Source: an uncultured Hyphomicrobiales bacterium
GTDB lineage: Bacteria > Pseudomonadota > Alphaproteobacteria > Rhizobiales > Beijerinckiaceae
Direction of reading: 5' to 3'
Length of the DNA stretch: 43,385 nucleotides
NCBI GenBank assembly: GCA_903902915.1
Contig: CAIUWR010000067.1
Coordinates: forward strand, 1-43,385
Shown here: in pieces, positions 1-43,385 of the stretch
Position numbering within the stretch: position 1 is the first letter of the stretch
Layout: every line of letters begins with the position of its first letter
Translations under genes and position numbers: made by a program
Notes under the pieces: model-generated
Databases searched by the model: none
Told to the model about the DNA's origin: nothing
Seen by the model: only the letters and a program-made list of their open reading frames with translations

Positions 1-55
1 GCTGACGCAGGTCGGCAGGTGAATAATCGGTCCGAAGTGGCAGGGCTGATGGCAT
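1..55 (-). CDS. IS630-type transposase, N-terminal fragment (runs off left edge)
   Basis: An ATG at 55 on the minus strand opens a frame that stays open to the window edge. It encodes 18 residues beginning MPSALPLRTDYSPADLRQ. This resembles the start of IS630-family helix-turn-helix/transposase proteins common in rhizobia, which typically begin with a short 'PLR.D....LR' segment. That resemblance is from memory and only 18 residues are visible, so the family call is tentative. If correct, an insertion sequence lies immediately left of the window and its right end falls within the next 50-100 bases. Confidence 0.45.
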   Translation of the reverse strand, partial: MPSALPLRTDYSPADLRQ

Positions 56-396
56 GGCGCGAATCTCCTCGCGCCAAGGGAATCAGAACTTGAACTTCAG
101 GGGAATCCCCAATGAGTCAGGTCAACGCGCCGTTGGTATTATTTGAATTCTGTTTTTGCAGGGCGGTTCAAGATTGTCCATCGCGCCCTCCAACCCCAGA
201 CCATGAATCAACTTATCATTTTCATTCAGCGTAACAGCCTGTAGTGAGCGTCATTGTTTAACCCCCAAAGCGCCGACCGGCGAGATCAGGAATCTTTCGG
301 CAGCGATCATCCAAGCCGAATGTGATGAGGTGATGATGGACCGGAAATGAGGCGTTCCCGGACCACATCAGAATTTTGCACCTCCACGAATCCCCC
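56..396. other. Intergenic stretch with no convincing gene
   Basis: This 341-base stretch separates the left-edge transposase start from the polA stop. It is visibly more AT-rich than the flanks. No frame of useful length has a start, ribosome site and family resemblance. The only notable structures are a perfect 11-base palindrome at 100-110 (GGGGAATCCCC), with a second GGGAATC at 78-84, and a short GC-rich dyad around 270-282. The palindrome may belong to the end of the insertion sequence, but no terminal repeat pair can be tested because the element is cut off. Confidence 0.5.
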
Positions 397-3300
397 TCAG
401 TGCGCCTCGTCCCAATTGCCCGCCGCGCGGGCATCCACTTGCAGCGGTACTTGCAATTGCAGCGCGGGATGAGGCGCGTCGATCATGATCTTGCGCACCA
501 GCGCGATGGTGGCCTCGACCTCGGCTTCGGGGGCCTCGAAGACCAGTTCGTCATGCACCTGCAACAGCATCCGCGCGTTCAGGCGCGCGCGCATCAAGGC
601 TTCGTCCATGCGGATCATCGCGCGGCGGATGATGTCTGACGCAGAGCCCTGAATCGGTGCATTGATGGCGGCGCGTTCATTGAAGGCGCGCTCCGAGGGG
701 TTCGATGCGGTGATGCGCGGATAGTGGCATTTGCGGCCGAAGATCGTGGTCACATAGCCAGTCTCGCGACAGGCTTTCTTCGTCGCCTCCATATAATCCT
801 TGATGCCCGGGAAGCGTTCGAAATAGCGCTTGATATAGGCGCCGGCCTCTTCGCGCGGAATGCCCAGCTGATTGGCGAGGCCAAAGGCCGAGATGCCGTA
901 GATGATGCCGAAATTGATGGCCTTGGCGCGGCGGCGCACTTCGGAAGGCATGTCCTTGATCGGCACGCCGAACATTTCAGACGCCGTCATCGCGTGAATG
1001 TCGAGTCCTTCGTCAAAGGCGCGGCGCAGCTGCGGAATGTCCGCGATATGGGCGAGAATGCGCAGCTCGATCTGCGAATAATCCGCCGAGATGAGCTTGT
1101 TGCCGGGCGTCGCGACAAAGGCGGTGCGGATCTTGCGGCCCGCCTCATTGCGCACGGGAATGTTCTGCAAGTTGGGGTCGGACGACGACAGGCGCCCGGT
1201 CGTGGTGGCGGCTAGCGAGAAACTCGTGTGGACGCGCTTTGTGCGCGGGTTCACATGGTTCGGCAGCGCGTCCGTGTAGGTCGATTTCAGCTTCTGCAAT
1301 TGCCGCCAGTCGAGAATGCGCGCAGCGAGGGAATTGCCCTGTTCGGCCAGTTCATCGAGCACGCTGGCGGAGGTGGACCAGGCGCCGGTGGCGGTCCTCT
1401 TGCCGCCGGGCAGGCCCATCTTGCCGAAGAGAATATCGCCAAGCTGCTTGGGCGAACCAAGGTTGAAGCTCGCGCCCGCCAGCTCGTAGATCTCCGCTTC
1501 GTAGCCGCCCATGGATTGCGCGAAATCGCCCGACAGACGCGAGAGAATCTGGCGGTCGATGGCGATGCCGCGACCCTCCATGCGCGCCAGCACTTCCGGC
1601 ATGGGGCGCTCCAGCGCTTCATAGACCGTGTTCATATGTTCGGCGGCGAGGCGCGGCTTCAGCACGCGCCACAAGCGCAGGGTCACATCCGCGTCTTCGG
1701 CGGCATATTCGGTGGCCTTGTCGATGGGCACGCGGGCGAAGCCGACGAAGGTCTTGCCGCGACCGGCCACATCGCCAAATTGCAGGGTCTTGTGGCCGAG
1801 ATGCAGCTCGGAGAGTTCGTCCATGCCATGGCCGTTGCGTCCGGCGTCCAGCACATAGGACATGAGCATCGTGTCATCGACCGGCGCCATTTCCACGCCA
1901 TGCTGGCTGAACACGGTCCAGTCGAATTTGGCGTTTTGCGCGATCTTCAACACGCCGCGCGCTTCCAGCAGCGGGCGCAGGCGTTCAAGCACCGCGCCCA
2001 TCGGCAATTGGCCGGGCGCCAGCGCATCGCCGCCAAACAGATCGCCGACGCCGTCGGTCTTGTGGCCGAGCGGAATGTAGCAGCCCTGACCCGCCGCATA
2101 GGACAGCGACACGCCGACGAGATCTGTGGTGAGGGGATCGAGCGAGGAGGTTTCCGTATCCACCGCCACCACGCCCGCCTCATGGGCGGCTGCGATGACG
2201 GCGTCGAGCGCGGCCATGGTGTCGATGGTCGCATAGTTCGTGCGGTCAAAAGCGTGGGCGCGGGCCTCCACAGCCCGTGCGGCGGCGAGGCTTGCGGGCA
2301 TGGAGAGGCCGCCAGCCTGCGCGGATGCGGCGGCGGCCGCAGGGGCCTGCGCCACGGCTGCGGCCGCGGCTTCGTTCACCTCGCCATTGCGCAGGCGCCA
2401 GCCGCCCGGGCCCACGAGGGCGGGATCAGGCTCGATTTCCGCAGCGTCCATCTCGTAGATTTCGGCGGCGCGGCGGGTGATGGTGGTGAATTCCAGCGCC
2501 TTCAGAAAGGCGATCAGTTCGCGCGGATCGGGCTCATGCAGGCCCAGATCGTCAAGCGGCACTTCCAGCTCGACATCGGTGCACAGATTCACCAGCTGAC
2601 GCGACACGCGCACCAGATCGACCACCTCGGGATTGGTCAGGGTCTCGCGACGCTTGGGCTGCTTGATCTCGCCCGCGCGCGCGAGCAGCGTCTCCAGATC
2701 CCCATAGTCGTTGATGAGCTGGGCGGCGGTCTTGACGCCGATGCCGGGCGCGCCCGGCACATTGTCGGTGGAATCGCCCGCCAGCGCCTGCACATCCACC
2801 ACCTTGTTGGGGGGCACGCCGAAATAATCGACCACCTCGGCCTCGCCGATCCGCCGCTCCTCGCGCGCGCCCGCATTGCCCGCGACCCCGGAGGCGGGAT
2901 CGAACATGGCGACGCCCGGGCCGATCAGCTGCATCAGATCCTTGTCGGCGGAGATGATCAGCACATCGGCGCCGCGCGCGCGGGCCTCCTTGGCGTAGGT
3001 GGCGATCAGGTCGTCCGCCTCGTAGCGATCCTGCTCGACCGGAATCAGCCCGAAGGCCCGCACGGCCTGCCGCATGAGCGGAAACTGGGGAATCAGATCC
3101 TCCGGCGGCTCGCTGCGGTTCGCCTTGTAGGGAGGGTAGAGCTCCTTGCGGAAGGAATTCTCGGATTTGTCGAAGATGATGGCCAGATGCGTCGGCTTGA
3201 TGCCCGCAGCCCCCTCGCGGACGAACTGGAACAGTTTGGTGGCGAACAGGCGCACCGCGCCGGTCGGCAGGCGATCCGTGCGGTAATTGTATTTCTGGTC

Positions 3301-3399
3301 CTGCCGGATGGACTGGAAATAGGCGCGGAAGATGAAGTTCGACCCATCCACGAGAAAGACGTGGTCGCCGGGCTGAACATTGCGATGGGTGAGGCTCAT
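397..3399 (-). CDS. polA: DNA polymerase I
   Basis: This 1000-residue protein is a full-length, three-domain DNA polymerase I used in Okazaki-fragment processing and excision repair. Residues 1 to about 300 are the 5'-3' exonuclease (flap nuclease), with conserved FDKSENSFRKELYPPYKANR-type and YEADDLIATYA segments. The middle 3'-5' proofreading domain keeps its DTETSSLD motif, so proofreading is probably active. The polymerase domain shows motif A (DYSQIELRILAHI), motif B (RRAKAINFGIIYG) and motif C (VHDELVFEAP). The start follows a clear N-terminus (MSLTHRNVQPGDHVFLVDGS), with the substrate-binding aspartate in VDGS. It appears to be a single-gene unit: the exporter genes lie upstream on the same strand, separated by 64 bases. 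Length matches alphaproteobacterial PolA. Confidence 0.98.
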   Translation of the reverse strand: MSLTHRNVQPGDHVFLVDGSNFIFRAYFQSIRQDQKYNYRTDRLPTGAVRLFATKLFQFVREGAAGIKPTHLAIIFDKSENSFRKELYPPYKANRSEPPEDLIPQFPLMRQAVRAFGLIPVEQDRYEADDLIATYAKEARARGADVLIISADKDLMQLIGPGVAMFDPASGVAGNAGAREERRIGEAEVVDYFGVPPNKVVDVQALAGDSTDNVPGAPGIGVKTAAQLINDYGDLETLLARAGEIKQPKRRETLTNPEVVDLVRVSRQLVNLCTDVELEVPLDDLGLHEPDPRELIAFLKALEFTTITRRAAEIYEMDAAEIEPDPALVGPGGWRLRNGEVNEAAAAAVAQAPAAAAASAQAGGLSMPASLAAARAVEARAHAFDRTNYATIDTMAALDAVIAAAHEAGVVAVDTETSSLDPLTTDLVGVSLSYAAGQGCYIPLGHKTDGVGDLFGGDALAPGQLPMGAVLERLRPLLEARGVLKIAQNAKFDWTVFSQHGVEMAPVDDTMLMSYVLDAGRNGHGMDELSELHLGHKTLQFGDVAGRGKTFVGFARVPIDKATEYAAEDADVTLRLWRVLKPRLAAEHMNTVYEALERPMPEVLARMEGRGIAIDRQILSRLSGDFAQSMGGYEAEIYELAGASFNLGSPKQLGDILFGKMGLPGGKRTATGAWSTSASVLDELAEQGNSLAARILDWRQLQKLKSTYTDALPNHVNPRTKRVHTSFSLAATTTGRLSSSDPNLQNIPVRNEAGRKIRTAFVATPGNKLISADYSQIELRILAHIADIPQLRRAFDEGLDIHAMTASEMFGVPIKDMPSEVRRRAKAINFGIIYGISAFGLANQLGIPREEAGAYIKRYFERFPGIKDYMEATKKACRETGYVTTIFGRKCHYPRITASNPSERAFNERAAINAPIQGSASDIIRRAMIRMDEALMRARLNARMLLQVHDELVFEAPEAEVEATIALVRKIMIDAPHPALQLQVPLQVDARAAGNWDEAH

Positions 3400-3463
3400 G
3401 GGATCCGTCTGGCTCGAAAACAGAGCCGGACCTTAATGCGGCGCGCGTCCAAGCGCCATGCCT

Positions 3464-4973
3464 TTACCCAGCAAGCCCTGCGCGACGCGGTCGGTTGAGC
3501 CAGACGAAGATCAGCGCTGCGGATGCTGCGAAATACCAGTATTTTTCTTCTGCGATAGCGCCCGCGCAAGCCACCGCCCAACAGGCGGCCAACATGTTTT
3601 CCTTGAGCGCAACGATCTTGGGCGGATTATGCCGGGTCGTGGCGCTCTCCCGCCTTGGCGGAGCCGGATGCCAGATATTGATCAGCCCCGTGGAGACGCA
3701 GGCGAAGATCGCGAAAATGACCAGCAAGGCGGCGTCCCTCGGCTCGGTCCAGGCGAGCCCGAGGGCCGGAATCAGCAGAATGAGGCCCAGCGGCATCGCG
3801 ATAGCCTGAAGCTTGCTCCGCAATATGTCGCCCGCAGTGACGGGAGCCGTCGCCATGAAGTCCACGGCGTCCTCGCTCAAAATGGTGAGCCATGCCAGAA
3901 TTCCCGCCAGATGGGACAGAACCATGATGAGAACGGGCGCCACCAGAAGCGACAGGGACGGATCGTCCTGGCTGATCCAGATGACGATGCTGACGGGGGC
4001 CAGATAGAGCAGCTGCAATAAGGCGCGCGAAAAGAGCCAGGGGTCGCGGGCGAGCAATTTCAGCTCCTTGCGGCGCAAGGCCGCTCCCGCGCCCGGGCGA
4101 AACGGCCGGTCCGGCTTATCGCGAGCCGTCAGCTGGCGGTCTCCCGCGCCTTTCACGCGTATGGCGCTTTCCAGGAAGCCGGGGCCCAGCCTGAGCACCG
4201 CCAGCGCGAAGGCGATGGCGCCCAGGCTCAACCAGATGAGCAGCGAGACCGGATCGCCCGCGACGCCTCGCACCGGCGCCATGAGCAGCCAGTCCGCAAA
4301 GGCGGGGGCCGGTGGGAGCTTATGAAAAAGGGCTCTGGTGGCCCGGGTCGGACCGGTCGCCAGATAGGCGAATTGCCCGCCAAGGATCATCGCCGAAGCG
4401 ATGAAGGTGGCGGTGAACTGACCGGCCTTGCGCGTATGGCGAGGCCCCAGCACGTTGAACAGGCCGACCGTAATGGAGAGGCCACAGGCGCTGGCCAGCA
4501 GGGCGGAAGCGATGGAGGCGGGATAGATGCCGAGCCAATGGGCGCCCATCTTGTAGGCGATCATATCCGCCATGGGGAACAGAAAGACCCCGACGACAAG
4601 GATGATTTCAACGGAGGCCACGATGGCCTGCGCCGCGACGACGGCGCGCGGAGAGACGGGAGAGGCCAGCAGCAGATCAAGATCGTCGCGCGCATAGAGC
4701 AACCTCGTGAAATGGTTGATCGCCTGTGAGAGCTGCCACGAGAAAATGAAAAGGGTGGCGGTGGCGAGCGCGCCCGCCTGCGCCGGCCCGTCCAGACGGA
4801 CGAACAGATTCGCCGTCGGTCCGGTCAGTCCGTGCATGAAGGCGAGGCCAAGGGCGACGATCCCCAGAACTCTTGCGGAGGAGCGGTCCCCCCAGCGCTG
4901 CGCCGCGGCGCCGCCAGCTCAGCCGCAGCTCGTGACGCACAAGCCAGAGAAAAGAGCCGGGGCTCAACCTCAT
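3464..4973 (-). pseudogene. ABC exporter permease, interrupted by a single-base frameshift
   Basis: The start ATG at 4971-4973 overlaps the stop of the upstream ATPase gene (ATGA) and gives MRLSPGSFLWLVRHELRLSW. That frame then drifts into nonsense. The membrane-protein sequence resumes in another frame, where it is open from a TGA near 4920 to the TAA at 3464. Removing one base from the run of six G (plus-strand C, 4888-4893) joins the two into about 502 residues reading ...RGAALGDRSSARVLGIVALGLAF. The body has many hydrophobic helices and resembles ABC-2-like exporter permeases. Without correction, the first ATG of the downstream frame is 4837, inside the first membrane helix. The break may be a genuine mutation or a homopolymer sequencing error. 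Substrate unknown. Confidence 0.8.
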
Positions 4974-5731
4974 GGCGCCGCCGCCCGGCTGGTGAGGTCA
5001 AGGAACACATCCTCAAGCGAATCGTCCGCCCGGCCCGTGCGCGCCCGCAGCTCCGCCAGCGTTCCCTCAGCGCATAAGCGGCCATCGCAGATGATGCCGA
5101 TGCGGTCCGCCAGCCGCTCCGCGACTTCAAGGATATGGGTGGTCAGAATGATGGCGCGCCCCGTCTTTGCGCGGGCGATCAGCAGATCCTTGACCTGACG
5201 GGCGATGGCCGCATCCAGGCCGGTGAGAGGCTCGTCCAGCAGCAGGAGCATGGGATCGTGAATGAGGGCGCCCGCGAGCGCCACCTTTTGTTTCATGCCC
5301 CGCGAAAACCCCTCGCAGCGGGTATGGCGATGGGGCCAAAGTTCCAGAACGCCCAACAGGTCGCGAGCGCGGCTCAACGCCACGCCCGGCTCGACGCCCC
5401 ATAGGCCCGCGACGAATTCCAGATATTCGAGCGGATCGAGCTTGTCGTAGAGGGCTGGCTCGTCCGGCAACCAGGCGGTGATTCGTCTGGCCTCGATCGG
5501 ATCGCGTCGCACATCGACGCCATAAATCTCGATCGAGCCAGAATCTGGAGGGAGGAGGCCCGCCGCCATGCGGATCGTGGTTGTCTTGCCCGCACCGTTG
5601 GGGCCGAGCAGCGCGTAGAACTCGCCGGGCCGGATGGTCAGATCGAGCGCTTCAACCGCTTGTTTTCCATCAAAACTTTTACAAAGCCCCCGCACAGACA
5701 GAGCGGGCGTCGAGGATGAATGAATGAGCAT
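4970..5731 (-). CDS. ABC transporter ATP-binding protein (ABC-2/exporter type)
   Basis: This 253-residue nucleotide-binding subunit would energise the permease encoded directly downstream, with which it overlaps by four bases. Walker A is GPNGAGKTT (about residues 39-47), the signature motif is FSRGMKQKVALAGAL, Walker B is LLLLDEP, and the switch histidine lies in TTHIL. The Q-loop region reads AWLPDEPALYD, with aspartate where glutamine is usual. The C-terminal DDSLEDVFLDLT segment is typical of the CcmA/NatA/exporter branch rather than of importers. Substrate cannot be inferred. Because the partner permease carries a frameshift, the transporter may be non-functional in this genome unless the shift is a sequence error. 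Confidence 0.9.
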   Translation of the reverse strand: MLIHSSSTPALSVRGLCKSFDGKQAVEALDLTIRPGEFYALLGPNGAGKTTTIRMAAGLLPPDSGSIEIYGVDVRRDPIEARRITAWLPDEPALYDKLDPLEYLEFVAGLWGVEPGVALSRARDLLGVLELWPHRHTRCEGFSRGMKQKVALAGALIHDPMLLLLDEPLTGLDAAIARQVKDLLIARAKTGRAIILTTHILEVAERLADRIGIICDGRLCAEGTLAELRARTGRADDSLEDVFLDLTSRAAAP

Positions 5732-5796
5732 TGGAAATCTCGCGAGCGTGCAATGAGCCGATACTAATCGAGCCCGCGACGCCGCGCATCACTTTT

Positions 5797-7101
5797 CTAG
5801 GTTGGCGGGGCGCCGTTCGCCTCCAGCACCTGACCCGCCAGATAAAGCGACCCGGCGATGAGGATGCGAGGCGGCTTGTCCCAGGACAGCGCCGCGATTC
5901 GCTCAAGCGCCTGCGTGACGCTCGCAGCGCATTCGGCGCGCAGTCCTGCGGCCGCAGCGGCGGCGGCGACCTCCTGTGGCGCGCGCCCTGCGTGTTCGCC
6001 GGGGATCGGGACCGCGAAGACCTGGTGGACGAGCCCCTTGAACGCGGACAGGAAACCCGTCGTATCCTTGGTCGCCAGCGTGCCGCAAATGAGCGCGAGG
6101 GGACGAGGAACGCGGGCTTCCAGATCCGCCATAGCCTCCCCAAGCACCCGTCCGCCGGCCACATTATGGCCGCCGTCGAGCCAGACCTCCGCGTCTTTGG
6201 GGGCGAGCGCCACCAGCGGGCCGGACGATAGTTTTTGCAGGCGGGCGGGCCATTCCACCCGCGCCATGCCCGCCTCGAAGGCGCTGTCTGGCAGCGAGGC
6301 GTCGAACTGGCGCAGGGCGGCGATGGCGGTGGCGGCGTTTTGAATTTGATGGCGGCCCGCCAGCCGGGGCAGCGGCAGATCGAGCAGGCCCGTCTCGTCC
6401 TGATAGACCAGCCGCCCATGCTCCTCGCGGGCGATAAAATCCTGCGCGCCGATCAGAATGGGCGCGCGGAGTTTGCCAGCCTGACGCTCGATGACGGCGC
6501 GGGCCTCGTCCTCCTGGGCGGCGACGACCACGGGGGTGCGCGGCTTGATGATTCCGGCTTTCTCGAAGGCGATTCCCGCCAGCGTCGTGCCCAGAAACTC
6601 CGGATGGTCGATGGAGACCGGGGTGATGACGGCGAGCGCAGGCGGGGCGATCACATTGGTGGCGTCGAAGCGTCCGCCCAGGCCCACTTCCAGCAACAGC
6701 ACGTCGGCGGGCGTTTCGTGAAACAGCTTGAAGGCGACGGCTGTGGTCATTTCAAACAGGGTGATCGGCGCCCCATCGTTGACCCGCTCGCAGTCCTCCA
6801 GCGCCGCCGCCAGCCGCGCTTCGTCAACCAACCGCCCCGCGAGGCGGATGCGCTCGTGGAAACGCACCAGATGGGGCGAGGTATAGACATGAACCTTGCG
6901 TCCAGCCGCTTCCAGCACGGCGCGCATGAAGGCCACCGTCGAGCCCTTGCCATTGGTGCCCGCCACGTGGATCACGGGCGGCAGGTCCAGATGCGGATCG
7001 CCCATGCGGGCGAGCAAGGCCTCAAGCCGTCCAAGGGACAGATCAATCTTCTTGGGATGCAAGGCGAGCATCCGCTGCAGAATCAGATCGGACCCGGTCA
7101 T
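5797..7101 (-). CDS. folC: Bifunctional dihydrofolate synthase/folylpolyglutamate synthase
   Basis: This 434-residue FolC adds L-glutamate to dihydropteroate and then extends the folate polyglutamate tail, using ATP in the cytoplasm. The Mur-ligase-type P-loop HVAGTNGKGSTVAF is at about residues 44-57, followed by the folate-loop segment YTSPHLVRFHERI, LLLEVGLGGRFDATN and SIDHPEFLG. The C-terminal domain has WLDGGHNVAGG. Its ATG lies 9 bases after the accD stop, so it is the last gene of a trpA-accD-folC transcription unit, an order I associate with alphaproteobacteria. The ribosome-binding site is weak, suggesting translation coupled to accD. Nothing is odd in length or motifs. Confidence 0.96.
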   Translation of the reverse strand: MTGSDLILQRMLALHPKKIDLSLGRLEALLARMGDPHLDLPPVIHVAGTNGKGSTVAFMRAVLEAAGRKVHVYTSPHLVRFHERIRLAGRLVDEARLAAALEDCERVNDGAPITLFEMTTAVAFKLFHETPADVLLLEVGLGGRFDATNVIAPPALAVITPVSIDHPEFLGTTLAGIAFEKAGIIKPRTPVVVAAQEDEARAVIERQAGKLRAPILIGAQDFIAREEHGRLVYQDETGLLDLPLPRLAGRHQIQNAATAIAALRQFDASLPDSAFEAGMARVEWPARLQKLSSGPLVALAPKDAEVWLDGGHNVAGGRVLGEAMADLEARVPRPLALICGTLATKDTTGFLSAFKGLVHQVFAVPIPGEHAGRAPQEVAAAAAAAGLRAECAASVTQALERIAALSWDKPPRILIAGSLYLAGQVLEANGAPPT

Positions 7102-7110
7102 GGAAAGGCT

Positions 7111-8007
7111 CTAGGCTGCAGGGGGCGTATTGGTGAGCAGGCTGCAGAGGCGGGCAAGGGTGGCGCGCATCTCCATACGCGGCACAACCATGTCCACCAT
7201 GCCATGTTCTTTCAGATATTCGGCGCGCTGGAAGCCCTCGGGCAGGCGCTCGCGAATCGTCTGCTCGATCACGCGCGCGCCAGCGAAGCCGATCACGGCT
7301 CCAGGCTCGGCGATGTGAATGTCGCCGAGCATGGCGTAGGAGGCGGTGACGCCGCCGGTCGTGGGATTGGTGAGCACCACGATATAGGGGAGCCTGGCTG
7401 CGCGCAGTCGCTGCACAGCGACCGTCGTGCGCGGCATCTGCATCAAGGAGAACATGCCCTCCTGCATGCGCGCGCCGCCTGAAGCGGTGAACATGATGAA
7501 GGGCGCCTTGCGCTTCACCGCCTCCGTCATGCCGGTGACGATGGCCTCGCCAGCCGCCATGCCGAGCGAGCCGCCCATGAATTCGAAATCCTGCACAGCG
7601 GCCACCACCTGCTTGCCCTCGAGGGCGCCAGTGGCGAGCTTCACGGCGTCGGGGTGGCTCGTCTTGGAGCGATATTCCTTGAGGCGGTCGGTGTAGCGTT
7701 TCACATCGCGGAATTTCAGCGGATCGAGCGGAGCCTCCGGCGTGGCGACCATGTCATAGCGACCGGCGTCGAACAGCGTGTCGAGGCGCATTTTCGCGGG
7801 CATGCGCATGTGGTGGCCGGAGCTGGGCACCACATAGAGATTGGCCTCGAGATCCTTGTGGAAGACCAGTTCGCCGCTTTCGGGGCATTTGACCCAGAGA
7901 TTTTCCGGCGTCTCGCGCCTCAGAAGGGAGCGAATCTTCGGCGGCACGACATTCGACATCCAGTTCATGGCGAAGCCCTGGCCGGACTCGTTATCAACTT
8001 CACTCAT
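7111..8007 (-). CDS. accD: Acetyl-CoA carboxylase carboxyltransferase subunit beta
   Basis: AccD is the carboxyltransferase beta subunit making malonyl-CoA for fatty-acid synthesis with AccA. The crotonase-fold core shows [27 protein letters not shown] and [20 protein letters not shown]. The N-terminal region equivalent to the four-cysteine zinc ribbon reads [14 protein letters not shown]...[12 protein letters not shown]. Only one cysteine remains, so zinc binding is lost, which I recall as usual in Rhizobiales. The ATG at 8007 overlaps the trpA stop (TGATG). A GTG at 8010 or the internal ATG at 7968 (MNWMSNVV, the commonest N-terminus in the family) are alternative starts. Translation is probably coupled to trpA. 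Confidence 0.95.
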
Positions 8008-8843
8008 CACGCCACCGCCTTGCGCGCCGCGCGCACGCCGCCCGCGATCTGCGAAACGAGGTTCGTGACGGCCGCTACTGTGTCCCCGGTCGCCCGGTCT
8101 TGCGAATCAAGCGAGCGCTTCAGCGCGTCGATCAGCGCGGAGCCTACCACGACGCCATCCGCGTGGGTGGCGATGGCCTTCGCGTTTTCGGCGTTCTTCA
8201 CCCCGAAGCCAACGGCCACCGGCAGGTCCGTATGTCCCTTGATGCGCCGCACCGCCTCGGAAACCATTGAATAATCAGCGATAGCCGCGCCCGTGACGCC
8301 ATTGATCGAGACGTAATAGACAAAGCCTGACGTATTGGTCAGCACCTTGGGCAGGCGCTTGTCGTCGGTCGTCGGCGTGGCGAGGCGAATGAAGTTCACG
8401 CCAGCCCCCAATGCCGGGATGCACAATTCGGCATCCTCCTCCGGCGGCAGATCGACGACGATCAACCCATCGACGCCAGCGGCTTTGGCATCCTTCAAGA
8501 AGCGTTCGACGCCATAGACATAGATGGGATTGTAATAGCCCATGAGCACGATCGGCGTGTGGTCGTTTCCAGCGCGGAAGGCGGCGACCATCTCCAACGT
8601 CTTGATCATGGACCCGCCAGCCTTCAGCGCGCGCAGTCCCGCCGCCTGGATCGAAGGCCCGTCCGCCATGGGGTCGGTGAAGGGCATGCCGATCTCGATG
8701 ACGTCCGCCCCCGCGCCCGGCAGGGCCTCGATCAGTTGCAGGGATGTGGCGAGGTCAGGATCCCCGCACATGAGAAAGGTCACGAGGGCCGCGCGGCCTT
8801 CGGTGCGGAGTTCGCCGAAGCGTTTGTCGATGCGAGTGGTCAT
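8007..8843 (-). CDS. trpA: Tryptophan synthase alpha chain
   Basis: TrpA cleaves indole-3-glycerol phosphate to indole and glyceraldehyde 3-phosphate and passes the indole to TrpB. The start was set at 8843 ([13 protein letters not shown]), giving 278 residues. The frame is open 35 codons further upstream, but that extension overlaps the cytochrome terminator and resembles nothing. Catalytic Glu lies in [17 protein letters not shown] and catalytic Asp in [11 protein letters not shown]. The phosphate-binding loop [10 protein letters not shown] and GVVVGSALI close the TIM barrel. It overlaps accD. The expected partner trpB is not adjacent: the next gene upstream on this strand is a cytochrome c. 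Confidence 0.96.
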
Positions 8844-8922
8844 GGTGGGCTTGCCGATAGCACGGAAGCGGGCCGCGCGAAAGCCAAAGGCCGGGCGTCC
8901 TGGTGTTTTCAGGCGAGGGGCA

Positions 8923-8957
8923 AAACATAAAAGCCAGAGGGCGCGCACCCTCTGGCC
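8923..8957 (-). terminator. Rho-independent terminator of the cytochrome c gene
   Basis: A perfect 9-base-pair stem, GCCAGAGGG/CCCTCTGGC (8934-8942 and 8949-8957), has a 6-base loop. On the minus strand it is followed by the T-rich run TTTTATGTTTT. It lies 25 bases past the cytochrome c stop and before trpA, so it separates the two units. Confidence 0.85.
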
Positions 8958-8981
8958 CAGCCTTGCGGGTGTTGAGGGGCG

Positions 8982-9521
8982 TCAGGGCGTGGGCAGCGGC
9001 GCCGGATTGTTCGAAAGGGTCCGCAAATAGGCGAGAATGTCGGCGCGTTTGGCCGCATCCTTTTCGCCCGCATAGGACATTTTCGTGCCCGCGACGATAC
9101 CCTTTGGATTGGAGATGAAGGCGTTGATCTGCTCGTAGCCCCACTTGCCGCCCTTGGCCTTCATGGCGTCCGAATAGGCGAAGCCGGTGGAGGCGACGGG
9201 ACGGTCGATCACGCCATAGAGATTGGGGCCAGTCGCCTTGGGGGCGCCGCTGGGATCGAAGGAATGGCATGCGGCGCAGGCCTTGACGAGGTTCTCGCCC
9301 TTTTTGGGGTCGGCCTTGGCGAGGAGAATCGGCAGGGGCACGACGACTTCGGGCGCGGCGGCTACGCCGCCATGATGCTCCTCGGCCGCTGGCAGGGGAT
9401 AACCCGGCTTCTCCCCGTGGGGAGCGGAAAACAGCGCGTCCGAGACGACGCTGACGCCCATCACGAACAGGAGCGAGCCGAGCACAGCGCCGGCAATCTT
9501 GTTGAGCTCGAAAGAATCCAT
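8982..9521 (-). CDS. cycM: Membrane-anchored c-type cytochrome (CycM-like)
   Basis: This 179-residue class I cytochrome c has an N-terminal hydrophobic segment (about residues 9-29, [20 protein letters not shown]) that looks like an uncleaved membrane anchor. A Pro/Ala linker rich in His follows, then one heme site (ACAACHSF), [14 protein letters not shown], and a likely axial methionine in GTKMSYAG. In rhizobia and Bradyrhizobium, CycM carries electrons from the bc1 complex to the aa3 oxidase, and I infer the same role here. The start at 9521 ([11 protein letters not shown]) matches the family; the open frame upstream is unrelated sequence. It is divergent from kdsB, sharing a 159-base promoter region, and is followed by a strong terminator. 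Confidence 0.9.
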
Positions 9522-9680
9522 GCCTGCAGGCTCCGCTTTCAGCCAAATCGCGCGATGAATGCGCAACGGCGCGCGAGGTCGTCGTCCCGACCCCATGACG
9601 TGGCGGTTGATTACCCGCTTTGCGCCCTGCTTGGCAACAGTATAAGCATCGTCATCAATGCTACCTTTTGCCGCCTGATC

Positions 9681-10412
9681 ATGACAGCCATCATTCTCAT
9701 CCCCGCCCGCATGGCCTCCACCCGCCTTCCCGGCAAGCCCCTGGCCGAAATCCATGGGGAGTCGATGATCGTCCACGTTTGGCGCCGGGCCTGCGAAGCG
9801 GGCGTCGGCGAGGTGGTCGTGGCGGCCGACGCGCCGGAAATTGTCGCCGCCGTCGAGGCGGCGGGCGGACGCGCCGTGCTCACCGGGTTGCACCACCAGT
9901 CAGGTTCAGACCGCATTTTCGAGGCGCTGGCCCTCGCCGATCCGCAGGGTCGTCACGACATCGTGGTCAATGTGCAGGGCGATCTGCCGACAGTCGAGCC
10001 GCTTACAGTGCGCGCCGCCGTCCGCCCGCTCGCTGATTCGTCCGTGGATATCGGTACGGTTTGCGCGCTGATCACGAGGGCCGAGGAGCGGATCGACCCC
10101 AATGTGGTGAAGGTGGTCGGCTCGCCCTTAAGCGAATCGCAGATGCGGGCGCTCTATTTCACCCGCGCCACCGCGCCCCATGGCGATGGACCGCTGTGGC
10201 ACCATATTGGTCTTTACGCCTATCGCCGCGCGGCGCTGGCGCGTTTCGTCAGCCTGCCGCCCTCGGTTCTTGAACAGCGCGAGAAGCTGGAACAGCTGCG
10301 TGCGCTGGAAGCCGGCATGCGGATTGATGTTTGCGTGGTGGGCGAAGTTCCTCTGGGGGTGGACACGCCCCATGATCTGGAACGCGCGCGCCTCATGTTG
10401 GCGCATCAGTGA
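9681..10412 (+). CDS. kdsB: 3-deoxy-manno-octulosonate cytidylyltransferase
   Basis: KdsB activates Kdo as CMP-Kdo for lipopolysaccharide inner-core synthesis, so the organism has a Gram-negative envelope. The protein has 243 residues. The start at 9681 gives the family N-terminus [21 protein letters not shown], where R and K bind the nucleotide. Other signature segments are [30 protein letters not shown] and HIGLYAYRR. The frame continues far upstream across the divergent cytochrome start, but that part is not KdsB. There is no strong ribosome site. A possible promoter (TTTGCG at 9619, 16-base spacer, TATAAG at 9641) lies in the intergenic region. It overlaps or abuts pheA. Confidence 0.96.
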
Positions 10413-10447
10413 ATCGGGATGCGTCGGGACGCCATCAGGAGATGCAA

Positions 10448-11302
10448 GTGAAGAAGGTGATCTCGTATCAGGGCGAGCCGGGCGCGAATTCCCATATCGC
10501 CTGCCTCGACGTCTATCCGGACTGGGAGCCTTTGCCCTGCGCCAGCTTCGAGGACGCCTTCGCCGCGATCATCGACGGCAGGGCTGACCTTGGCATGATC
10601 CCCATCGAAAATTCCATCGCCGGGCGCGTAGCCGATATCCATCACTTCCTGCCGCAGGCGGGGCTGCATATCGTTGGCGAATATTTTCTGCCGATTCATT
10701 TCCAGCTGCTGGCCCTTCCCGAAGCGGAGCTCTCCACCATCCGCTCCGTCTACAGCCATGTCCATGCGCTGGGGCAGTGTCGCAAGATCATCCGCGAACT
10801 CGGCCTCAAGGCTGTCGTGACCGGCGACACGGCGGGCTCGGCGCGCGAAGTCGCGGAGTGGAAGGATCCCACCCGCGCCTCGCTGGCCCCCGCGCTGGCG
10901 GCAGGGATCTACGGGTTGAAGACTCTGGCGCGCGACGTCGAGGACGAGAAACATAACACGACGCGCTTCATCATCCTGTCGAAGACGCCCCAATGGTTGC
11001 CACAGGGCGCCCCCAATCCGGTGACGACCTTTCTGTTTCGCGTGCGCAACGTGCCCGCCGCGCTCTACAAGGCGTTGGGCGGCTTCGCCACCAATGGCGT
11101 CAACATGTCCAAGCTTGAAAGCTACATGGTGGACGGCGAATTCGCCGCGACGCAATTCCTCGCCGATGTGGACGGCCATCCGGAAGACGCGCCCCTGCGC
11201 CGGGCGCTCGAGGAGCTGGAATTCTTCTCCCGCGAGGTGAAGATCCTGGGCGTCTATCCCGCCCATCCGTTCCGGCTGGAGACGCAGAAAGCCGCCGGGT
11301 AG
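10448..11302 (+). CDS. pheA: Prephenate dehydratase
   Basis: This enzyme converts prephenate to phenylpyruvate, the committed step to phenylalanine. It is a monofunctional 284-residue form without a chorismate mutase domain. The catalytic domain shows SYQGEPGANSH, MIPIENSIAGRV and the TRF motif in HNTTRFIIL. A C-terminal ACT domain (NVPAALYKALGGFATNGVNMSKLES) would bind phenylalanine for feedback control. I chose GTG 10448 because AGGAG (10437-10441) sits 6 bases before it. ATG 10442 directly abuts that site, and GTG 10409 overlaps the kdsB stop, so both are alternatives. It follows kdsB closely, a pairing common in alphaproteobacteria. Confidence 0.95.
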   Translation: MKKVISYQGEPGANSHIACLDVYPDWEPLPCASFEDAFAAIIDGRADLGMIPIENSIAGRVADIHHFLPQAGLHIVGEYFLPIHFQLLALPEAELSTIRSVYSHVHALGQCRKIIRELGLKAVVTGDTAGSAREVAEWKDPTRASLAPALAAGIYGLKTLARDVEDEKHNTTRFIILSKTPQWLPQGAPNPVTTFLFRVRNVPAALYKALGGFATNGVNMSKLESYMVDGEFAATQFLADVDGHPEDAPLRRALEELEFFSREVKILGVYPAHPFRLETQKAAG

Positions 11303-11366
11303 GCCTCGCCGCCCGGGCCGCCGCTGCGCCCAGCCCCAGCCCCGAGCGAGGGCCCTGGCCCCAGCG

Positions 11367-12119
11367 TCAGGCGGTCTTGTTCGCGTCAGGAACCGGCAGC
11401 GTCAGGCTGGCGGGGGCGCCTGGGCGATGCAGGGCGCTGAGGCTGCTGGCGGCGCCATTCAGGAAGGCGGAGACATAGAGCCGCATCACGGCGGACACGT
11501 CGGCCGCCACGTCCACATTGTAGATATTGCTGCGGATCGAATAGAAGACGACGGACGCATGCAACGCCATGACGAGCTCCAGCTCGCCCATCAGCAGGGG
11601 CAGGGCCTCATAGTCAGGCAGCTTCGCCGCCCGCCGCATTTCGGCGATCAGCGGCAAAACCAGCTTCGTTTTCAGCAGCTCCATCTTGCGTACCGGCAAG
11701 GACCACCCGTCGAGGGCGGCGCGCAGGAACAGGCGCAAGCCGATCCCGTCCTCGTTTTCCAGATGCATGGTGTAAAAGCTCGTCAGCCGATCCTCGAGGC
11801 TTTTGGACTGGTCCTCGAGCACCTTGGCCCATTCCATGGCCCAATGGCTGGCGAACACCTTTTCGAAAATCGCTTCAAGTAAAGCTTCTTTCGATGGATA
11901 GTATTTGTAAAGTAAAGCTTGGCGAACGCCCAATCGGTCAGCCAAATCGCGAGTTGAAGCTGAAAAGCCTTCCTTGGCGAAGAACATAGAAGCTTCGCTC
12001 AGGATGACCGCGCGACGCTCGGCCGCTGGCAATCTCTGCGCCCGTTGGCGTTGCGAACGAACTTCCTGCTGACCTGCAACACCGTCGATTTCAGGAGAAC
12101 CCGCTTGTTCAGAGGTCAT
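11367..12119 (-). CDS. TetR/AcrR-family transcriptional regulator
   Basis: This 250-residue protein has an N-terminal helix-turn-helix (about residues 33-80). It includes ILSEASMFFAKEGFSASTRDLADRLGV, then the recognition-helix segment RQALLYKYYPSKEALLEAIF typical of TetR regulators. The C-terminal ligand domain is not assignable. About 30 polar residues precede the DNA-binding domain. The DNA coding for the helix-turn-helix (about 11,870-12,000) is noticeably more AT-rich than its surroundings. It stands alone: pheA converges on it, and the AT-rich 248-base upstream region holds a pair of matching inverted elements that could be its own operators. Target genes are unknown. Confidence 0.9.
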   Translation of the reverse strand: MTSEQAGSPEIDGVAGQQEVRSQRQRAQRLPAAERRAVILSEASMFFAKEGFSASTRDLADRLGVRQALLYKYYPSKEALLEAIFEKVFASHWAMEWAKVLEDQSKSLEDRLTSFYTMHLENEDGIGLRLFLRAALDGWSLPVRKMELLKTKLVLPLIAEMRRAAKLPDYEALPLLMGELELVMALHASVVFYSIRSNIYNVDVAADVSAVMRLYVSAFLNGAASSLSALHRPGAPASLTLPVPDANKTA

Positions 12120-12176
12120 TTTCCGGTCCAGACGCTTGGTTCAGTAGAGGAACAAGCTGTTTGCTGTTGAATCCGT

Positions 12177-12190
12177 CACGTTAACAATCG
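12177..12190. promoter_or_regulatory. Putative operator half A upstream of the TetR gene
   Basis: The sequence CACGTTAACAATCG matches, in inverted orientation, 13 of 14 bases of the element at 12276-12289. Their centres are 99 bases apart in the AT-rich leader of the TetR-family gene. Two copies of one site in opposite orientation would suit a dimeric regulator, possibly with looping. This is inference from symmetry only. Confidence 0.4.
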
Positions 12191-12275
12191 GCTAGTAACA
12201 TCCATAATGCAGCTACGGCAACCAAGGATTTTGAGTTCAGGAACATTTTTGTTTACAGCAAAGCTTTATATCACT

Positions 12276-12289
12276 CGATTGTTATCGTG
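12276..12289. promoter_or_regulatory. Putative operator half B upstream of the TetR gene
   Basis: The sequence CGATTGTTATCGTG is the inverted partner of the element at 12177-12190, with one mismatch. An 8-base palindrome, AAAGCTTT, lies just before it at 12260-12267. The region between holds no gene. Confidence 0.4.
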
Positions 12290-12367
12290 CGGCAACTAAA
12301 GTCGTTACTGCAATGTAGCGCTTACGCTTCATATCCGAAGCCCATCTACTTGCAACTATTAAAAACT

Positions 12368-13333
12368 TTAAGCTGCCAAAAAAGCCCAGCTCCGCATAAG
12401 CGATCTGGCGATGGCGATCGGTTGGGGGGCGCCAAGGCCTTGTTCATGTTCGTCGCCAAGCATCGCGCGCACCTCCGCGCGAGTGAACCAGCGCGCATCC
12501 TCGAGTTCGGCATGGTCGACGACGATGTCTTCGCTCAGGGCCTGCGCCAGGCAGCCGATCATCAGGGTGGCTGGAAAGGGCCAGGGCTGGGAGGCCAGAT
12601 AGGTGACGCGACCCACGCGCACGCCGGCCTCTTCCATCACCTCGCGCCGCACCGCCTCCTCGATGGTCTCGCCGGGCTCCAGAAAGCCCGCGAGCGCCGA
12701 ATACATGCCCGGCGCGAAGCGGGCCTGCCGTCCCAGCAGGCAGCGATCGCCGCGTGTCGCCAGCATGATCACGACCGGATCCGTGCGGGGAAAATGCTGC
12801 GCCTTGCAGGCGGCGCACTCGCGCTTCCAGCCAGCTGAAGTCACCGTGGTCGGCGCGCCGCACTGGGAGCAGAAGCGGTGTCTGGCGTGCCAGAAGAGCA
12901 GGCTCTTGCCCTGCGCCATCATGGCGATGGTCGGACGCTCCAACTGGGCCTTCGCCGCCAGCGTGCGCAGATCAATAAGGACGAGATCGTCGCGGCCGGG
13001 AATGACGAGGGGGCCGTTGTCCTCGGCCCGCGCCGCCACCTTGGGCTGAAGAAGGGTTGCGAAGACGGTCGTCTGCGGCGTGCGGCCCAGCAGCGCCTGT
13101 TCATGACGGGCGCCCAGGGCCTCCGCCTCACCCAGCGTGAAGAAGGCCTCAAGGCCGTCAGGGGTCTGTTTGAGCACGGGCGTGTCGGAGACGAAAACGA
13201 GGCTGCGGGCGTCCGGACGTGTGGCCAGTTGCGCCAGATAGTCCAGATCGTCGCGCTTTTCCGAGAGGCGGTCGAGCGGATTGCCCGAAAAGCCCACAAG
13301 GGCGGAAAGTTCATCGACGAATGAATCGCTCAT
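12368..13333 (-). CDS. nudC: NAD+ diphosphatase (NudC-type Nudix hydrolase)
   Basis: This 321-residue enzyme hydrolyses NAD(H) to NMN(H) and AMP. In other bacteria the family also removes NAD caps from RNA 5' ends. The zinc ribbon is CSQCGAP...CAACKAQHFPR. The Nudix box reads GFLEPGETIEEAVRREVMEEAG with all catalytic Glu residues. Downstream is SQPWPFPATLM, the NADH-specificity motif, with Ala where Ser is usual. The start at 13333 (MSDSFVDEL) has GGAG 8-9 bases upstream, and the seven extra codons upstream are not conserved-looking. It is transcribed alone toward the TetR gene's leader, divergent from the epimerase gene. Confidence 0.95.
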   Translation of the reverse strand: MSDSFVDELSALVGFSGNPLDRLSEKRDDLDYLAQLATRPDARSLVFVSDTPVLKQTPDGLEAFFTLGEAEALGARHEQALLGRTPQTTVFATLLQPKVAARAEDNGPLVIPGRDDLVLIDLRTLAAKAQLERPTIAMMAQGKSLLFWHARHRFCSQCGAPTTVTSAGWKRECAACKAQHFPRTDPVVIMLATRGDRCLLGRQARFAPGMYSALAGFLEPGETIEEAVRREVMEEAGVRVGRVTYLASQPWPFPATLMIGCLAQALSEDIVVDHAELEDARWFTRAEVRAMLGDEHEQGLGAPQPIAIARSLMRSWAFLAA

Positions 13334-13465
13334 AAAATGGCTCCGACTGCCCATGCATTACATATCATTCGCGCGCCTCTGTGAACCCGGGACGCAGGGG
13401 CTGGGTGGATGTTGATCGGCGTCAGGTTTGCCCCTACACGCAGAGGCGGGACGAGGACCGACGCG

Positions 13466-14521
13466 ATGAGCATCCGGCACGACACAAGCTTCGCCATGGA
13501 GACCTTGCGGCAGGCGCCTGTTCTGGTGACTGGCGCGGCGGGGTTCATCGGCTTCCATCTGGCGCGCCGCCTGCTCGAGGCGGGTTGCCGGGTCATCGGC
13601 TTCGACAATCTCAACAGCTATTATGACGTGGCTTTGAAGGAGGCGCGGCTCGCCCGGCTCAGGCAGTTTCCCGCCTTCGATTTCACACGCGGGGACATCG
13701 CCGATGGCGAGGCTGTCCGCCTGTCGTTTGACGCGCACAGGCCCGGATTCGTCGCCCATCTGGCGGCGCAGGCGGGGGTGCGCCATTCGCTCAAGGCGCC
13801 GCAGGACTATGTCAGCGCCAATCTGGTGGGCTTCTTCAACATCATCGAGAACAGCCGGGCCTTCAACGTCCGGCATCTGGTCTACGCCTCCTCCAGCTCG
13901 GTCTATGGCGCGAATGCGCGCCAACCCTGGTCGGTCAGCGATGGCGCCGATCACCCCCTGTCGCTCTATGCGGCGACCAAGAAAAGCAACGAACTCGTCG
14001 CCCACGCCTATAGCCACCTGCACAAGCTGCCCACGACCGGCCTGCGCTTCTTTACGGTCTATGGTCCCTGGGGGCGGCCCGACATGGCGCTGTTTCTGTT
14101 CATCCGCGCGATTCTCGCGGGCGAACCCATCGACGTCTACAATCACGGCCGGATGAAGCGCGACTTCACTTATATAGACGACATTGTGGAGGGCGTGGCG
14201 CGGACGTTGGCGCAACCTGCGACGCCTGATCCGGCCTGGAGCGGGGAGGCGCCTGATCCAGGATCCAGCGCCGCGCCGTGGCGGATCTACAATATTGGCA
14301 ACAACGAGCCCGTGGCGCTGCTGGACATGATCGCCATGCTGGAACGGGCGCTGGGCCGGGAGGCCAAAAAGAACTTTTTGCCCATGCAGCCCGGGGACGT
14401 TCCTTCCACCTTCGCTGATATCGACGCGCTGGAGCAAGCCGTGGGTTTCCGCCCCGCCACGCCGCTGGACGAGGGGATCGGGCGCTTCGTGGCCTGGTAT
14501 CGGGATTATTATCAAGTCTGA
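13466..14521 (+). CDS. NAD-dependent epimerase (UDP-glucuronate 4-epimerase-like)
   Basis: This 351-residue extended short-chain dehydrogenase interconverts nucleotide sugars for surface polysaccharide. The NAD-binding motif is VLVTGAAGFIGFHLARRL near the N-terminus, then HLAAQAGVRHSL, the Ser of YASSSSVYG, and the catalytic pair YAATKKSNE. FFTVYGPWGRPDMALFLF and the YNHGRMKRDFTYIDD segment are typical of the CapI/UDP-glucuronate epimerase branch, whose product is UDP-galacturonate. The start was placed at 13466 (MSIRHDTSF). The frame opens earlier at 13409 but without similarity, and METLRQ at 13496 is also possible. It stands alone, followed by the SRP RNA; no polysaccharide cluster is in the window. 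Confidence 0.9.
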   Translation: MSIRHDTSFAMETLRQAPVLVTGAAGFIGFHLARRLLEAGCRVIGFDNLNSYYDVALKEARLARLRQFPAFDFTRGDIADGEAVRLSFDAHRPGFVAHLAAQAGVRHSLKAPQDYVSANLVGFFNIIENSRAFNVRHLVYASSSSVYGANARQPWSVSDGADHPLSLYAATKKSNELVAHAYSHLHKLPTTGLRFFTVYGPWGRPDMALFLFIRAILAGEPIDVYNHGRMKRDFTYIDDIVEGVARTLAQPATPDPAWSGEAPDPGSSAAPWRIYNIGNNEPVALLDMIAMLERALGREAKKNFLPMQPGDVPSTFADIDALEQAVGFRPATPLDEGIGRFVAWYRDYYQV

Positions 14522-14582
14522 GGCTGCGCCAAAAAGCGGGGCGACGCGCTTGCGAAATGCGCCTGTCTGGTCCACATAGGGG

Positions 14583-14681
14583 GCGGGAGGTTGGCGGTGG
14601 ACGTTCCACTCGCCAACCGGGTCAGGTCCGGAAGGAAGCAGCCCTAACGAGACCGGGCGGGTCTCTGTCCAGCCTCCCACC
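14583..14681 (+). ncRNA. ffs: Signal recognition particle RNA (4.5S type)
   Basis: The near-invariant SRP domain IV core GTCAGGTCCGGAAGGAAGCA is at 14621-14640, followed by GCCCTAACGAG. The ends pair as expected for a single long hairpin: GGGAGGTTGG (14585-14594) with CCAGCCTCCC (14669-14678), one G-U pair. An inner stem pairs GTGGAC/GTTCCAC-type sequences. The RNA binds Ffh for co-translational membrane targeting. It sits directly before dnaX, an arrangement common in alphaproteobacteria. End positions are estimated to within a few bases. A weak promoter candidate (TTGCGA, 14550-14555) precedes it. Confidence 0.95.
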
Positions 14682-14727
14682 TTTCACGCCGCGTCCCCTG
14701 CCGGGGCCGGCCCTGGAACGGCGCCAC

Positions 14728-16632
14728 ATGACCGATGAGCGACAGCACGAGGCCGCCGCCGGTGGTGGAGTCGAGGAGCCCTCGCTGGGCCTCGACCTTG
14801 GGTCCACGGCCAAGCCTGCCGCAATCCAGCCGCCCGCCGCCTATCGCGTGCTGGCGCGCAAATACCGTCCTTCGAGCTTCGAGGATCTGATCGGCCAGGA
14901 GGCCATGGTCAGAACCCTTTCGAACGCCTTCGAGCTGAACCGCATCCATCAGGCCTATCTGCTGACCGGCGTGCGCGGGGTGGGCAAGACCACCACCGCC
15001 CGCATTCTGGCGCGCGCCTTCAATTATGAACGGCCCGCCCACGACGGCCAACCCGCCGTCACCGCTCCGACCATCCACATGCCGGAGCTTGGCGCCCATT
15101 GTCAGGCGATCATCGAGAGCCGCCACATCGACGTGATCGAGATGGACGCCGCCTCGCACACCGGCGTCGACGATGTGCGCGAGATCATCGAGAACGCGCG
15201 CTTCCGCCCGGTGATGGCGCGCACCAAGGTCTATATCATCGACGAAGTGCACATGCTCTCCAAGAACGCCTTCAACGCCCTGTTGAAGACGCTGGAGGAG
15301 CCGCCCGAACATGTGAAATTCCTCTTCGCCACCACGGAAATCGAGAAAGTGCCCGTCACCGTGCGCTCGCGTTGCCAGCGCTTCGACCTGCGCCGCATCG
15401 AGCCCGACGTGCTGATCAACCATCTGGCGGGCATCTGCGGCAAGGAGGCGGTCGAGATCGAGCGCGACGCGCTGGCCCTGATCGCCCGCGCCGCCGAGGG
15501 CTCGGTGCGCGACGCCCTGTCGATCCTCGATCAGGCCATCGCCCATGGCTCGGGCGCCGGCGCCATCACCGCCCTTGGCCTGCGCGACATGCTGGGCGTG
15601 GCCGACCGCGCGCGCATCATCGACCTCTTCGAGGCCGTGATGAAGGGCGACGCCGCGGCGGCGCTGGGCATTCTGCGCGAACAATATGACATGGGCGCCG
15701 ACCCCGCCCATGTGCTGACCGGCCTCGCCGAATTCGTGCATTTCGTCACCAAGCTGAAGCTCGCCCCCAGCGACCGGCCCGACGCATCGGTCAGTCCGGA
15801 GGAGGCCTCGCGCGGCGGGGCTTTTGCTGCGGGGCTCTCCATTCAGGTGCTGACCCGCGCCTGGCAGCTGCTCACCAAGGGCTTGCAGGACATGCGCGAC
15901 GCGCCCCGCCCGCTGGCGGCCGCCGACATGGTGCTGGTGCGCCTCGCCTATGCGGCGGATCTGCCAAGTCCCGAAGACGTTCTGCGCAAATTGACGAGCG
16001 CCCCGCAGGGCGGCGATGCGCGCCCCCCCGTGCGGCAAGGCGCGCCTTCGGGCGGCGGCGGCGCTTCGGCAATGGCGACCGCGCGGCCCCTGAGCGTGGC
16101 GGCGAGCGCGCCCATCACCCAGCAAAGGCCCACCGCCCAGGCGCAGGCCAACACCCAGCCGCAAGCGCGCGTCGAGATCGCCAACTTGGAGGCGCTTGTC
16201 GCGCTGGCGCAGGAGAATCGCGACATTCAATTGAAGATCGCGCTGGAGCGCGATGTGCGCCTCGTGCGCTTCGAGCGCGGCTCCATCGAATTTTCGCTGA
16301 CCCCCGGCGCCTCGCCGCAGCTTGCGCAGACTCTGATGCGCCGCTTGCAGGAATGGACGGGCGTCCGCTGGATGGTCGCCGTGTCGCGCGAAGCGGGCGG
16401 ACCGACCCTGAAGGAACAGGCGGACGCGCGCGCCGAGGAAAAGATGACCGGCGTGCGCGCGCTGCCGCTGGTGCGCAAGGTGCTCGAAGCTTTCCCCGGC
16501 GCTCAGATCATGGCGATCCGCACGCCCGAGGTCGAGCCGGAGCCCGTCACCGCCGCCATTGCGCCAGAGACGGCGGATGGCGGCGACGAGGTCGGCTATG
16601 CCGACCAGATCTACACCGAAGACGATTTGTGA
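14728..16632 (+). CDS. dnaX: DNA polymerase III subunit gamma/tau
   Basis: DnaX is the clamp-loader motor subunit of the replicase; this form has 634 residues. The AAA+ domain has YRVLARKYRPSSFEDLIGQE, Walker A GVRGVGKTTTARILARA (about residues 79-95), Walker B YIIDEVHML, sensor 1 LLKTLEEPPEHVKFLFATTE and the arginine-finger region VRSRCQRFDLRRI. The usual four-cysteine zinc module after Walker A is reduced to one Cys (ELGAHCQAI). A low-complexity Gly/Pro/Gln linker (about 430-480) leads to the tau-type C-terminal region. The start at 14728 (MTDERQHEAAA) was chosen because the longer frame reads through the SRP RNA. A shorter gamma form by frameshifting was not looked for in detail. It is the first gene of dnaX-ybaB-recR. 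Confidence 0.95.
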   Translation: MTDERQHEAAAGGGVEEPSLGLDLGSTAKPAAIQPPAAYRVLARKYRPSSFEDLIGQEAMVRTLSNAFELNRIHQAYLLTGVRGVGKTTTARILARAFNYERPAHDGQPAVTAPTIHMPELGAHCQAIIESRHIDVIEMDAASHTGVDDVREIIENARFRPVMARTKVYIIDEVHMLSKNAFNALLKTLEEPPEHVKFLFATTEIEKVPVTVRSRCQRFDLRRIEPDVLINHLAGICGKEAVEIERDALALIARAAEGSVRDALSILDQAIAHGSGAGAITALGLRDMLGVADRARIIDLFEAVMKGDAAAALGILREQYDMGADPAHVLTGLAEFVHFVTKLKLAPSDRPDASVSPEEASRGGAFAAGLSIQVLTRAWQLLTKGLQDMRDAPRPLAAADMVLVRLAYAADLPSPEDVLRKLTSAPQGGDARPPVRQGAPSGGGGASAMATARPLSVAASAPITQQRPTAQAQANTQPQARVEIANLEALVALAQENRDIQLKIALERDVRLVRFERGSIEFSLTPGASPQLAQTLMRRLQEWTGVRWMVAVSREAGGPTLKEQADARAEEKMTGVRALPLVRKVLEAFPGAQIMAIRTPEVEPEPVTAAIAPETADGGDEVGYADQIYTEDDL

Positions 16633-16645
16633 GGCGCGGACTCCA

Positions 16646-16969
16646 ATGAAAGACATCATGGGATTGATGAAGCAGGCGCAGGCCATGCAGGCGCGCATGC
16701 AGGACATGCAGGCCGAGATGGAAAAGATCGAGGTCGTGGGCCAGTCGGGCGGCGGCCTTGTGCAGGTGACGCTCACCGCCAAGGGCGCCATGCGCGGCGT
16801 GGCCATCGACGCCTCGCTGCTGCGGGCGGACGAGAAGGAGATCGTCGAGGATCTCGTCGTCACCGCCCATGAAGACGCGCGCAAGAAGGGCGAGCGCCTG
16901 ATGGAAGAAAAGATGAAATCCGTGACCGCAGGACTGCCCCTGCCGCCCGGCATGAAGCTTCCCTTCTGA
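16646..16969 (+). CDS. ybaB: YbaB/EbfC-family nucleoid-associated protein
   Basis: This small DNA-binding protein of 107 residues forms dimers that decorate the nucleoid. It begins [25 protein letters not shown], a Met/Gln-rich helix typical of the family. [18 protein letters not shown] and a C-terminal helix ending [12 protein letters not shown] follow. GAGG lies about 11 bases upstream of the start at 16646. The position between dnaX and recR is the standard one across bacteria, and its stop overlaps the recR start (TGATG). Its precise role with RecR is still not settled in the field. Confidence 0.95.
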
Positions 16970-17574
16970 TGGCTGAACGGGTCGCGGGTCCGGAGATCGA
17001 GCGGCTGATTCAGCTGCTGGCGAAATTGCCCGGTCTTGGCCCGCGTTCGGCGCGCCGGGCCGCGCTGCATCTCATCCGCAAGCGCGAAGAACTGCTTGGT
17101 CCGCTGGCCAACGCCATGCAGGTGGCCAAGGACCGCATCCTCACCTGCTCCGCTTGCGGCAATGTGGATACGCGCGATCCCTGCACCGTCTGCGCCGATC
17201 CGCGCCGCGACCCCGCCATGCTCGTGGTGGTGGAGACGGTCGCCGACCTCTGGGCGCTGGAGCGGGCGGCGGCCTTGCGCGCGCGCTACCATGTGCTGGG
17301 CGGCACGCTCTCGCCGCTCGACGGCGTGGGGCCGAAGGACATCAACCTCGACTCGCTCGTCTCTCGCGTGGCGGAAGGGGAGATCGCCGAGATCATCCTG
17401 GCGGTGAACGCCACGGTCGACGGGCAAACGACCGCCCATTACATCACCGACATTCTGTCTCATCTGAACGTCAAGATCACCCGCCTCGCCCATGGCGTGC
17501 CGGTGGGCGGCGAACTGGATTATCTTGACGAAGGCACGCTTTCTGCGGCCATTCGTCAGCGTACGGATTTCTGA
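16969..17574 (+). CDS. recR: Recombination mediator protein RecR
   Basis: RecR works with RecF and RecO to load RecA on SSB-coated gaps. The 201-residue protein shows the helix-hairpin-helix [18 protein letters not shown], a complete zinc finger ([16 protein letters not shown]) and a Toprim domain ([17 protein letters not shown] through [17 protein letters not shown]). The C-terminus [23 protein letters not shown] is diagnostic. The ATG overlaps the ybaB stop by one base, so translation is coupled. Unlike AccD and DnaX in this window, its zinc site is intact. Confidence 0.97.
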
Positions 17575-17633
17575 AGCGGGAACTTTCCAAGGCGCCCACG
17601 CTTCCCGCAGAGCCTCAACACGCGAGGATCCAC

Positions 17634-17951
17634 ATGGCGAAGACGCTCACCATCACCCTCCCCCACACGCTGGGCGCTGCGGAAGCCAAACGGCGCATTT
17701 CAAGCGGGATCGAGAGCCTGCGTCAGCAATACGCCTCGCAACTCTCGCGCGCCGACGTCGCCTGGCGGGGCGACCGGGCGGAGCTGAAGGTGGGCGCGCT
17801 GGGCCAGACCATCGACGCCCGGGTCGATGTGAGCGAGGACCAGCTGCACATCGAGGTCGATCTGCCCTGGCTCTTGCAAAAGCTCGCGGCGCCGTTGGAA
17901 ACGTTCCTGACGCGCTCGGGATCGGAGACGCTCAAGCTTGGCAAGAGCTGA
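17634..17951 (+). CDS. Polyhydroxyalkanoate-system (PHA granule region) family protein
   Basis: This 105-residue cytoplasmic protein resembles the family named for its occurrence near polyhydroxyalkanoate genes (short, beginning with a TITLPHTLG.AEAKRRI segment). Reading on: SSGIESLRQQYASQL, WRGDRAELKVGALGQTIDARVDV, then LPWLLQKLAAPLE. No catalytic residues are recognisable and its biochemical role is not known. GAGGA lies 5 bases before the ATG. It follows recR by 59 bases on the same strand and may be read through from that operon. No phaC or phasin genes are in the window. Confidence 0.75.
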   Translation: MAKTLTITLPHTLGAAEAKRRISSGIESLRQQYASQLSRADVAWRGDRAELKVGALGQTIDARVDVSEDQLHIEVDLPWLLQKLAAPLETFLTRSGSETLKLGKS

Positions 17952-17967
17952 ATTCGTCAGAGCCGCA

Positions 17968-18132
17968 TCAGCCCTTGCGAGCGATCAGCTTTTCAACCCC
18001 CGCCCAAAGGCCCGCAACCAACAGGGTCCAGATCAGCAGGGGGATGACATGCTCAGGCTCGAAGACGACGCCGACGATTGCAGCCGCCGCTATGATCAAC
18101 AGCATGATATGCGACCCGGACAACTTGAACAT
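17968..18132 (-). CDS. Small two-helix membrane protein (54 aa), unknown function
   Basis: This short minus-strand frame begins MFKLSGSHIM. It encodes two hydrophobic helices (about residues 9-24, IMLLIIAAAAIVGVVF, and 30-46, IPLLIWTLLVAGLWAGV) separated by EPEHV, and ends KLIARKG. A GGAG site lies 8-9 bases upstream of the ATG. The regular alternation of helices and charged ends, and the ribosome site, argue that it is real. No family is recognised. It is convergent with the PHA-family gene (16-base gap). Confidence 0.6.
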   Translation of the reverse strand: MFKLSGSHIMLLIIAAAAIVGVVFEPEHVIPLLIWTLLVAGLWAGVEKLIARKG

Positions 18133-18217
18133 CGATCTTCTCCAGATTGGCGCTAGGCGAGGTTGATAAGGTTCTAGACGCTTTTCGACAAGCCTGGCAA
18201 TGGCGTCTGGCGCAGCC

Positions 18218-18361
18218 TCATCCCCGCGCCTCCCGGCAACGATCCGAGCAATAGCGCACCTCTTCCCAGACCTTCGCCCATTTCTTGCGCCACACGAAAG
18301 GTCGCGCGCAAGTCACGCAAAGCTTGCTGGGCAAATCGCTCTTCTTGCGCATCTTCGCCAA
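18218..18361 (-). CDS. DUF2256 zinc-ribbon-like protein (47 aa)
   Basis: The frame encodes 47 residues beginning [15 protein letters not shown]. It has two cysteine pairs (CVTC and CSDRC) around [18 protein letters not shown], which matches the DUF2256 family. The start is read as TTG at 18361 because AAGGAG (18367-18372) lies 5 bases before it; an in-frame ATG at 18352 is the alternative. The four Cys suggest a small metal-binding protein. It is divergent from the photolyase gene 94 bases away. DUF2256 proteins are often encoded next to or fused with this photolyase class, so a shared function is likely but unproven. Confidence 0.88.
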
Positions 18362-18455
18362 GATGACTCCTTCGTTTGCATGAACCGCGTCGTGCGCCGC
18401 TTCGTATTCAGCACGCCATATGTGATACGCGCGCCCCCGGATGAATGGATCAATG

Positions 18456-20009
18456 ATGAAAAGCCTGCGTCTGGTGTTCGGCGATCAACTCACGCGCACC
18501 TTGAGCGCGCTTGACGGGCTCGATCCGGTGAATGACGTCGTCTTCATGGTCGAGGTCGCGCAAGAGACGACCTATGCGCCGCACCACAAGCAGAAGATCG
18601 TCCTGATCCTCGCCGCCATGCGCCATTTCGCGGCGGAGTTGATGGGCGAAGGCGTGCGCGTGCATTATGTGCGGCTCGACGATCCCGCCAATACCGGCTC
18701 CTTCACCGGCGAGCTCGCGCGCGCCCTCGGCTTGCACAAGCCTGACGCCATCATCGCCACCGAGCCTGGCGAGTGGCGGGTCGCGCAGATGATGGGCGAC
18801 TGGTCGGCGCAATTTGGCGTTCCATTGGACGTGCGCGAGGATGACCGCTTCTTTTGCTCGCGCGGGCGTTTCGCGCGCTGGGCCAATGAACGCAAATCTT
18901 ACCGGATGGAGTTTTTCTATCGCGAGATGCGCCGCGAAACCGGGCTGTTGATGCAGGGCGACAAGCCCGAAGGCGGCGAATGGAATTTCGACAAGGAGAA
19001 CCGCAAGGCTCTGCCCGCACGCCACGCGCCGCCCAAGCGCCAGCGTTTCGAACCGGATCAGACGACGCGCGAGGTCATGGCGCTTGTGGCGCGCCGGTTC
19101 GCCGATAACTTCGGCGATCTTGAACCTTTTGGCTGGGCGGTGACGCGCGCGGACGCATTGGAGGCGCTGGACCATTTCATTGCCGATTGCCTGCCGCTCT
19201 ATGGCGATTATCAGGATGCGATGAAGACCGGCGAGCCTTTCGTCTATCACTCCATCCTCTCGCCCTATCTCAACTGCGGATTGCTGACCGCGCGCGAAAT
19301 CTGCATCGCCGCCGAGCGCGCCTTTCGCGCGGGCCATGCGCCGTTGAATGCGGTGGAGGGTTTCGTGCGCCAGATCCTGGGCTGGCGCGAATATGTGCGC
19401 GGCATCTATTGGCGCCATATGCCAGCCTATGAGGACACCAATGCGCTTGAGGCGCATCGGCCGCTGCCCGCCTTTTTCTGGACCGGCGACACGCGAATGA
19501 ATTGCATTGCGCAGGCGGTGGGCGACACGCGCAAACATGCCTATGCGCATCATATCCAGCGGCTGATGATCACCGGCAATTTCGCGCTGCTGGCGGGCAT
19601 TGAACCGCGCGCGGTCGAAGAGTGGTATCTGGCCGTCTATATCGACGCTTTCGACTGGGTGGAGCTGCCCAACACCCACGGCATGGTGCTCTTCGCCGAT
19701 GGCGGCATGTTGGCGTCCAAACCTTATGCGGCGTCAGGCGCCTATATCGACCGCATGTCCGATTATTGCGGCGCCTGCGCCTATGATGTGAAGCAGAAGA
19801 GCGGCCCGAAGGCCTGCCCCTTCAACCCGCTGTACTGGCATTTTCTCATCGAGAACCGCGCGCGGCTCGCCGCCAATCCGCGCATGGCGATGCCCTATCG
19901 CACGCTGGATAAAATGAGCGACGAGCGGCGCGCCGAAATCACGCGCGAAGCGCTGGCTTTTCTCGATGGCGTCGATCAGCCCAAACAGCAGTTCGCGCTC
20001 GACCTTTAA
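18456..20009 (+). CDS. Iron-sulfur cryptochrome/photolyase (FeS-BCP, PhrB/CryB type)
   Basis: This 517-residue flavoprotein has the length and motifs of the bacterial (6-4) photolyase/cryptochrome group that carries a [4Fe-4S] cluster. The N-terminal Rossmann-like domain starts [16 protein letters not shown]. The FAD domain contains [37 protein letters not shown] and [23 protein letters not shown]. Four cysteines in the expected arrangement ([27 protein letters not shown]) would hold the cluster. The likely role is light-driven repair of (6-4) photoproducts, or light signalling. The start is ATG 18456, with in-frame ATGs at 18453 and 18441. It is divergent from DUF2256 and convergent with the SDR gene, leaving only 3 bases between stops. 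Confidence 0.95.
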
Positions 20010-20012
20010 ACA

Positions 20013-20723
20013 TCACCACGGGATCGCCACGCCCAGATGGTCGAAGAATTCGCCGGATTGGTCGGCGTTCAAACCGTCGATCACGCCAAGCAGGCGCGCC
20101 GCGGAGGTTTGCGGCGTCTGCACCTCCAGCCCATCCTTGCTGAAAGGCGAGGAAAGCTCCGTGCGCACTGTGCCCGGATGCAGCGCCACGCAAAGCGCCG
20201 CTGGCCTGCGCCGTTTCAATTCAATGGCCGCCGTGCGCACCAACTGGTTCAACGCCGCCTTCGAGGCGCGATAGCCATACCAGCCGCCCAGATGGTTGTC
20301 CCCGATGCTGCCGACCCGCGCCGACAGCGTGGCGAAGACCGCCTTGCCGTTGGGCGCGAGCGCTGGCAGCGCATGTTTCATCAACAAGGCGGGGCCAATG
20401 GCGTTGAGCGCGAAAGCCCGCGCGAGTTTGCCCGCATCGAGATCGCGCAAGCTTTTTTCCGGGCTTTGCGCCTCGTCATGCAGAAAGCCGGTGGCGTCGA
20501 TGACGAGGCGCAAGTCGCCAAGGGCCGCAACCTGCGCAACGGCGTTGGCGATGCTCGCTTCGTCCGTTAGATCGAAGCGCGGCGCGCTGCGGCGGCTCAA
20601 GCCCACGACCTGCGCAAAACATTCGCTCGCGCGCAACTGCTCCACCAGAGCCGATCCCACGCCGCCGCTGGCGCCAAAGACCACGGCGACGCCGCCGCGC
20701 GGCAACGAGGACAAATCGCTCAT
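20013..20723 (-). CDS. Short-chain dehydrogenase/reductase (C-factor/CsgA-like)
   Basis: This 236-residue classical SDR fold begins GVAVVFGASGGVGSALVEQL (a GxxGGxG nucleotide site). Next is the NAG-equivalent region FALNAIGPALLMKHAL, then the catalytic set Ser (ATLSARVGS) and YGYRASKAALN (Tyr and Lys). LHPGTVRTELSSPF is typical of the C-factor-like branch. The start at 20723 (MSDLSSLPRGG) overlaps the stop of the DCC-family gene (ATGA). It is the last gene of a three-gene minus-strand unit beside the photolyase. The substrate is unknown. Confidence 0.88.
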   Translation of the reverse strand: MSDLSSLPRGGVAVVFGASGGVGSALVEQLRASECFAQVVGLSRRSAPRFDLTDEASIANAVAQVAALGDLRLVIDATGFLHDEAQSPEKSLRDLDAGKLARAFALNAIGPALLMKHALPALAPNGKAVFATLSARVGSIGDNHLGGWYGYRASKAALNQLVRTAAIELKRRRPAALCVALHPGTVRTELSSPFSKDGLEVQTPQTSAARLLGVIDGLNADQSGEFFDHLGVAIPW

Positions 20724-21097
20724 GACCGCAGCTTCCCGAAAGCTTTTGACAGAGTGGGGCGAAGGGGCAGAAACAGCCGATAGGCGCATTCCAGCAGAGG
20801 CGTCACGCCCGGCAGGCTGGCGAGCCGCGCGGCCCAGCGCCAGCGCGGCAGCGTCTTCCAGATTTCCACGAAACCGGCAGCGCCCGAGGCGAGGCGCCCA
20901 TCGCGCAGCCGCACGTGAAAGCGCGCCAAAGCCTGCTCGCGCGTGAGCCCGTCCGGCAGATCGCTCGTCAGTTTGGAAGCGTCCAGAAAGCAGATGGCGC
21001 CTGCACCTTCCTGCCCGCTGTAATGACCGATCTCGGCGCGGCAGAGCGGACAGGCCCCATCGTAATAGACGGTGAGGGCGGCGTCAGGCTGGGACAT
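20720..21097 (-). CDS. DCC-family thiol-disulfide oxidoreductase-like protein (DUF393)
   Basis: This 125-residue protein has the DxxCPLC motif near its N-terminus, here VYYDGACPLCRAEIGHY. The CxxC may act in thiol exchange. Downstream ICFLDASK, a conserved ARFHVRLRDGRLASGAAGFVEIWKTLP block and LYRLFLPLRPTL-like C-terminus fit the family. The start at 21097 (MSQPDAALTVYYDG) was chosen for similarity; the longer frame reads through the renalase-like gene. It overlaps the renalase-like gene by 14 bases and the SDR gene by four, indicating one transcript. Confidence 0.88.
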   Translation of the reverse strand: MSQPDAALTVYYDGACPLCRAEIGHYSGQEGAGAICFLDASKLTSDLPDGLTREQALARFHVRLRDGRLASGAAGFVEIWKTLPRWRWAARLASLPGVTPLLECAYRLFLPLRPTLSKAFGKLRS

Positions 21098-22028
21098 GGG
21101 CGCTCCAGGACTCCAGAACCGCCTGCGCCATGGCCTCGCCGCTATCGAAGGCGGCCTCGACGCGCGGGCCAAGGCAATAATCGCCGCAGGCGCCGACGCC
21201 AGCCCGCGCATCCCACAGGCAGGGAAGGCCAGCCGCCTGCTCCACCAGGGCGTAACGCCAACGATGGGCGGCTGCGAAACCGGGCGCGGAGTCCGCACCG
21301 ATCAGATCGAGCGCGAAAGGCTGGAGCTTTTCGAGGATCGCTTCGGGCGTTTCGTCGATATGCGCGCGTGACCAGTCCGGCCCCGCATGGACCACGAACG
21401 TCTGCGCCCCCTCAGCCCGCCCGGGCTTGGAGGAATCGCGCGCGATCCAGGCGATGGGACCATGTTCAAGGCGAAGGCTCTCGCCTGCGAAGGCGACGGG
21501 GCCATTGAAAGCCAGCATCAACGCCAGACAGGGCGCGTAGCGCACGCACGCGAGTTCGGGGAAGGAAACGCCGCCGGACGCCAGCAACGGAACGGTCTGC
21601 GGGGCAGGGGTGGCGACGATCACCGCTGCGAAGCCCTCGTGTGATTGGTCGTCCGCGTGCAAGCTCCAGCCCCGCGCGTCGCGGCTCAGGCTTTTCACCT
21701 CGCAACCCGTGACCGTCTCAAGCCCCGCCGCCATGGCGCGGGCGGGGGCGGTCATGCCGGGCGCGCCGACGATGGCGTCTTCAAACCATGTCGCCGCGTC
21801 GCCTGCGGCCCGCCATGCGTCGACGGCTGCGCGAAAGCGCGGGCCGCGGGCGGTGAAATATTGCGCGCCATGATCGAAGGAAAAGTCGCCCGTGCGGCGC
21901 GTGGCCATGCGCCCGCCAAGGCCACGGCTCTTGTCGAAGACCGTGCAGGCCGCGCCCGCGTCGCGCAGCACCCGCGCCGCTGCGAGGCCCGCCATGCCAG
22001 CCCCAATGATCGCCACACGCTTCGTCAT
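21084..22028 (-). CDS. Renalase-like NAD(P)/FAD-dependent oxidoreductase
   Basis: This 314-residue flavoprotein begins with a dinucleotide-binding motif (VAIIGAGMAGLAAARVL), then FDKSRGLGGRMATRR and FDHGAQYFTAR, hallmarks of the renalase/COG3380 group. AAVIVATPAPQ and the C-terminal FAD segment GACGDYCLGPRVEAAFDSGEAMA follow. Bacterial renalases oxidise off-pathway dihydro-NAD isomers; whether this member does so cannot be told. It is the first gene of the renalase-DUF393-SDR unit next to the photolyase, so it may supply or recycle a flavin or nicotinamide cofactor for that system (inference). The start is the ATG at 22028. Confidence 0.88.
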   Translation of the reverse strand: MTKRVAIIGAGMAGLAAARVLRDAGAACTVFDKSRGLGGRMATRRTGDFSFDHGAQYFTARGPRFRAAVDAWRAAGDAATWFEDAIVGAPGMTAPARAMAAGLETVTGCEVKSLSRDARGWSLHADDQSHEGFAAVIVATPAPQTVPLLASGGVSFPELACVRYAPCLALMLAFNGPVAFAGESLRLEHGPIAWIARDSSKPGRAEGAQTFVVHAGPDWSRAHIDETPEAILEKLQPFALDLIGADSAPGFAAAHRWRYALVEQAAGLPCLWDARAGVGACGDYCLGPRVEAAFDSGEAMAQAVLESWSAHVPA

Positions 22029-22067
22029 CGCTCACCCCTGTCGCTGAACAAGGTACGACGCGCAGGC

Positions 22068-22775
22068 TCAGCCGGATTTGGCTGCGGCGTATCGGGCGAA
22101 ACCGTCCGCCCGCAATTGGCAGGCCGGGCAGACGCCGCAGCCGTGGCCCCAGGCGTGCGGCGCGCCCCGCTCGCCCACATAACAAGTATGGGTCTCGCGC
22201 TTGATGAGCTCGACCAGCGCGTGGCCGCCCAGCGCCTCCGCCAGCCGCCAGGTCTGCGCCTTGTCGATCCACATGAGCGGGGTCTCCAGAACGAAGCGCT
22301 GGTTCATGCCAAGGTTGAGCGCGACCTGCATGGCCTTCACCGTATCGTCGCGGCAGTCGGGATAGCCGGAGAAATCGGTCTCGCACATGCCGCCCACGAT
22401 ATGTTTGAGCCCGCGCCGATAGGCCAGCGCCGCCGCGAAGGCGAGAAAAATGAGGTTGCGGCCGGGCACGAAAGTGTTGGGCAACCCGTCTTCCGCCATT
22501 TCGATGGCGACGTCCTGCGTCAAAGCGCTCTGCGCGACCTGCGCGATGGCGCCGAGCTCCACCGTGTGGTCTTCGCCGAGCCGCGCGCCCCATGCGGGAT
22601 TCAGATCGGCCATGGCGTTGCGCAACGTTTCGCGACAATCCAGCTCGACGCGATGGCGCTGGCCGTAATCGAAGCCAACCGTCTCCACATGCTCGAAGCG
22701 GTCGAGCGCCCAGGCGAGGCAGGTGGTGGAGTCCTGCCCCCCGGAGAACAGAACGAGCGCGCCCGAATGTTTCAT
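22068..22775 (-). CDS. queC: 7-cyano-7-deazaguanine synthase
   Basis: QueC makes preQ0 from 7-carboxy-7-deazaguanine with ATP and ammonia, for queuosine in tRNA. The 235-residue protein has the PP-loop [46 protein letters not shown] and the zinc site at the C-terminus (CYVGERG...[15 protein letters not shown]). The start at 22775 ([11 protein letters not shown]) is preferred; 25 upstream codons in frame lack similarity. The other queuosine genes (queD, queE, queF) are not in the window. It is divergent from the ThDP enzyme gene. I searched the leader for a preQ1 riboswitch and saw none. Confidence 0.96.
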
Positions 22776-22809
22776 GTCGTCCCCGCAAAGCCGCGTCCAA
22801 GCCGGAAAA

Positions 22810-22839
22810 TTGCTTGTCGAAAGGCCAAGCAAGTATATT
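22810..22839 (+). promoter_or_regulatory. Promoter with overlapping operator-like dyad, upstream of the ThDP enzyme
   Basis: A sigma-70-like pair is TTGCTT (22810-22815), an 18-base spacer, and TATATT (22834-22839). The -35 lies inside an exact inverted repeat, TTGCTTG (22810-22816) and CAAGCAA (22826-22832), with 9 bases between arms. The dyad therefore covers the -35 and spacer, where a repressor would act. Its cognate regulator is not identifiable. The same region lies upstream of queC on the other strand. Confidence 0.5.
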
Positions 22840-22850
22840 ATCCGTGTCAA

Positions 22851-22867
22851 GGATTCGAGAAGAATCC
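22851..22867 (+). repeat. Hairpin/dyad near the predicted 5' end of the ThDP enzyme mRNA
   Basis: GGATTC and GAATCC flank GAGAA, giving a perfect 6-base-pair stem with a 5-base loop. It starts about 5 bases after the predicted transcription start. It could stabilise the mRNA end or be a second protein-binding dyad. Confidence 0.4.
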
Positions 22868-22933
22868 GTCATGGAAACAAGACGCGGCCTTCGCAACGCC
22901 GACGGCGAAGCAGCAACCAAGGGAGCAGGCTCG

Positions 22934-24904
22934 ATGACAGACCTGAACGGCAAGGATGGCTATGATCGCCGCAAATTCCTGACTGGCGCAGCTGTCGCTG
23001 GCGTCACCCCGGCTTTGGCGCAGATGGGCGCGCCAGCCGCAGCGCAGGCGCAGGCCGCGAAGCCGCCCCACGCGCCTTCCGCCCTGCCGCCGAATGCGAA
23101 GACCATCGCCGCCGAGATCCACCCGCCCGAGGAGCTGTCGCGCGTTGGCGGCAAGCCCGGGTCGGACTTCATGATCGACGTCATCAAGACGCTCGACATC
23201 AAATATTCGCCCTCCAACTGCGCCTCGAGCTTCCGCGCCCTGCACGAATCGCTGATCGACTATGGTGAGAACAAGTCTCCCGAATATATCAGCTGCATGC
23301 ATGAGGAATCCGGCGTCGCCATGGCGCATGGCTATTTCAAGGCGAGCGGCAAACCGCTGCTGACCATGGTGCATGGCACGGTCGGCCTGCAGCACGCCAC
23401 GATGGGCATCTACAACGCCTTCTGCGATCGGGTGCCGCTGATCGTCATCGGCGGCAACGACATGGACGCCGCCCATCGCCCGCCGGGCGTGCCGACGTTC
23501 CATGCCGCGCAAGACATCAACGCCATCGTGCGCGACTATACCAAGTGGGACGATACGCCGGTCTCGTTGCAGCATTTCGCGCAATCCATGGTGCGGGCCT
23601 ATACGATCGCCATGACGCCGCCCTATGGACCGGTGGCGATTTCGCTGGATGCGGGCCTGCAACAGGAGCCGATCAAGGAACATCTCGAGAAGCTCTATAT
23701 TCCGCGCTATGTGCCCACCTCGCCGCCGCAGGGCGACAGCAACGCGGTGAAGGAAGCGGCGCGCCTTCTCGTCGCCGCCGACAATCCCGTCATTGTGGCG
23801 GATCGCGTGGCGCGCACGCCCAATGGCGTGACATTGCTGATCGAACTTGCGGAGTTGCTGCAAGCCTCGGTGGTCGATCAGGGCAGCCGCATGAATTTCC
23901 CCAACACCCACTATCTCAACCGTCCCGCAGGCGCGATCCCCAACGCCGACGTCGTGCTCGGCATGGAGCTGTCGGATTTCTGGGGCACGGTGAACACCTA
24001 TACGGACAATGGCGAGGATGGAGTCGGCGTCAACGGCACGCGCCTGAAGCCGACGACGAAGCTGATCAGCATCACCTCCATCGATCTGCTGACCAAATCG
24101 AACTATCAGGATTTCCAGCGCTTCCAGACCGTAGACGTGCATATGGGGGCGGATGCGGAAACGACTTTGCCATCCCTCATCGAGGCGGTGAAATCCGCCA
24201 TGACGAAGGACCGCGCCGCAGCCATCGAGGCGCGCGTGGAAAAGGCGAAGAAGGCCCATGCGGACATCCGCGCGCGGGAGCTTCATGCTGCGACCGTGGG
24301 ATGGGATTCGAGCCCGATCAGCACGGCGCGCCTGTGCATGGAGATCTATGGCCAGATCAAGGATCTCGACTGGTCCCTCGTCGCTTCCGAAGGCAATGTG
24401 AGCAATTGGCCGGCCCGTCTATGGCCCATTGACAAGCACCACCAGTGGCTGGGCCGCTCCGGCGGCTATGGGGTTGGCTATGGCGCGCCCGCCAGCATCG
24501 GCGCCGCGCTCGCCAATCGTGATCTTGGCCGCTTCTCGGTGTCGATCCAGTCCGATGGCGACCTCATGTTCGCGCCGGGCGTGTTGTGGACGGCGGCGCG
24601 GCACAAGATTCCGCTGCTTGCGGTCATGCACAACAATCGCGCCTGGCATCAGGAGGTGATGCATGTGCAGCGCCTCGCGAACTTCCGCAATCGCGTTCCC
24701 AATTACGGCGCCGACCGTGGCCCCATCGGCACCACCATCGAGAATCCGGACATCGAGTACCACAAGCTCGCCGAATCCATGGGCTGGTGGGCGAGGGGGC
24801 CCGTCAAGGATCCCGCGCAGCTTGGCGCCGCCATCAAGGAGGCGGTCGCCGTCGTGCGGTCGGGACAACCGGCCCTTCTGAATGTTTGGACGCAGCCGCG
24901 CTGA
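22934..24904 (+). CDS. Tat-exported thiamine-diphosphate-dependent enzyme
   Basis: This 656-residue protein has the three-domain fold of acetolactate synthase/pyruvate oxidase-type enzymes. It starts with a twin-arginine signal: DRRKFLTGAAVAG at about residues 11-23, then an Ala-rich stretch to about residue 42. The pyrimidine-domain catalytic Glu is in MHEESGVAMAHGY (about E124). The metal/diphosphate motif is SDGD...HNN (about D541 to N567), with Ser replacing the first Gly of GDG. The start at 22934 has AGGGAG about 9 bases upstream; ATG 22871, same frame, is an alternative with a weaker site. It is transcribed with the following cytochrome c and has its own promoter and terminator. Substrate unknown; a periplasmic oxidative decarboxylation or lyase reaction is inferred. 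Confidence 0.9.
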   Translation: MTDLNGKDGYDRRKFLTGAAVAGVTPALAQMGAPAAAQAQAAKPPHAPSALPPNAKTIAAEIHPPEELSRVGGKPGSDFMIDVIKTLDIKYSPSNCASSFRALHESLIDYGENKSPEYISCMHEESGVAMAHGYFKASGKPLLTMVHGTVGLQHATMGIYNAFCDRVPLIVIGGNDMDAAHRPPGVPTFHAAQDINAIVRDYTKWDDTPVSLQHFAQSMVRAYTIAMTPPYGPVAISLDAGLQQEPIKEHLEKLYIPRYVPTSPPQGDSNAVKEAARLLVAADNPVIVADRVARTPNGVTLLIELAELLQASVVDQGSRMNFPNTHYLNRPAGAIPNADVVLGMELSDFWGTVNTYTDNGEDGVGVNGTRLKPTTKLISITSIDLLTKSNYQDFQRFQTVDVHMGADAETTLPSLIEAVKSAMTKDRAAAIEARVEKAKKAHADIRARELHAATVGWDSSPISTARLCMEIYGQIKDLDWSLVASEGNVSNWPARLWPIDKHHQWLGRSGGYGVGYGAPASIGAALANRDLGRFSVSIQSDGDLMFAPGVLWTAARHKIPLLAVMHNNRAWHQEVMHVQRLANFRNRVPNYGADRGPIGTTIENPDIEYHKLAESMGWWARGPVKDPAQLGAAIKEAVAVVRSGQPALLNVWTQPR

Positions 24905-24917
24905 GGGAGATGATCTG

Positions 24918-25259
24918 ATGCGTTATATGGGAATGATCGCCGCAGTCGCCGCAAGCCTGCTTGTGTCCATCACCGGCGCTTGCGCCGCTTCGGCGGAAAA
25001 AGGCCGGGTCGCCTTCCGGGAAAAAGGCTGCTGGCAATGCCATGGCTATGAAGGACAGGGCGGCGCCAATGGGCTGACGCTTGCACGCACGCAGTTGCCG
25101 CTCGAAGCCGTCGACGTTTTTGTGCGCAACACCGATGGCCCCATGCCGCCTTTCTCGAAGAAAATGCTCTCCGACGAGGATCTGGCGGATATCTACGCCT
25201 TCCTTTCCGCGCAGCCGGTTCCAGCTGATCCAAAGACGATCCCGCTCCTCGCGCACTGA
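24918..25259 (+). CDS. Secreted monoheme cytochrome c
   Basis: The 113-residue precursor has a Sec signal peptide (MRYMGMIAAVAASLLVSITGAC, cleavage probably near residue 23). One heme site follows, GCWQCHGYEGQGG (C38, C41, H42), with a likely axial Met in GPMPPFSKKMLS, and the LSDEDLADIYAFL helix ends the class I fold. It is soluble in the periplasm after processing. It starts 13 bases after the ThDP enzyme stop, with GGGAG upstream, and a terminator follows its stop. The pair therefore forms a two-gene unit, and the cytochrome is the obvious electron acceptor for the exported enzyme (inference). Confidence 0.92.
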   Translation: MRYMGMIAAVAASLLVSITGACAASAEKGRVAFREKGCWQCHGYEGQGGANGLTLARTQLPLEAVDVFVRNTDGPMPPFSKKMLSDEDLADIYAFLSAQPVPADPKTIPLLAH

Positions 25260-25279
25260 AGGATCGGGCGCTGACAAGT

Positions 25280-25309
25280 CGCCCCTGGCTTCGCGGCCGG
25301 GGGCGTTTT
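25280..25309 (+). terminator. Rho-independent terminator after the ThDP enzyme/cytochrome c pair
   Basis: A 10-base-pair stem (CGCCCCTGGC at 25280-25289 with GCCGGGGGCG at 25296-25305, one G-U pair) has a 6-base loop and is followed by TTTT. It lies 20 bases after the cytochrome stop and before the dioxygenase gene. Confidence 0.75.
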
Positions 25310-25425
25310 CCGTCCATCGCCAACACACTTGCGCTCCACGCTCGCATCGGTCATTCAGGCAGCCCATCAAGACATGGTTCGGACCGGCAAGTGCGAAGAC
25401 GCGCCGTCCGCGAGGAGACAAGCCC

Positions 25426-26478
25426 ATGCATGCAGTGATCGACAGCCCGGCCGATTGGCGCGGCCCGGGTGTAGCCAAACGCACGGACTGGATCCACGAG
25501 TTCACCCGCGAGGAGATCGCCGAAATCGACGCGGCGACGCGTCATGCGCTGGCCAGCGGCAAGACGCTCGAGACGCTGACGCGGGACGATTTTCCCCTGC
25601 CGCTCGTGTCGCAACGCATCGCTCATGCGCGCAGGTTCCTAGAGGACGGACTGGGAATCTATCAGTTTCGCGGCATCAATGTGGACGGGTACGACAAGGC
25701 CACGCTGCGCCTCATGTATTGGGGCGTGGGCAAGCACATGGGCACGGCGGTTTCGCAGAGCAAGGATGGCGATCTGCTGGGCGACGTGCGCGATGTGGGC
25801 GTGGATGTGAACAGTCCGCAGGGGCGCGGCTACAAATCGAATCAGCGCCTCACCTTCCACACCGACACCTGCGATGTCGTCGGCCTGATGGTCCTGCGCG
25901 TGGCGAAGGTCGGCGGCCTCAGTCTGCTGGCGAGTTCGCACGCCATTCATAACCATCTGGCGCGCACGCGGCCTGATCTGCTCGAAGTCCTGCACCAGCC
26001 CTTCACATGGAGCTGGCAGACGCAGGAGCCCCCGGGCGGCACGCCCCATTATCAGCAGCCGCTTTTCTCCATGAAGGACGGCAAGCTCTCCTGCCGTTAT
26101 GTGCGCGTGCATATCGCCTCGGGCCAACGCTTCCCCGATGCGCCGCGTCTGACGCCCATCCAGATCGAGGCGCTGGACGCTTTCGACAAGCTGGCCTGGA
26201 GCGAGGACTTCCACTTCTCCTTCATGTTCAAGCCGGGCGATCTGCAATTCGTCAACAACCATGTGGCGCTGCATTCCCGCACGGCTTTCGAAGATCACGA
26301 AGAGGCTGACCGCAAGCGCCATCTGCTGCGCATGTGGCTCTCCGTGCCCAACAGCCGACCGCTGTCCGACGCGCTCTCGACCATCTATCAGGACCGCAGC
26401 GGCGGCGCGGTGCGCGGCGGTTTCCCGACGCGGACGGGCAAGTATATCTACGAGTCAACCGGCGCTCTTTCGGATTGA
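25426..26478 (+). CDS. TauD/TfdA-family Fe(II)/2-oxoglutarate-dependent dioxygenase
   Basis: This 350-residue protein has the facial-triad residues of the family: H145 and D147 in TFHTDTCD, and H283 in VALHSRTAF. A 2-oxoglutarate-binding Arg lies in RHLLRMWL (about R302). An N-terminal region of about 70 residues precedes the core. Relatives hydroxylate taurine, 2,4-D, betaines or other small acids; this one's substrate is not evident. GAGGAG sits 8 bases before the ATG at 25426. It begins a plus-strand unit with the dehydrogenase and MmgE/PrpD genes downstream, after the terminator of the cytochrome gene. Confidence 0.9.
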   Translation: MHAVIDSPADWRGPGVAKRTDWIHEFTREEIAEIDAATRHALASGKTLETLTRDDFPLPLVSQRIAHARRFLEDGLGIYQFRGINVDGYDKATLRLMYWGVGKHMGTAVSQSKDGDLLGDVRDVGVDVNSPQGRGYKSNQRLTFHTDTCDVVGLMVLRVAKVGGLSLLASSHAIHNHLARTRPDLLEVLHQPFTWSWQTQEPPGGTPHYQQPLFSMKDGKLSCRYVRVHIASGQRFPDAPRLTPIQIEALDAFDKLAWSEDFHFSFMFKPGDLQFVNNHVALHSRTAFEDHEEADRKRHLLRMWLSVPNSRPLSDALSTIYQDRSGGAVRGGFPTRTGKYIYESTGALSD

Positions 26479-26486
26479 GCGCGCCC

Positions 26487-27431
26487 ATGTTGCGCATCGC
26501 CATCCTCGACGATTACCAGTCCGTCGCCCGCAGCATGGCCGATTGGTCGCGCCTTGGGCCGGATGTGGAAATCGTCAGTTTCAATCGCCACCTCAGCGAG
26601 GCCGAAGCGGCTGAAGAACTCGCCGCTTTCGATGTGCTCTGCATCATGCGCGAACGCATGGCGCTGCCACGCAGCATGATTGAAGCGTTGCCGCGCCTGA
26701 AGCTGATCGCCGTCACCGGCTCCCATACGCAGGTGATCGATGTGGCGGCCGCGCAGGCGCGGGGCGTTCCGGTGACGCTCACCGCGCCGCGCGCCTCCAA
26801 CTCGGCGGCGGAACTCACCTGGGCCATGGTGCTGGCGCTGGCGCGCAAGATCACGCTTGAAGACCGCAACATGCGCGAGGGCCGCTGGCAGACGAGCGTC
26901 GGTTTTCGGCTGGAAGGGCGCACGCTGGGCCTCATGGGCCTTGGCACGCTGGGCGCGCGGGTGGCGCGCTATGGGCAGGCCTTCGACATGAAGGTGATCG
27001 CCTGGAGCGCCAATCTCGATCCGCAGCGTGCGCGGGATCTGGGCGTCGAGCCCGTCACGAAAGATGAGCTGCTGCGTCGCTCCGATGTGGTGAGCATCCA
27101 CCTGAAGCTGGGGCCGCGAAGTCGTGGCCTGATCGGCGCGCCTGAGCTGGCCGCCATGAAACGCAGCGCGGTTCTGGTCAACACGTCGCGTTCGGCCATC
27201 ATTGATCAGGAGGCGCTGGCGCAGGCCTTGCGCGATGGCGTCATTGCGGGCGCTGCGCTTGACGTCTTCGAGCCCGAGCCCTTACCCGCCAACCACACTG
27301 TTCGGAGCCTGCCCAACACTGTGCTGACGCCCCACATCGGCTTTGTGACAGAAGAGTCCTATCGCGAATTTTTCGCAGGCGTCGTCGACTCCATCGTCGC
27401 CTGGCGACAGTCCCATGGAGGCTCGGCATGA
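26487..27431 (+). CDS. D-2-hydroxyacid dehydrogenase (NAD-dependent)
   Basis: This 314-residue member of the D-isomer-specific 2-hydroxyacid dehydrogenase family would interconvert a 2-hydroxy acid and a 2-oxo acid. The Rossmann motif is GLMGLGTLGARVA (about residues 148-160). Catalytic residues are Arg in NTSRSAII (R235), Glu in LDVFEPEPL (E264) and His in LTPHIGF (H283). The start at 26487 (MLRIAILDDYQSV) lies 8 bases after the dioxygenase stop, and its stop overlaps the next start by four bases. The gene could feed a 2-oxo acid to a downstream or periplasmic step, but this is speculative. Confidence 0.9.
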   Translation: MLRIAILDDYQSVARSMADWSRLGPDVEIVSFNRHLSEAEAAEELAAFDVLCIMRERMALPRSMIEALPRLKLIAVTGSHTQVIDVAAAQARGVPVTLTAPRASNSAAELTWAMVLALARKITLEDRNMREGRWQTSVGFRLEGRTLGLMGLGTLGARVARYGQAFDMKVIAWSANLDPQRARDLGVEPVTKDELLRRSDVVSIHLKLGPRSRGLIGAPELAAMKRSAVLVNTSRSAIIDQEALAQALRDGVIAGAALDVFEPEPLPANHTVRSLPNTVLTPHIGFVTEESYREFFAGVVDSIVAWRQSHGGSA

Positions 27432-28786
27432 GCGGATTGACGCGCCAGCTCGGGGCCTTTGTCGCTTCATTGCGATATGAGGCGATCCCCGCCGACCTGT
27501 TCAGCCAGGTGCGGAACGGCTTCACCGATTATGCCGCCGTGACGCTGCTCGGGCGCCATGATGAGGTGACGCATGCCTTGCGCGCGGTCGCGGCGCCGTC
27601 GCAAAGCACGGGCGAGGCGCGCATCTGCTTCAGCGCGGCGCGCACCAGGGGTCCGGACGCCGCCTTGATCAGCGGCGCAGCATCCCATGCGCAGGACTAT
27701 GATGACGTTGGCCTTGTCGGCGTCCAGCCGACCCATCCCTCCGCCGCCATCGCGCCCGCGATCTTCGCCGAGGCTGAAACGCTTGGCCGCGATGGCCGCG
27801 CCATGCTCGCCGCTTATGTGGCGGCGTTCGAAGTCTGGGGCGATCTGGCTGCGCGCGAGAGCGATCCGCCACATGTGAAGGGCTGGCATCCCACCGGCAC
27901 ATTCGGCGCCATCGCCGCCGCCGCCGCCTGCGCGCATCTGCGTGGCCTTGATGAAGAGCGCGCGGCCCATGCGCTGGGGATCGCCGCCTCCATGGCGGCG
28001 GGCTTCATCGCCAACTTCGGCTCCATGACAAAGCCCTTCCACGCGGGGCGCGCCGCCCAAAGCGGCGTATTGGCCGCGCGGCTTGCGCAAGCGGGCATGA
28101 CGGCTTCGCGCGATGCGCTGGAAAGTCCGGTCGGCTTCCTCGCCGCCATTTCGCCCAAAGGCGCGGTGGACCGGACAAGCGCGCCGCGCTGTGGCGAACG
28201 CTGGTTTTTGGCCAGCCATGGTCTGGGCTTCAAGTTGTTTCCCATGTGCTACGGCGCTCACCGCGCGCTTGATGGTCTGTTCACCCTGTTGAGCCATCAT
28301 CCGGTTGAAGCTGATGAGGTGGAGGCGATCGACGTGCATGCGACGCGGCTGCAATTCGCCAATCTCGTCCATGACAATCCGCAAAACGGGCTCGACGCCA
28401 AGTTCAGCATGGAATTCGCCATGGCCGCGCCGATCATCGCCGGGCGGGTGACCGAGGCGGAATTCACCAGCGCCTTCGTGCAGCGCGCGGATGTACGGGC
28501 CTTGATGAACCGCGTGAGCCGCGTGTTTCTGCCGCCGCCCGAAACTGGCGCAGCGCCACGCGACAAGATCACGCTGCGCTTGCGCGATGGGCGCGTGTTC
28601 GAGCAAATGCTGCGCGCGCCCATGGGACATGCGGACCGGCCGCCGACGACCCAAGCGCTCTGGACCAAATTCGCCGATTGCGTGGCCGATGCGCTGGCCC
28701 CCGCCGATGCGCGCCGCATGTTTGATCAATTGCAAAATCTTGATCGTCTGGCGTCGCCGGACGATTTGCCGGTGGCCGCCGTTTGA
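27428..28786 (+). CDS. MmgE/PrpD family protein (first copy)
   Basis: This 452-residue protein belongs to the MmgE/PrpD family, which includes 2-methylcitrate dehydratase and cis-aconitate decarboxylase. Recognisable blocks are FTDYAAVTLLGRHDE, SGAASHAQDYDDVG, HPTGTFGAIAAAAACAHLRGL, MTKPFHAGRAAQSGVLAARLAQ and KLFPMCYGAHRALDGL. The start overlaps the dehydrogenase stop (ATGA), with GGAGG 6 bases upstream. Sequence alone does not give the substrate; a dehydratase or decarboxylase acting on a small polycarboxylate is likely from the family. It is not a close twin of the second copy at 30024-31328, which is shorter. Confidence 0.88.
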   Translation: MSGLTRQLGAFVASLRYEAIPADLFSQVRNGFTDYAAVTLLGRHDEVTHALRAVAAPSQSTGEARICFSAARTRGPDAALISGAASHAQDYDDVGLVGVQPTHPSAAIAPAIFAEAETLGRDGRAMLAAYVAAFEVWGDLAARESDPPHVKGWHPTGTFGAIAAAAACAHLRGLDEERAAHALGIAASMAAGFIANFGSMTKPFHAGRAAQSGVLAARLAQAGMTASRDALESPVGFLAAISPKGAVDRTSAPRCGERWFLASHGLGFKLFPMCYGAHRALDGLFTLLSHHPVEADEVEAIDVHATRLQFANLVHDNPQNGLDAKFSMEFAMAAPIIAGRVTEAEFTSAFVQRADVRALMNRVSRVFLPPPETGAAPRDKITLRLRDGRVFEQMLRAPMGHADRPPTTQALWTKFADCVADALAPADARRMFDQLQNLDRLASPDDLPVAAV

Positions 28787-28995
28787 ACGCCCGATGACGC
28801 CGAACGAGGGGGCTTCGCTTGCGACGGAGGCGCGCGGCGCTGTGGGGCTCGCGCCTCGCCGCCATGCCAAAGGCGGAGAGCGAATATCGTCGTCTTGGCC
28901 CAGCGAAATGACCGTCGCGGCGCCTTTCTGAGCGCGACGCTTTCAACTATTGTCATGCCCAATCAACGGGGCCTTCCCCGGGCAGGAGACGACCC

Positions 28996-30027
28996 ATGCA
29001 TATCATCGACTCGCATTTTCACTGGTGGCCCCGGTCGGTCTTCGAGACCCTGTGCAAACGCATGGACGTCCCCTACGCCCGGCCCAACGACAAGGGCTGC
29101 TATGCCTGCGTGCTGGAGGAAGGCGCCGACTATGTGTTGAACAGCTGGCCCGACTGGTTCGATCTCGACGAGCAGTTCGAACATATGGACAGGCTGGGCC
29201 ATCGCGTGGACGCGGTGGGCTCCATCGGTCCCTTCTCCGTCTTCTTCTCGGCCCTGCCGAAGGACGAGGGCCGCGACCTCGCCATTCAGTGGAACGAAGA
29301 AATGGCCTCTGCGCAGCGCCGCTATCCCGGCAGATTCTGGGGCAGCGCGGCGATTCCGTTTCAGGACGAAAAGATCGCCATGGATGTGCTGGAGGACGCC
29401 ATCTCGCGCCTCGGCCTCATGGGCGTGAATCTCCCCGGTTCCATCGGCGCCGATCCGCGCATCGACGCAGAGCGCATGCAGCCCTTCTACGCGCGCTGCG
29501 CGGAACTCGGCCTGCCTGTATTCATGCATCCCACCGACGCCGTCTTCAACCATATGCTCGATGGCTATAACGGCGCGCTGCATCTGTCGCTGGGCCGCGT
29601 GATCGAAGTCAGCGTCGCGGCCATGCGCCTTGTGCTGTCGGGCACGATGGAGCGTCACCCCGACCTCAAGCTGATCATGTCGCATACCGGCGGGGCGCTG
29701 CCCTATCAGTCCGGCCGCATGGACAAGAACACCAAGAACGCCAAGCTGCCGCGCCCCACCAGCGACTATCTCAAGCGCATGTATACGGACACGGTGAGCC
29801 CTCATTCGGCGGGCATCAAATTCGCGATTGAATATTACGGCATCGACCGCGTGATGTATGGCACCGATTATCCCTGCTGGGATCCCGCCGCATGCCTCAA
29901 GCTGATCGAGGAGATCGACCTGTCGGACGCCGACAAGCGGAAGCTCTTCTATGACAATGCGCGGCGCATCCTCAACCTGCGCGATCCCGCGCCCGCATCG
30001 GCGCCCGAAACGGCTTTTGCAAAATGA
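28996..30027 (+). CDS. Amidohydrolase-family (ACMSD-like) metal-dependent hydrolase/decarboxylase
   Basis: This 343-residue TIM-barrel protein is of the amidohydrolase_2 type. Metal ligands are visible: HFH near the N-terminus (H7, H9), His in VFMHPTD (about H178), His in IMSHTGG (about H230) and Asp in YGTDYPCW (about D291). The group contains decarboxylases (aminocarboxymuconate-semialdehyde, resorcylate) and lactone hydrolases, so either chemistry is possible. AGGAG lies 7 bases before the ATG at 28996. A 209-base gap with no gene separates it from the preceding MmgE/PrpD gene, so it may have its own promoter. Its stop overlaps the second MmgE/PrpD start. Confidence 0.9.
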   Translation: MHIIDSHFHWWPRSVFETLCKRMDVPYARPNDKGCYACVLEEGADYVLNSWPDWFDLDEQFEHMDRLGHRVDAVGSIGPFSVFFSALPKDEGRDLAIQWNEEMASAQRRYPGRFWGSAAIPFQDEKIAMDVLEDAISRLGLMGVNLPGSIGADPRIDAERMQPFYARCAELGLPVFMHPTDAVFNHMLDGYNGALHLSLGRVIEVSVAAMRLVLSGTMERHPDLKLIMSHTGGALPYQSGRMDKNTKNAKLPRPTSDYLKRMYTDTVSPHSAGIKFAIEYYGIDRVMYGTDYPCWDPAACLKLIEEIDLSDADKRKLFYDNARRILNLRDPAPASAPETAFAK

Positions 30028-31328
30028 CCATTTTAGAAGCTTACGCGCGGGCGCTGGCGCAACCAGCGCCCGCCAATGACGAGCGGCTGTCGCTGCATCT
30101 GATCGACACGGTCGGCGCCTGGCTTGCGGGGGCCGCGAGCGCGGAGGGTCGCGAGATCATCGCGTCCATGCGGGGCGGGGCTCTGCTGGGCGCGGGTCCG
30201 CTCGACCAGCTCACCCTTGCGGTGGCGACCACGCGGCTGACCGAAATCGACGACATCCATCGCGCCTCCTGCGTCACTTGCGGCGCGGTCGTCATTCCCG
30301 CCAGCTTCATCATGGCGCGGGCCTTGGGCGCCAGCGCCGTTCAATTCGCGAGCGCGCTGCGCCATGGTTATGAGACCATGATGCGTCTGGGCATGGCGGT
30401 GAACGGGCCGGGCGTTCTGGCGCGCGGCGTCTGGCCGACATATCTGGCTGCGCCCATGGGCGCTGCGGCCGCCACAAGCGCGCTGCTCGGCCTCACGCCT
30501 GCGCAAACGGCGCAGGCCATGGCGATCGCCCTGGCGCAGACCAGCGGCGCGCCGGGTGGGCATGGGCCGGGGCGCTCTTCGCGCTGGCTGTTGTCGGGGC
30601 TCGCTGCGCGCAGCGGCGTCGCCTCCGCGCTGATGGCGTCGCAAGGCTTCACCGGCGATCTGACCTTGCTCGACGCCGACTGGTTCCAGCGCACCCATGG
30701 GCTGGCGTTCGACCCCGCGCCATTCACAGCGCCGCAGCCCATTTTGCACCAGACCAGCATGAAGCCCTGGTGCGCCGCCAAGCAGACTGTTTCGGCGACG
30801 GACGCATTTCGCGTTTATCTGGCGGAGGGCGGCAGCGCCGCGCGCGTGGCCTCCATCCGCGTCCATGTGCCAAGCGCCTATCGCGTGATGATTTCCAGCA
30901 AGCCGCCGGGGCGGTTGGGGCGCATCATCAATCTGGGCTGGCAATTGGGGCTCGTGGCCCATCATCCGCAAGCCATGCTCGATCTCGACCGCGAGCCCAC
31001 GCCGCAGGACGCGCTGGTGGAGGCTTTCGCGCAGAAGGTGGAGATCGTGGCGGACGCCAGTCTCGACGCTTTCTATCCCGCGCAATGGCCAGCGCGATTG
31101 GAGATCACGCTGGACGATGGTTCGGTGATCGAGCGCATGGCGAGCGAGGCTCTGGGCGATCCCGGCGCGCAGCTTGACGCCGCCGCCGTCGCCGCAAAGT
31201 TCGCGCGCGTCACCGGCCATATTGGTGCGCACAAGGCGCAATCCTTGCTGACGCTGCTGCATGGACCGGTCGAGAGCCTCGACCTTGCAGCGCTTGAGGC
31301 GGCGCTGAACGCCGCCCTGCAAGGCTGA
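30024..31328 (+). CDS. MmgE/PrpD family protein (second copy)
   Basis: This 434-residue protein is a divergent second member of the family. Blocks include LHLIDTVGAWLAGAAS, TEIDDIHRASCVTCGAVVIPA, ALRHGYETMMRLGMAV, GVWPTYLAAPMGAAAATSALLGL, QTSMKPWCAAKQTVSATDAF and VHVPSAYRVMISSKPPG. The KPWCAAKQ segment stands where the first copy has KLFPMCYGAHRA, so the substrate pockets probably differ. The start overlaps the amidohydrolase stop, and the ribosome site is weak, suggesting coupling. Its TGA at 31326-31328 abuts the stop of the minus-strand M24 gene with no spacer. Confidence 0.87.
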   Translation: MTILEAYARALAQPAPANDERLSLHLIDTVGAWLAGAASAEGREIIASMRGGALLGAGPLDQLTLAVATTRLTEIDDIHRASCVTCGAVVIPASFIMARALGASAVQFASALRHGYETMMRLGMAVNGPGVLARGVWPTYLAAPMGAAAATSALLGLTPAQTAQAMAIALAQTSGAPGGHGPGRSSRWLLSGLAARSGVASALMASQGFTGDLTLLDADWFQRTHGLAFDPAPFTAPQPILHQTSMKPWCAAKQTVSATDAFRVYLAEGGSAARVASIRVHVPSAYRVMISSKPPGRLGRIINLGWQLGLVAHHPQAMLDLDREPTPQDALVEAFAQKVEIVADASLDAFYPAQWPARLEITLDDGSVIERMASEALGDPGAQLDAAAVAAKFARVTGHIGAHKAQSLLTLLHGPVESLDLAALEAALNAALQG

Positions 31329-32369
31329 TTAAAGACCGATTATGCGGGCGCCGATCCAGCGGCGGCCGCCGATCTCCATCTCCACATCGAGCACGAAAGG
31401 CGCCGACGCCGTGAAGCCTTGCGCGGAGCCCGCGAGGTTGGCCACAGGCGCGAGCGGATAAGATCCGCGCGGCTGTTCGGCGCCCCAGTTCACGACCGTG
31501 CCGAAGGGGCCGAATGCGCGCGCGACCGCTGCGCCCAAAGCCTCGCCCGGCTGCGGCGCGAAAGCCATCAAAGCCGCATGGGCCTGATTGAACTGATCCT
31601 GCACGGGCGCAGCCTTGGCGAAGCTGCGCACATGCCGCGTCCACGCGCCTTTGTAGGCGAGCGATACGCGAGCGGCGTAAGTTTGCCCCAGCGCGCCCAT
31701 GGACTCCGTGCGCACGAAGGCGCGGCTGGCGCCAAGATCGCAAGCGACCAGTGTGAAACATTCTTCCGCGCCGCCAAGCCGCGCAACGGATTCCGCTGGC
31801 GCAATGAAGGCGCGCGCTTCGATCTGCGCCACATCGACAGCCGCGCATGCGGCCTGCGCGAGCGCATCAGCCTTCGTCAGCAGGAGATGCTCCACCGCGT
31901 CGCAGGCGTTGCGCGCGCGGGCGAAAGCCTGCGTCACGTCGACCAGCTCCACGCCGGGCGCCGCTTGCAAAATCGCCTGCGCATGGCCTGCGGGAAAATC
32001 GTCGAGTTCGAGAATGCCGATGCGCTTGGCGCCATCCACCGCGATGCGCTCGCCGATGAGCGCTGCGGGGCGCGGCGTGGTCGTGACCTCGCCAGCTGGC
32101 ATGACTGAGATGATCCATTCGGCGACGCGCTTGGACAAAGCGGTGGCGAAAATCATCTCGCCATCGGCGGGCGCATAGAGCAGCCCCTCGTTCCAATAGG
32201 GCGTGAAGCCCGTGAGCCACCACACGGCGCCGCCGCGCGCGATATTCGTATAGGCGACGAAGACGTCGACGCCCTCGCGCGCCAATTCAGCGCGCAAGCG
32301 GGCGCGCCGGTCGGCGAGAGCGGAAGCGGGAACCTCAGCAGGATCCCAGGCCATCAAACCACGACGCAT
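31329..32369 (-). CDS. M24-family-like protein lacking metal ligands (creatinase/prolidase fold)
   Basis: This 346-residue protein is a distant relative of the neighbouring M24 gene product. Its N-terminal domain (RRARLRAELAREGVDVFVAYT, VWWLTGFTPYWNEGLLYAP) fits the creatinase/prolidase N-domain. The C-terminal half aligns only loosely with the M24 pita-bread fold, and none of the five metal-binding Asp/His/Glu residues can be placed. It may be metal-independent or a non-catalytic partner. The start at 32369 (MRRGLMAWDP) has GAGG 6 bases upstream and follows the other M24 stop by 7 bases. It is the last gene of the operon. Confidence 0.75.
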   Translation of the reverse strand: MRRGLMAWDPAEVPASALADRRARLRAELAREGVDVFVAYTNIARGGAVWWLTGFTPYWNEGLLYAPADGEMIFATALSKRVAEWIISVMPAGEVTTTPRPAALIGERIAVDGAKRIGILELDDFPAGHAQAILQAAPGVELVDVTQAFARARNACDAVEHLLLTKADALAQAACAAVDVAQIEARAFIAPAESVARLGGAEECFTLVACDLGASRAFVRTESMGALGQTYAARVSLAYKGAWTRHVRSFAKAAPVQDQFNQAHAALMAFAPQPGEALGAAVARAFGPFGTVVNWGAEQPRGSYPLAPVANLAGSAQGFTASAPFVLDVEMEIGGRRWIGARIIGL

Positions 32370-32376
32370 GGCGTCC

Positions 32377-33483
32377 TCACTGCAAGGGAACGGAGAAAAG
32401 TTCGCGCGGCGTGCCGCAGAGCAATTCATGCCCGCCGTCGCGCACCACAAGCGAATCGCCCAGCACCAGATAACCCACGGCGGGGTGATAGGTGTTGGGG
32501 TGGACGATGAGCGTCATGCCCGCTTCCAGCGTGATCTGCACATCTTCCAGAATGGCGGGCTTCTGATCGGGGAAGAGCCCCATGCCATGGCCGCGCACGC
32601 GCGTATATTCGGAGGTCACATAGTCGCCGAGGCCATATTTGCGGAAGACGTCGTTCTCGGCTTTCGCCACATGCGCCGCCGTCACGCCCGCTTTCACCGA
32701 GGCGATCCCCGCCTCCATGGCTTCGAGATAAACGGCGAAAGCCTGATGCTGCGCTTCGCTGGGCTCGCCCACGATCAGCGTGCGGCAGATCTGCGCGTAA
32801 TAGCCGTCATAGCATGGCGTCAGCTCGGTCGTGACCATGTCGCCAGCTTTCAAAATCTTGCCGCCGGGAGGCGCCATGCCGCGCACCTCCTGCCCGCCGA
32901 CGCCGACGATCATGAAATTCTCCGGCACGCCTTTGGCGCGGAAGAAGGACTCCATCTCCGCGACCAGTTCGTAATCCTTGCGGCCGGGGCGGGCGGCGTT
33001 GCGGAAGATGGCGTAGCCTTCGTCAGCCAAGGCGGCGGCCTTGCGCACGGCGTCGATCTCGACTTCCATCTTGTTCATCAACAAGCGCTCGACGATCTTC
33101 GCGCCATCGCTGACGCGCAGATCCTTGTCGCCATGCAGCAGCCCATAGGGCAGCAGATGGTAGGGCGCGGCGGCGATGTTGTGATTGCCCGCGCGCGCGA
33201 GTTGCTTCTTCGCCTCCGCGACAAGCGCGGGGGCGAAGATGGTTTCGCATGTGCTGTAGGCGCGCGCGCGCTCGCATTCGGCGGGATCGTCGAGGATCAG
33301 GGTGATCGACCCGTCCTCGCGTACAAGCGCGACGCCCTGGCCCTCCTGGATGCCGAAATCTGTCGCATAGCGCAGATGATCCGCATGCCAGTTGTTGCCG
33401 AAGAGCACGAGAATTTCGACCTCCTCGCGCATCATCGCGTCTTTAAGAGCGCGCCTTCGCGCCGCCAGCGCATCCTTGCTCAT
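32377..33483 (-). CDS. M24-family (creatinase/Xaa-Pro peptidase-like) protein with altered active site
   Basis: This 368-residue protein has the two-domain creatinase/prolidase architecture. Conserved landmarks are ILVLFGNNWHADHLRYATDF, FMIVGVGGQEVRG, CYDGYYAQICRTLIVG, RVRGHGMGLFPDQKP and AVGYLVLGDSLVV. In metallopeptidases the five ligands are D, D, H, E, E; here the equivalent positions read approximately E220, Q231, H299, H328 and D343. It is therefore probably not a dinuclear-metal peptidase. Creatinase, which cleaves creatine to sarcosine and urea without metal, has the same fold, so a C-N hydrolase role is plausible beside HyuAB. GAGG lies 5 bases before the ATG. Confidence 0.85.
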   Translation of the reverse strand: MSKDALAARRRALKDAMMREEVEILVLFGNNWHADHLRYATDFGIQEGQGVALVREDGSITLILDDPAECERARAYSTCETIFAPALVAEAKKQLARAGNHNIAAAPYHLLPYGLLHGDKDLRVSDGAKIVERLLMNKMEVEIDAVRKAAALADEGYAIFRNAARPGRKDYELVAEMESFFRAKGVPENFMIVGVGGQEVRGMAPPGGKILKAGDMVTTELTPCYDGYYAQICRTLIVGEPSEAQHQAFAVYLEAMEAGIASVKAGVTAAHVAKAENDVFRKYGLGDYVTSEYTRVRGHGMGLFPDQKPAILEDVQITLEAGMTLIVHPNTYHPAVGYLVLGDSLVVRDGGHELLCGTPRELFSVPLQ

Positions 33484-33518
33484 TCAACCCTCACCTTCGC
33501 CAAACGAGGATAGACCGC

Positions 33519-35204
33519 TCACGCGCTCGCGCGCCAGCCGTAATAGTCGCAGGCCTTGTCAGCCGACACGAAGCCTTGCGCGACATCATTGCTCAGCTCG
33601 TTGCGATCGCGCTTGTGCGGATCGCCATAGCCGCCGCCGCCCGCCGTGTAGAAGGTGACGGAATCGCCCTTCAGCAGCGGGATTTCCGTTCCCTTGGACA
33701 CGTTGCGGTCAGCCGCGCCATTGGAGTGGATGATGGCGACGTTATGCGCGCCTTCGCCGCCGCCATTGAGGCCCCACGGGGGCGCCTGCGTGCGCTCGCA
33801 ATTGATGGTGACCTTGCAGGGCACCAGCGTTTGATAGGTGATGCGCACGCCAAGCCCGCCGCGATGCTGACCCGCGCCGCCGGAATCCTCGCGCAGCGCA
33901 TGTTCCTGCACGAGCACGGGATAGCGAATCTCCTGCAATTCGACGGGCGTGTTGCGCACGTCGCCCTGACAGACGGAGACGCTCGCGTCCTCGCCGTCTT
34001 CGGTGGGCCGTCCGCCCCAGCCGCCGCCGAAAATGTTCAGCAGCAGGAAGCGGCTGCCATCTTCGCGGAAGCCGTAGAACGAGCAACCGCCCATGTCGCC
34101 CTTGTGCGCGGCGGGGATGACATGGGGCAGCGCAGGCGCCAAAGCCTTCAGGATCGTGTCGATGGTGGTGGGCAGCGCGATGCTCCACAGGCCAATGGCG
34201 GCGCCCGCTTTCGCGCTGACGATGGTGCCCTCGGGGATCACCACATCCAGCGCGCGGAAGCAGCCATCATGCACGTCAAGCTCCGGCGAAGTGATCGCCT
34301 TGAAGGCGACGCGCGCGGCGGCGACGCCGCCCGACTTGCCGGAATTGAGCGGCGAATGAGTCTGCGGATTCATCTCGGAAAAATCGACCGTCATGGTCGA
34401 GCCCTTGATGGTGACGGTGGTCTTGATCTTGATCGGTTGGTCGAGATTGCGGCCATCGTTGTCCAGCGCGCTTTCGGCCACATAGACGCCGTCGGGAATC
34501 TTCTCGATGACGCTGCGCACCTGCATGTCCGCCTGATCCCAGATACGGTCGATGCAAAGCTCGACCGTTTCGCGGCTGTAGCGCTGCACCAACTCGCCAT
34601 AGCGGCGCGCGCCGAGCTGGCAGGAGGCGATCTGCGCGCGCATGTCGCCAAGGCAGGCGTCGGGGAACCGCACGTTGTCGTGGATGATCTGCCACAGGGT
34701 TTCGTTGCGCACGCCAGCTTCGAAGATCTTCAGCGAACGCATCTGCAAACCTTCGGCGAAGATTTCAGTGGTCAGCGAAGAGCCGAAGCCGATGCGCATG
34801 CCGCCGATGTCCACCCAATGGGCGCGGTTGGCCGCGAAGGCGACGAGTTCGCCATCGACGAAACAGGGCGCGTAAAGCACCACGTTGTTCAGATGCTGCC
34901 CGCAGGTCTCGCCATGATTCATGATGAGGATGTCGCCGGGCTTGAAGCCGTCGAGGCCCCAGCGCTTGATGCCGTCTTCCACCGCCACGCCCAGATCGGC
35001 GAGGAAGATCGGCAGGCCGCCGCGATTTTGCGAAATCATGCGGCCCTGCGTGTCGATGAGGCCGCAACAGAAGTCGCGGACTTCATAGATCATCATGTTG
35101 TAGGCCGCCTTGCACAGCGCATTGGCCATTTCGTCGGCGAAAGCGACGATGGAGTTGCGCACGACTTCGACGGTGATGGGATGAGCGCCCGTTGCCTTGG
35201 TCAT
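33519..35204 (-). CDS. Hydantoinase B/oxoprolinase-type subunit
   Basis: This 561-residue HyuB-family subunit pairs with HyuA for ATP-dependent ring opening (N-methylhydantoinase, 5-oxoprolinase) or carboxylation (acetone carboxylase) reactions. Landmarks are the N-terminal VEVVRNSIVAFADEMANALC, DILIMNHGETCGQHLNNVVLYAP, DFSEMNPQTHSPLNSGKSGG and the C-terminal TCERTQAPPWGLNGGG-like region and FYTAGGGGYGDP. The ATG at 35204 follows the HyuA stop after 2 bases, with AAGGA upstream; a TTG at 35210 is possible. The HyuAB pair in one operon with an ABC importer and M24 proteins suggests uptake and hydrolysis of a cyclic amide or ureide. Confidence 0.92.
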   Translation of the reverse strand: MTKATGAHPITVEVVRNSIVAFADEMANALCKAAYNMMIYEVRDFCCGLIDTQGRMISQNRGGLPIFLADLGVAVEDGIKRWGLDGFKPGDILIMNHGETCGQHLNNVVLYAPCFVDGELVAFAANRAHWVDIGGMRIGFGSSLTTEIFAEGLQMRSLKIFEAGVRNETLWQIIHDNVRFPDACLGDMRAQIASCQLGARRYGELVQRYSRETVELCIDRIWDQADMQVRSVIEKIPDGVYVAESALDNDGRNLDQPIKIKTTVTIKGSTMTVDFSEMNPQTHSPLNSGKSGGVAAARVAFKAITSPELDVHDGCFRALDVVIPEGTIVSAKAGAAIGLWSIALPTTIDTILKALAPALPHVIPAAHKGDMGGCSFYGFREDGSRFLLLNIFGGGWGGRPTEDGEDASVSVCQGDVRNTPVELQEIRYPVLVQEHALREDSGGAGQHRGGLGVRITYQTLVPCKVTINCERTQAPPWGLNGGGEGAHNVAIIHSNGAADRNVSKGTEIPLLKGDSVTFYTAGGGGYGDPHKRDRNELSNDVAQGFVSADKACDYYGWRASA

Positions 35205-35206
35205 GA

Positions 35207-37264
35207 TCAATCCTTCCGGGCGATGTCGACGATGAGGTGGCCCGCTTGCGTCACGGTCACGACATCGCCGGGGTGAATGAGAATGGTGGAGTTCGGCTCT
35301 TCGATGACGGCGGGACCGGTGATGGTCATGCCGGCCGGCATCGAGGGGCGCCAGAGCACGCGGGCGCGCTGCGGAGCCTTCGGGTCGTCATAGACCACGT
35401 CGCGAGCGCCTTCGGGCATGTTGTCCGTGGGCGTCCAGGGCTCGGTGAGCCACTGTTCGGCCAGCGTGTCGGCGCGCTGCGCGGTGAGCACGAGACGCAG
35501 ATTGACGATTTCAAGCTGTTCCTCGACGGCGGCCTGACCGTAGCGCTGGTCATGCTCTTCGTGGAAACGGCCACGCGCCACGCTGGTGTCGCCTGACAAA
35601 AGGTCGGCATTTTCGATGCGGATCGACAGCGCATGTTCCTGACCGACGTAACGCAGATCCGCATAGAAACGGAAGTCCGCCACATCGCCCGAAATACCGT
35701 CGCGCTCCATCTGCGCCTTGCCGTCATGGGCGAGTTCGTTGAACACGCGCTCGACGATGCTCTTGTCGAGGCCGCCGAGGCGCCCCACCAGCGTGCGCAC
35801 GAAGTCCTGACGCCACGAGGCCATCAGCATGCCCAGCGCCGAGAAGGTGCCGGGAAGCTTGGGGATCACGACGCGCGGAATGAAGATTTCGCGCGCGATG
35901 GCGATGGCGTGCAGGGGGCCTGCGCCGCCAAAGGCGATCATCGAGGTCTCGCGCGGATCGACGCCCTTGTTGACGGAGACGGCGCGCACGGAAAGCGACA
36001 TGTTGTTGTCCGAAATGGTGGCGACGCCGAGCGCCGCTTCCATGGTGGACAGGCCCAACGGCTTGCCGACCTTTTCATCGAGCGCACGGCCCGCCGCCGC
36101 AATGTCGAGCTGCATGGCGCCGTTGAGGAAGCGTCCGCCGTTGATGCGGCCCAGCATGAGATCGGCGTCGGTGACGACGGGATCCATGGAGCCCTTGCCG
36201 TAGCAAGCGGGGCCAGGATCGGCGCCCGCGCTCTTGGGGCCCACATGCAGACCGCCCGCCGAATCAACCCACGCGATAGAGCCGCCGCCATTGCCGACTT
36301 CGACGATGTCCACGACAGGCAATTGCATGGGCTGGCCCGACGCGTGATCGCCGATGACATAGCCATCTTCAATCGCGGGCTGGCCGCGCGTGATCAGCGA
36401 CGACTTGGCGGTGGTGCCGCCCATGTCGAAACCGATGCACTTCTCAAGGCCCAGATGCGCCGCAAGACGGCCCGCGCCGATCATGCCCGCCACGGGGCCG
36501 GATTCCATCATGGACACCGGCTGCAAACGCGCCTGATCGAGCGACATGACGCCGCCGTTTGAGCGCATGATATGCACCTGACCGCCGAAGTTCTCGCCGC
36601 GCAGATAGGTTTCCAGCGTGTTCAGATAATTGCGCACGCGCGGGCCGACGAAGGCGTTGAGCGCTGTCGTCGATGTCCGCTCATATTCGCGGAACTCGCG
36701 CAGGATCTCGTGGCTCAGGGTGACGAAGAGCGTGGGGTTCACGCGGCGCAGAATGTCGCCGACGATCTTTTCATGTTCGGGATTGGCGTAGGAGTGCAGG
36801 AAGCACACCGCCACCGCCTCGACGCCCGCTTCTTTCAGCTCAAGCGCGAGACGCTCGACCTCCGCGACGTCAACTGGCGTCATCACATCGCCATTGGCGA
36901 CGACGCGCTCGTTCACTTCATAGGTGTGGCGACGCTCCACCAGCGGCTTGGGGCGATGGAACCAGAGGTTGAAGGCCTCGATGCGGTTGCCGCGGCCAAT
37001 CGCGTAGACATCGCGGAAGCCCTTGGTCGTCACCAGCGCGGTGAGCGCGCCCTTGCGCTCCAGCACCGTATTGATGGCGATGGTCGAGCCATGCAGCACT
37101 TCGGTCAGGCCCGGCAGATGGCAAGCGGCGAGCGACAGGGATGTGGCGACGCCCAGCGTCGGATCGGCGGGCGTCGTCGATGTTTTGGATGTGACGATGC
37201 GGCCGTCCACACAGCCGACGAGATCTGTAAAAGTCCCGCCGATATCGATACCTACGATGTTCAT
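35207..37264 (-). CDS. Hydantoinase A/oxoprolinase-type subunit (ATP-binding)
   Basis: This 685-residue HyuA-family subunit carries the actin/hexokinase-like ATP site. It begins VGIDIGGTFTDLVG, with VLHGSTIAINTVLERKGA, IMRSNGGVMSLDQAR, CIGFDMGGTTAKSSLI, SIAWVDSAGGLHVGPKSAGADPGPACYG and AFGGAGPLHA. These motifs are shared by N-methylhydantoinase A, 5-oxoprolinase and acetone carboxylase beta, and they do not discriminate the substrate. Length is normal. The ATG overlaps the stop of the upstream permease (ATGA), so transport and hydrolysis genes are translationally coupled, strong evidence that the transported compound is the HyuAB substrate. Confidence 0.93.
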   Translation of the reverse strand: MNIVGIDIGGTFTDLVGCVDGRIVTSKTSTTPADPTLGVATSLSLAACHLPGLTEVLHGSTIAINTVLERKGALTALVTTKGFRDVYAIGRGNRIEAFNLWFHRPKPLVERRHTYEVNERVVANGDVMTPVDVAEVERLALELKEAGVEAVAVCFLHSYANPEHEKIVGDILRRVNPTLFVTLSHEILREFREYERTSTTALNAFVGPRVRNYLNTLETYLRGENFGGQVHIMRSNGGVMSLDQARLQPVSMMESGPVAGMIGAGRLAAHLGLEKCIGFDMGGTTAKSSLITRGQPAIEDGYVIGDHASGQPMQLPVVDIVEVGNGGGSIAWVDSAGGLHVGPKSAGADPGPACYGKGSMDPVVTDADLMLGRINGGRFLNGAMQLDIAAAGRALDEKVGKPLGLSTMEAALGVATISDNNMSLSVRAVSVNKGVDPRETSMIAFGGAGPLHAIAIAREIFIPRVVIPKLPGTFSALGMLMASWRQDFVRTLVGRLGGLDKSIVERVFNELAHDGKAQMERDGISGDVADFRFYADLRYVGQEHALSIRIENADLLSGDTSVARGRFHEEHDQRYGQAAVEEQLEIVNLRLVLTAQRADTLAEQWLTEPWTPTDNMPEGARDVVYDDPKAPQRARVLWRPSMPAGMTITGPAVIEEPNSTILIHPGDVVTVTQAGHLIVDIARKD

Positions 37265-38103
37265 TCCTTCACCGAATTCTTGAGCGTTGGAGGACGGCGC
37301 TTGCCGGGGGTCAGTTTGTTCTGGGCGAGACGCACCAGTTCATTGAAGAGCACCGCGATGATCGCGAGGCATCCTGTGAGCGCAAAGAGCGGCGCAGGGT
37401 CGTAGCTTTCCGCGAAGACGCGGGTGAAATAGCCGATGCCGCCGGTCGAGACATAAAGCTCGGCGAGGATCACGCCGAGCAGGGTCAGCGTCATGCCAAG
37501 GCGCAGGCCCGTGAAGAGGCTGGGCACGGCATGGGGCAGGATGACATGACGGATCGTCTCCATGCGGCTTGCGCCCATGGAGCGCGCGGCGCGCAGATGC
37601 AGTTCCTTCACATCGCGCATGCCCGCGACAACATTCATGATGATCGGGAACACGCCGTGGCTGAAGCCGAAGGCGATCTTGGCGACAGGCCCCAGACCGA
37701 ACATCAGAACCACCAGCGGCAGCAATGACACCTGCGGGATCGCGTAGAGCAACAGGATGATGGGGAAGAACGCGCTGCGGCTGAAGCCAGAGGCGCCGAT
37801 GGCGAGGCCGATCACAACGCCGAACATGACCGAGAGCGCATAGGCGGCCGCAATCTGCGCGACGCAATACCACAAGGCCAGCAGGATCTGCGGCTGCGGC
37901 GCGATCTTCGTGAAGAAGGCGTTCACGATGAGGCTGGGTGGGCTCATGAAAGCGGGGTCGGCGTAGAGCCGACCATAGATTTCCAGCAAAGCCGCCACGC
38001 CAGCCAGCAAGGCGACGCGCAGCCACAAAGGATTGCGCAAGGCTTTGGCGAAGGCGCTGGGCGCTGCGGGGATCTTGTTGGGGGAGACGGCGAGATCGCT
38101 CAT
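37261..38103 (-). CDS. NitT/TauT-type ABC transporter permease (second)
   Basis: This 280-residue inner-membrane permease has about six hydrophobic helices. The cytoplasmic coupling loop reads HLRAARSMGASRMETIRHVILPHAVPSL, the EAA-type motif. The N-terminus precedes LRVALLAGVAALLEIYGRLY, and VMFGVVIGLAIG and FLLYAIPQVSLLPLVVLMFGLG-like helices follow. The taurine/nitrate/sulfonate class usually has one permease forming a homodimer. Here two different permease genes are adjacent, so a heterodimer is likely. It starts 4 bases after the first permease stop and overlaps HyuA. Confidence 0.9.
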   Translation of the reverse strand: MSDLAVSPNKIPAAPSAFAKALRNPLWLRVALLAGVAALLEIYGRLYADPAFMSPPSLIVNAFFTKIAPQPQILLALWYCVAQIAAAYALSVMFGVVIGLAIGASGFSRSAFFPIILLLYAIPQVSLLPLVVLMFGLGPVAKIAFGFSHGVFPIIMNVVAGMRDVKELHLRAARSMGASRMETIRHVILPHAVPSLFTGLRLGMTLTLLGVILAELYVSTGGIGYFTRVFAESYDPAPLFALTGCLAIIAVLFNELVRLAQNKLTPGKRRPPTLKNSVKE

Positions 38104-38107
38104 GTGA

Positions 38108-38860
38108 TCACCGGCTCCTGATGTGGTTTTCGAAGGCGTAGACGAGCAGGTTCAAGGTCACGGAAGTCGCGATCACGAAGACGATCCAGGCGTACATGCG
38201 CGCGGATTCCATGAGTTCGGCCGCATGGGCGATGTTGCGCCCGATGCCCGCCACCGATGAAATCGTCTCGCCGCCCAGCACTGACGCGAAACAGATGAAG
38301 AAGCCGATGCGCATGCCGGTGATCAGCACAGGCAGCGCGCCGGGCAACAGCACATGGCGGAAGGTCTCGAGCTGGCTCGCGCCCATGGACCGCGCCGCGC
38401 GCAGATACCGCTCCTCCATGGTGGCGAAGGCGGCGATGGTGTTCAGCGCGATGGGAAAGAAAGCGTAAGTGGCGCCATAGGCGACCTTGGAGCCCGTCCC
38501 GATGCCGAAGAACAGGATGAACATCGGAAAGAACAGCGTGATCGGCACCGTGAAGAGGCCCGAGATCACCGGCTCGATCACCTGTGTGGCGAGCTTGGAG
38601 CGCGTGACGGCATAGCCCACCAGAACGCCCGCCACGATGGCGATGGCGAAGGCTTTGAGAATGGTCGTCAACGTCACCAGCACAGCCGACCAGAAGGAGG
38701 CCGTCTGCACGAGGCGTTGCAGGGCGGCGTACACCGAAGCAGGTTTGGGCAGAAACAGCGCGCTGACGCTCGCCGTCTCGGTGGCGAAAAACCACGCGCC
38801 AGCCACGACCGCCAGAAAGGCGATCTGCACCGAGCGCGTCGCGAGGCTGGGCCGCTCCAC
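38108..38860 (-). CDS. NitT/TauT-type ABC transporter permease (first)
   Basis: This 250-residue permease has the coupling loop YLRAARSMGASQLETFRHVLLPGALPVL and helices such as IAFLAVVAGAWFF, AFAIAIVAGVLVGYAV and ITLFFPMFILFFGIG. I place the start at GTG 38860 because GGGAG lies 7 bases upstream; GTG 38866, which overlaps the ATPase stop, is the alternative. The frame runs open far upstream through the ATPase gene, but that part is an out-of-frame reading. It is adjacent to a second, different permease, with SBP and ATPase genes upstream. Confidence 0.88.
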   Translation of the reverse strand: MERPSLATRSVQIAFLAVVAGAWFFATETASVSALFLPKPASVYAALQRLVQTASFWSAVLVTLTTILKAFAIAIVAGVLVGYAVTRSKLATQVIEPVISGLFTVPITLFFPMFILFFGIGTGSKVAYGATYAFFPIALNTIAAFATMEERYLRAARSMGASQLETFRHVLLPGALPVLITGMRIGFFICFASVLGGETISSVAGIGRNIAHAAELMESARMYAWIVFVIATSVTLNLLVYAFENHIRSR

Positions 38861-38862
38861 GT

Positions 38863-39690
38863 TCACGCTCCCGCACTCTGCGGCTGGGGATCGCGCTGCG
38901 CCGCCATGGTGGCGCGGATCTCGTCGCGCAGCAGGGCGTAGCATTCGTTGCGCCACTCGCTGAAGCGCGGCTCCAGCATGAAATCGGGCGAACGGGGATG
39001 GGGTTCGTTGACGTTGATGATCGTCTTGATGCGTCCGGGACGCGCGGTCATCACCACGATGCGGTCGGAGAGGAACACGGCTTCGGCCAGCGAATGGGTG
39101 ACGAAGACGATGGTCTTGCCGGTGGCCGCCAGAAGCTGCGACAAATCTTCGCCCAGCACCATGCGGGTCTGTTCGTCCAGCGCCGCGAAGGGTTCGTCCA
39201 TGAGGAGGATGTCGGTCTCGACGCAGATGCCGCGCGCCATGTTGACGCGCTGGCGCATGCCCACCGACAATTGCTCGGGATAATGGCGCGCGAAGGAGGC
39301 CATGCCGACCGCTTTCAGCGCGCGCATGGCGCGGTCGTCCCACTCGGCTTGCGCGATGCCCTGAAACTTCAGCGCGATGCGGAAATTCTCGATGACGGTG
39401 TACCAGGGGAACAAGGTGCTTTCCTGAAACACGAAGGCGACCTTGTCGGGATGGGGCTCGCCATCGACGAGGCGGCCATTGACCGTGCAGGTTCCGCTGG
39501 TCGGCTTGAACAGACCGCCCACGATGTTGAGCAGCGTGCTCTTGCCGCAGCCCGAGGGTCCAAGAAGGCAAACGAATTCGCCTTGTCTGATGTCGAGCGA
39601 CACGTCGTCCAAGGCCAGCACGGCGTCGGTCTGGTCCGCCGCGCCATAGCGCTGCGTGATGTTGCGGATCGAGATCACCGTATCGCTCAT
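38863..39690 (-). CDS. NitT/TauT-type ABC transporter ATP-binding protein
   Basis: This 275-residue nucleotide-binding subunit resembles the TauB/SsuB/NrtD group. Walker A is LLGPSGCGKSTLLN (about residues 42-55), the Q-loop FVFQESTLFPWYTV, the signature LSVGMRQRVNMARG (Val where Gly is usual), Walker B ILLMDEPFAALDEQTR and the switch His in VTHSLAEAVFL. It energises the two downstream permeases. Its gene follows the solute-binding protein by 55 bases without an obvious terminator. Confidence 0.93.
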   Translation of the reverse strand: MSDTVISIRNITQRYGAADQTDAVLALDDVSLDIRQGEFVCLLGPSGCGKSTLLNIVGGLFKPTSGTCTVNGRLVDGEPHPDKVAFVFQESTLFPWYTVIENFRIALKFQGIAQAEWDDRAMRALKAVGMASFARHYPEQLSVGMRQRVNMARGICVETDILLMDEPFAALDEQTRMVLGEDLSQLLAATGKTIVFVTHSLAEAVFLSDRIVVMTARPGRIKTIINVNEPHPRSPDFMLEPRFSEWRNECYALLRDEIRATMAAQRDPQPQSAGA

Positions 39691-39745
39691 CGGTCAAAAG
39701 CCCCCGGGTTCGCAGCGCCCCAAGGGGCGCTCGATCCGATCAAGT

Positions 39746-40714
39746 TCAGAGTTTCACCGGCGAGAAACCGGGCAGGAAAAGCTCGTTCGCGTCGGGGACG
39801 TAGTCGAGGATGTCGAGATCCTTCAGCGAATTGCGAATGGTCTCGATGGCCCGGGGATCGAAGGCGCCGTCCATGGAGAGCATCTGCATCTCGTAGTCGT
39901 AGCTCTTGTCCACGACGCTGACCGGCAGGCTCATGGTGGCGGCGATGATCTTCACCGTCTCCTCGCGATTGTCCTTCATGAATTTCGCGGTGGTGAACCA
40001 GGCGTGCAGGAAGCGCTTCACCAGATCAGGATTGCTCTTGATCAGGTTGCGATGAGCGAAAATGACATGGGTGTGGAAATGCGGCACGGCGTCGCCGAAG
40101 GTGGCGAGCATGCGGCCTTCGCCATTTTCCACGAGGTTGAACGTTTCCTGGATGGAGTTGACGCTGCCCGCCAGTTCGCCCGATTTCATGGCGGCGAGGC
40201 GCGTGCGCATCTCACCCATGGCCGTCACTTCGATGCCGGCCGGACCCCAGCCCTTGCTCTCGGAAAGGCGGCGGGTGAGCCAGTCGGTGAGGGATCCTGC
40301 GGTGGTGACGCCCACACGCTTGCCCTTGAGGTCGTCGGTGGACTGGATGGGGCCGTTCTTCATGACGACCAGCGACATGTTGCGCGGCTCGCTCGCCATG
40401 GCGGCGACCGCGATGGCCGGCACGCCCTTGGCCGCATAGCCCATGCTGGGGCCAGAGCCGAAGCCCACATCGATGACGCCCGCAGCCAGCGCCTGCTGCA
40501 ACTGGCCGTCGCCACGGAAGACGGAGATTTCGGCGTCGATGCCGTCAGCGGCGAAAATGCCCTTGGCCTTCGCGAGGTCGGCGCCCGAGAAGGGGAAGGA
40601 GGAGCCGATGGATTTCCCGACCCGGAGTTTGTCGGCGGCGAAAGCCGGACCGGCTGTCCATGCCATGCCTGTCATCGCCGCGAGGGCGAGCGCGCTTCGA
40701 CGCGTGACCTTCAT
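39746..40714 (-). CDS. NitT/TauT-type ABC transporter solute-binding protein
   Basis: The 322-residue precursor has a cleavable signal (MKVTRRSALALAAMTGMAWT, likely cut after AFA at about residue 26). A weak twin-arginine is present, but Sec export is equally possible. The mature part shows the two-lobe periplasmic-binding fold: VGKSIGSSFPFSGADLAKAKGIF, GVIDVGFGSGPSMGYAAKGVPA, DDLKGKRVGVTTAGSLTDWL and HVIFAHRNLIKSNPDLVKRFL. It captures the imported compound in the periplasm. GGGGAG lies 8 bases before the ATG. It is the first gene of the eight-gene operon ending in the M24 genes, and is divergent from LysR. Confidence 0.93.
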   Translation of the reverse strand: MKVTRRSALALAAMTGMAWTAGPAFAADKLRVGKSIGSSFPFSGADLAKAKGIFAADGIDAEISVFRGDGQLQQALAAGVIDVGFGSGPSMGYAAKGVPAIAVAAMASEPRNMSLVVMKNGPIQSTDDLKGKRVGVTTAGSLTDWLTRRLSESKGWGPAGIEVTAMGEMRTRLAAMKSGELAGSVNSIQETFNLVENGEGRMLATFGDAVPHFHTHVIFAHRNLIKSNPDLVKRFLHAWFTTAKFMKDNREETVKIIAATMSLPVSVVDKSYDYEMQMLSMDGAFDPRAIETIRNSLKDLDILDYVPDANELFLPGFSPVKL

Positions 40715-40813
40715 CTTCGTTTCTCCCCATCCCCGCGCCGCAGGGCTCTTAACGGCTGGACCGTTTCGGCCCGCCTGTCAGGATTATAGCCCCAACGCCG
40801 CCATTCGATAGAT

Positions 40814-40843
40814 CCTGAAGCCTTGAAGCAAGGCGTCATCAGG
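40814..40843. promoter_or_regulatory. Nested inverted repeat between the transporter operon and LysR
   Basis: A perfect dyad GCCTTG-AAG-CAAGGC (40820-40834) is flanked by outer arms CCTGA (40814-40818) and TCAGG (40839-40843). It lies in the 164-base divergent region, where a LysR-type regulator would bind. Binding is inferred. Confidence 0.45.
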
Positions 40844-40853
40844 CTTTATTGAA

Positions 40854-40871
40854 TATAGTGTATAGGCTATA
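40854..40871. promoter_or_regulatory. TATAG-N8-CTATA dyad just upstream of LysR
   Basis: The arms TATAG (40854-40858) and CTATA (40867-40871) are exact inverted repeats. The element ends 7 bases before the LysR ATG. It is AT-rich enough to double as a -10 region. The spacing gives T-N12-A rather than the textbook LysR box T-N11-A. Confidence 0.4.
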
Positions 40872-40878
40872 AGGCCTG

Positions 40879-41787
40879 ATGATATCTTTGAGCAGCCGCG
40901 CGCTTCAGATTTTCGTCGCCATCGTCGATGCGGGCTCTTTTGCCGGGGCGGCGCGTCGGCTTGGCATCGCTCAACCCTCCATCAGCGCTCATGTGAAGGG
41001 GCTGGAGCGGGAAACCGGCGCGCGCCTGTTCGACCGCACCAGCGGCCGCCAGGCCATGCTCACAGAGGCGGGCCGAAGCCTGCTGGTTCACGCCCGCGAT
41101 CAGCTGGAGCGCACGGCCCGGCTGGAGCAGGAGCTGGCGGCGGGGGCGCAAAGCGCGGGGGCGAGCGTCGCCTTCGCGTGCCAGCGCTCGCTGGCTCTGA
41201 CGGTTTTGCGGGCGCCCATCGCCAATTACGCCCGCACGCGCCGTGACACGCGGCTGTCCCTGCGCATCGCCTTTCAGGAAGAGGTGACGGCCGCCGTGCG
41301 CATGGGCGCGACCGACCTCGGCTGTCTGATTTCGAACGACGAGCCGCAGGACGTCCCCTCCCTCGTCATCGGCCGCCAGCGCTTCGTGGTCTTCGCCGCG
41401 CCCGACCATCCGCTGGCGGGGCGCAAGCGCATCCCCGCGCGCGATCTCTCCGACCACGATTTCATCGGCCCGGTGGCCTCCTCGCTGTTCGGCCGCACCC
41501 AGAAGAAGCTGCTCGCCAGCATCGGGGTGGAGAGGATGCGCGTCATCGCGGAAGGTACGGAATTCTCGCTGGTGCGCGATCTGGCGGCGGCCGGCCTTGG
41601 GCTGGGATGTTCGCTCCTCGCCTCCGTGGAGCCCGATCTGGCGGAGGGGCGGCTGGCCCTGATCGACCTGGAGGGTCCGCCACTCTATCTCGACGTGCGC
41701 CTGTTGATGAATCCGCAGCGCCGCCTCGCCAAACCGGTGCGCGACTTCACGGATTTTCTGCGCGAGACTTTTGCCGAGGCCGATTAG
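40879..41787 (+). CDS. LysR-family transcriptional regulator
   Basis: This 302-residue protein has the N-terminal winged helix-turn-helix of the family: LQIFVAIVDAGSFAGAARRLGIAQPSISAHVKGLERETGARLFDRTSG (in pieces) at about residues 8-55. A coactivator-binding periplasmic-protein-like domain follows from about residue 90. It is divergent from the transporter-HyuAB operon, the classic arrangement for a regulator of that operon. It is convergent with the ureidoglycine aminohydrolase gene, the stops overlapping by four bases. The effector is unknown but is plausibly the imported compound. The start has AAGG 4 bases upstream. Confidence 0.93.
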   Translation: MISLSSRALQIFVAIVDAGSFAGAARRLGIAQPSISAHVKGLERETGARLFDRTSGRQAMLTEAGRSLLVHARDQLERTARLEQELAAGAQSAGASVAFACQRSLALTVLRAPIANYARTRRDTRLSLRIAFQEEVTAAVRMGATDLGCLISNDEPQDVPSLVIGRQRFVVFAAPDHPLAGRKRIPARDLSDHDFIGPVASSLFGRTQKKLLASIGVERMRVIAEGTEFSLVRDLAAAGLGLGCSLLASVEPDLAEGRLALIDLEGPPLYLDVRLLMNPQRRLAKPVRDFTDFLRETFAEAD

Positions 41788-42617
41788 CGCTTCAGCAGAC
41801 CCAGCGAGGGGTGCCGGTTCACGTCCTTGTAGAGTAGATAGCGGAAGCGTCCCGGTCCGCCCGCATAGCAAGCTTGGGGGCAGAAGGCGCGCAGCCACAT
41901 GAAATCGCCCGCCTCCACCTCGACCCAGTCCTGATTGAGCCGGTAGACCGCCTTGCCCTCCAGCACATAGAGCCCATGCTCCATCACATGGGTCTCGGCG
42001 AAGGGGATCACCCCGCCGGGCTGGAAGGTCACGATGTTCACGTGCATGTCGAAGCGGATGTCGTCGGGGTCGATGAAGCGCGTGGTCGCCCAGACGCCAT
42101 TGACGTCCGGCATGAAAGCGGGCGCCACGGTCTGATCGCTGGAGACGAAGGACTCCGGCGCAGGCATGCCGCGCAAAGGCTCATAGGCCTTGCGGATCCA
42201 GTGGAATTTGGCGAGGTCCGCGCCCGTGTTGCGCAGGGTCCAGCAGGAGCCGGGCGCGAGCCACGCGAAGCCGCCCGCGCTGAGATCATGGACCTTGCCG
42301 CCGACTTCGATGCGCAGCTCGCCTTCGAGCACGAAGAGCGCGCCCTGCGCGGTCGGATCGGGCTCGGGGTCCACGCTGCCGCCGCCTGGGCCGACCTCCA
42401 TCACATATTGCGCGAAGGTCTCGGCGAAGCCGGAGAGGGGCCGCGCGATGATCCAGGCGCGCGTCTTGTCCCAGAATGGCAGATTGCTAGTGACGATGTC
42501 GCGCATCACCCCCTTGGGGATCACCGCATAGGCTTCCGTGAAAACCGCGCGCCCGGTGAGCAGCTCGGTCTGCGGGGGATGGCCGCCGGGGATCGTGTAA
42601 TAGCTATTGGCGGTCAT
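41784..42617 (-). CDS. allE: (S)-ureidoglycine aminohydrolase
   Basis: This 277-residue bicupin enzyme hydrolyses (S)-ureidoglycine to (S)-ureidoglycolate and ammonia in purine/allantoin breakdown. N-terminal segments are FTEAYAVIPKGVMRDIVTSNLP and KTRAWIIARPLSGFAE. The second cupin carries the metal region FAETHVMEHGLYVLEGKAVYRL followed by VEAGDFMWLRAFCPQACYAGG, which contains the E/H/H and Gln positions of the family. The start at 42617 (MTANSYYTIPGG) has GGAG 6 bases upstream; the longer frame is a shadow of the lyase gene. It lies 16 bases after the ureidoglycolate lyase stop, so they form one unit. Confidence 0.93.
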   Translation of the reverse strand: MTANSYYTIPGGHPPQTELLTGRAVFTEAYAVIPKGVMRDIVTSNLPFWDKTRAWIIARPLSGFAETFAQYVMEVGPGGGSVDPEPDPTAQGALFVLEGELRIEVGGKVHDLSAGGFAWLAPGSCWTLRNTGADLAKFHWIRKAYEPLRGMPAPESFVSSDQTVAPAFMPDVNGVWATTRFIDPDDIRFDMHVNIVTFQPGGVIPFAETHVMEHGLYVLEGKAVYRLNQDWVEVEAGDFMWLRAFCPQACYAGGPGRFRYLLYKDVNRHPSLGLLKR

Positions 42618-42633
42618 GCCGGTCTCCAATGGT

Positions 42634-43125
42634 TCAGGGCGTGAGGTCGAATTGCTCGGCGGCGTCGAGCCAGACCTCGTCAAGATTATGCCCCGCCCCG
42701 CCCCGGTCAACGATGAGGAAGCGACTGTCGGGATCGAGCACGAGAAGGGGGTGGTGCCAGGTGTTGCGGGCGTAGCTGACCCCCTGCCGCCCGCTGGCCG
42801 CAAAGGCGCGATAGGTGGAGGCGTCCTTGGGATCGGTGCAGACGAGCGCCAGCCAGGGGCGATCCTGCAAGGGATAGAAGAGCTGCGTGCCCAAGGGGTG
42901 CCGCTCCATGATCTCCACGCGGATCGGCTGGGGACGGGGCTGCGCGACAAAGAGGCTGATGTTGACCACGCCGCCTTCCGCGCCCACATCCACGCCCGCC
43001 AGTCCATCGCAGCGGGTGGCGAAACCCTGATTGATCGCCTTCACCAGCGCGCCGTCAGCCTCGACGACCTCGCCGAATGGGGCGAAAGCCTCTTTGGTGA
43101 GAGGGACGATGGGGAGCCTTGCCAT
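42634..43125 (-). CDS. allA: Ureidoglycolate lyase
   Basis: This 163-residue enzyme splits ureidoglycolate into glyoxylate and urea, the last step of the ureide branch. Matching segments are VPLTKEAFAPFGEVVE, INQGFATRCDG, VEIMERHPLGTQLFYPL, ARNTWHHPLLVLD and FLIVDRGG. The start at 43125 (MARLPIVPLTK) gives normal length for the family (about 160 residues); 64 upstream in-frame codons lack similarity. The pair with the aminohydrolase converts ureidoglycine to glyoxylate. Allantoinase, allantoicase and urease genes are not in the window. Confidence 0.92.
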   Translation of the reverse strand: MARLPIVPLTKEAFAPFGEVVEADGALVKAINQGFATRCDGLAGVDVGAEGGVVNISLFVAQPRPQPIRVEIMERHPLGTQLFYPLQDRPWLALVCTDPKDASTYRAFAASGRQGVSYARNTWHHPLLVLDPDSRFLIVDRGGAGHNLDEVWLDAAEQFDLTP

Positions 43126-43268
43126 GGACGCGCCTCGTTCGTTCGAATCAGGCCCGGCCGACGCGAGCAATCCGGCCGAGGGTCGGATTCCTAGCACGTT
43201 TTCTTCACCGTCGCGTCCCGGCGCGCGACGGCGGGCCATAAAGGCGCAGGGCAATCGCTTGAACACTA

Positions 43269-43385
43269 TCACCGCCATTTTTGCATCAGGGCGTCGTGGA
43301 GGTACTGATCGTCCCAACCGAGGGTCTTGCGTCTTGTCTTGAGGGACGCCTTGTCTGGTATCTCCTTGATGAGATTTAGGACGAA
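43269..43385 (-). CDS. Transposase C-terminal fragment (ISAs1-like, runs off right edge)
   Basis: On the minus strand a frame enters from the right edge and ends with TGA at 43269-43271 after 38 residues. It includes VLNLIKEIPDKASLKTRRK and a GWDDQYLHDAL motif. The combination of a LNL helix, a basic KTRRK patch and a terminal WDD.YL motif resembles the C-termini of ISAs1-family transposases, though other DDE families end similarly. The match is from memory and the fragment is short. It starts about 140 bases upstream of the allA start, with no gene seen in between. Confidence 0.45.
   Translation of the reverse strand, partial: FVLNLIKEIPDKASLKTRRKTLGWDDQYLHDALMQKWR

Follow-up and report, generated by a model that had tools for sequence, protein, structure and literature searches.

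The window analysed here, a 43,385-nucleotide stretch of DNA from an uncultured Hyphomicrobiales bacterium, contains two adjacent genes coding for a predicted exported ThDP enzyme and a cytochrome c. The genes and the elements in and around them are as follows (L numbers designate the loci of relatives):

22814..22841, + strand: promoter-like site TTGTCG-16-TATTAT, the -10 part of which lies inside a block conserved upstream of L001-L003
22851..22867, + strand: 6-bp dyad GGATTC-n5-GAATCC with compensating letters in relatives, a possible operator or 5' leader hairpin
22934..24904, + strand: ThDP enzyme gene, 656 aa, predicted to be Tat-exported (ATG at 22934, stop ends at 24904)
22934..23056, + strand: Tat signal region, MTDLNGKDGYDRRKFLTGAAVAGVTPALA...AQAQA, with R12, R13, F15 and L16 conserved at 0.93-0.99 in 102 rows; cleavage site placed by eye
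23303..23305, + strand: E124, invariant, aligned with E47 of benzoylformate decarboxylase
24554..24637, + strand: ThDP/Mg motif D541-G-D...N567-N568, with D541, G542, N567 and N568 invariant in 102 rows
24647..24670, + strand: HQEVMHVQ segment, residues 572-579, specific to the exported clade
24918..25259, + strand: cytochrome c gene, 113 aa, class I (CBB3-like) family (ATG at 24918, stop ends at 25259)
25029..25043, + strand: haem site CWQCH, the sole CXXCH, read from the sequence
25143..25145, + strand: M76 (GPMPPF), presumed axial haem ligand; M-P invariant in 78 partner cytochromes
25239..25256, + strand: C-terminal tail IPLLAH, a possible docking tail; 72 of the 78 partners have [PG][LMIV]L close to their C-terminus
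25280..25305, + strand: intrinsic terminator-like hairpin of 11 pairs followed by TTTT, conserved in L001 and L003

In the window sequence the two genes are separated by 13 bases, and a GGGAG stretch lies a few bases 5' of the start codon in both. Both genes are adjacent and conserved, the Tat signal of the enzyme being recognised by its motif and the leader of the cytochrome judged by eye to be Sec-type. Coordinates, Pfam assignments and motif conservation thus agree with the earlier note, which had described a secreted one-haem cytochrome 13 bases 3' of a 656-aa ThDP enzyme with a Tat signal. The note had also given the pair its own promoter, dyad and terminator, of which a part stood. By count, the promoter consensus match was no better than chance (one site vs 0.7 expected), and neither were the terminator-like hairpins (2 found vs 2.4 expected). 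What held was conservation in a few relatives: a GTATAT(T/C)ATC block is kept upstream in the three relatives aligned (L001-L003), the dyad reads GGTTTC...GAAGCC in the same three, so that the letters differ and the pairing is kept, and the hairpin at 25280-25305 is kept in both relatives aligned there (L001 and L003). The RNA fold of 22820-22880 gave a z of -3.17. Together, the conserved block, the compensating dyad and the conserved hairpin suggest that the pair forms an expression unit of its own.

Members of this ThDP enzyme class are generally regarded as cytoplasmic. The window enzyme carries DRRKFL at residues 11-16, and a hydrophobic stretch is also present. Across 102 aligned relatives, R12, R13 and F15 are each conserved at 0.99 and L16 at 0.93, RRx[FLIVM] is found in 101, and the other leader columns are mostly conserved at 0.2-0.6; because RRxFL is kept at 93-99% within a variable leader, it is more than a chance feature. 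The signal, on whose presence in most homologues the earlier note had let its reading depend, proved to be general: it lies within the first 45 residues in 119 of the best 120 proteins listed from 7994 database matches (the N-terminus of P0103, the exception, is extended), and it is present in 116 of 119 further proteins listed from a wider second database search (the remaining three start near the core domain and may be truncated or have late starts) and at 79 of 80 genome loci (the best 80 of 544; the contig of L055 starts inside the gene). At L048 it again reads DRRKFL. Pfam TAT_signal (PF10518) is precomputed on several of the listed homologues, not on the window protein. The ThDP enzyme is a predicted Tat substrate whose actual export we infer. 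An enzyme that stays in the cytoplasm, with the twin-arginine stretch as an annotation or chance feature, would accord with the general rule for the class and with nothing else, and is opposed both by the conservation of RRxFL amid a variable leader and by the signal-less relatives read, which lack RRxFL and the cytochrome alike; we consider it extremely improbable.

The distribution of the pair was analysed in a species-representative collection searched with the enzyme, from which the best 80 of 544 coding stretches were kept. By record title, these 80 comprise 33 Betaproteobacteria, 32 Alphaproteobacteria, 2 other Pseudomonadota, 12 Acidobacteriota and 1 Myxococcota; many of the loci come from metagenome-assembled genomes, for which the taxon names may be inaccurate. 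The earlier note had likewise relied on the cytochrome neighbour being present in most homologues, and it is: a homologous one-haem cytochrome follows 3' of the enzyme on the same strand at 78 of the 80 loci, with 259-475 bases (median 366) from enzyme stop to cytochrome stop, and at the other two the contigs end 2 and 144 bases past the enzyme gene. L077 contains three enzyme-cytochrome pairs in tandem. The reciprocal search of the genus with the cytochrome yielded 52 matches in 33 of 51 genomes, 50 of which adjoin the enzyme (30 with an upstream enzyme frame, 7 by coordinates and 13 of 15 fetched); the two without it are the weakest (E 3.5e-10 and 9.5e-9) and lie in long frames. Among 386 genomes of the class, the cytochrome (E<=1e-12) was found in two, G000 and G173, the same two that have the signal-bearing enzyme, in a search that scored at most three enzyme candidates per genome and left six weaker matches without a locus, so that an extra copy could be missed. 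Among the matches with at least 48% identity in 25 genomes of the genus, the cytochrome was present in 21 of 21 and the signal in 20 of 21, the contig of the last (G014:C333) starting inside the enzyme gene. The pair is thus a conserved module across several bacterial phyla.

Within these groups the occurrence of the enzyme is patchy: among 397 genomes drawn from the phylum it was found only in its own genome (E<=1e-120), and in the family of the L017 genome it was present in 2 of 150. In its own genome PF02775 finds 16 places, and the enzyme frame was recognised in 12 stretches with the window protein; among these 12, a signal together with a same-strand CXXCH gene occurs only at the window's gene. 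The frame read at L183, one of the other four places, has no signal. Ten of 21 plasmid matches were read, and the signal-bearing enzymes among them, from Caballeronia (49% identity) and Novosphingobium (43%), each have a cytochrome, with two CXXCH sites in the Caballeronia one. No match was found among phage records. Fusions of enzyme and cytochrome were sought as well, and CXXCH occurred in none of the best 120 of 7994 database matches; the 767-aa P0006, considered as a possible fusion, was rejected as a ThDP protein only.

The signal-less relatives share 32-39% identity with the window enzyme, and most of them align only from query residues 34-77 onward. At 28 class-wide signal-less loci (L112-L139) there is no signal before the core and no same-strand CXXCH frame in the fetched stretch, all nine signal-less matches in the 25 genus genomes (L131, which is also one of the 28, L107-L109 and five more) have neither signal nor cytochrome, and the eight signal-less plasmid loci among the ten read have no cytochrome. 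In total, 44 different signal-less loci were read (28 class-wide, 8 additional ones from the genus and 8 from plasmids), and a cytochrome adjoins none of them. Internal RRPFI matches in several of these loci were rejected as signals, as they lie far from the N-terminus. A maximum-likelihood tree was built from 31 signal-bearing, 39 signal-less and 2 outside sequences (L061 was left out as identical to P0173, and L146 was counted with the signal-bearing rows). A single change separates signal-bearing from signal-less sequences in 100% of 200 bootstrap trees, and the separating branch has 78% ultrafast bootstrap and an SH-aLRT of 100 with the two outgroup rows included. One change on the tree is compatible with either gain or loss of signal and cytochrome, and part of the matrix correlation reflects common ancestry.

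Pfam TPP_enzyme_N and TPP_enzyme_C are above cut-off in the window enzyme, and the central ThDP domain reaches 26.5 bits vs 30.4 needed. None of the 25 NCBIfam models shown is passed: the best score is for NF006203 (223 bits vs 456 needed); benzoylformate decarboxylase NF005485 gives 147 vs 493 and the acetolactate synthase large subunit TIGR00118 125 vs 538. E124 aligns with E47 of benzoylformate decarboxylase, which we take to be the catalytic glutamate of ThDP enzymes, and the D and NN of the ThDP/Mg motif align with those of PoxB and Gcl, so that N and C domains, catalytic Glu and Mg-binding D...N are all in place. Beside this motif, H572, Q573, E574, M576 and Q579 are found in 99-100% of 102 exported-clade rows vs 0-8% of 39 signal-less relatives, and segment 572-579 also departs from PoxB and Gcl. 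Such a departure would suit a protein that has lost or altered its catalysis and binds or senses a ligand in the periplasm, the cytochrome then taking part in redox signalling; the invariance of the catalytic glutamate and the ThDP/Mg residues in 102 rows renders this idea very improbable.

PoxB, the E. coli pyruvate oxidase, is a cytoplasmic, FAD-dependent enzyme with a membrane-binding tail at its end, which converts a 2-oxo acid to a carboxylic acid by oxidative decarboxylation and delivers the electrons to the respiratory chain. The window enzyme shares with it the ThDP superfamily fold and the proposed oxidative decarboxylation chemistry, and differs in its Tat signal and cytochrome partner as well as in lacking the glycine loop and the tail: in the sequence alignment, D290 and R291 (98% of the 102 rows for each) stand where PoxB has G-S-G of the FAD glycine loop, and none of the 102 rows passes the end of the window protein, beyond which PoxB has 42 more residues. 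The nearest solved fold is, by a small margin, that of benzoylformate decarboxylase (1bfd, 4q9d), and E124 and H147 fall on its E47 and H70. Benzoylformate decarboxylase is cytoplasmic and non-oxidative and binds no FAD, whereas the window enzyme is predicted to be exported and proposed to be oxidative. The enzyme is probably flavin-free, and the label 'acetolactate synthase/pyruvate oxidase-type' given in the earlier note needs refining: it lacks the flavin loop of such enzymes, and the nearest solved fold is a different one. A relocated, periplasmic PoxB-like oxidase that keeps a flavin in an altered pocket and passes electrons from ThDP via FAD to cytochrome c, appears distinctly unlikely given the replacement of the dinucleotide glycine loop by D and R and the slightly better fit of the FAD-free benzoylformate decarboxylase.

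The 113-aa partner protein is above the Pfam cut-offs for Cytochrome_CBB3 and Cytochrom_C and has the features of a class I cytochrome (PF13442, 42.7 bits vs 27 needed). The presence of CXXCH in 78 of 78 partners holds by construction, since the partner cytochromes at the 78 loci were picked as carrying it. Among the 23 structure chains listed, the best match is 6h5l_B (E 4e-6), and the p-cresol methylhydroxylase subunit 1dii_C is a weak one (E 9e-4). A comparison of the net charges of enzyme and cytochrome gave medians of +1 and -1, from which complementarity is not clear.

The families encoded around the pair, for which 20 of 86 cluster representatives were run against Pfam, include TctC-type binding proteins, amidohydrolase-2, UbiD/UbiX, TauD and aromatic hydroxylases. 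The neighbourhoods differ widely, with no common theme beyond organic-acid and aromatic catabolism, and name no single substrate. By clusters, the TauD gene downstream of the window's pair is common only to L001 and L003. In this clustering no third conserved gene was found beside the pair, the next commonest neighbour family occurring at 24 of 80 loci within ~4 kb. This bears on an alternative in which the enzyme, once exported, acts as a decarboxylase or lyase without redox function, another periplasmic dehydrogenase oxidises the aldehyde and the cytochrome serves that dehydrogenase. The benzoylformate decarboxylase-like fold favours this alternative, the similar active site (E124/H147 on E47/H70) fits plain non-oxidative decarboxylation too, and L146 in G913 (50% identity), a signal-bearing homologue without an adjoining cytochrome in a genome with a complete pair elsewhere, speaks for this alternative and against the reading of the pair as a redox couple. 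Since no third gene is conserved by clustering and the cytochrome, at E<=1e-12, was found only together with the enzyme in the 386 genomes, we regard it as unlikely.

As read from the sequences, the pair and its Tat signal are conserved, the ThDP site is intact, and the flavin loop and the PoxB tail are lost; export, electron transfer, the absence of FAD and the class of substrate are what we infer from this. On balance we judge it reasonably probable that the pair is a two-component periplasmic ThDP dehydrogenase and cytochrome c oxidoreductase. The ThDP enzyme would fold, take up ThDP/Mg2+ and assemble in the cytoplasm before export by Tat, and the cytochrome would leave by Sec and be loaded with haem after export. 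Once in the periplasm, the enzyme would form a carbanion/enamine on ThDP by decarboxylation of a 2-oxo acid, or from an aldehyde, and the low-potential ThDP intermediate would pass two electrons singly to its dedicated cytochrome partner. Hydrolysis of the acyl-ThDP would then release a carboxylic acid, and the reduced cytochrome would supply the respiratory chain. More tentatively, and with somewhat less than an even chance in our estimate, the enzymes may constitute an exported flavin-free ThDP class in which the enamine electrons pass via a ThDP radical directly to a docked haem c. For such direct transfer, the enzyme would meet the cytochrome through its clade-specific HQExMxxQ segment, next to the ThDP motif, and the cytochrome would contribute its conserved I-P-x-L tail. 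We know of no ThDP enzyme that donates electrons straight to haem, and of no example of thiamine chemistry outside the cytoplasm.

The best-scoring curated family, NF006203 (PRK08327), consists of ThDP proteins of unstated function, near which the signal-less relatives lie; two of these, L083 and L107, are also below its cut-off (250 and 243 bits vs 456). In contrast to the signal-less relatives read, the window pair has a Tat signal and a cytochrome neighbour. Periplasmic pairs of a dehydrogenase and a cytochrome c include the quinoprotein alcohol dehydrogenases, p-cresol methylhydroxylase and the sulfite dehydrogenase SorAB. The window pair resembles them in its exported catalytic subunit and cytochrome c acceptor and differs in that its cofactor is ThDP rather than PQQ, FAD or molybdenum. 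A further such pair is a D-malate:cytochrome c oxidoreductase (PMC12294151). Searches of open full-text papers, bioRxiv and subscription journals aside, turned up neither an exported ThDP enzyme nor a ThDP enzyme paired with a cytochrome c. As far as can be seen, the parts are of known kinds and their combination is undescribed.

Many of the best 120 listed homologues are named acetolactate synthase large subunit (jgi names), and this name would be wrong. The conserved pair is small and open to direct testing, and a flavin-free route from ThDP to haem, if true, would be a new and simple electron path useful for electrode-coupled biocatalysis. Direct transfer from ThDP to haem would add a third electron exit from ThDP to flavin and iron-sulfur clusters. 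If the enzyme is exported, Tat would move folded, cofactor-loaded thiamine enzymes, and carbon-carbon chemistry in the periplasm would be tied to respiration; the pair looks like an undescribed route, lying outside the cytoplasm, by which bacteria extract electrons from organic compounds.

After the pair, in the window, lies a cluster of genes on the same strand, and a further cluster is encoded on the opposite strand; two RNA genes were also called:

25426-31328, strand of the pair: TauD-type dioxygenase, D-2-hydroxyacid dehydrogenase, two MmgE/PrpD genes and amidohydrolase-2
31329-40714, minus strand: two creatinase/M24-like genes, hydantoinase A and B, and an ABC transporter with an NMT1/THI5-like binding protein
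18505-18594, minus strand: tRNA-Lys(ctt), called by ARAGORN
14585-14681, plus strand: bacterial small SRP RNA, scoring 56.3 bits where the cut-off is 40

The tRNA-Lys(ctt) call overlaps a 522-aa frame at 18441-20009; either the tRNA or the frame may be wrongly placed. Relatives of the enzyme that lack the twin-arginine signal are present in the bacterium's own genome (G000) too, for example:

G000:C23:6351-8063: L131, a signal-less relative 37% identical to the enzyme

At locus L146 (G913:C12:8627-10453), a homologue of the enzyme carries the signal and has no cytochrome alongside; 5' of it, on the same strand, is a frame that, judged by eye, resembles a major-facilitator transporter. Perhaps the L146 enzyme uses the cytochrome from the other pair in this genome.

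On a Caballeronia plasmid (L081:7827-8447) the partner cytochrome is a 206-aa protein with two CXXCH haem-attachment sites; 5' of the pair, the plasmid's annotation gives aromatic-ring dioxygenase subunits and 4-hydroxy-2-oxovalerate aldolase. On a Novosphingobium plasmid (L082:5689-6401) the enzyme gene is followed by two consecutive CXXCH-containing frames. Locus L077 (5259-12828) contains three enzyme-cytochrome pairs in tandem, whose substrates perhaps differ from one pair to another.
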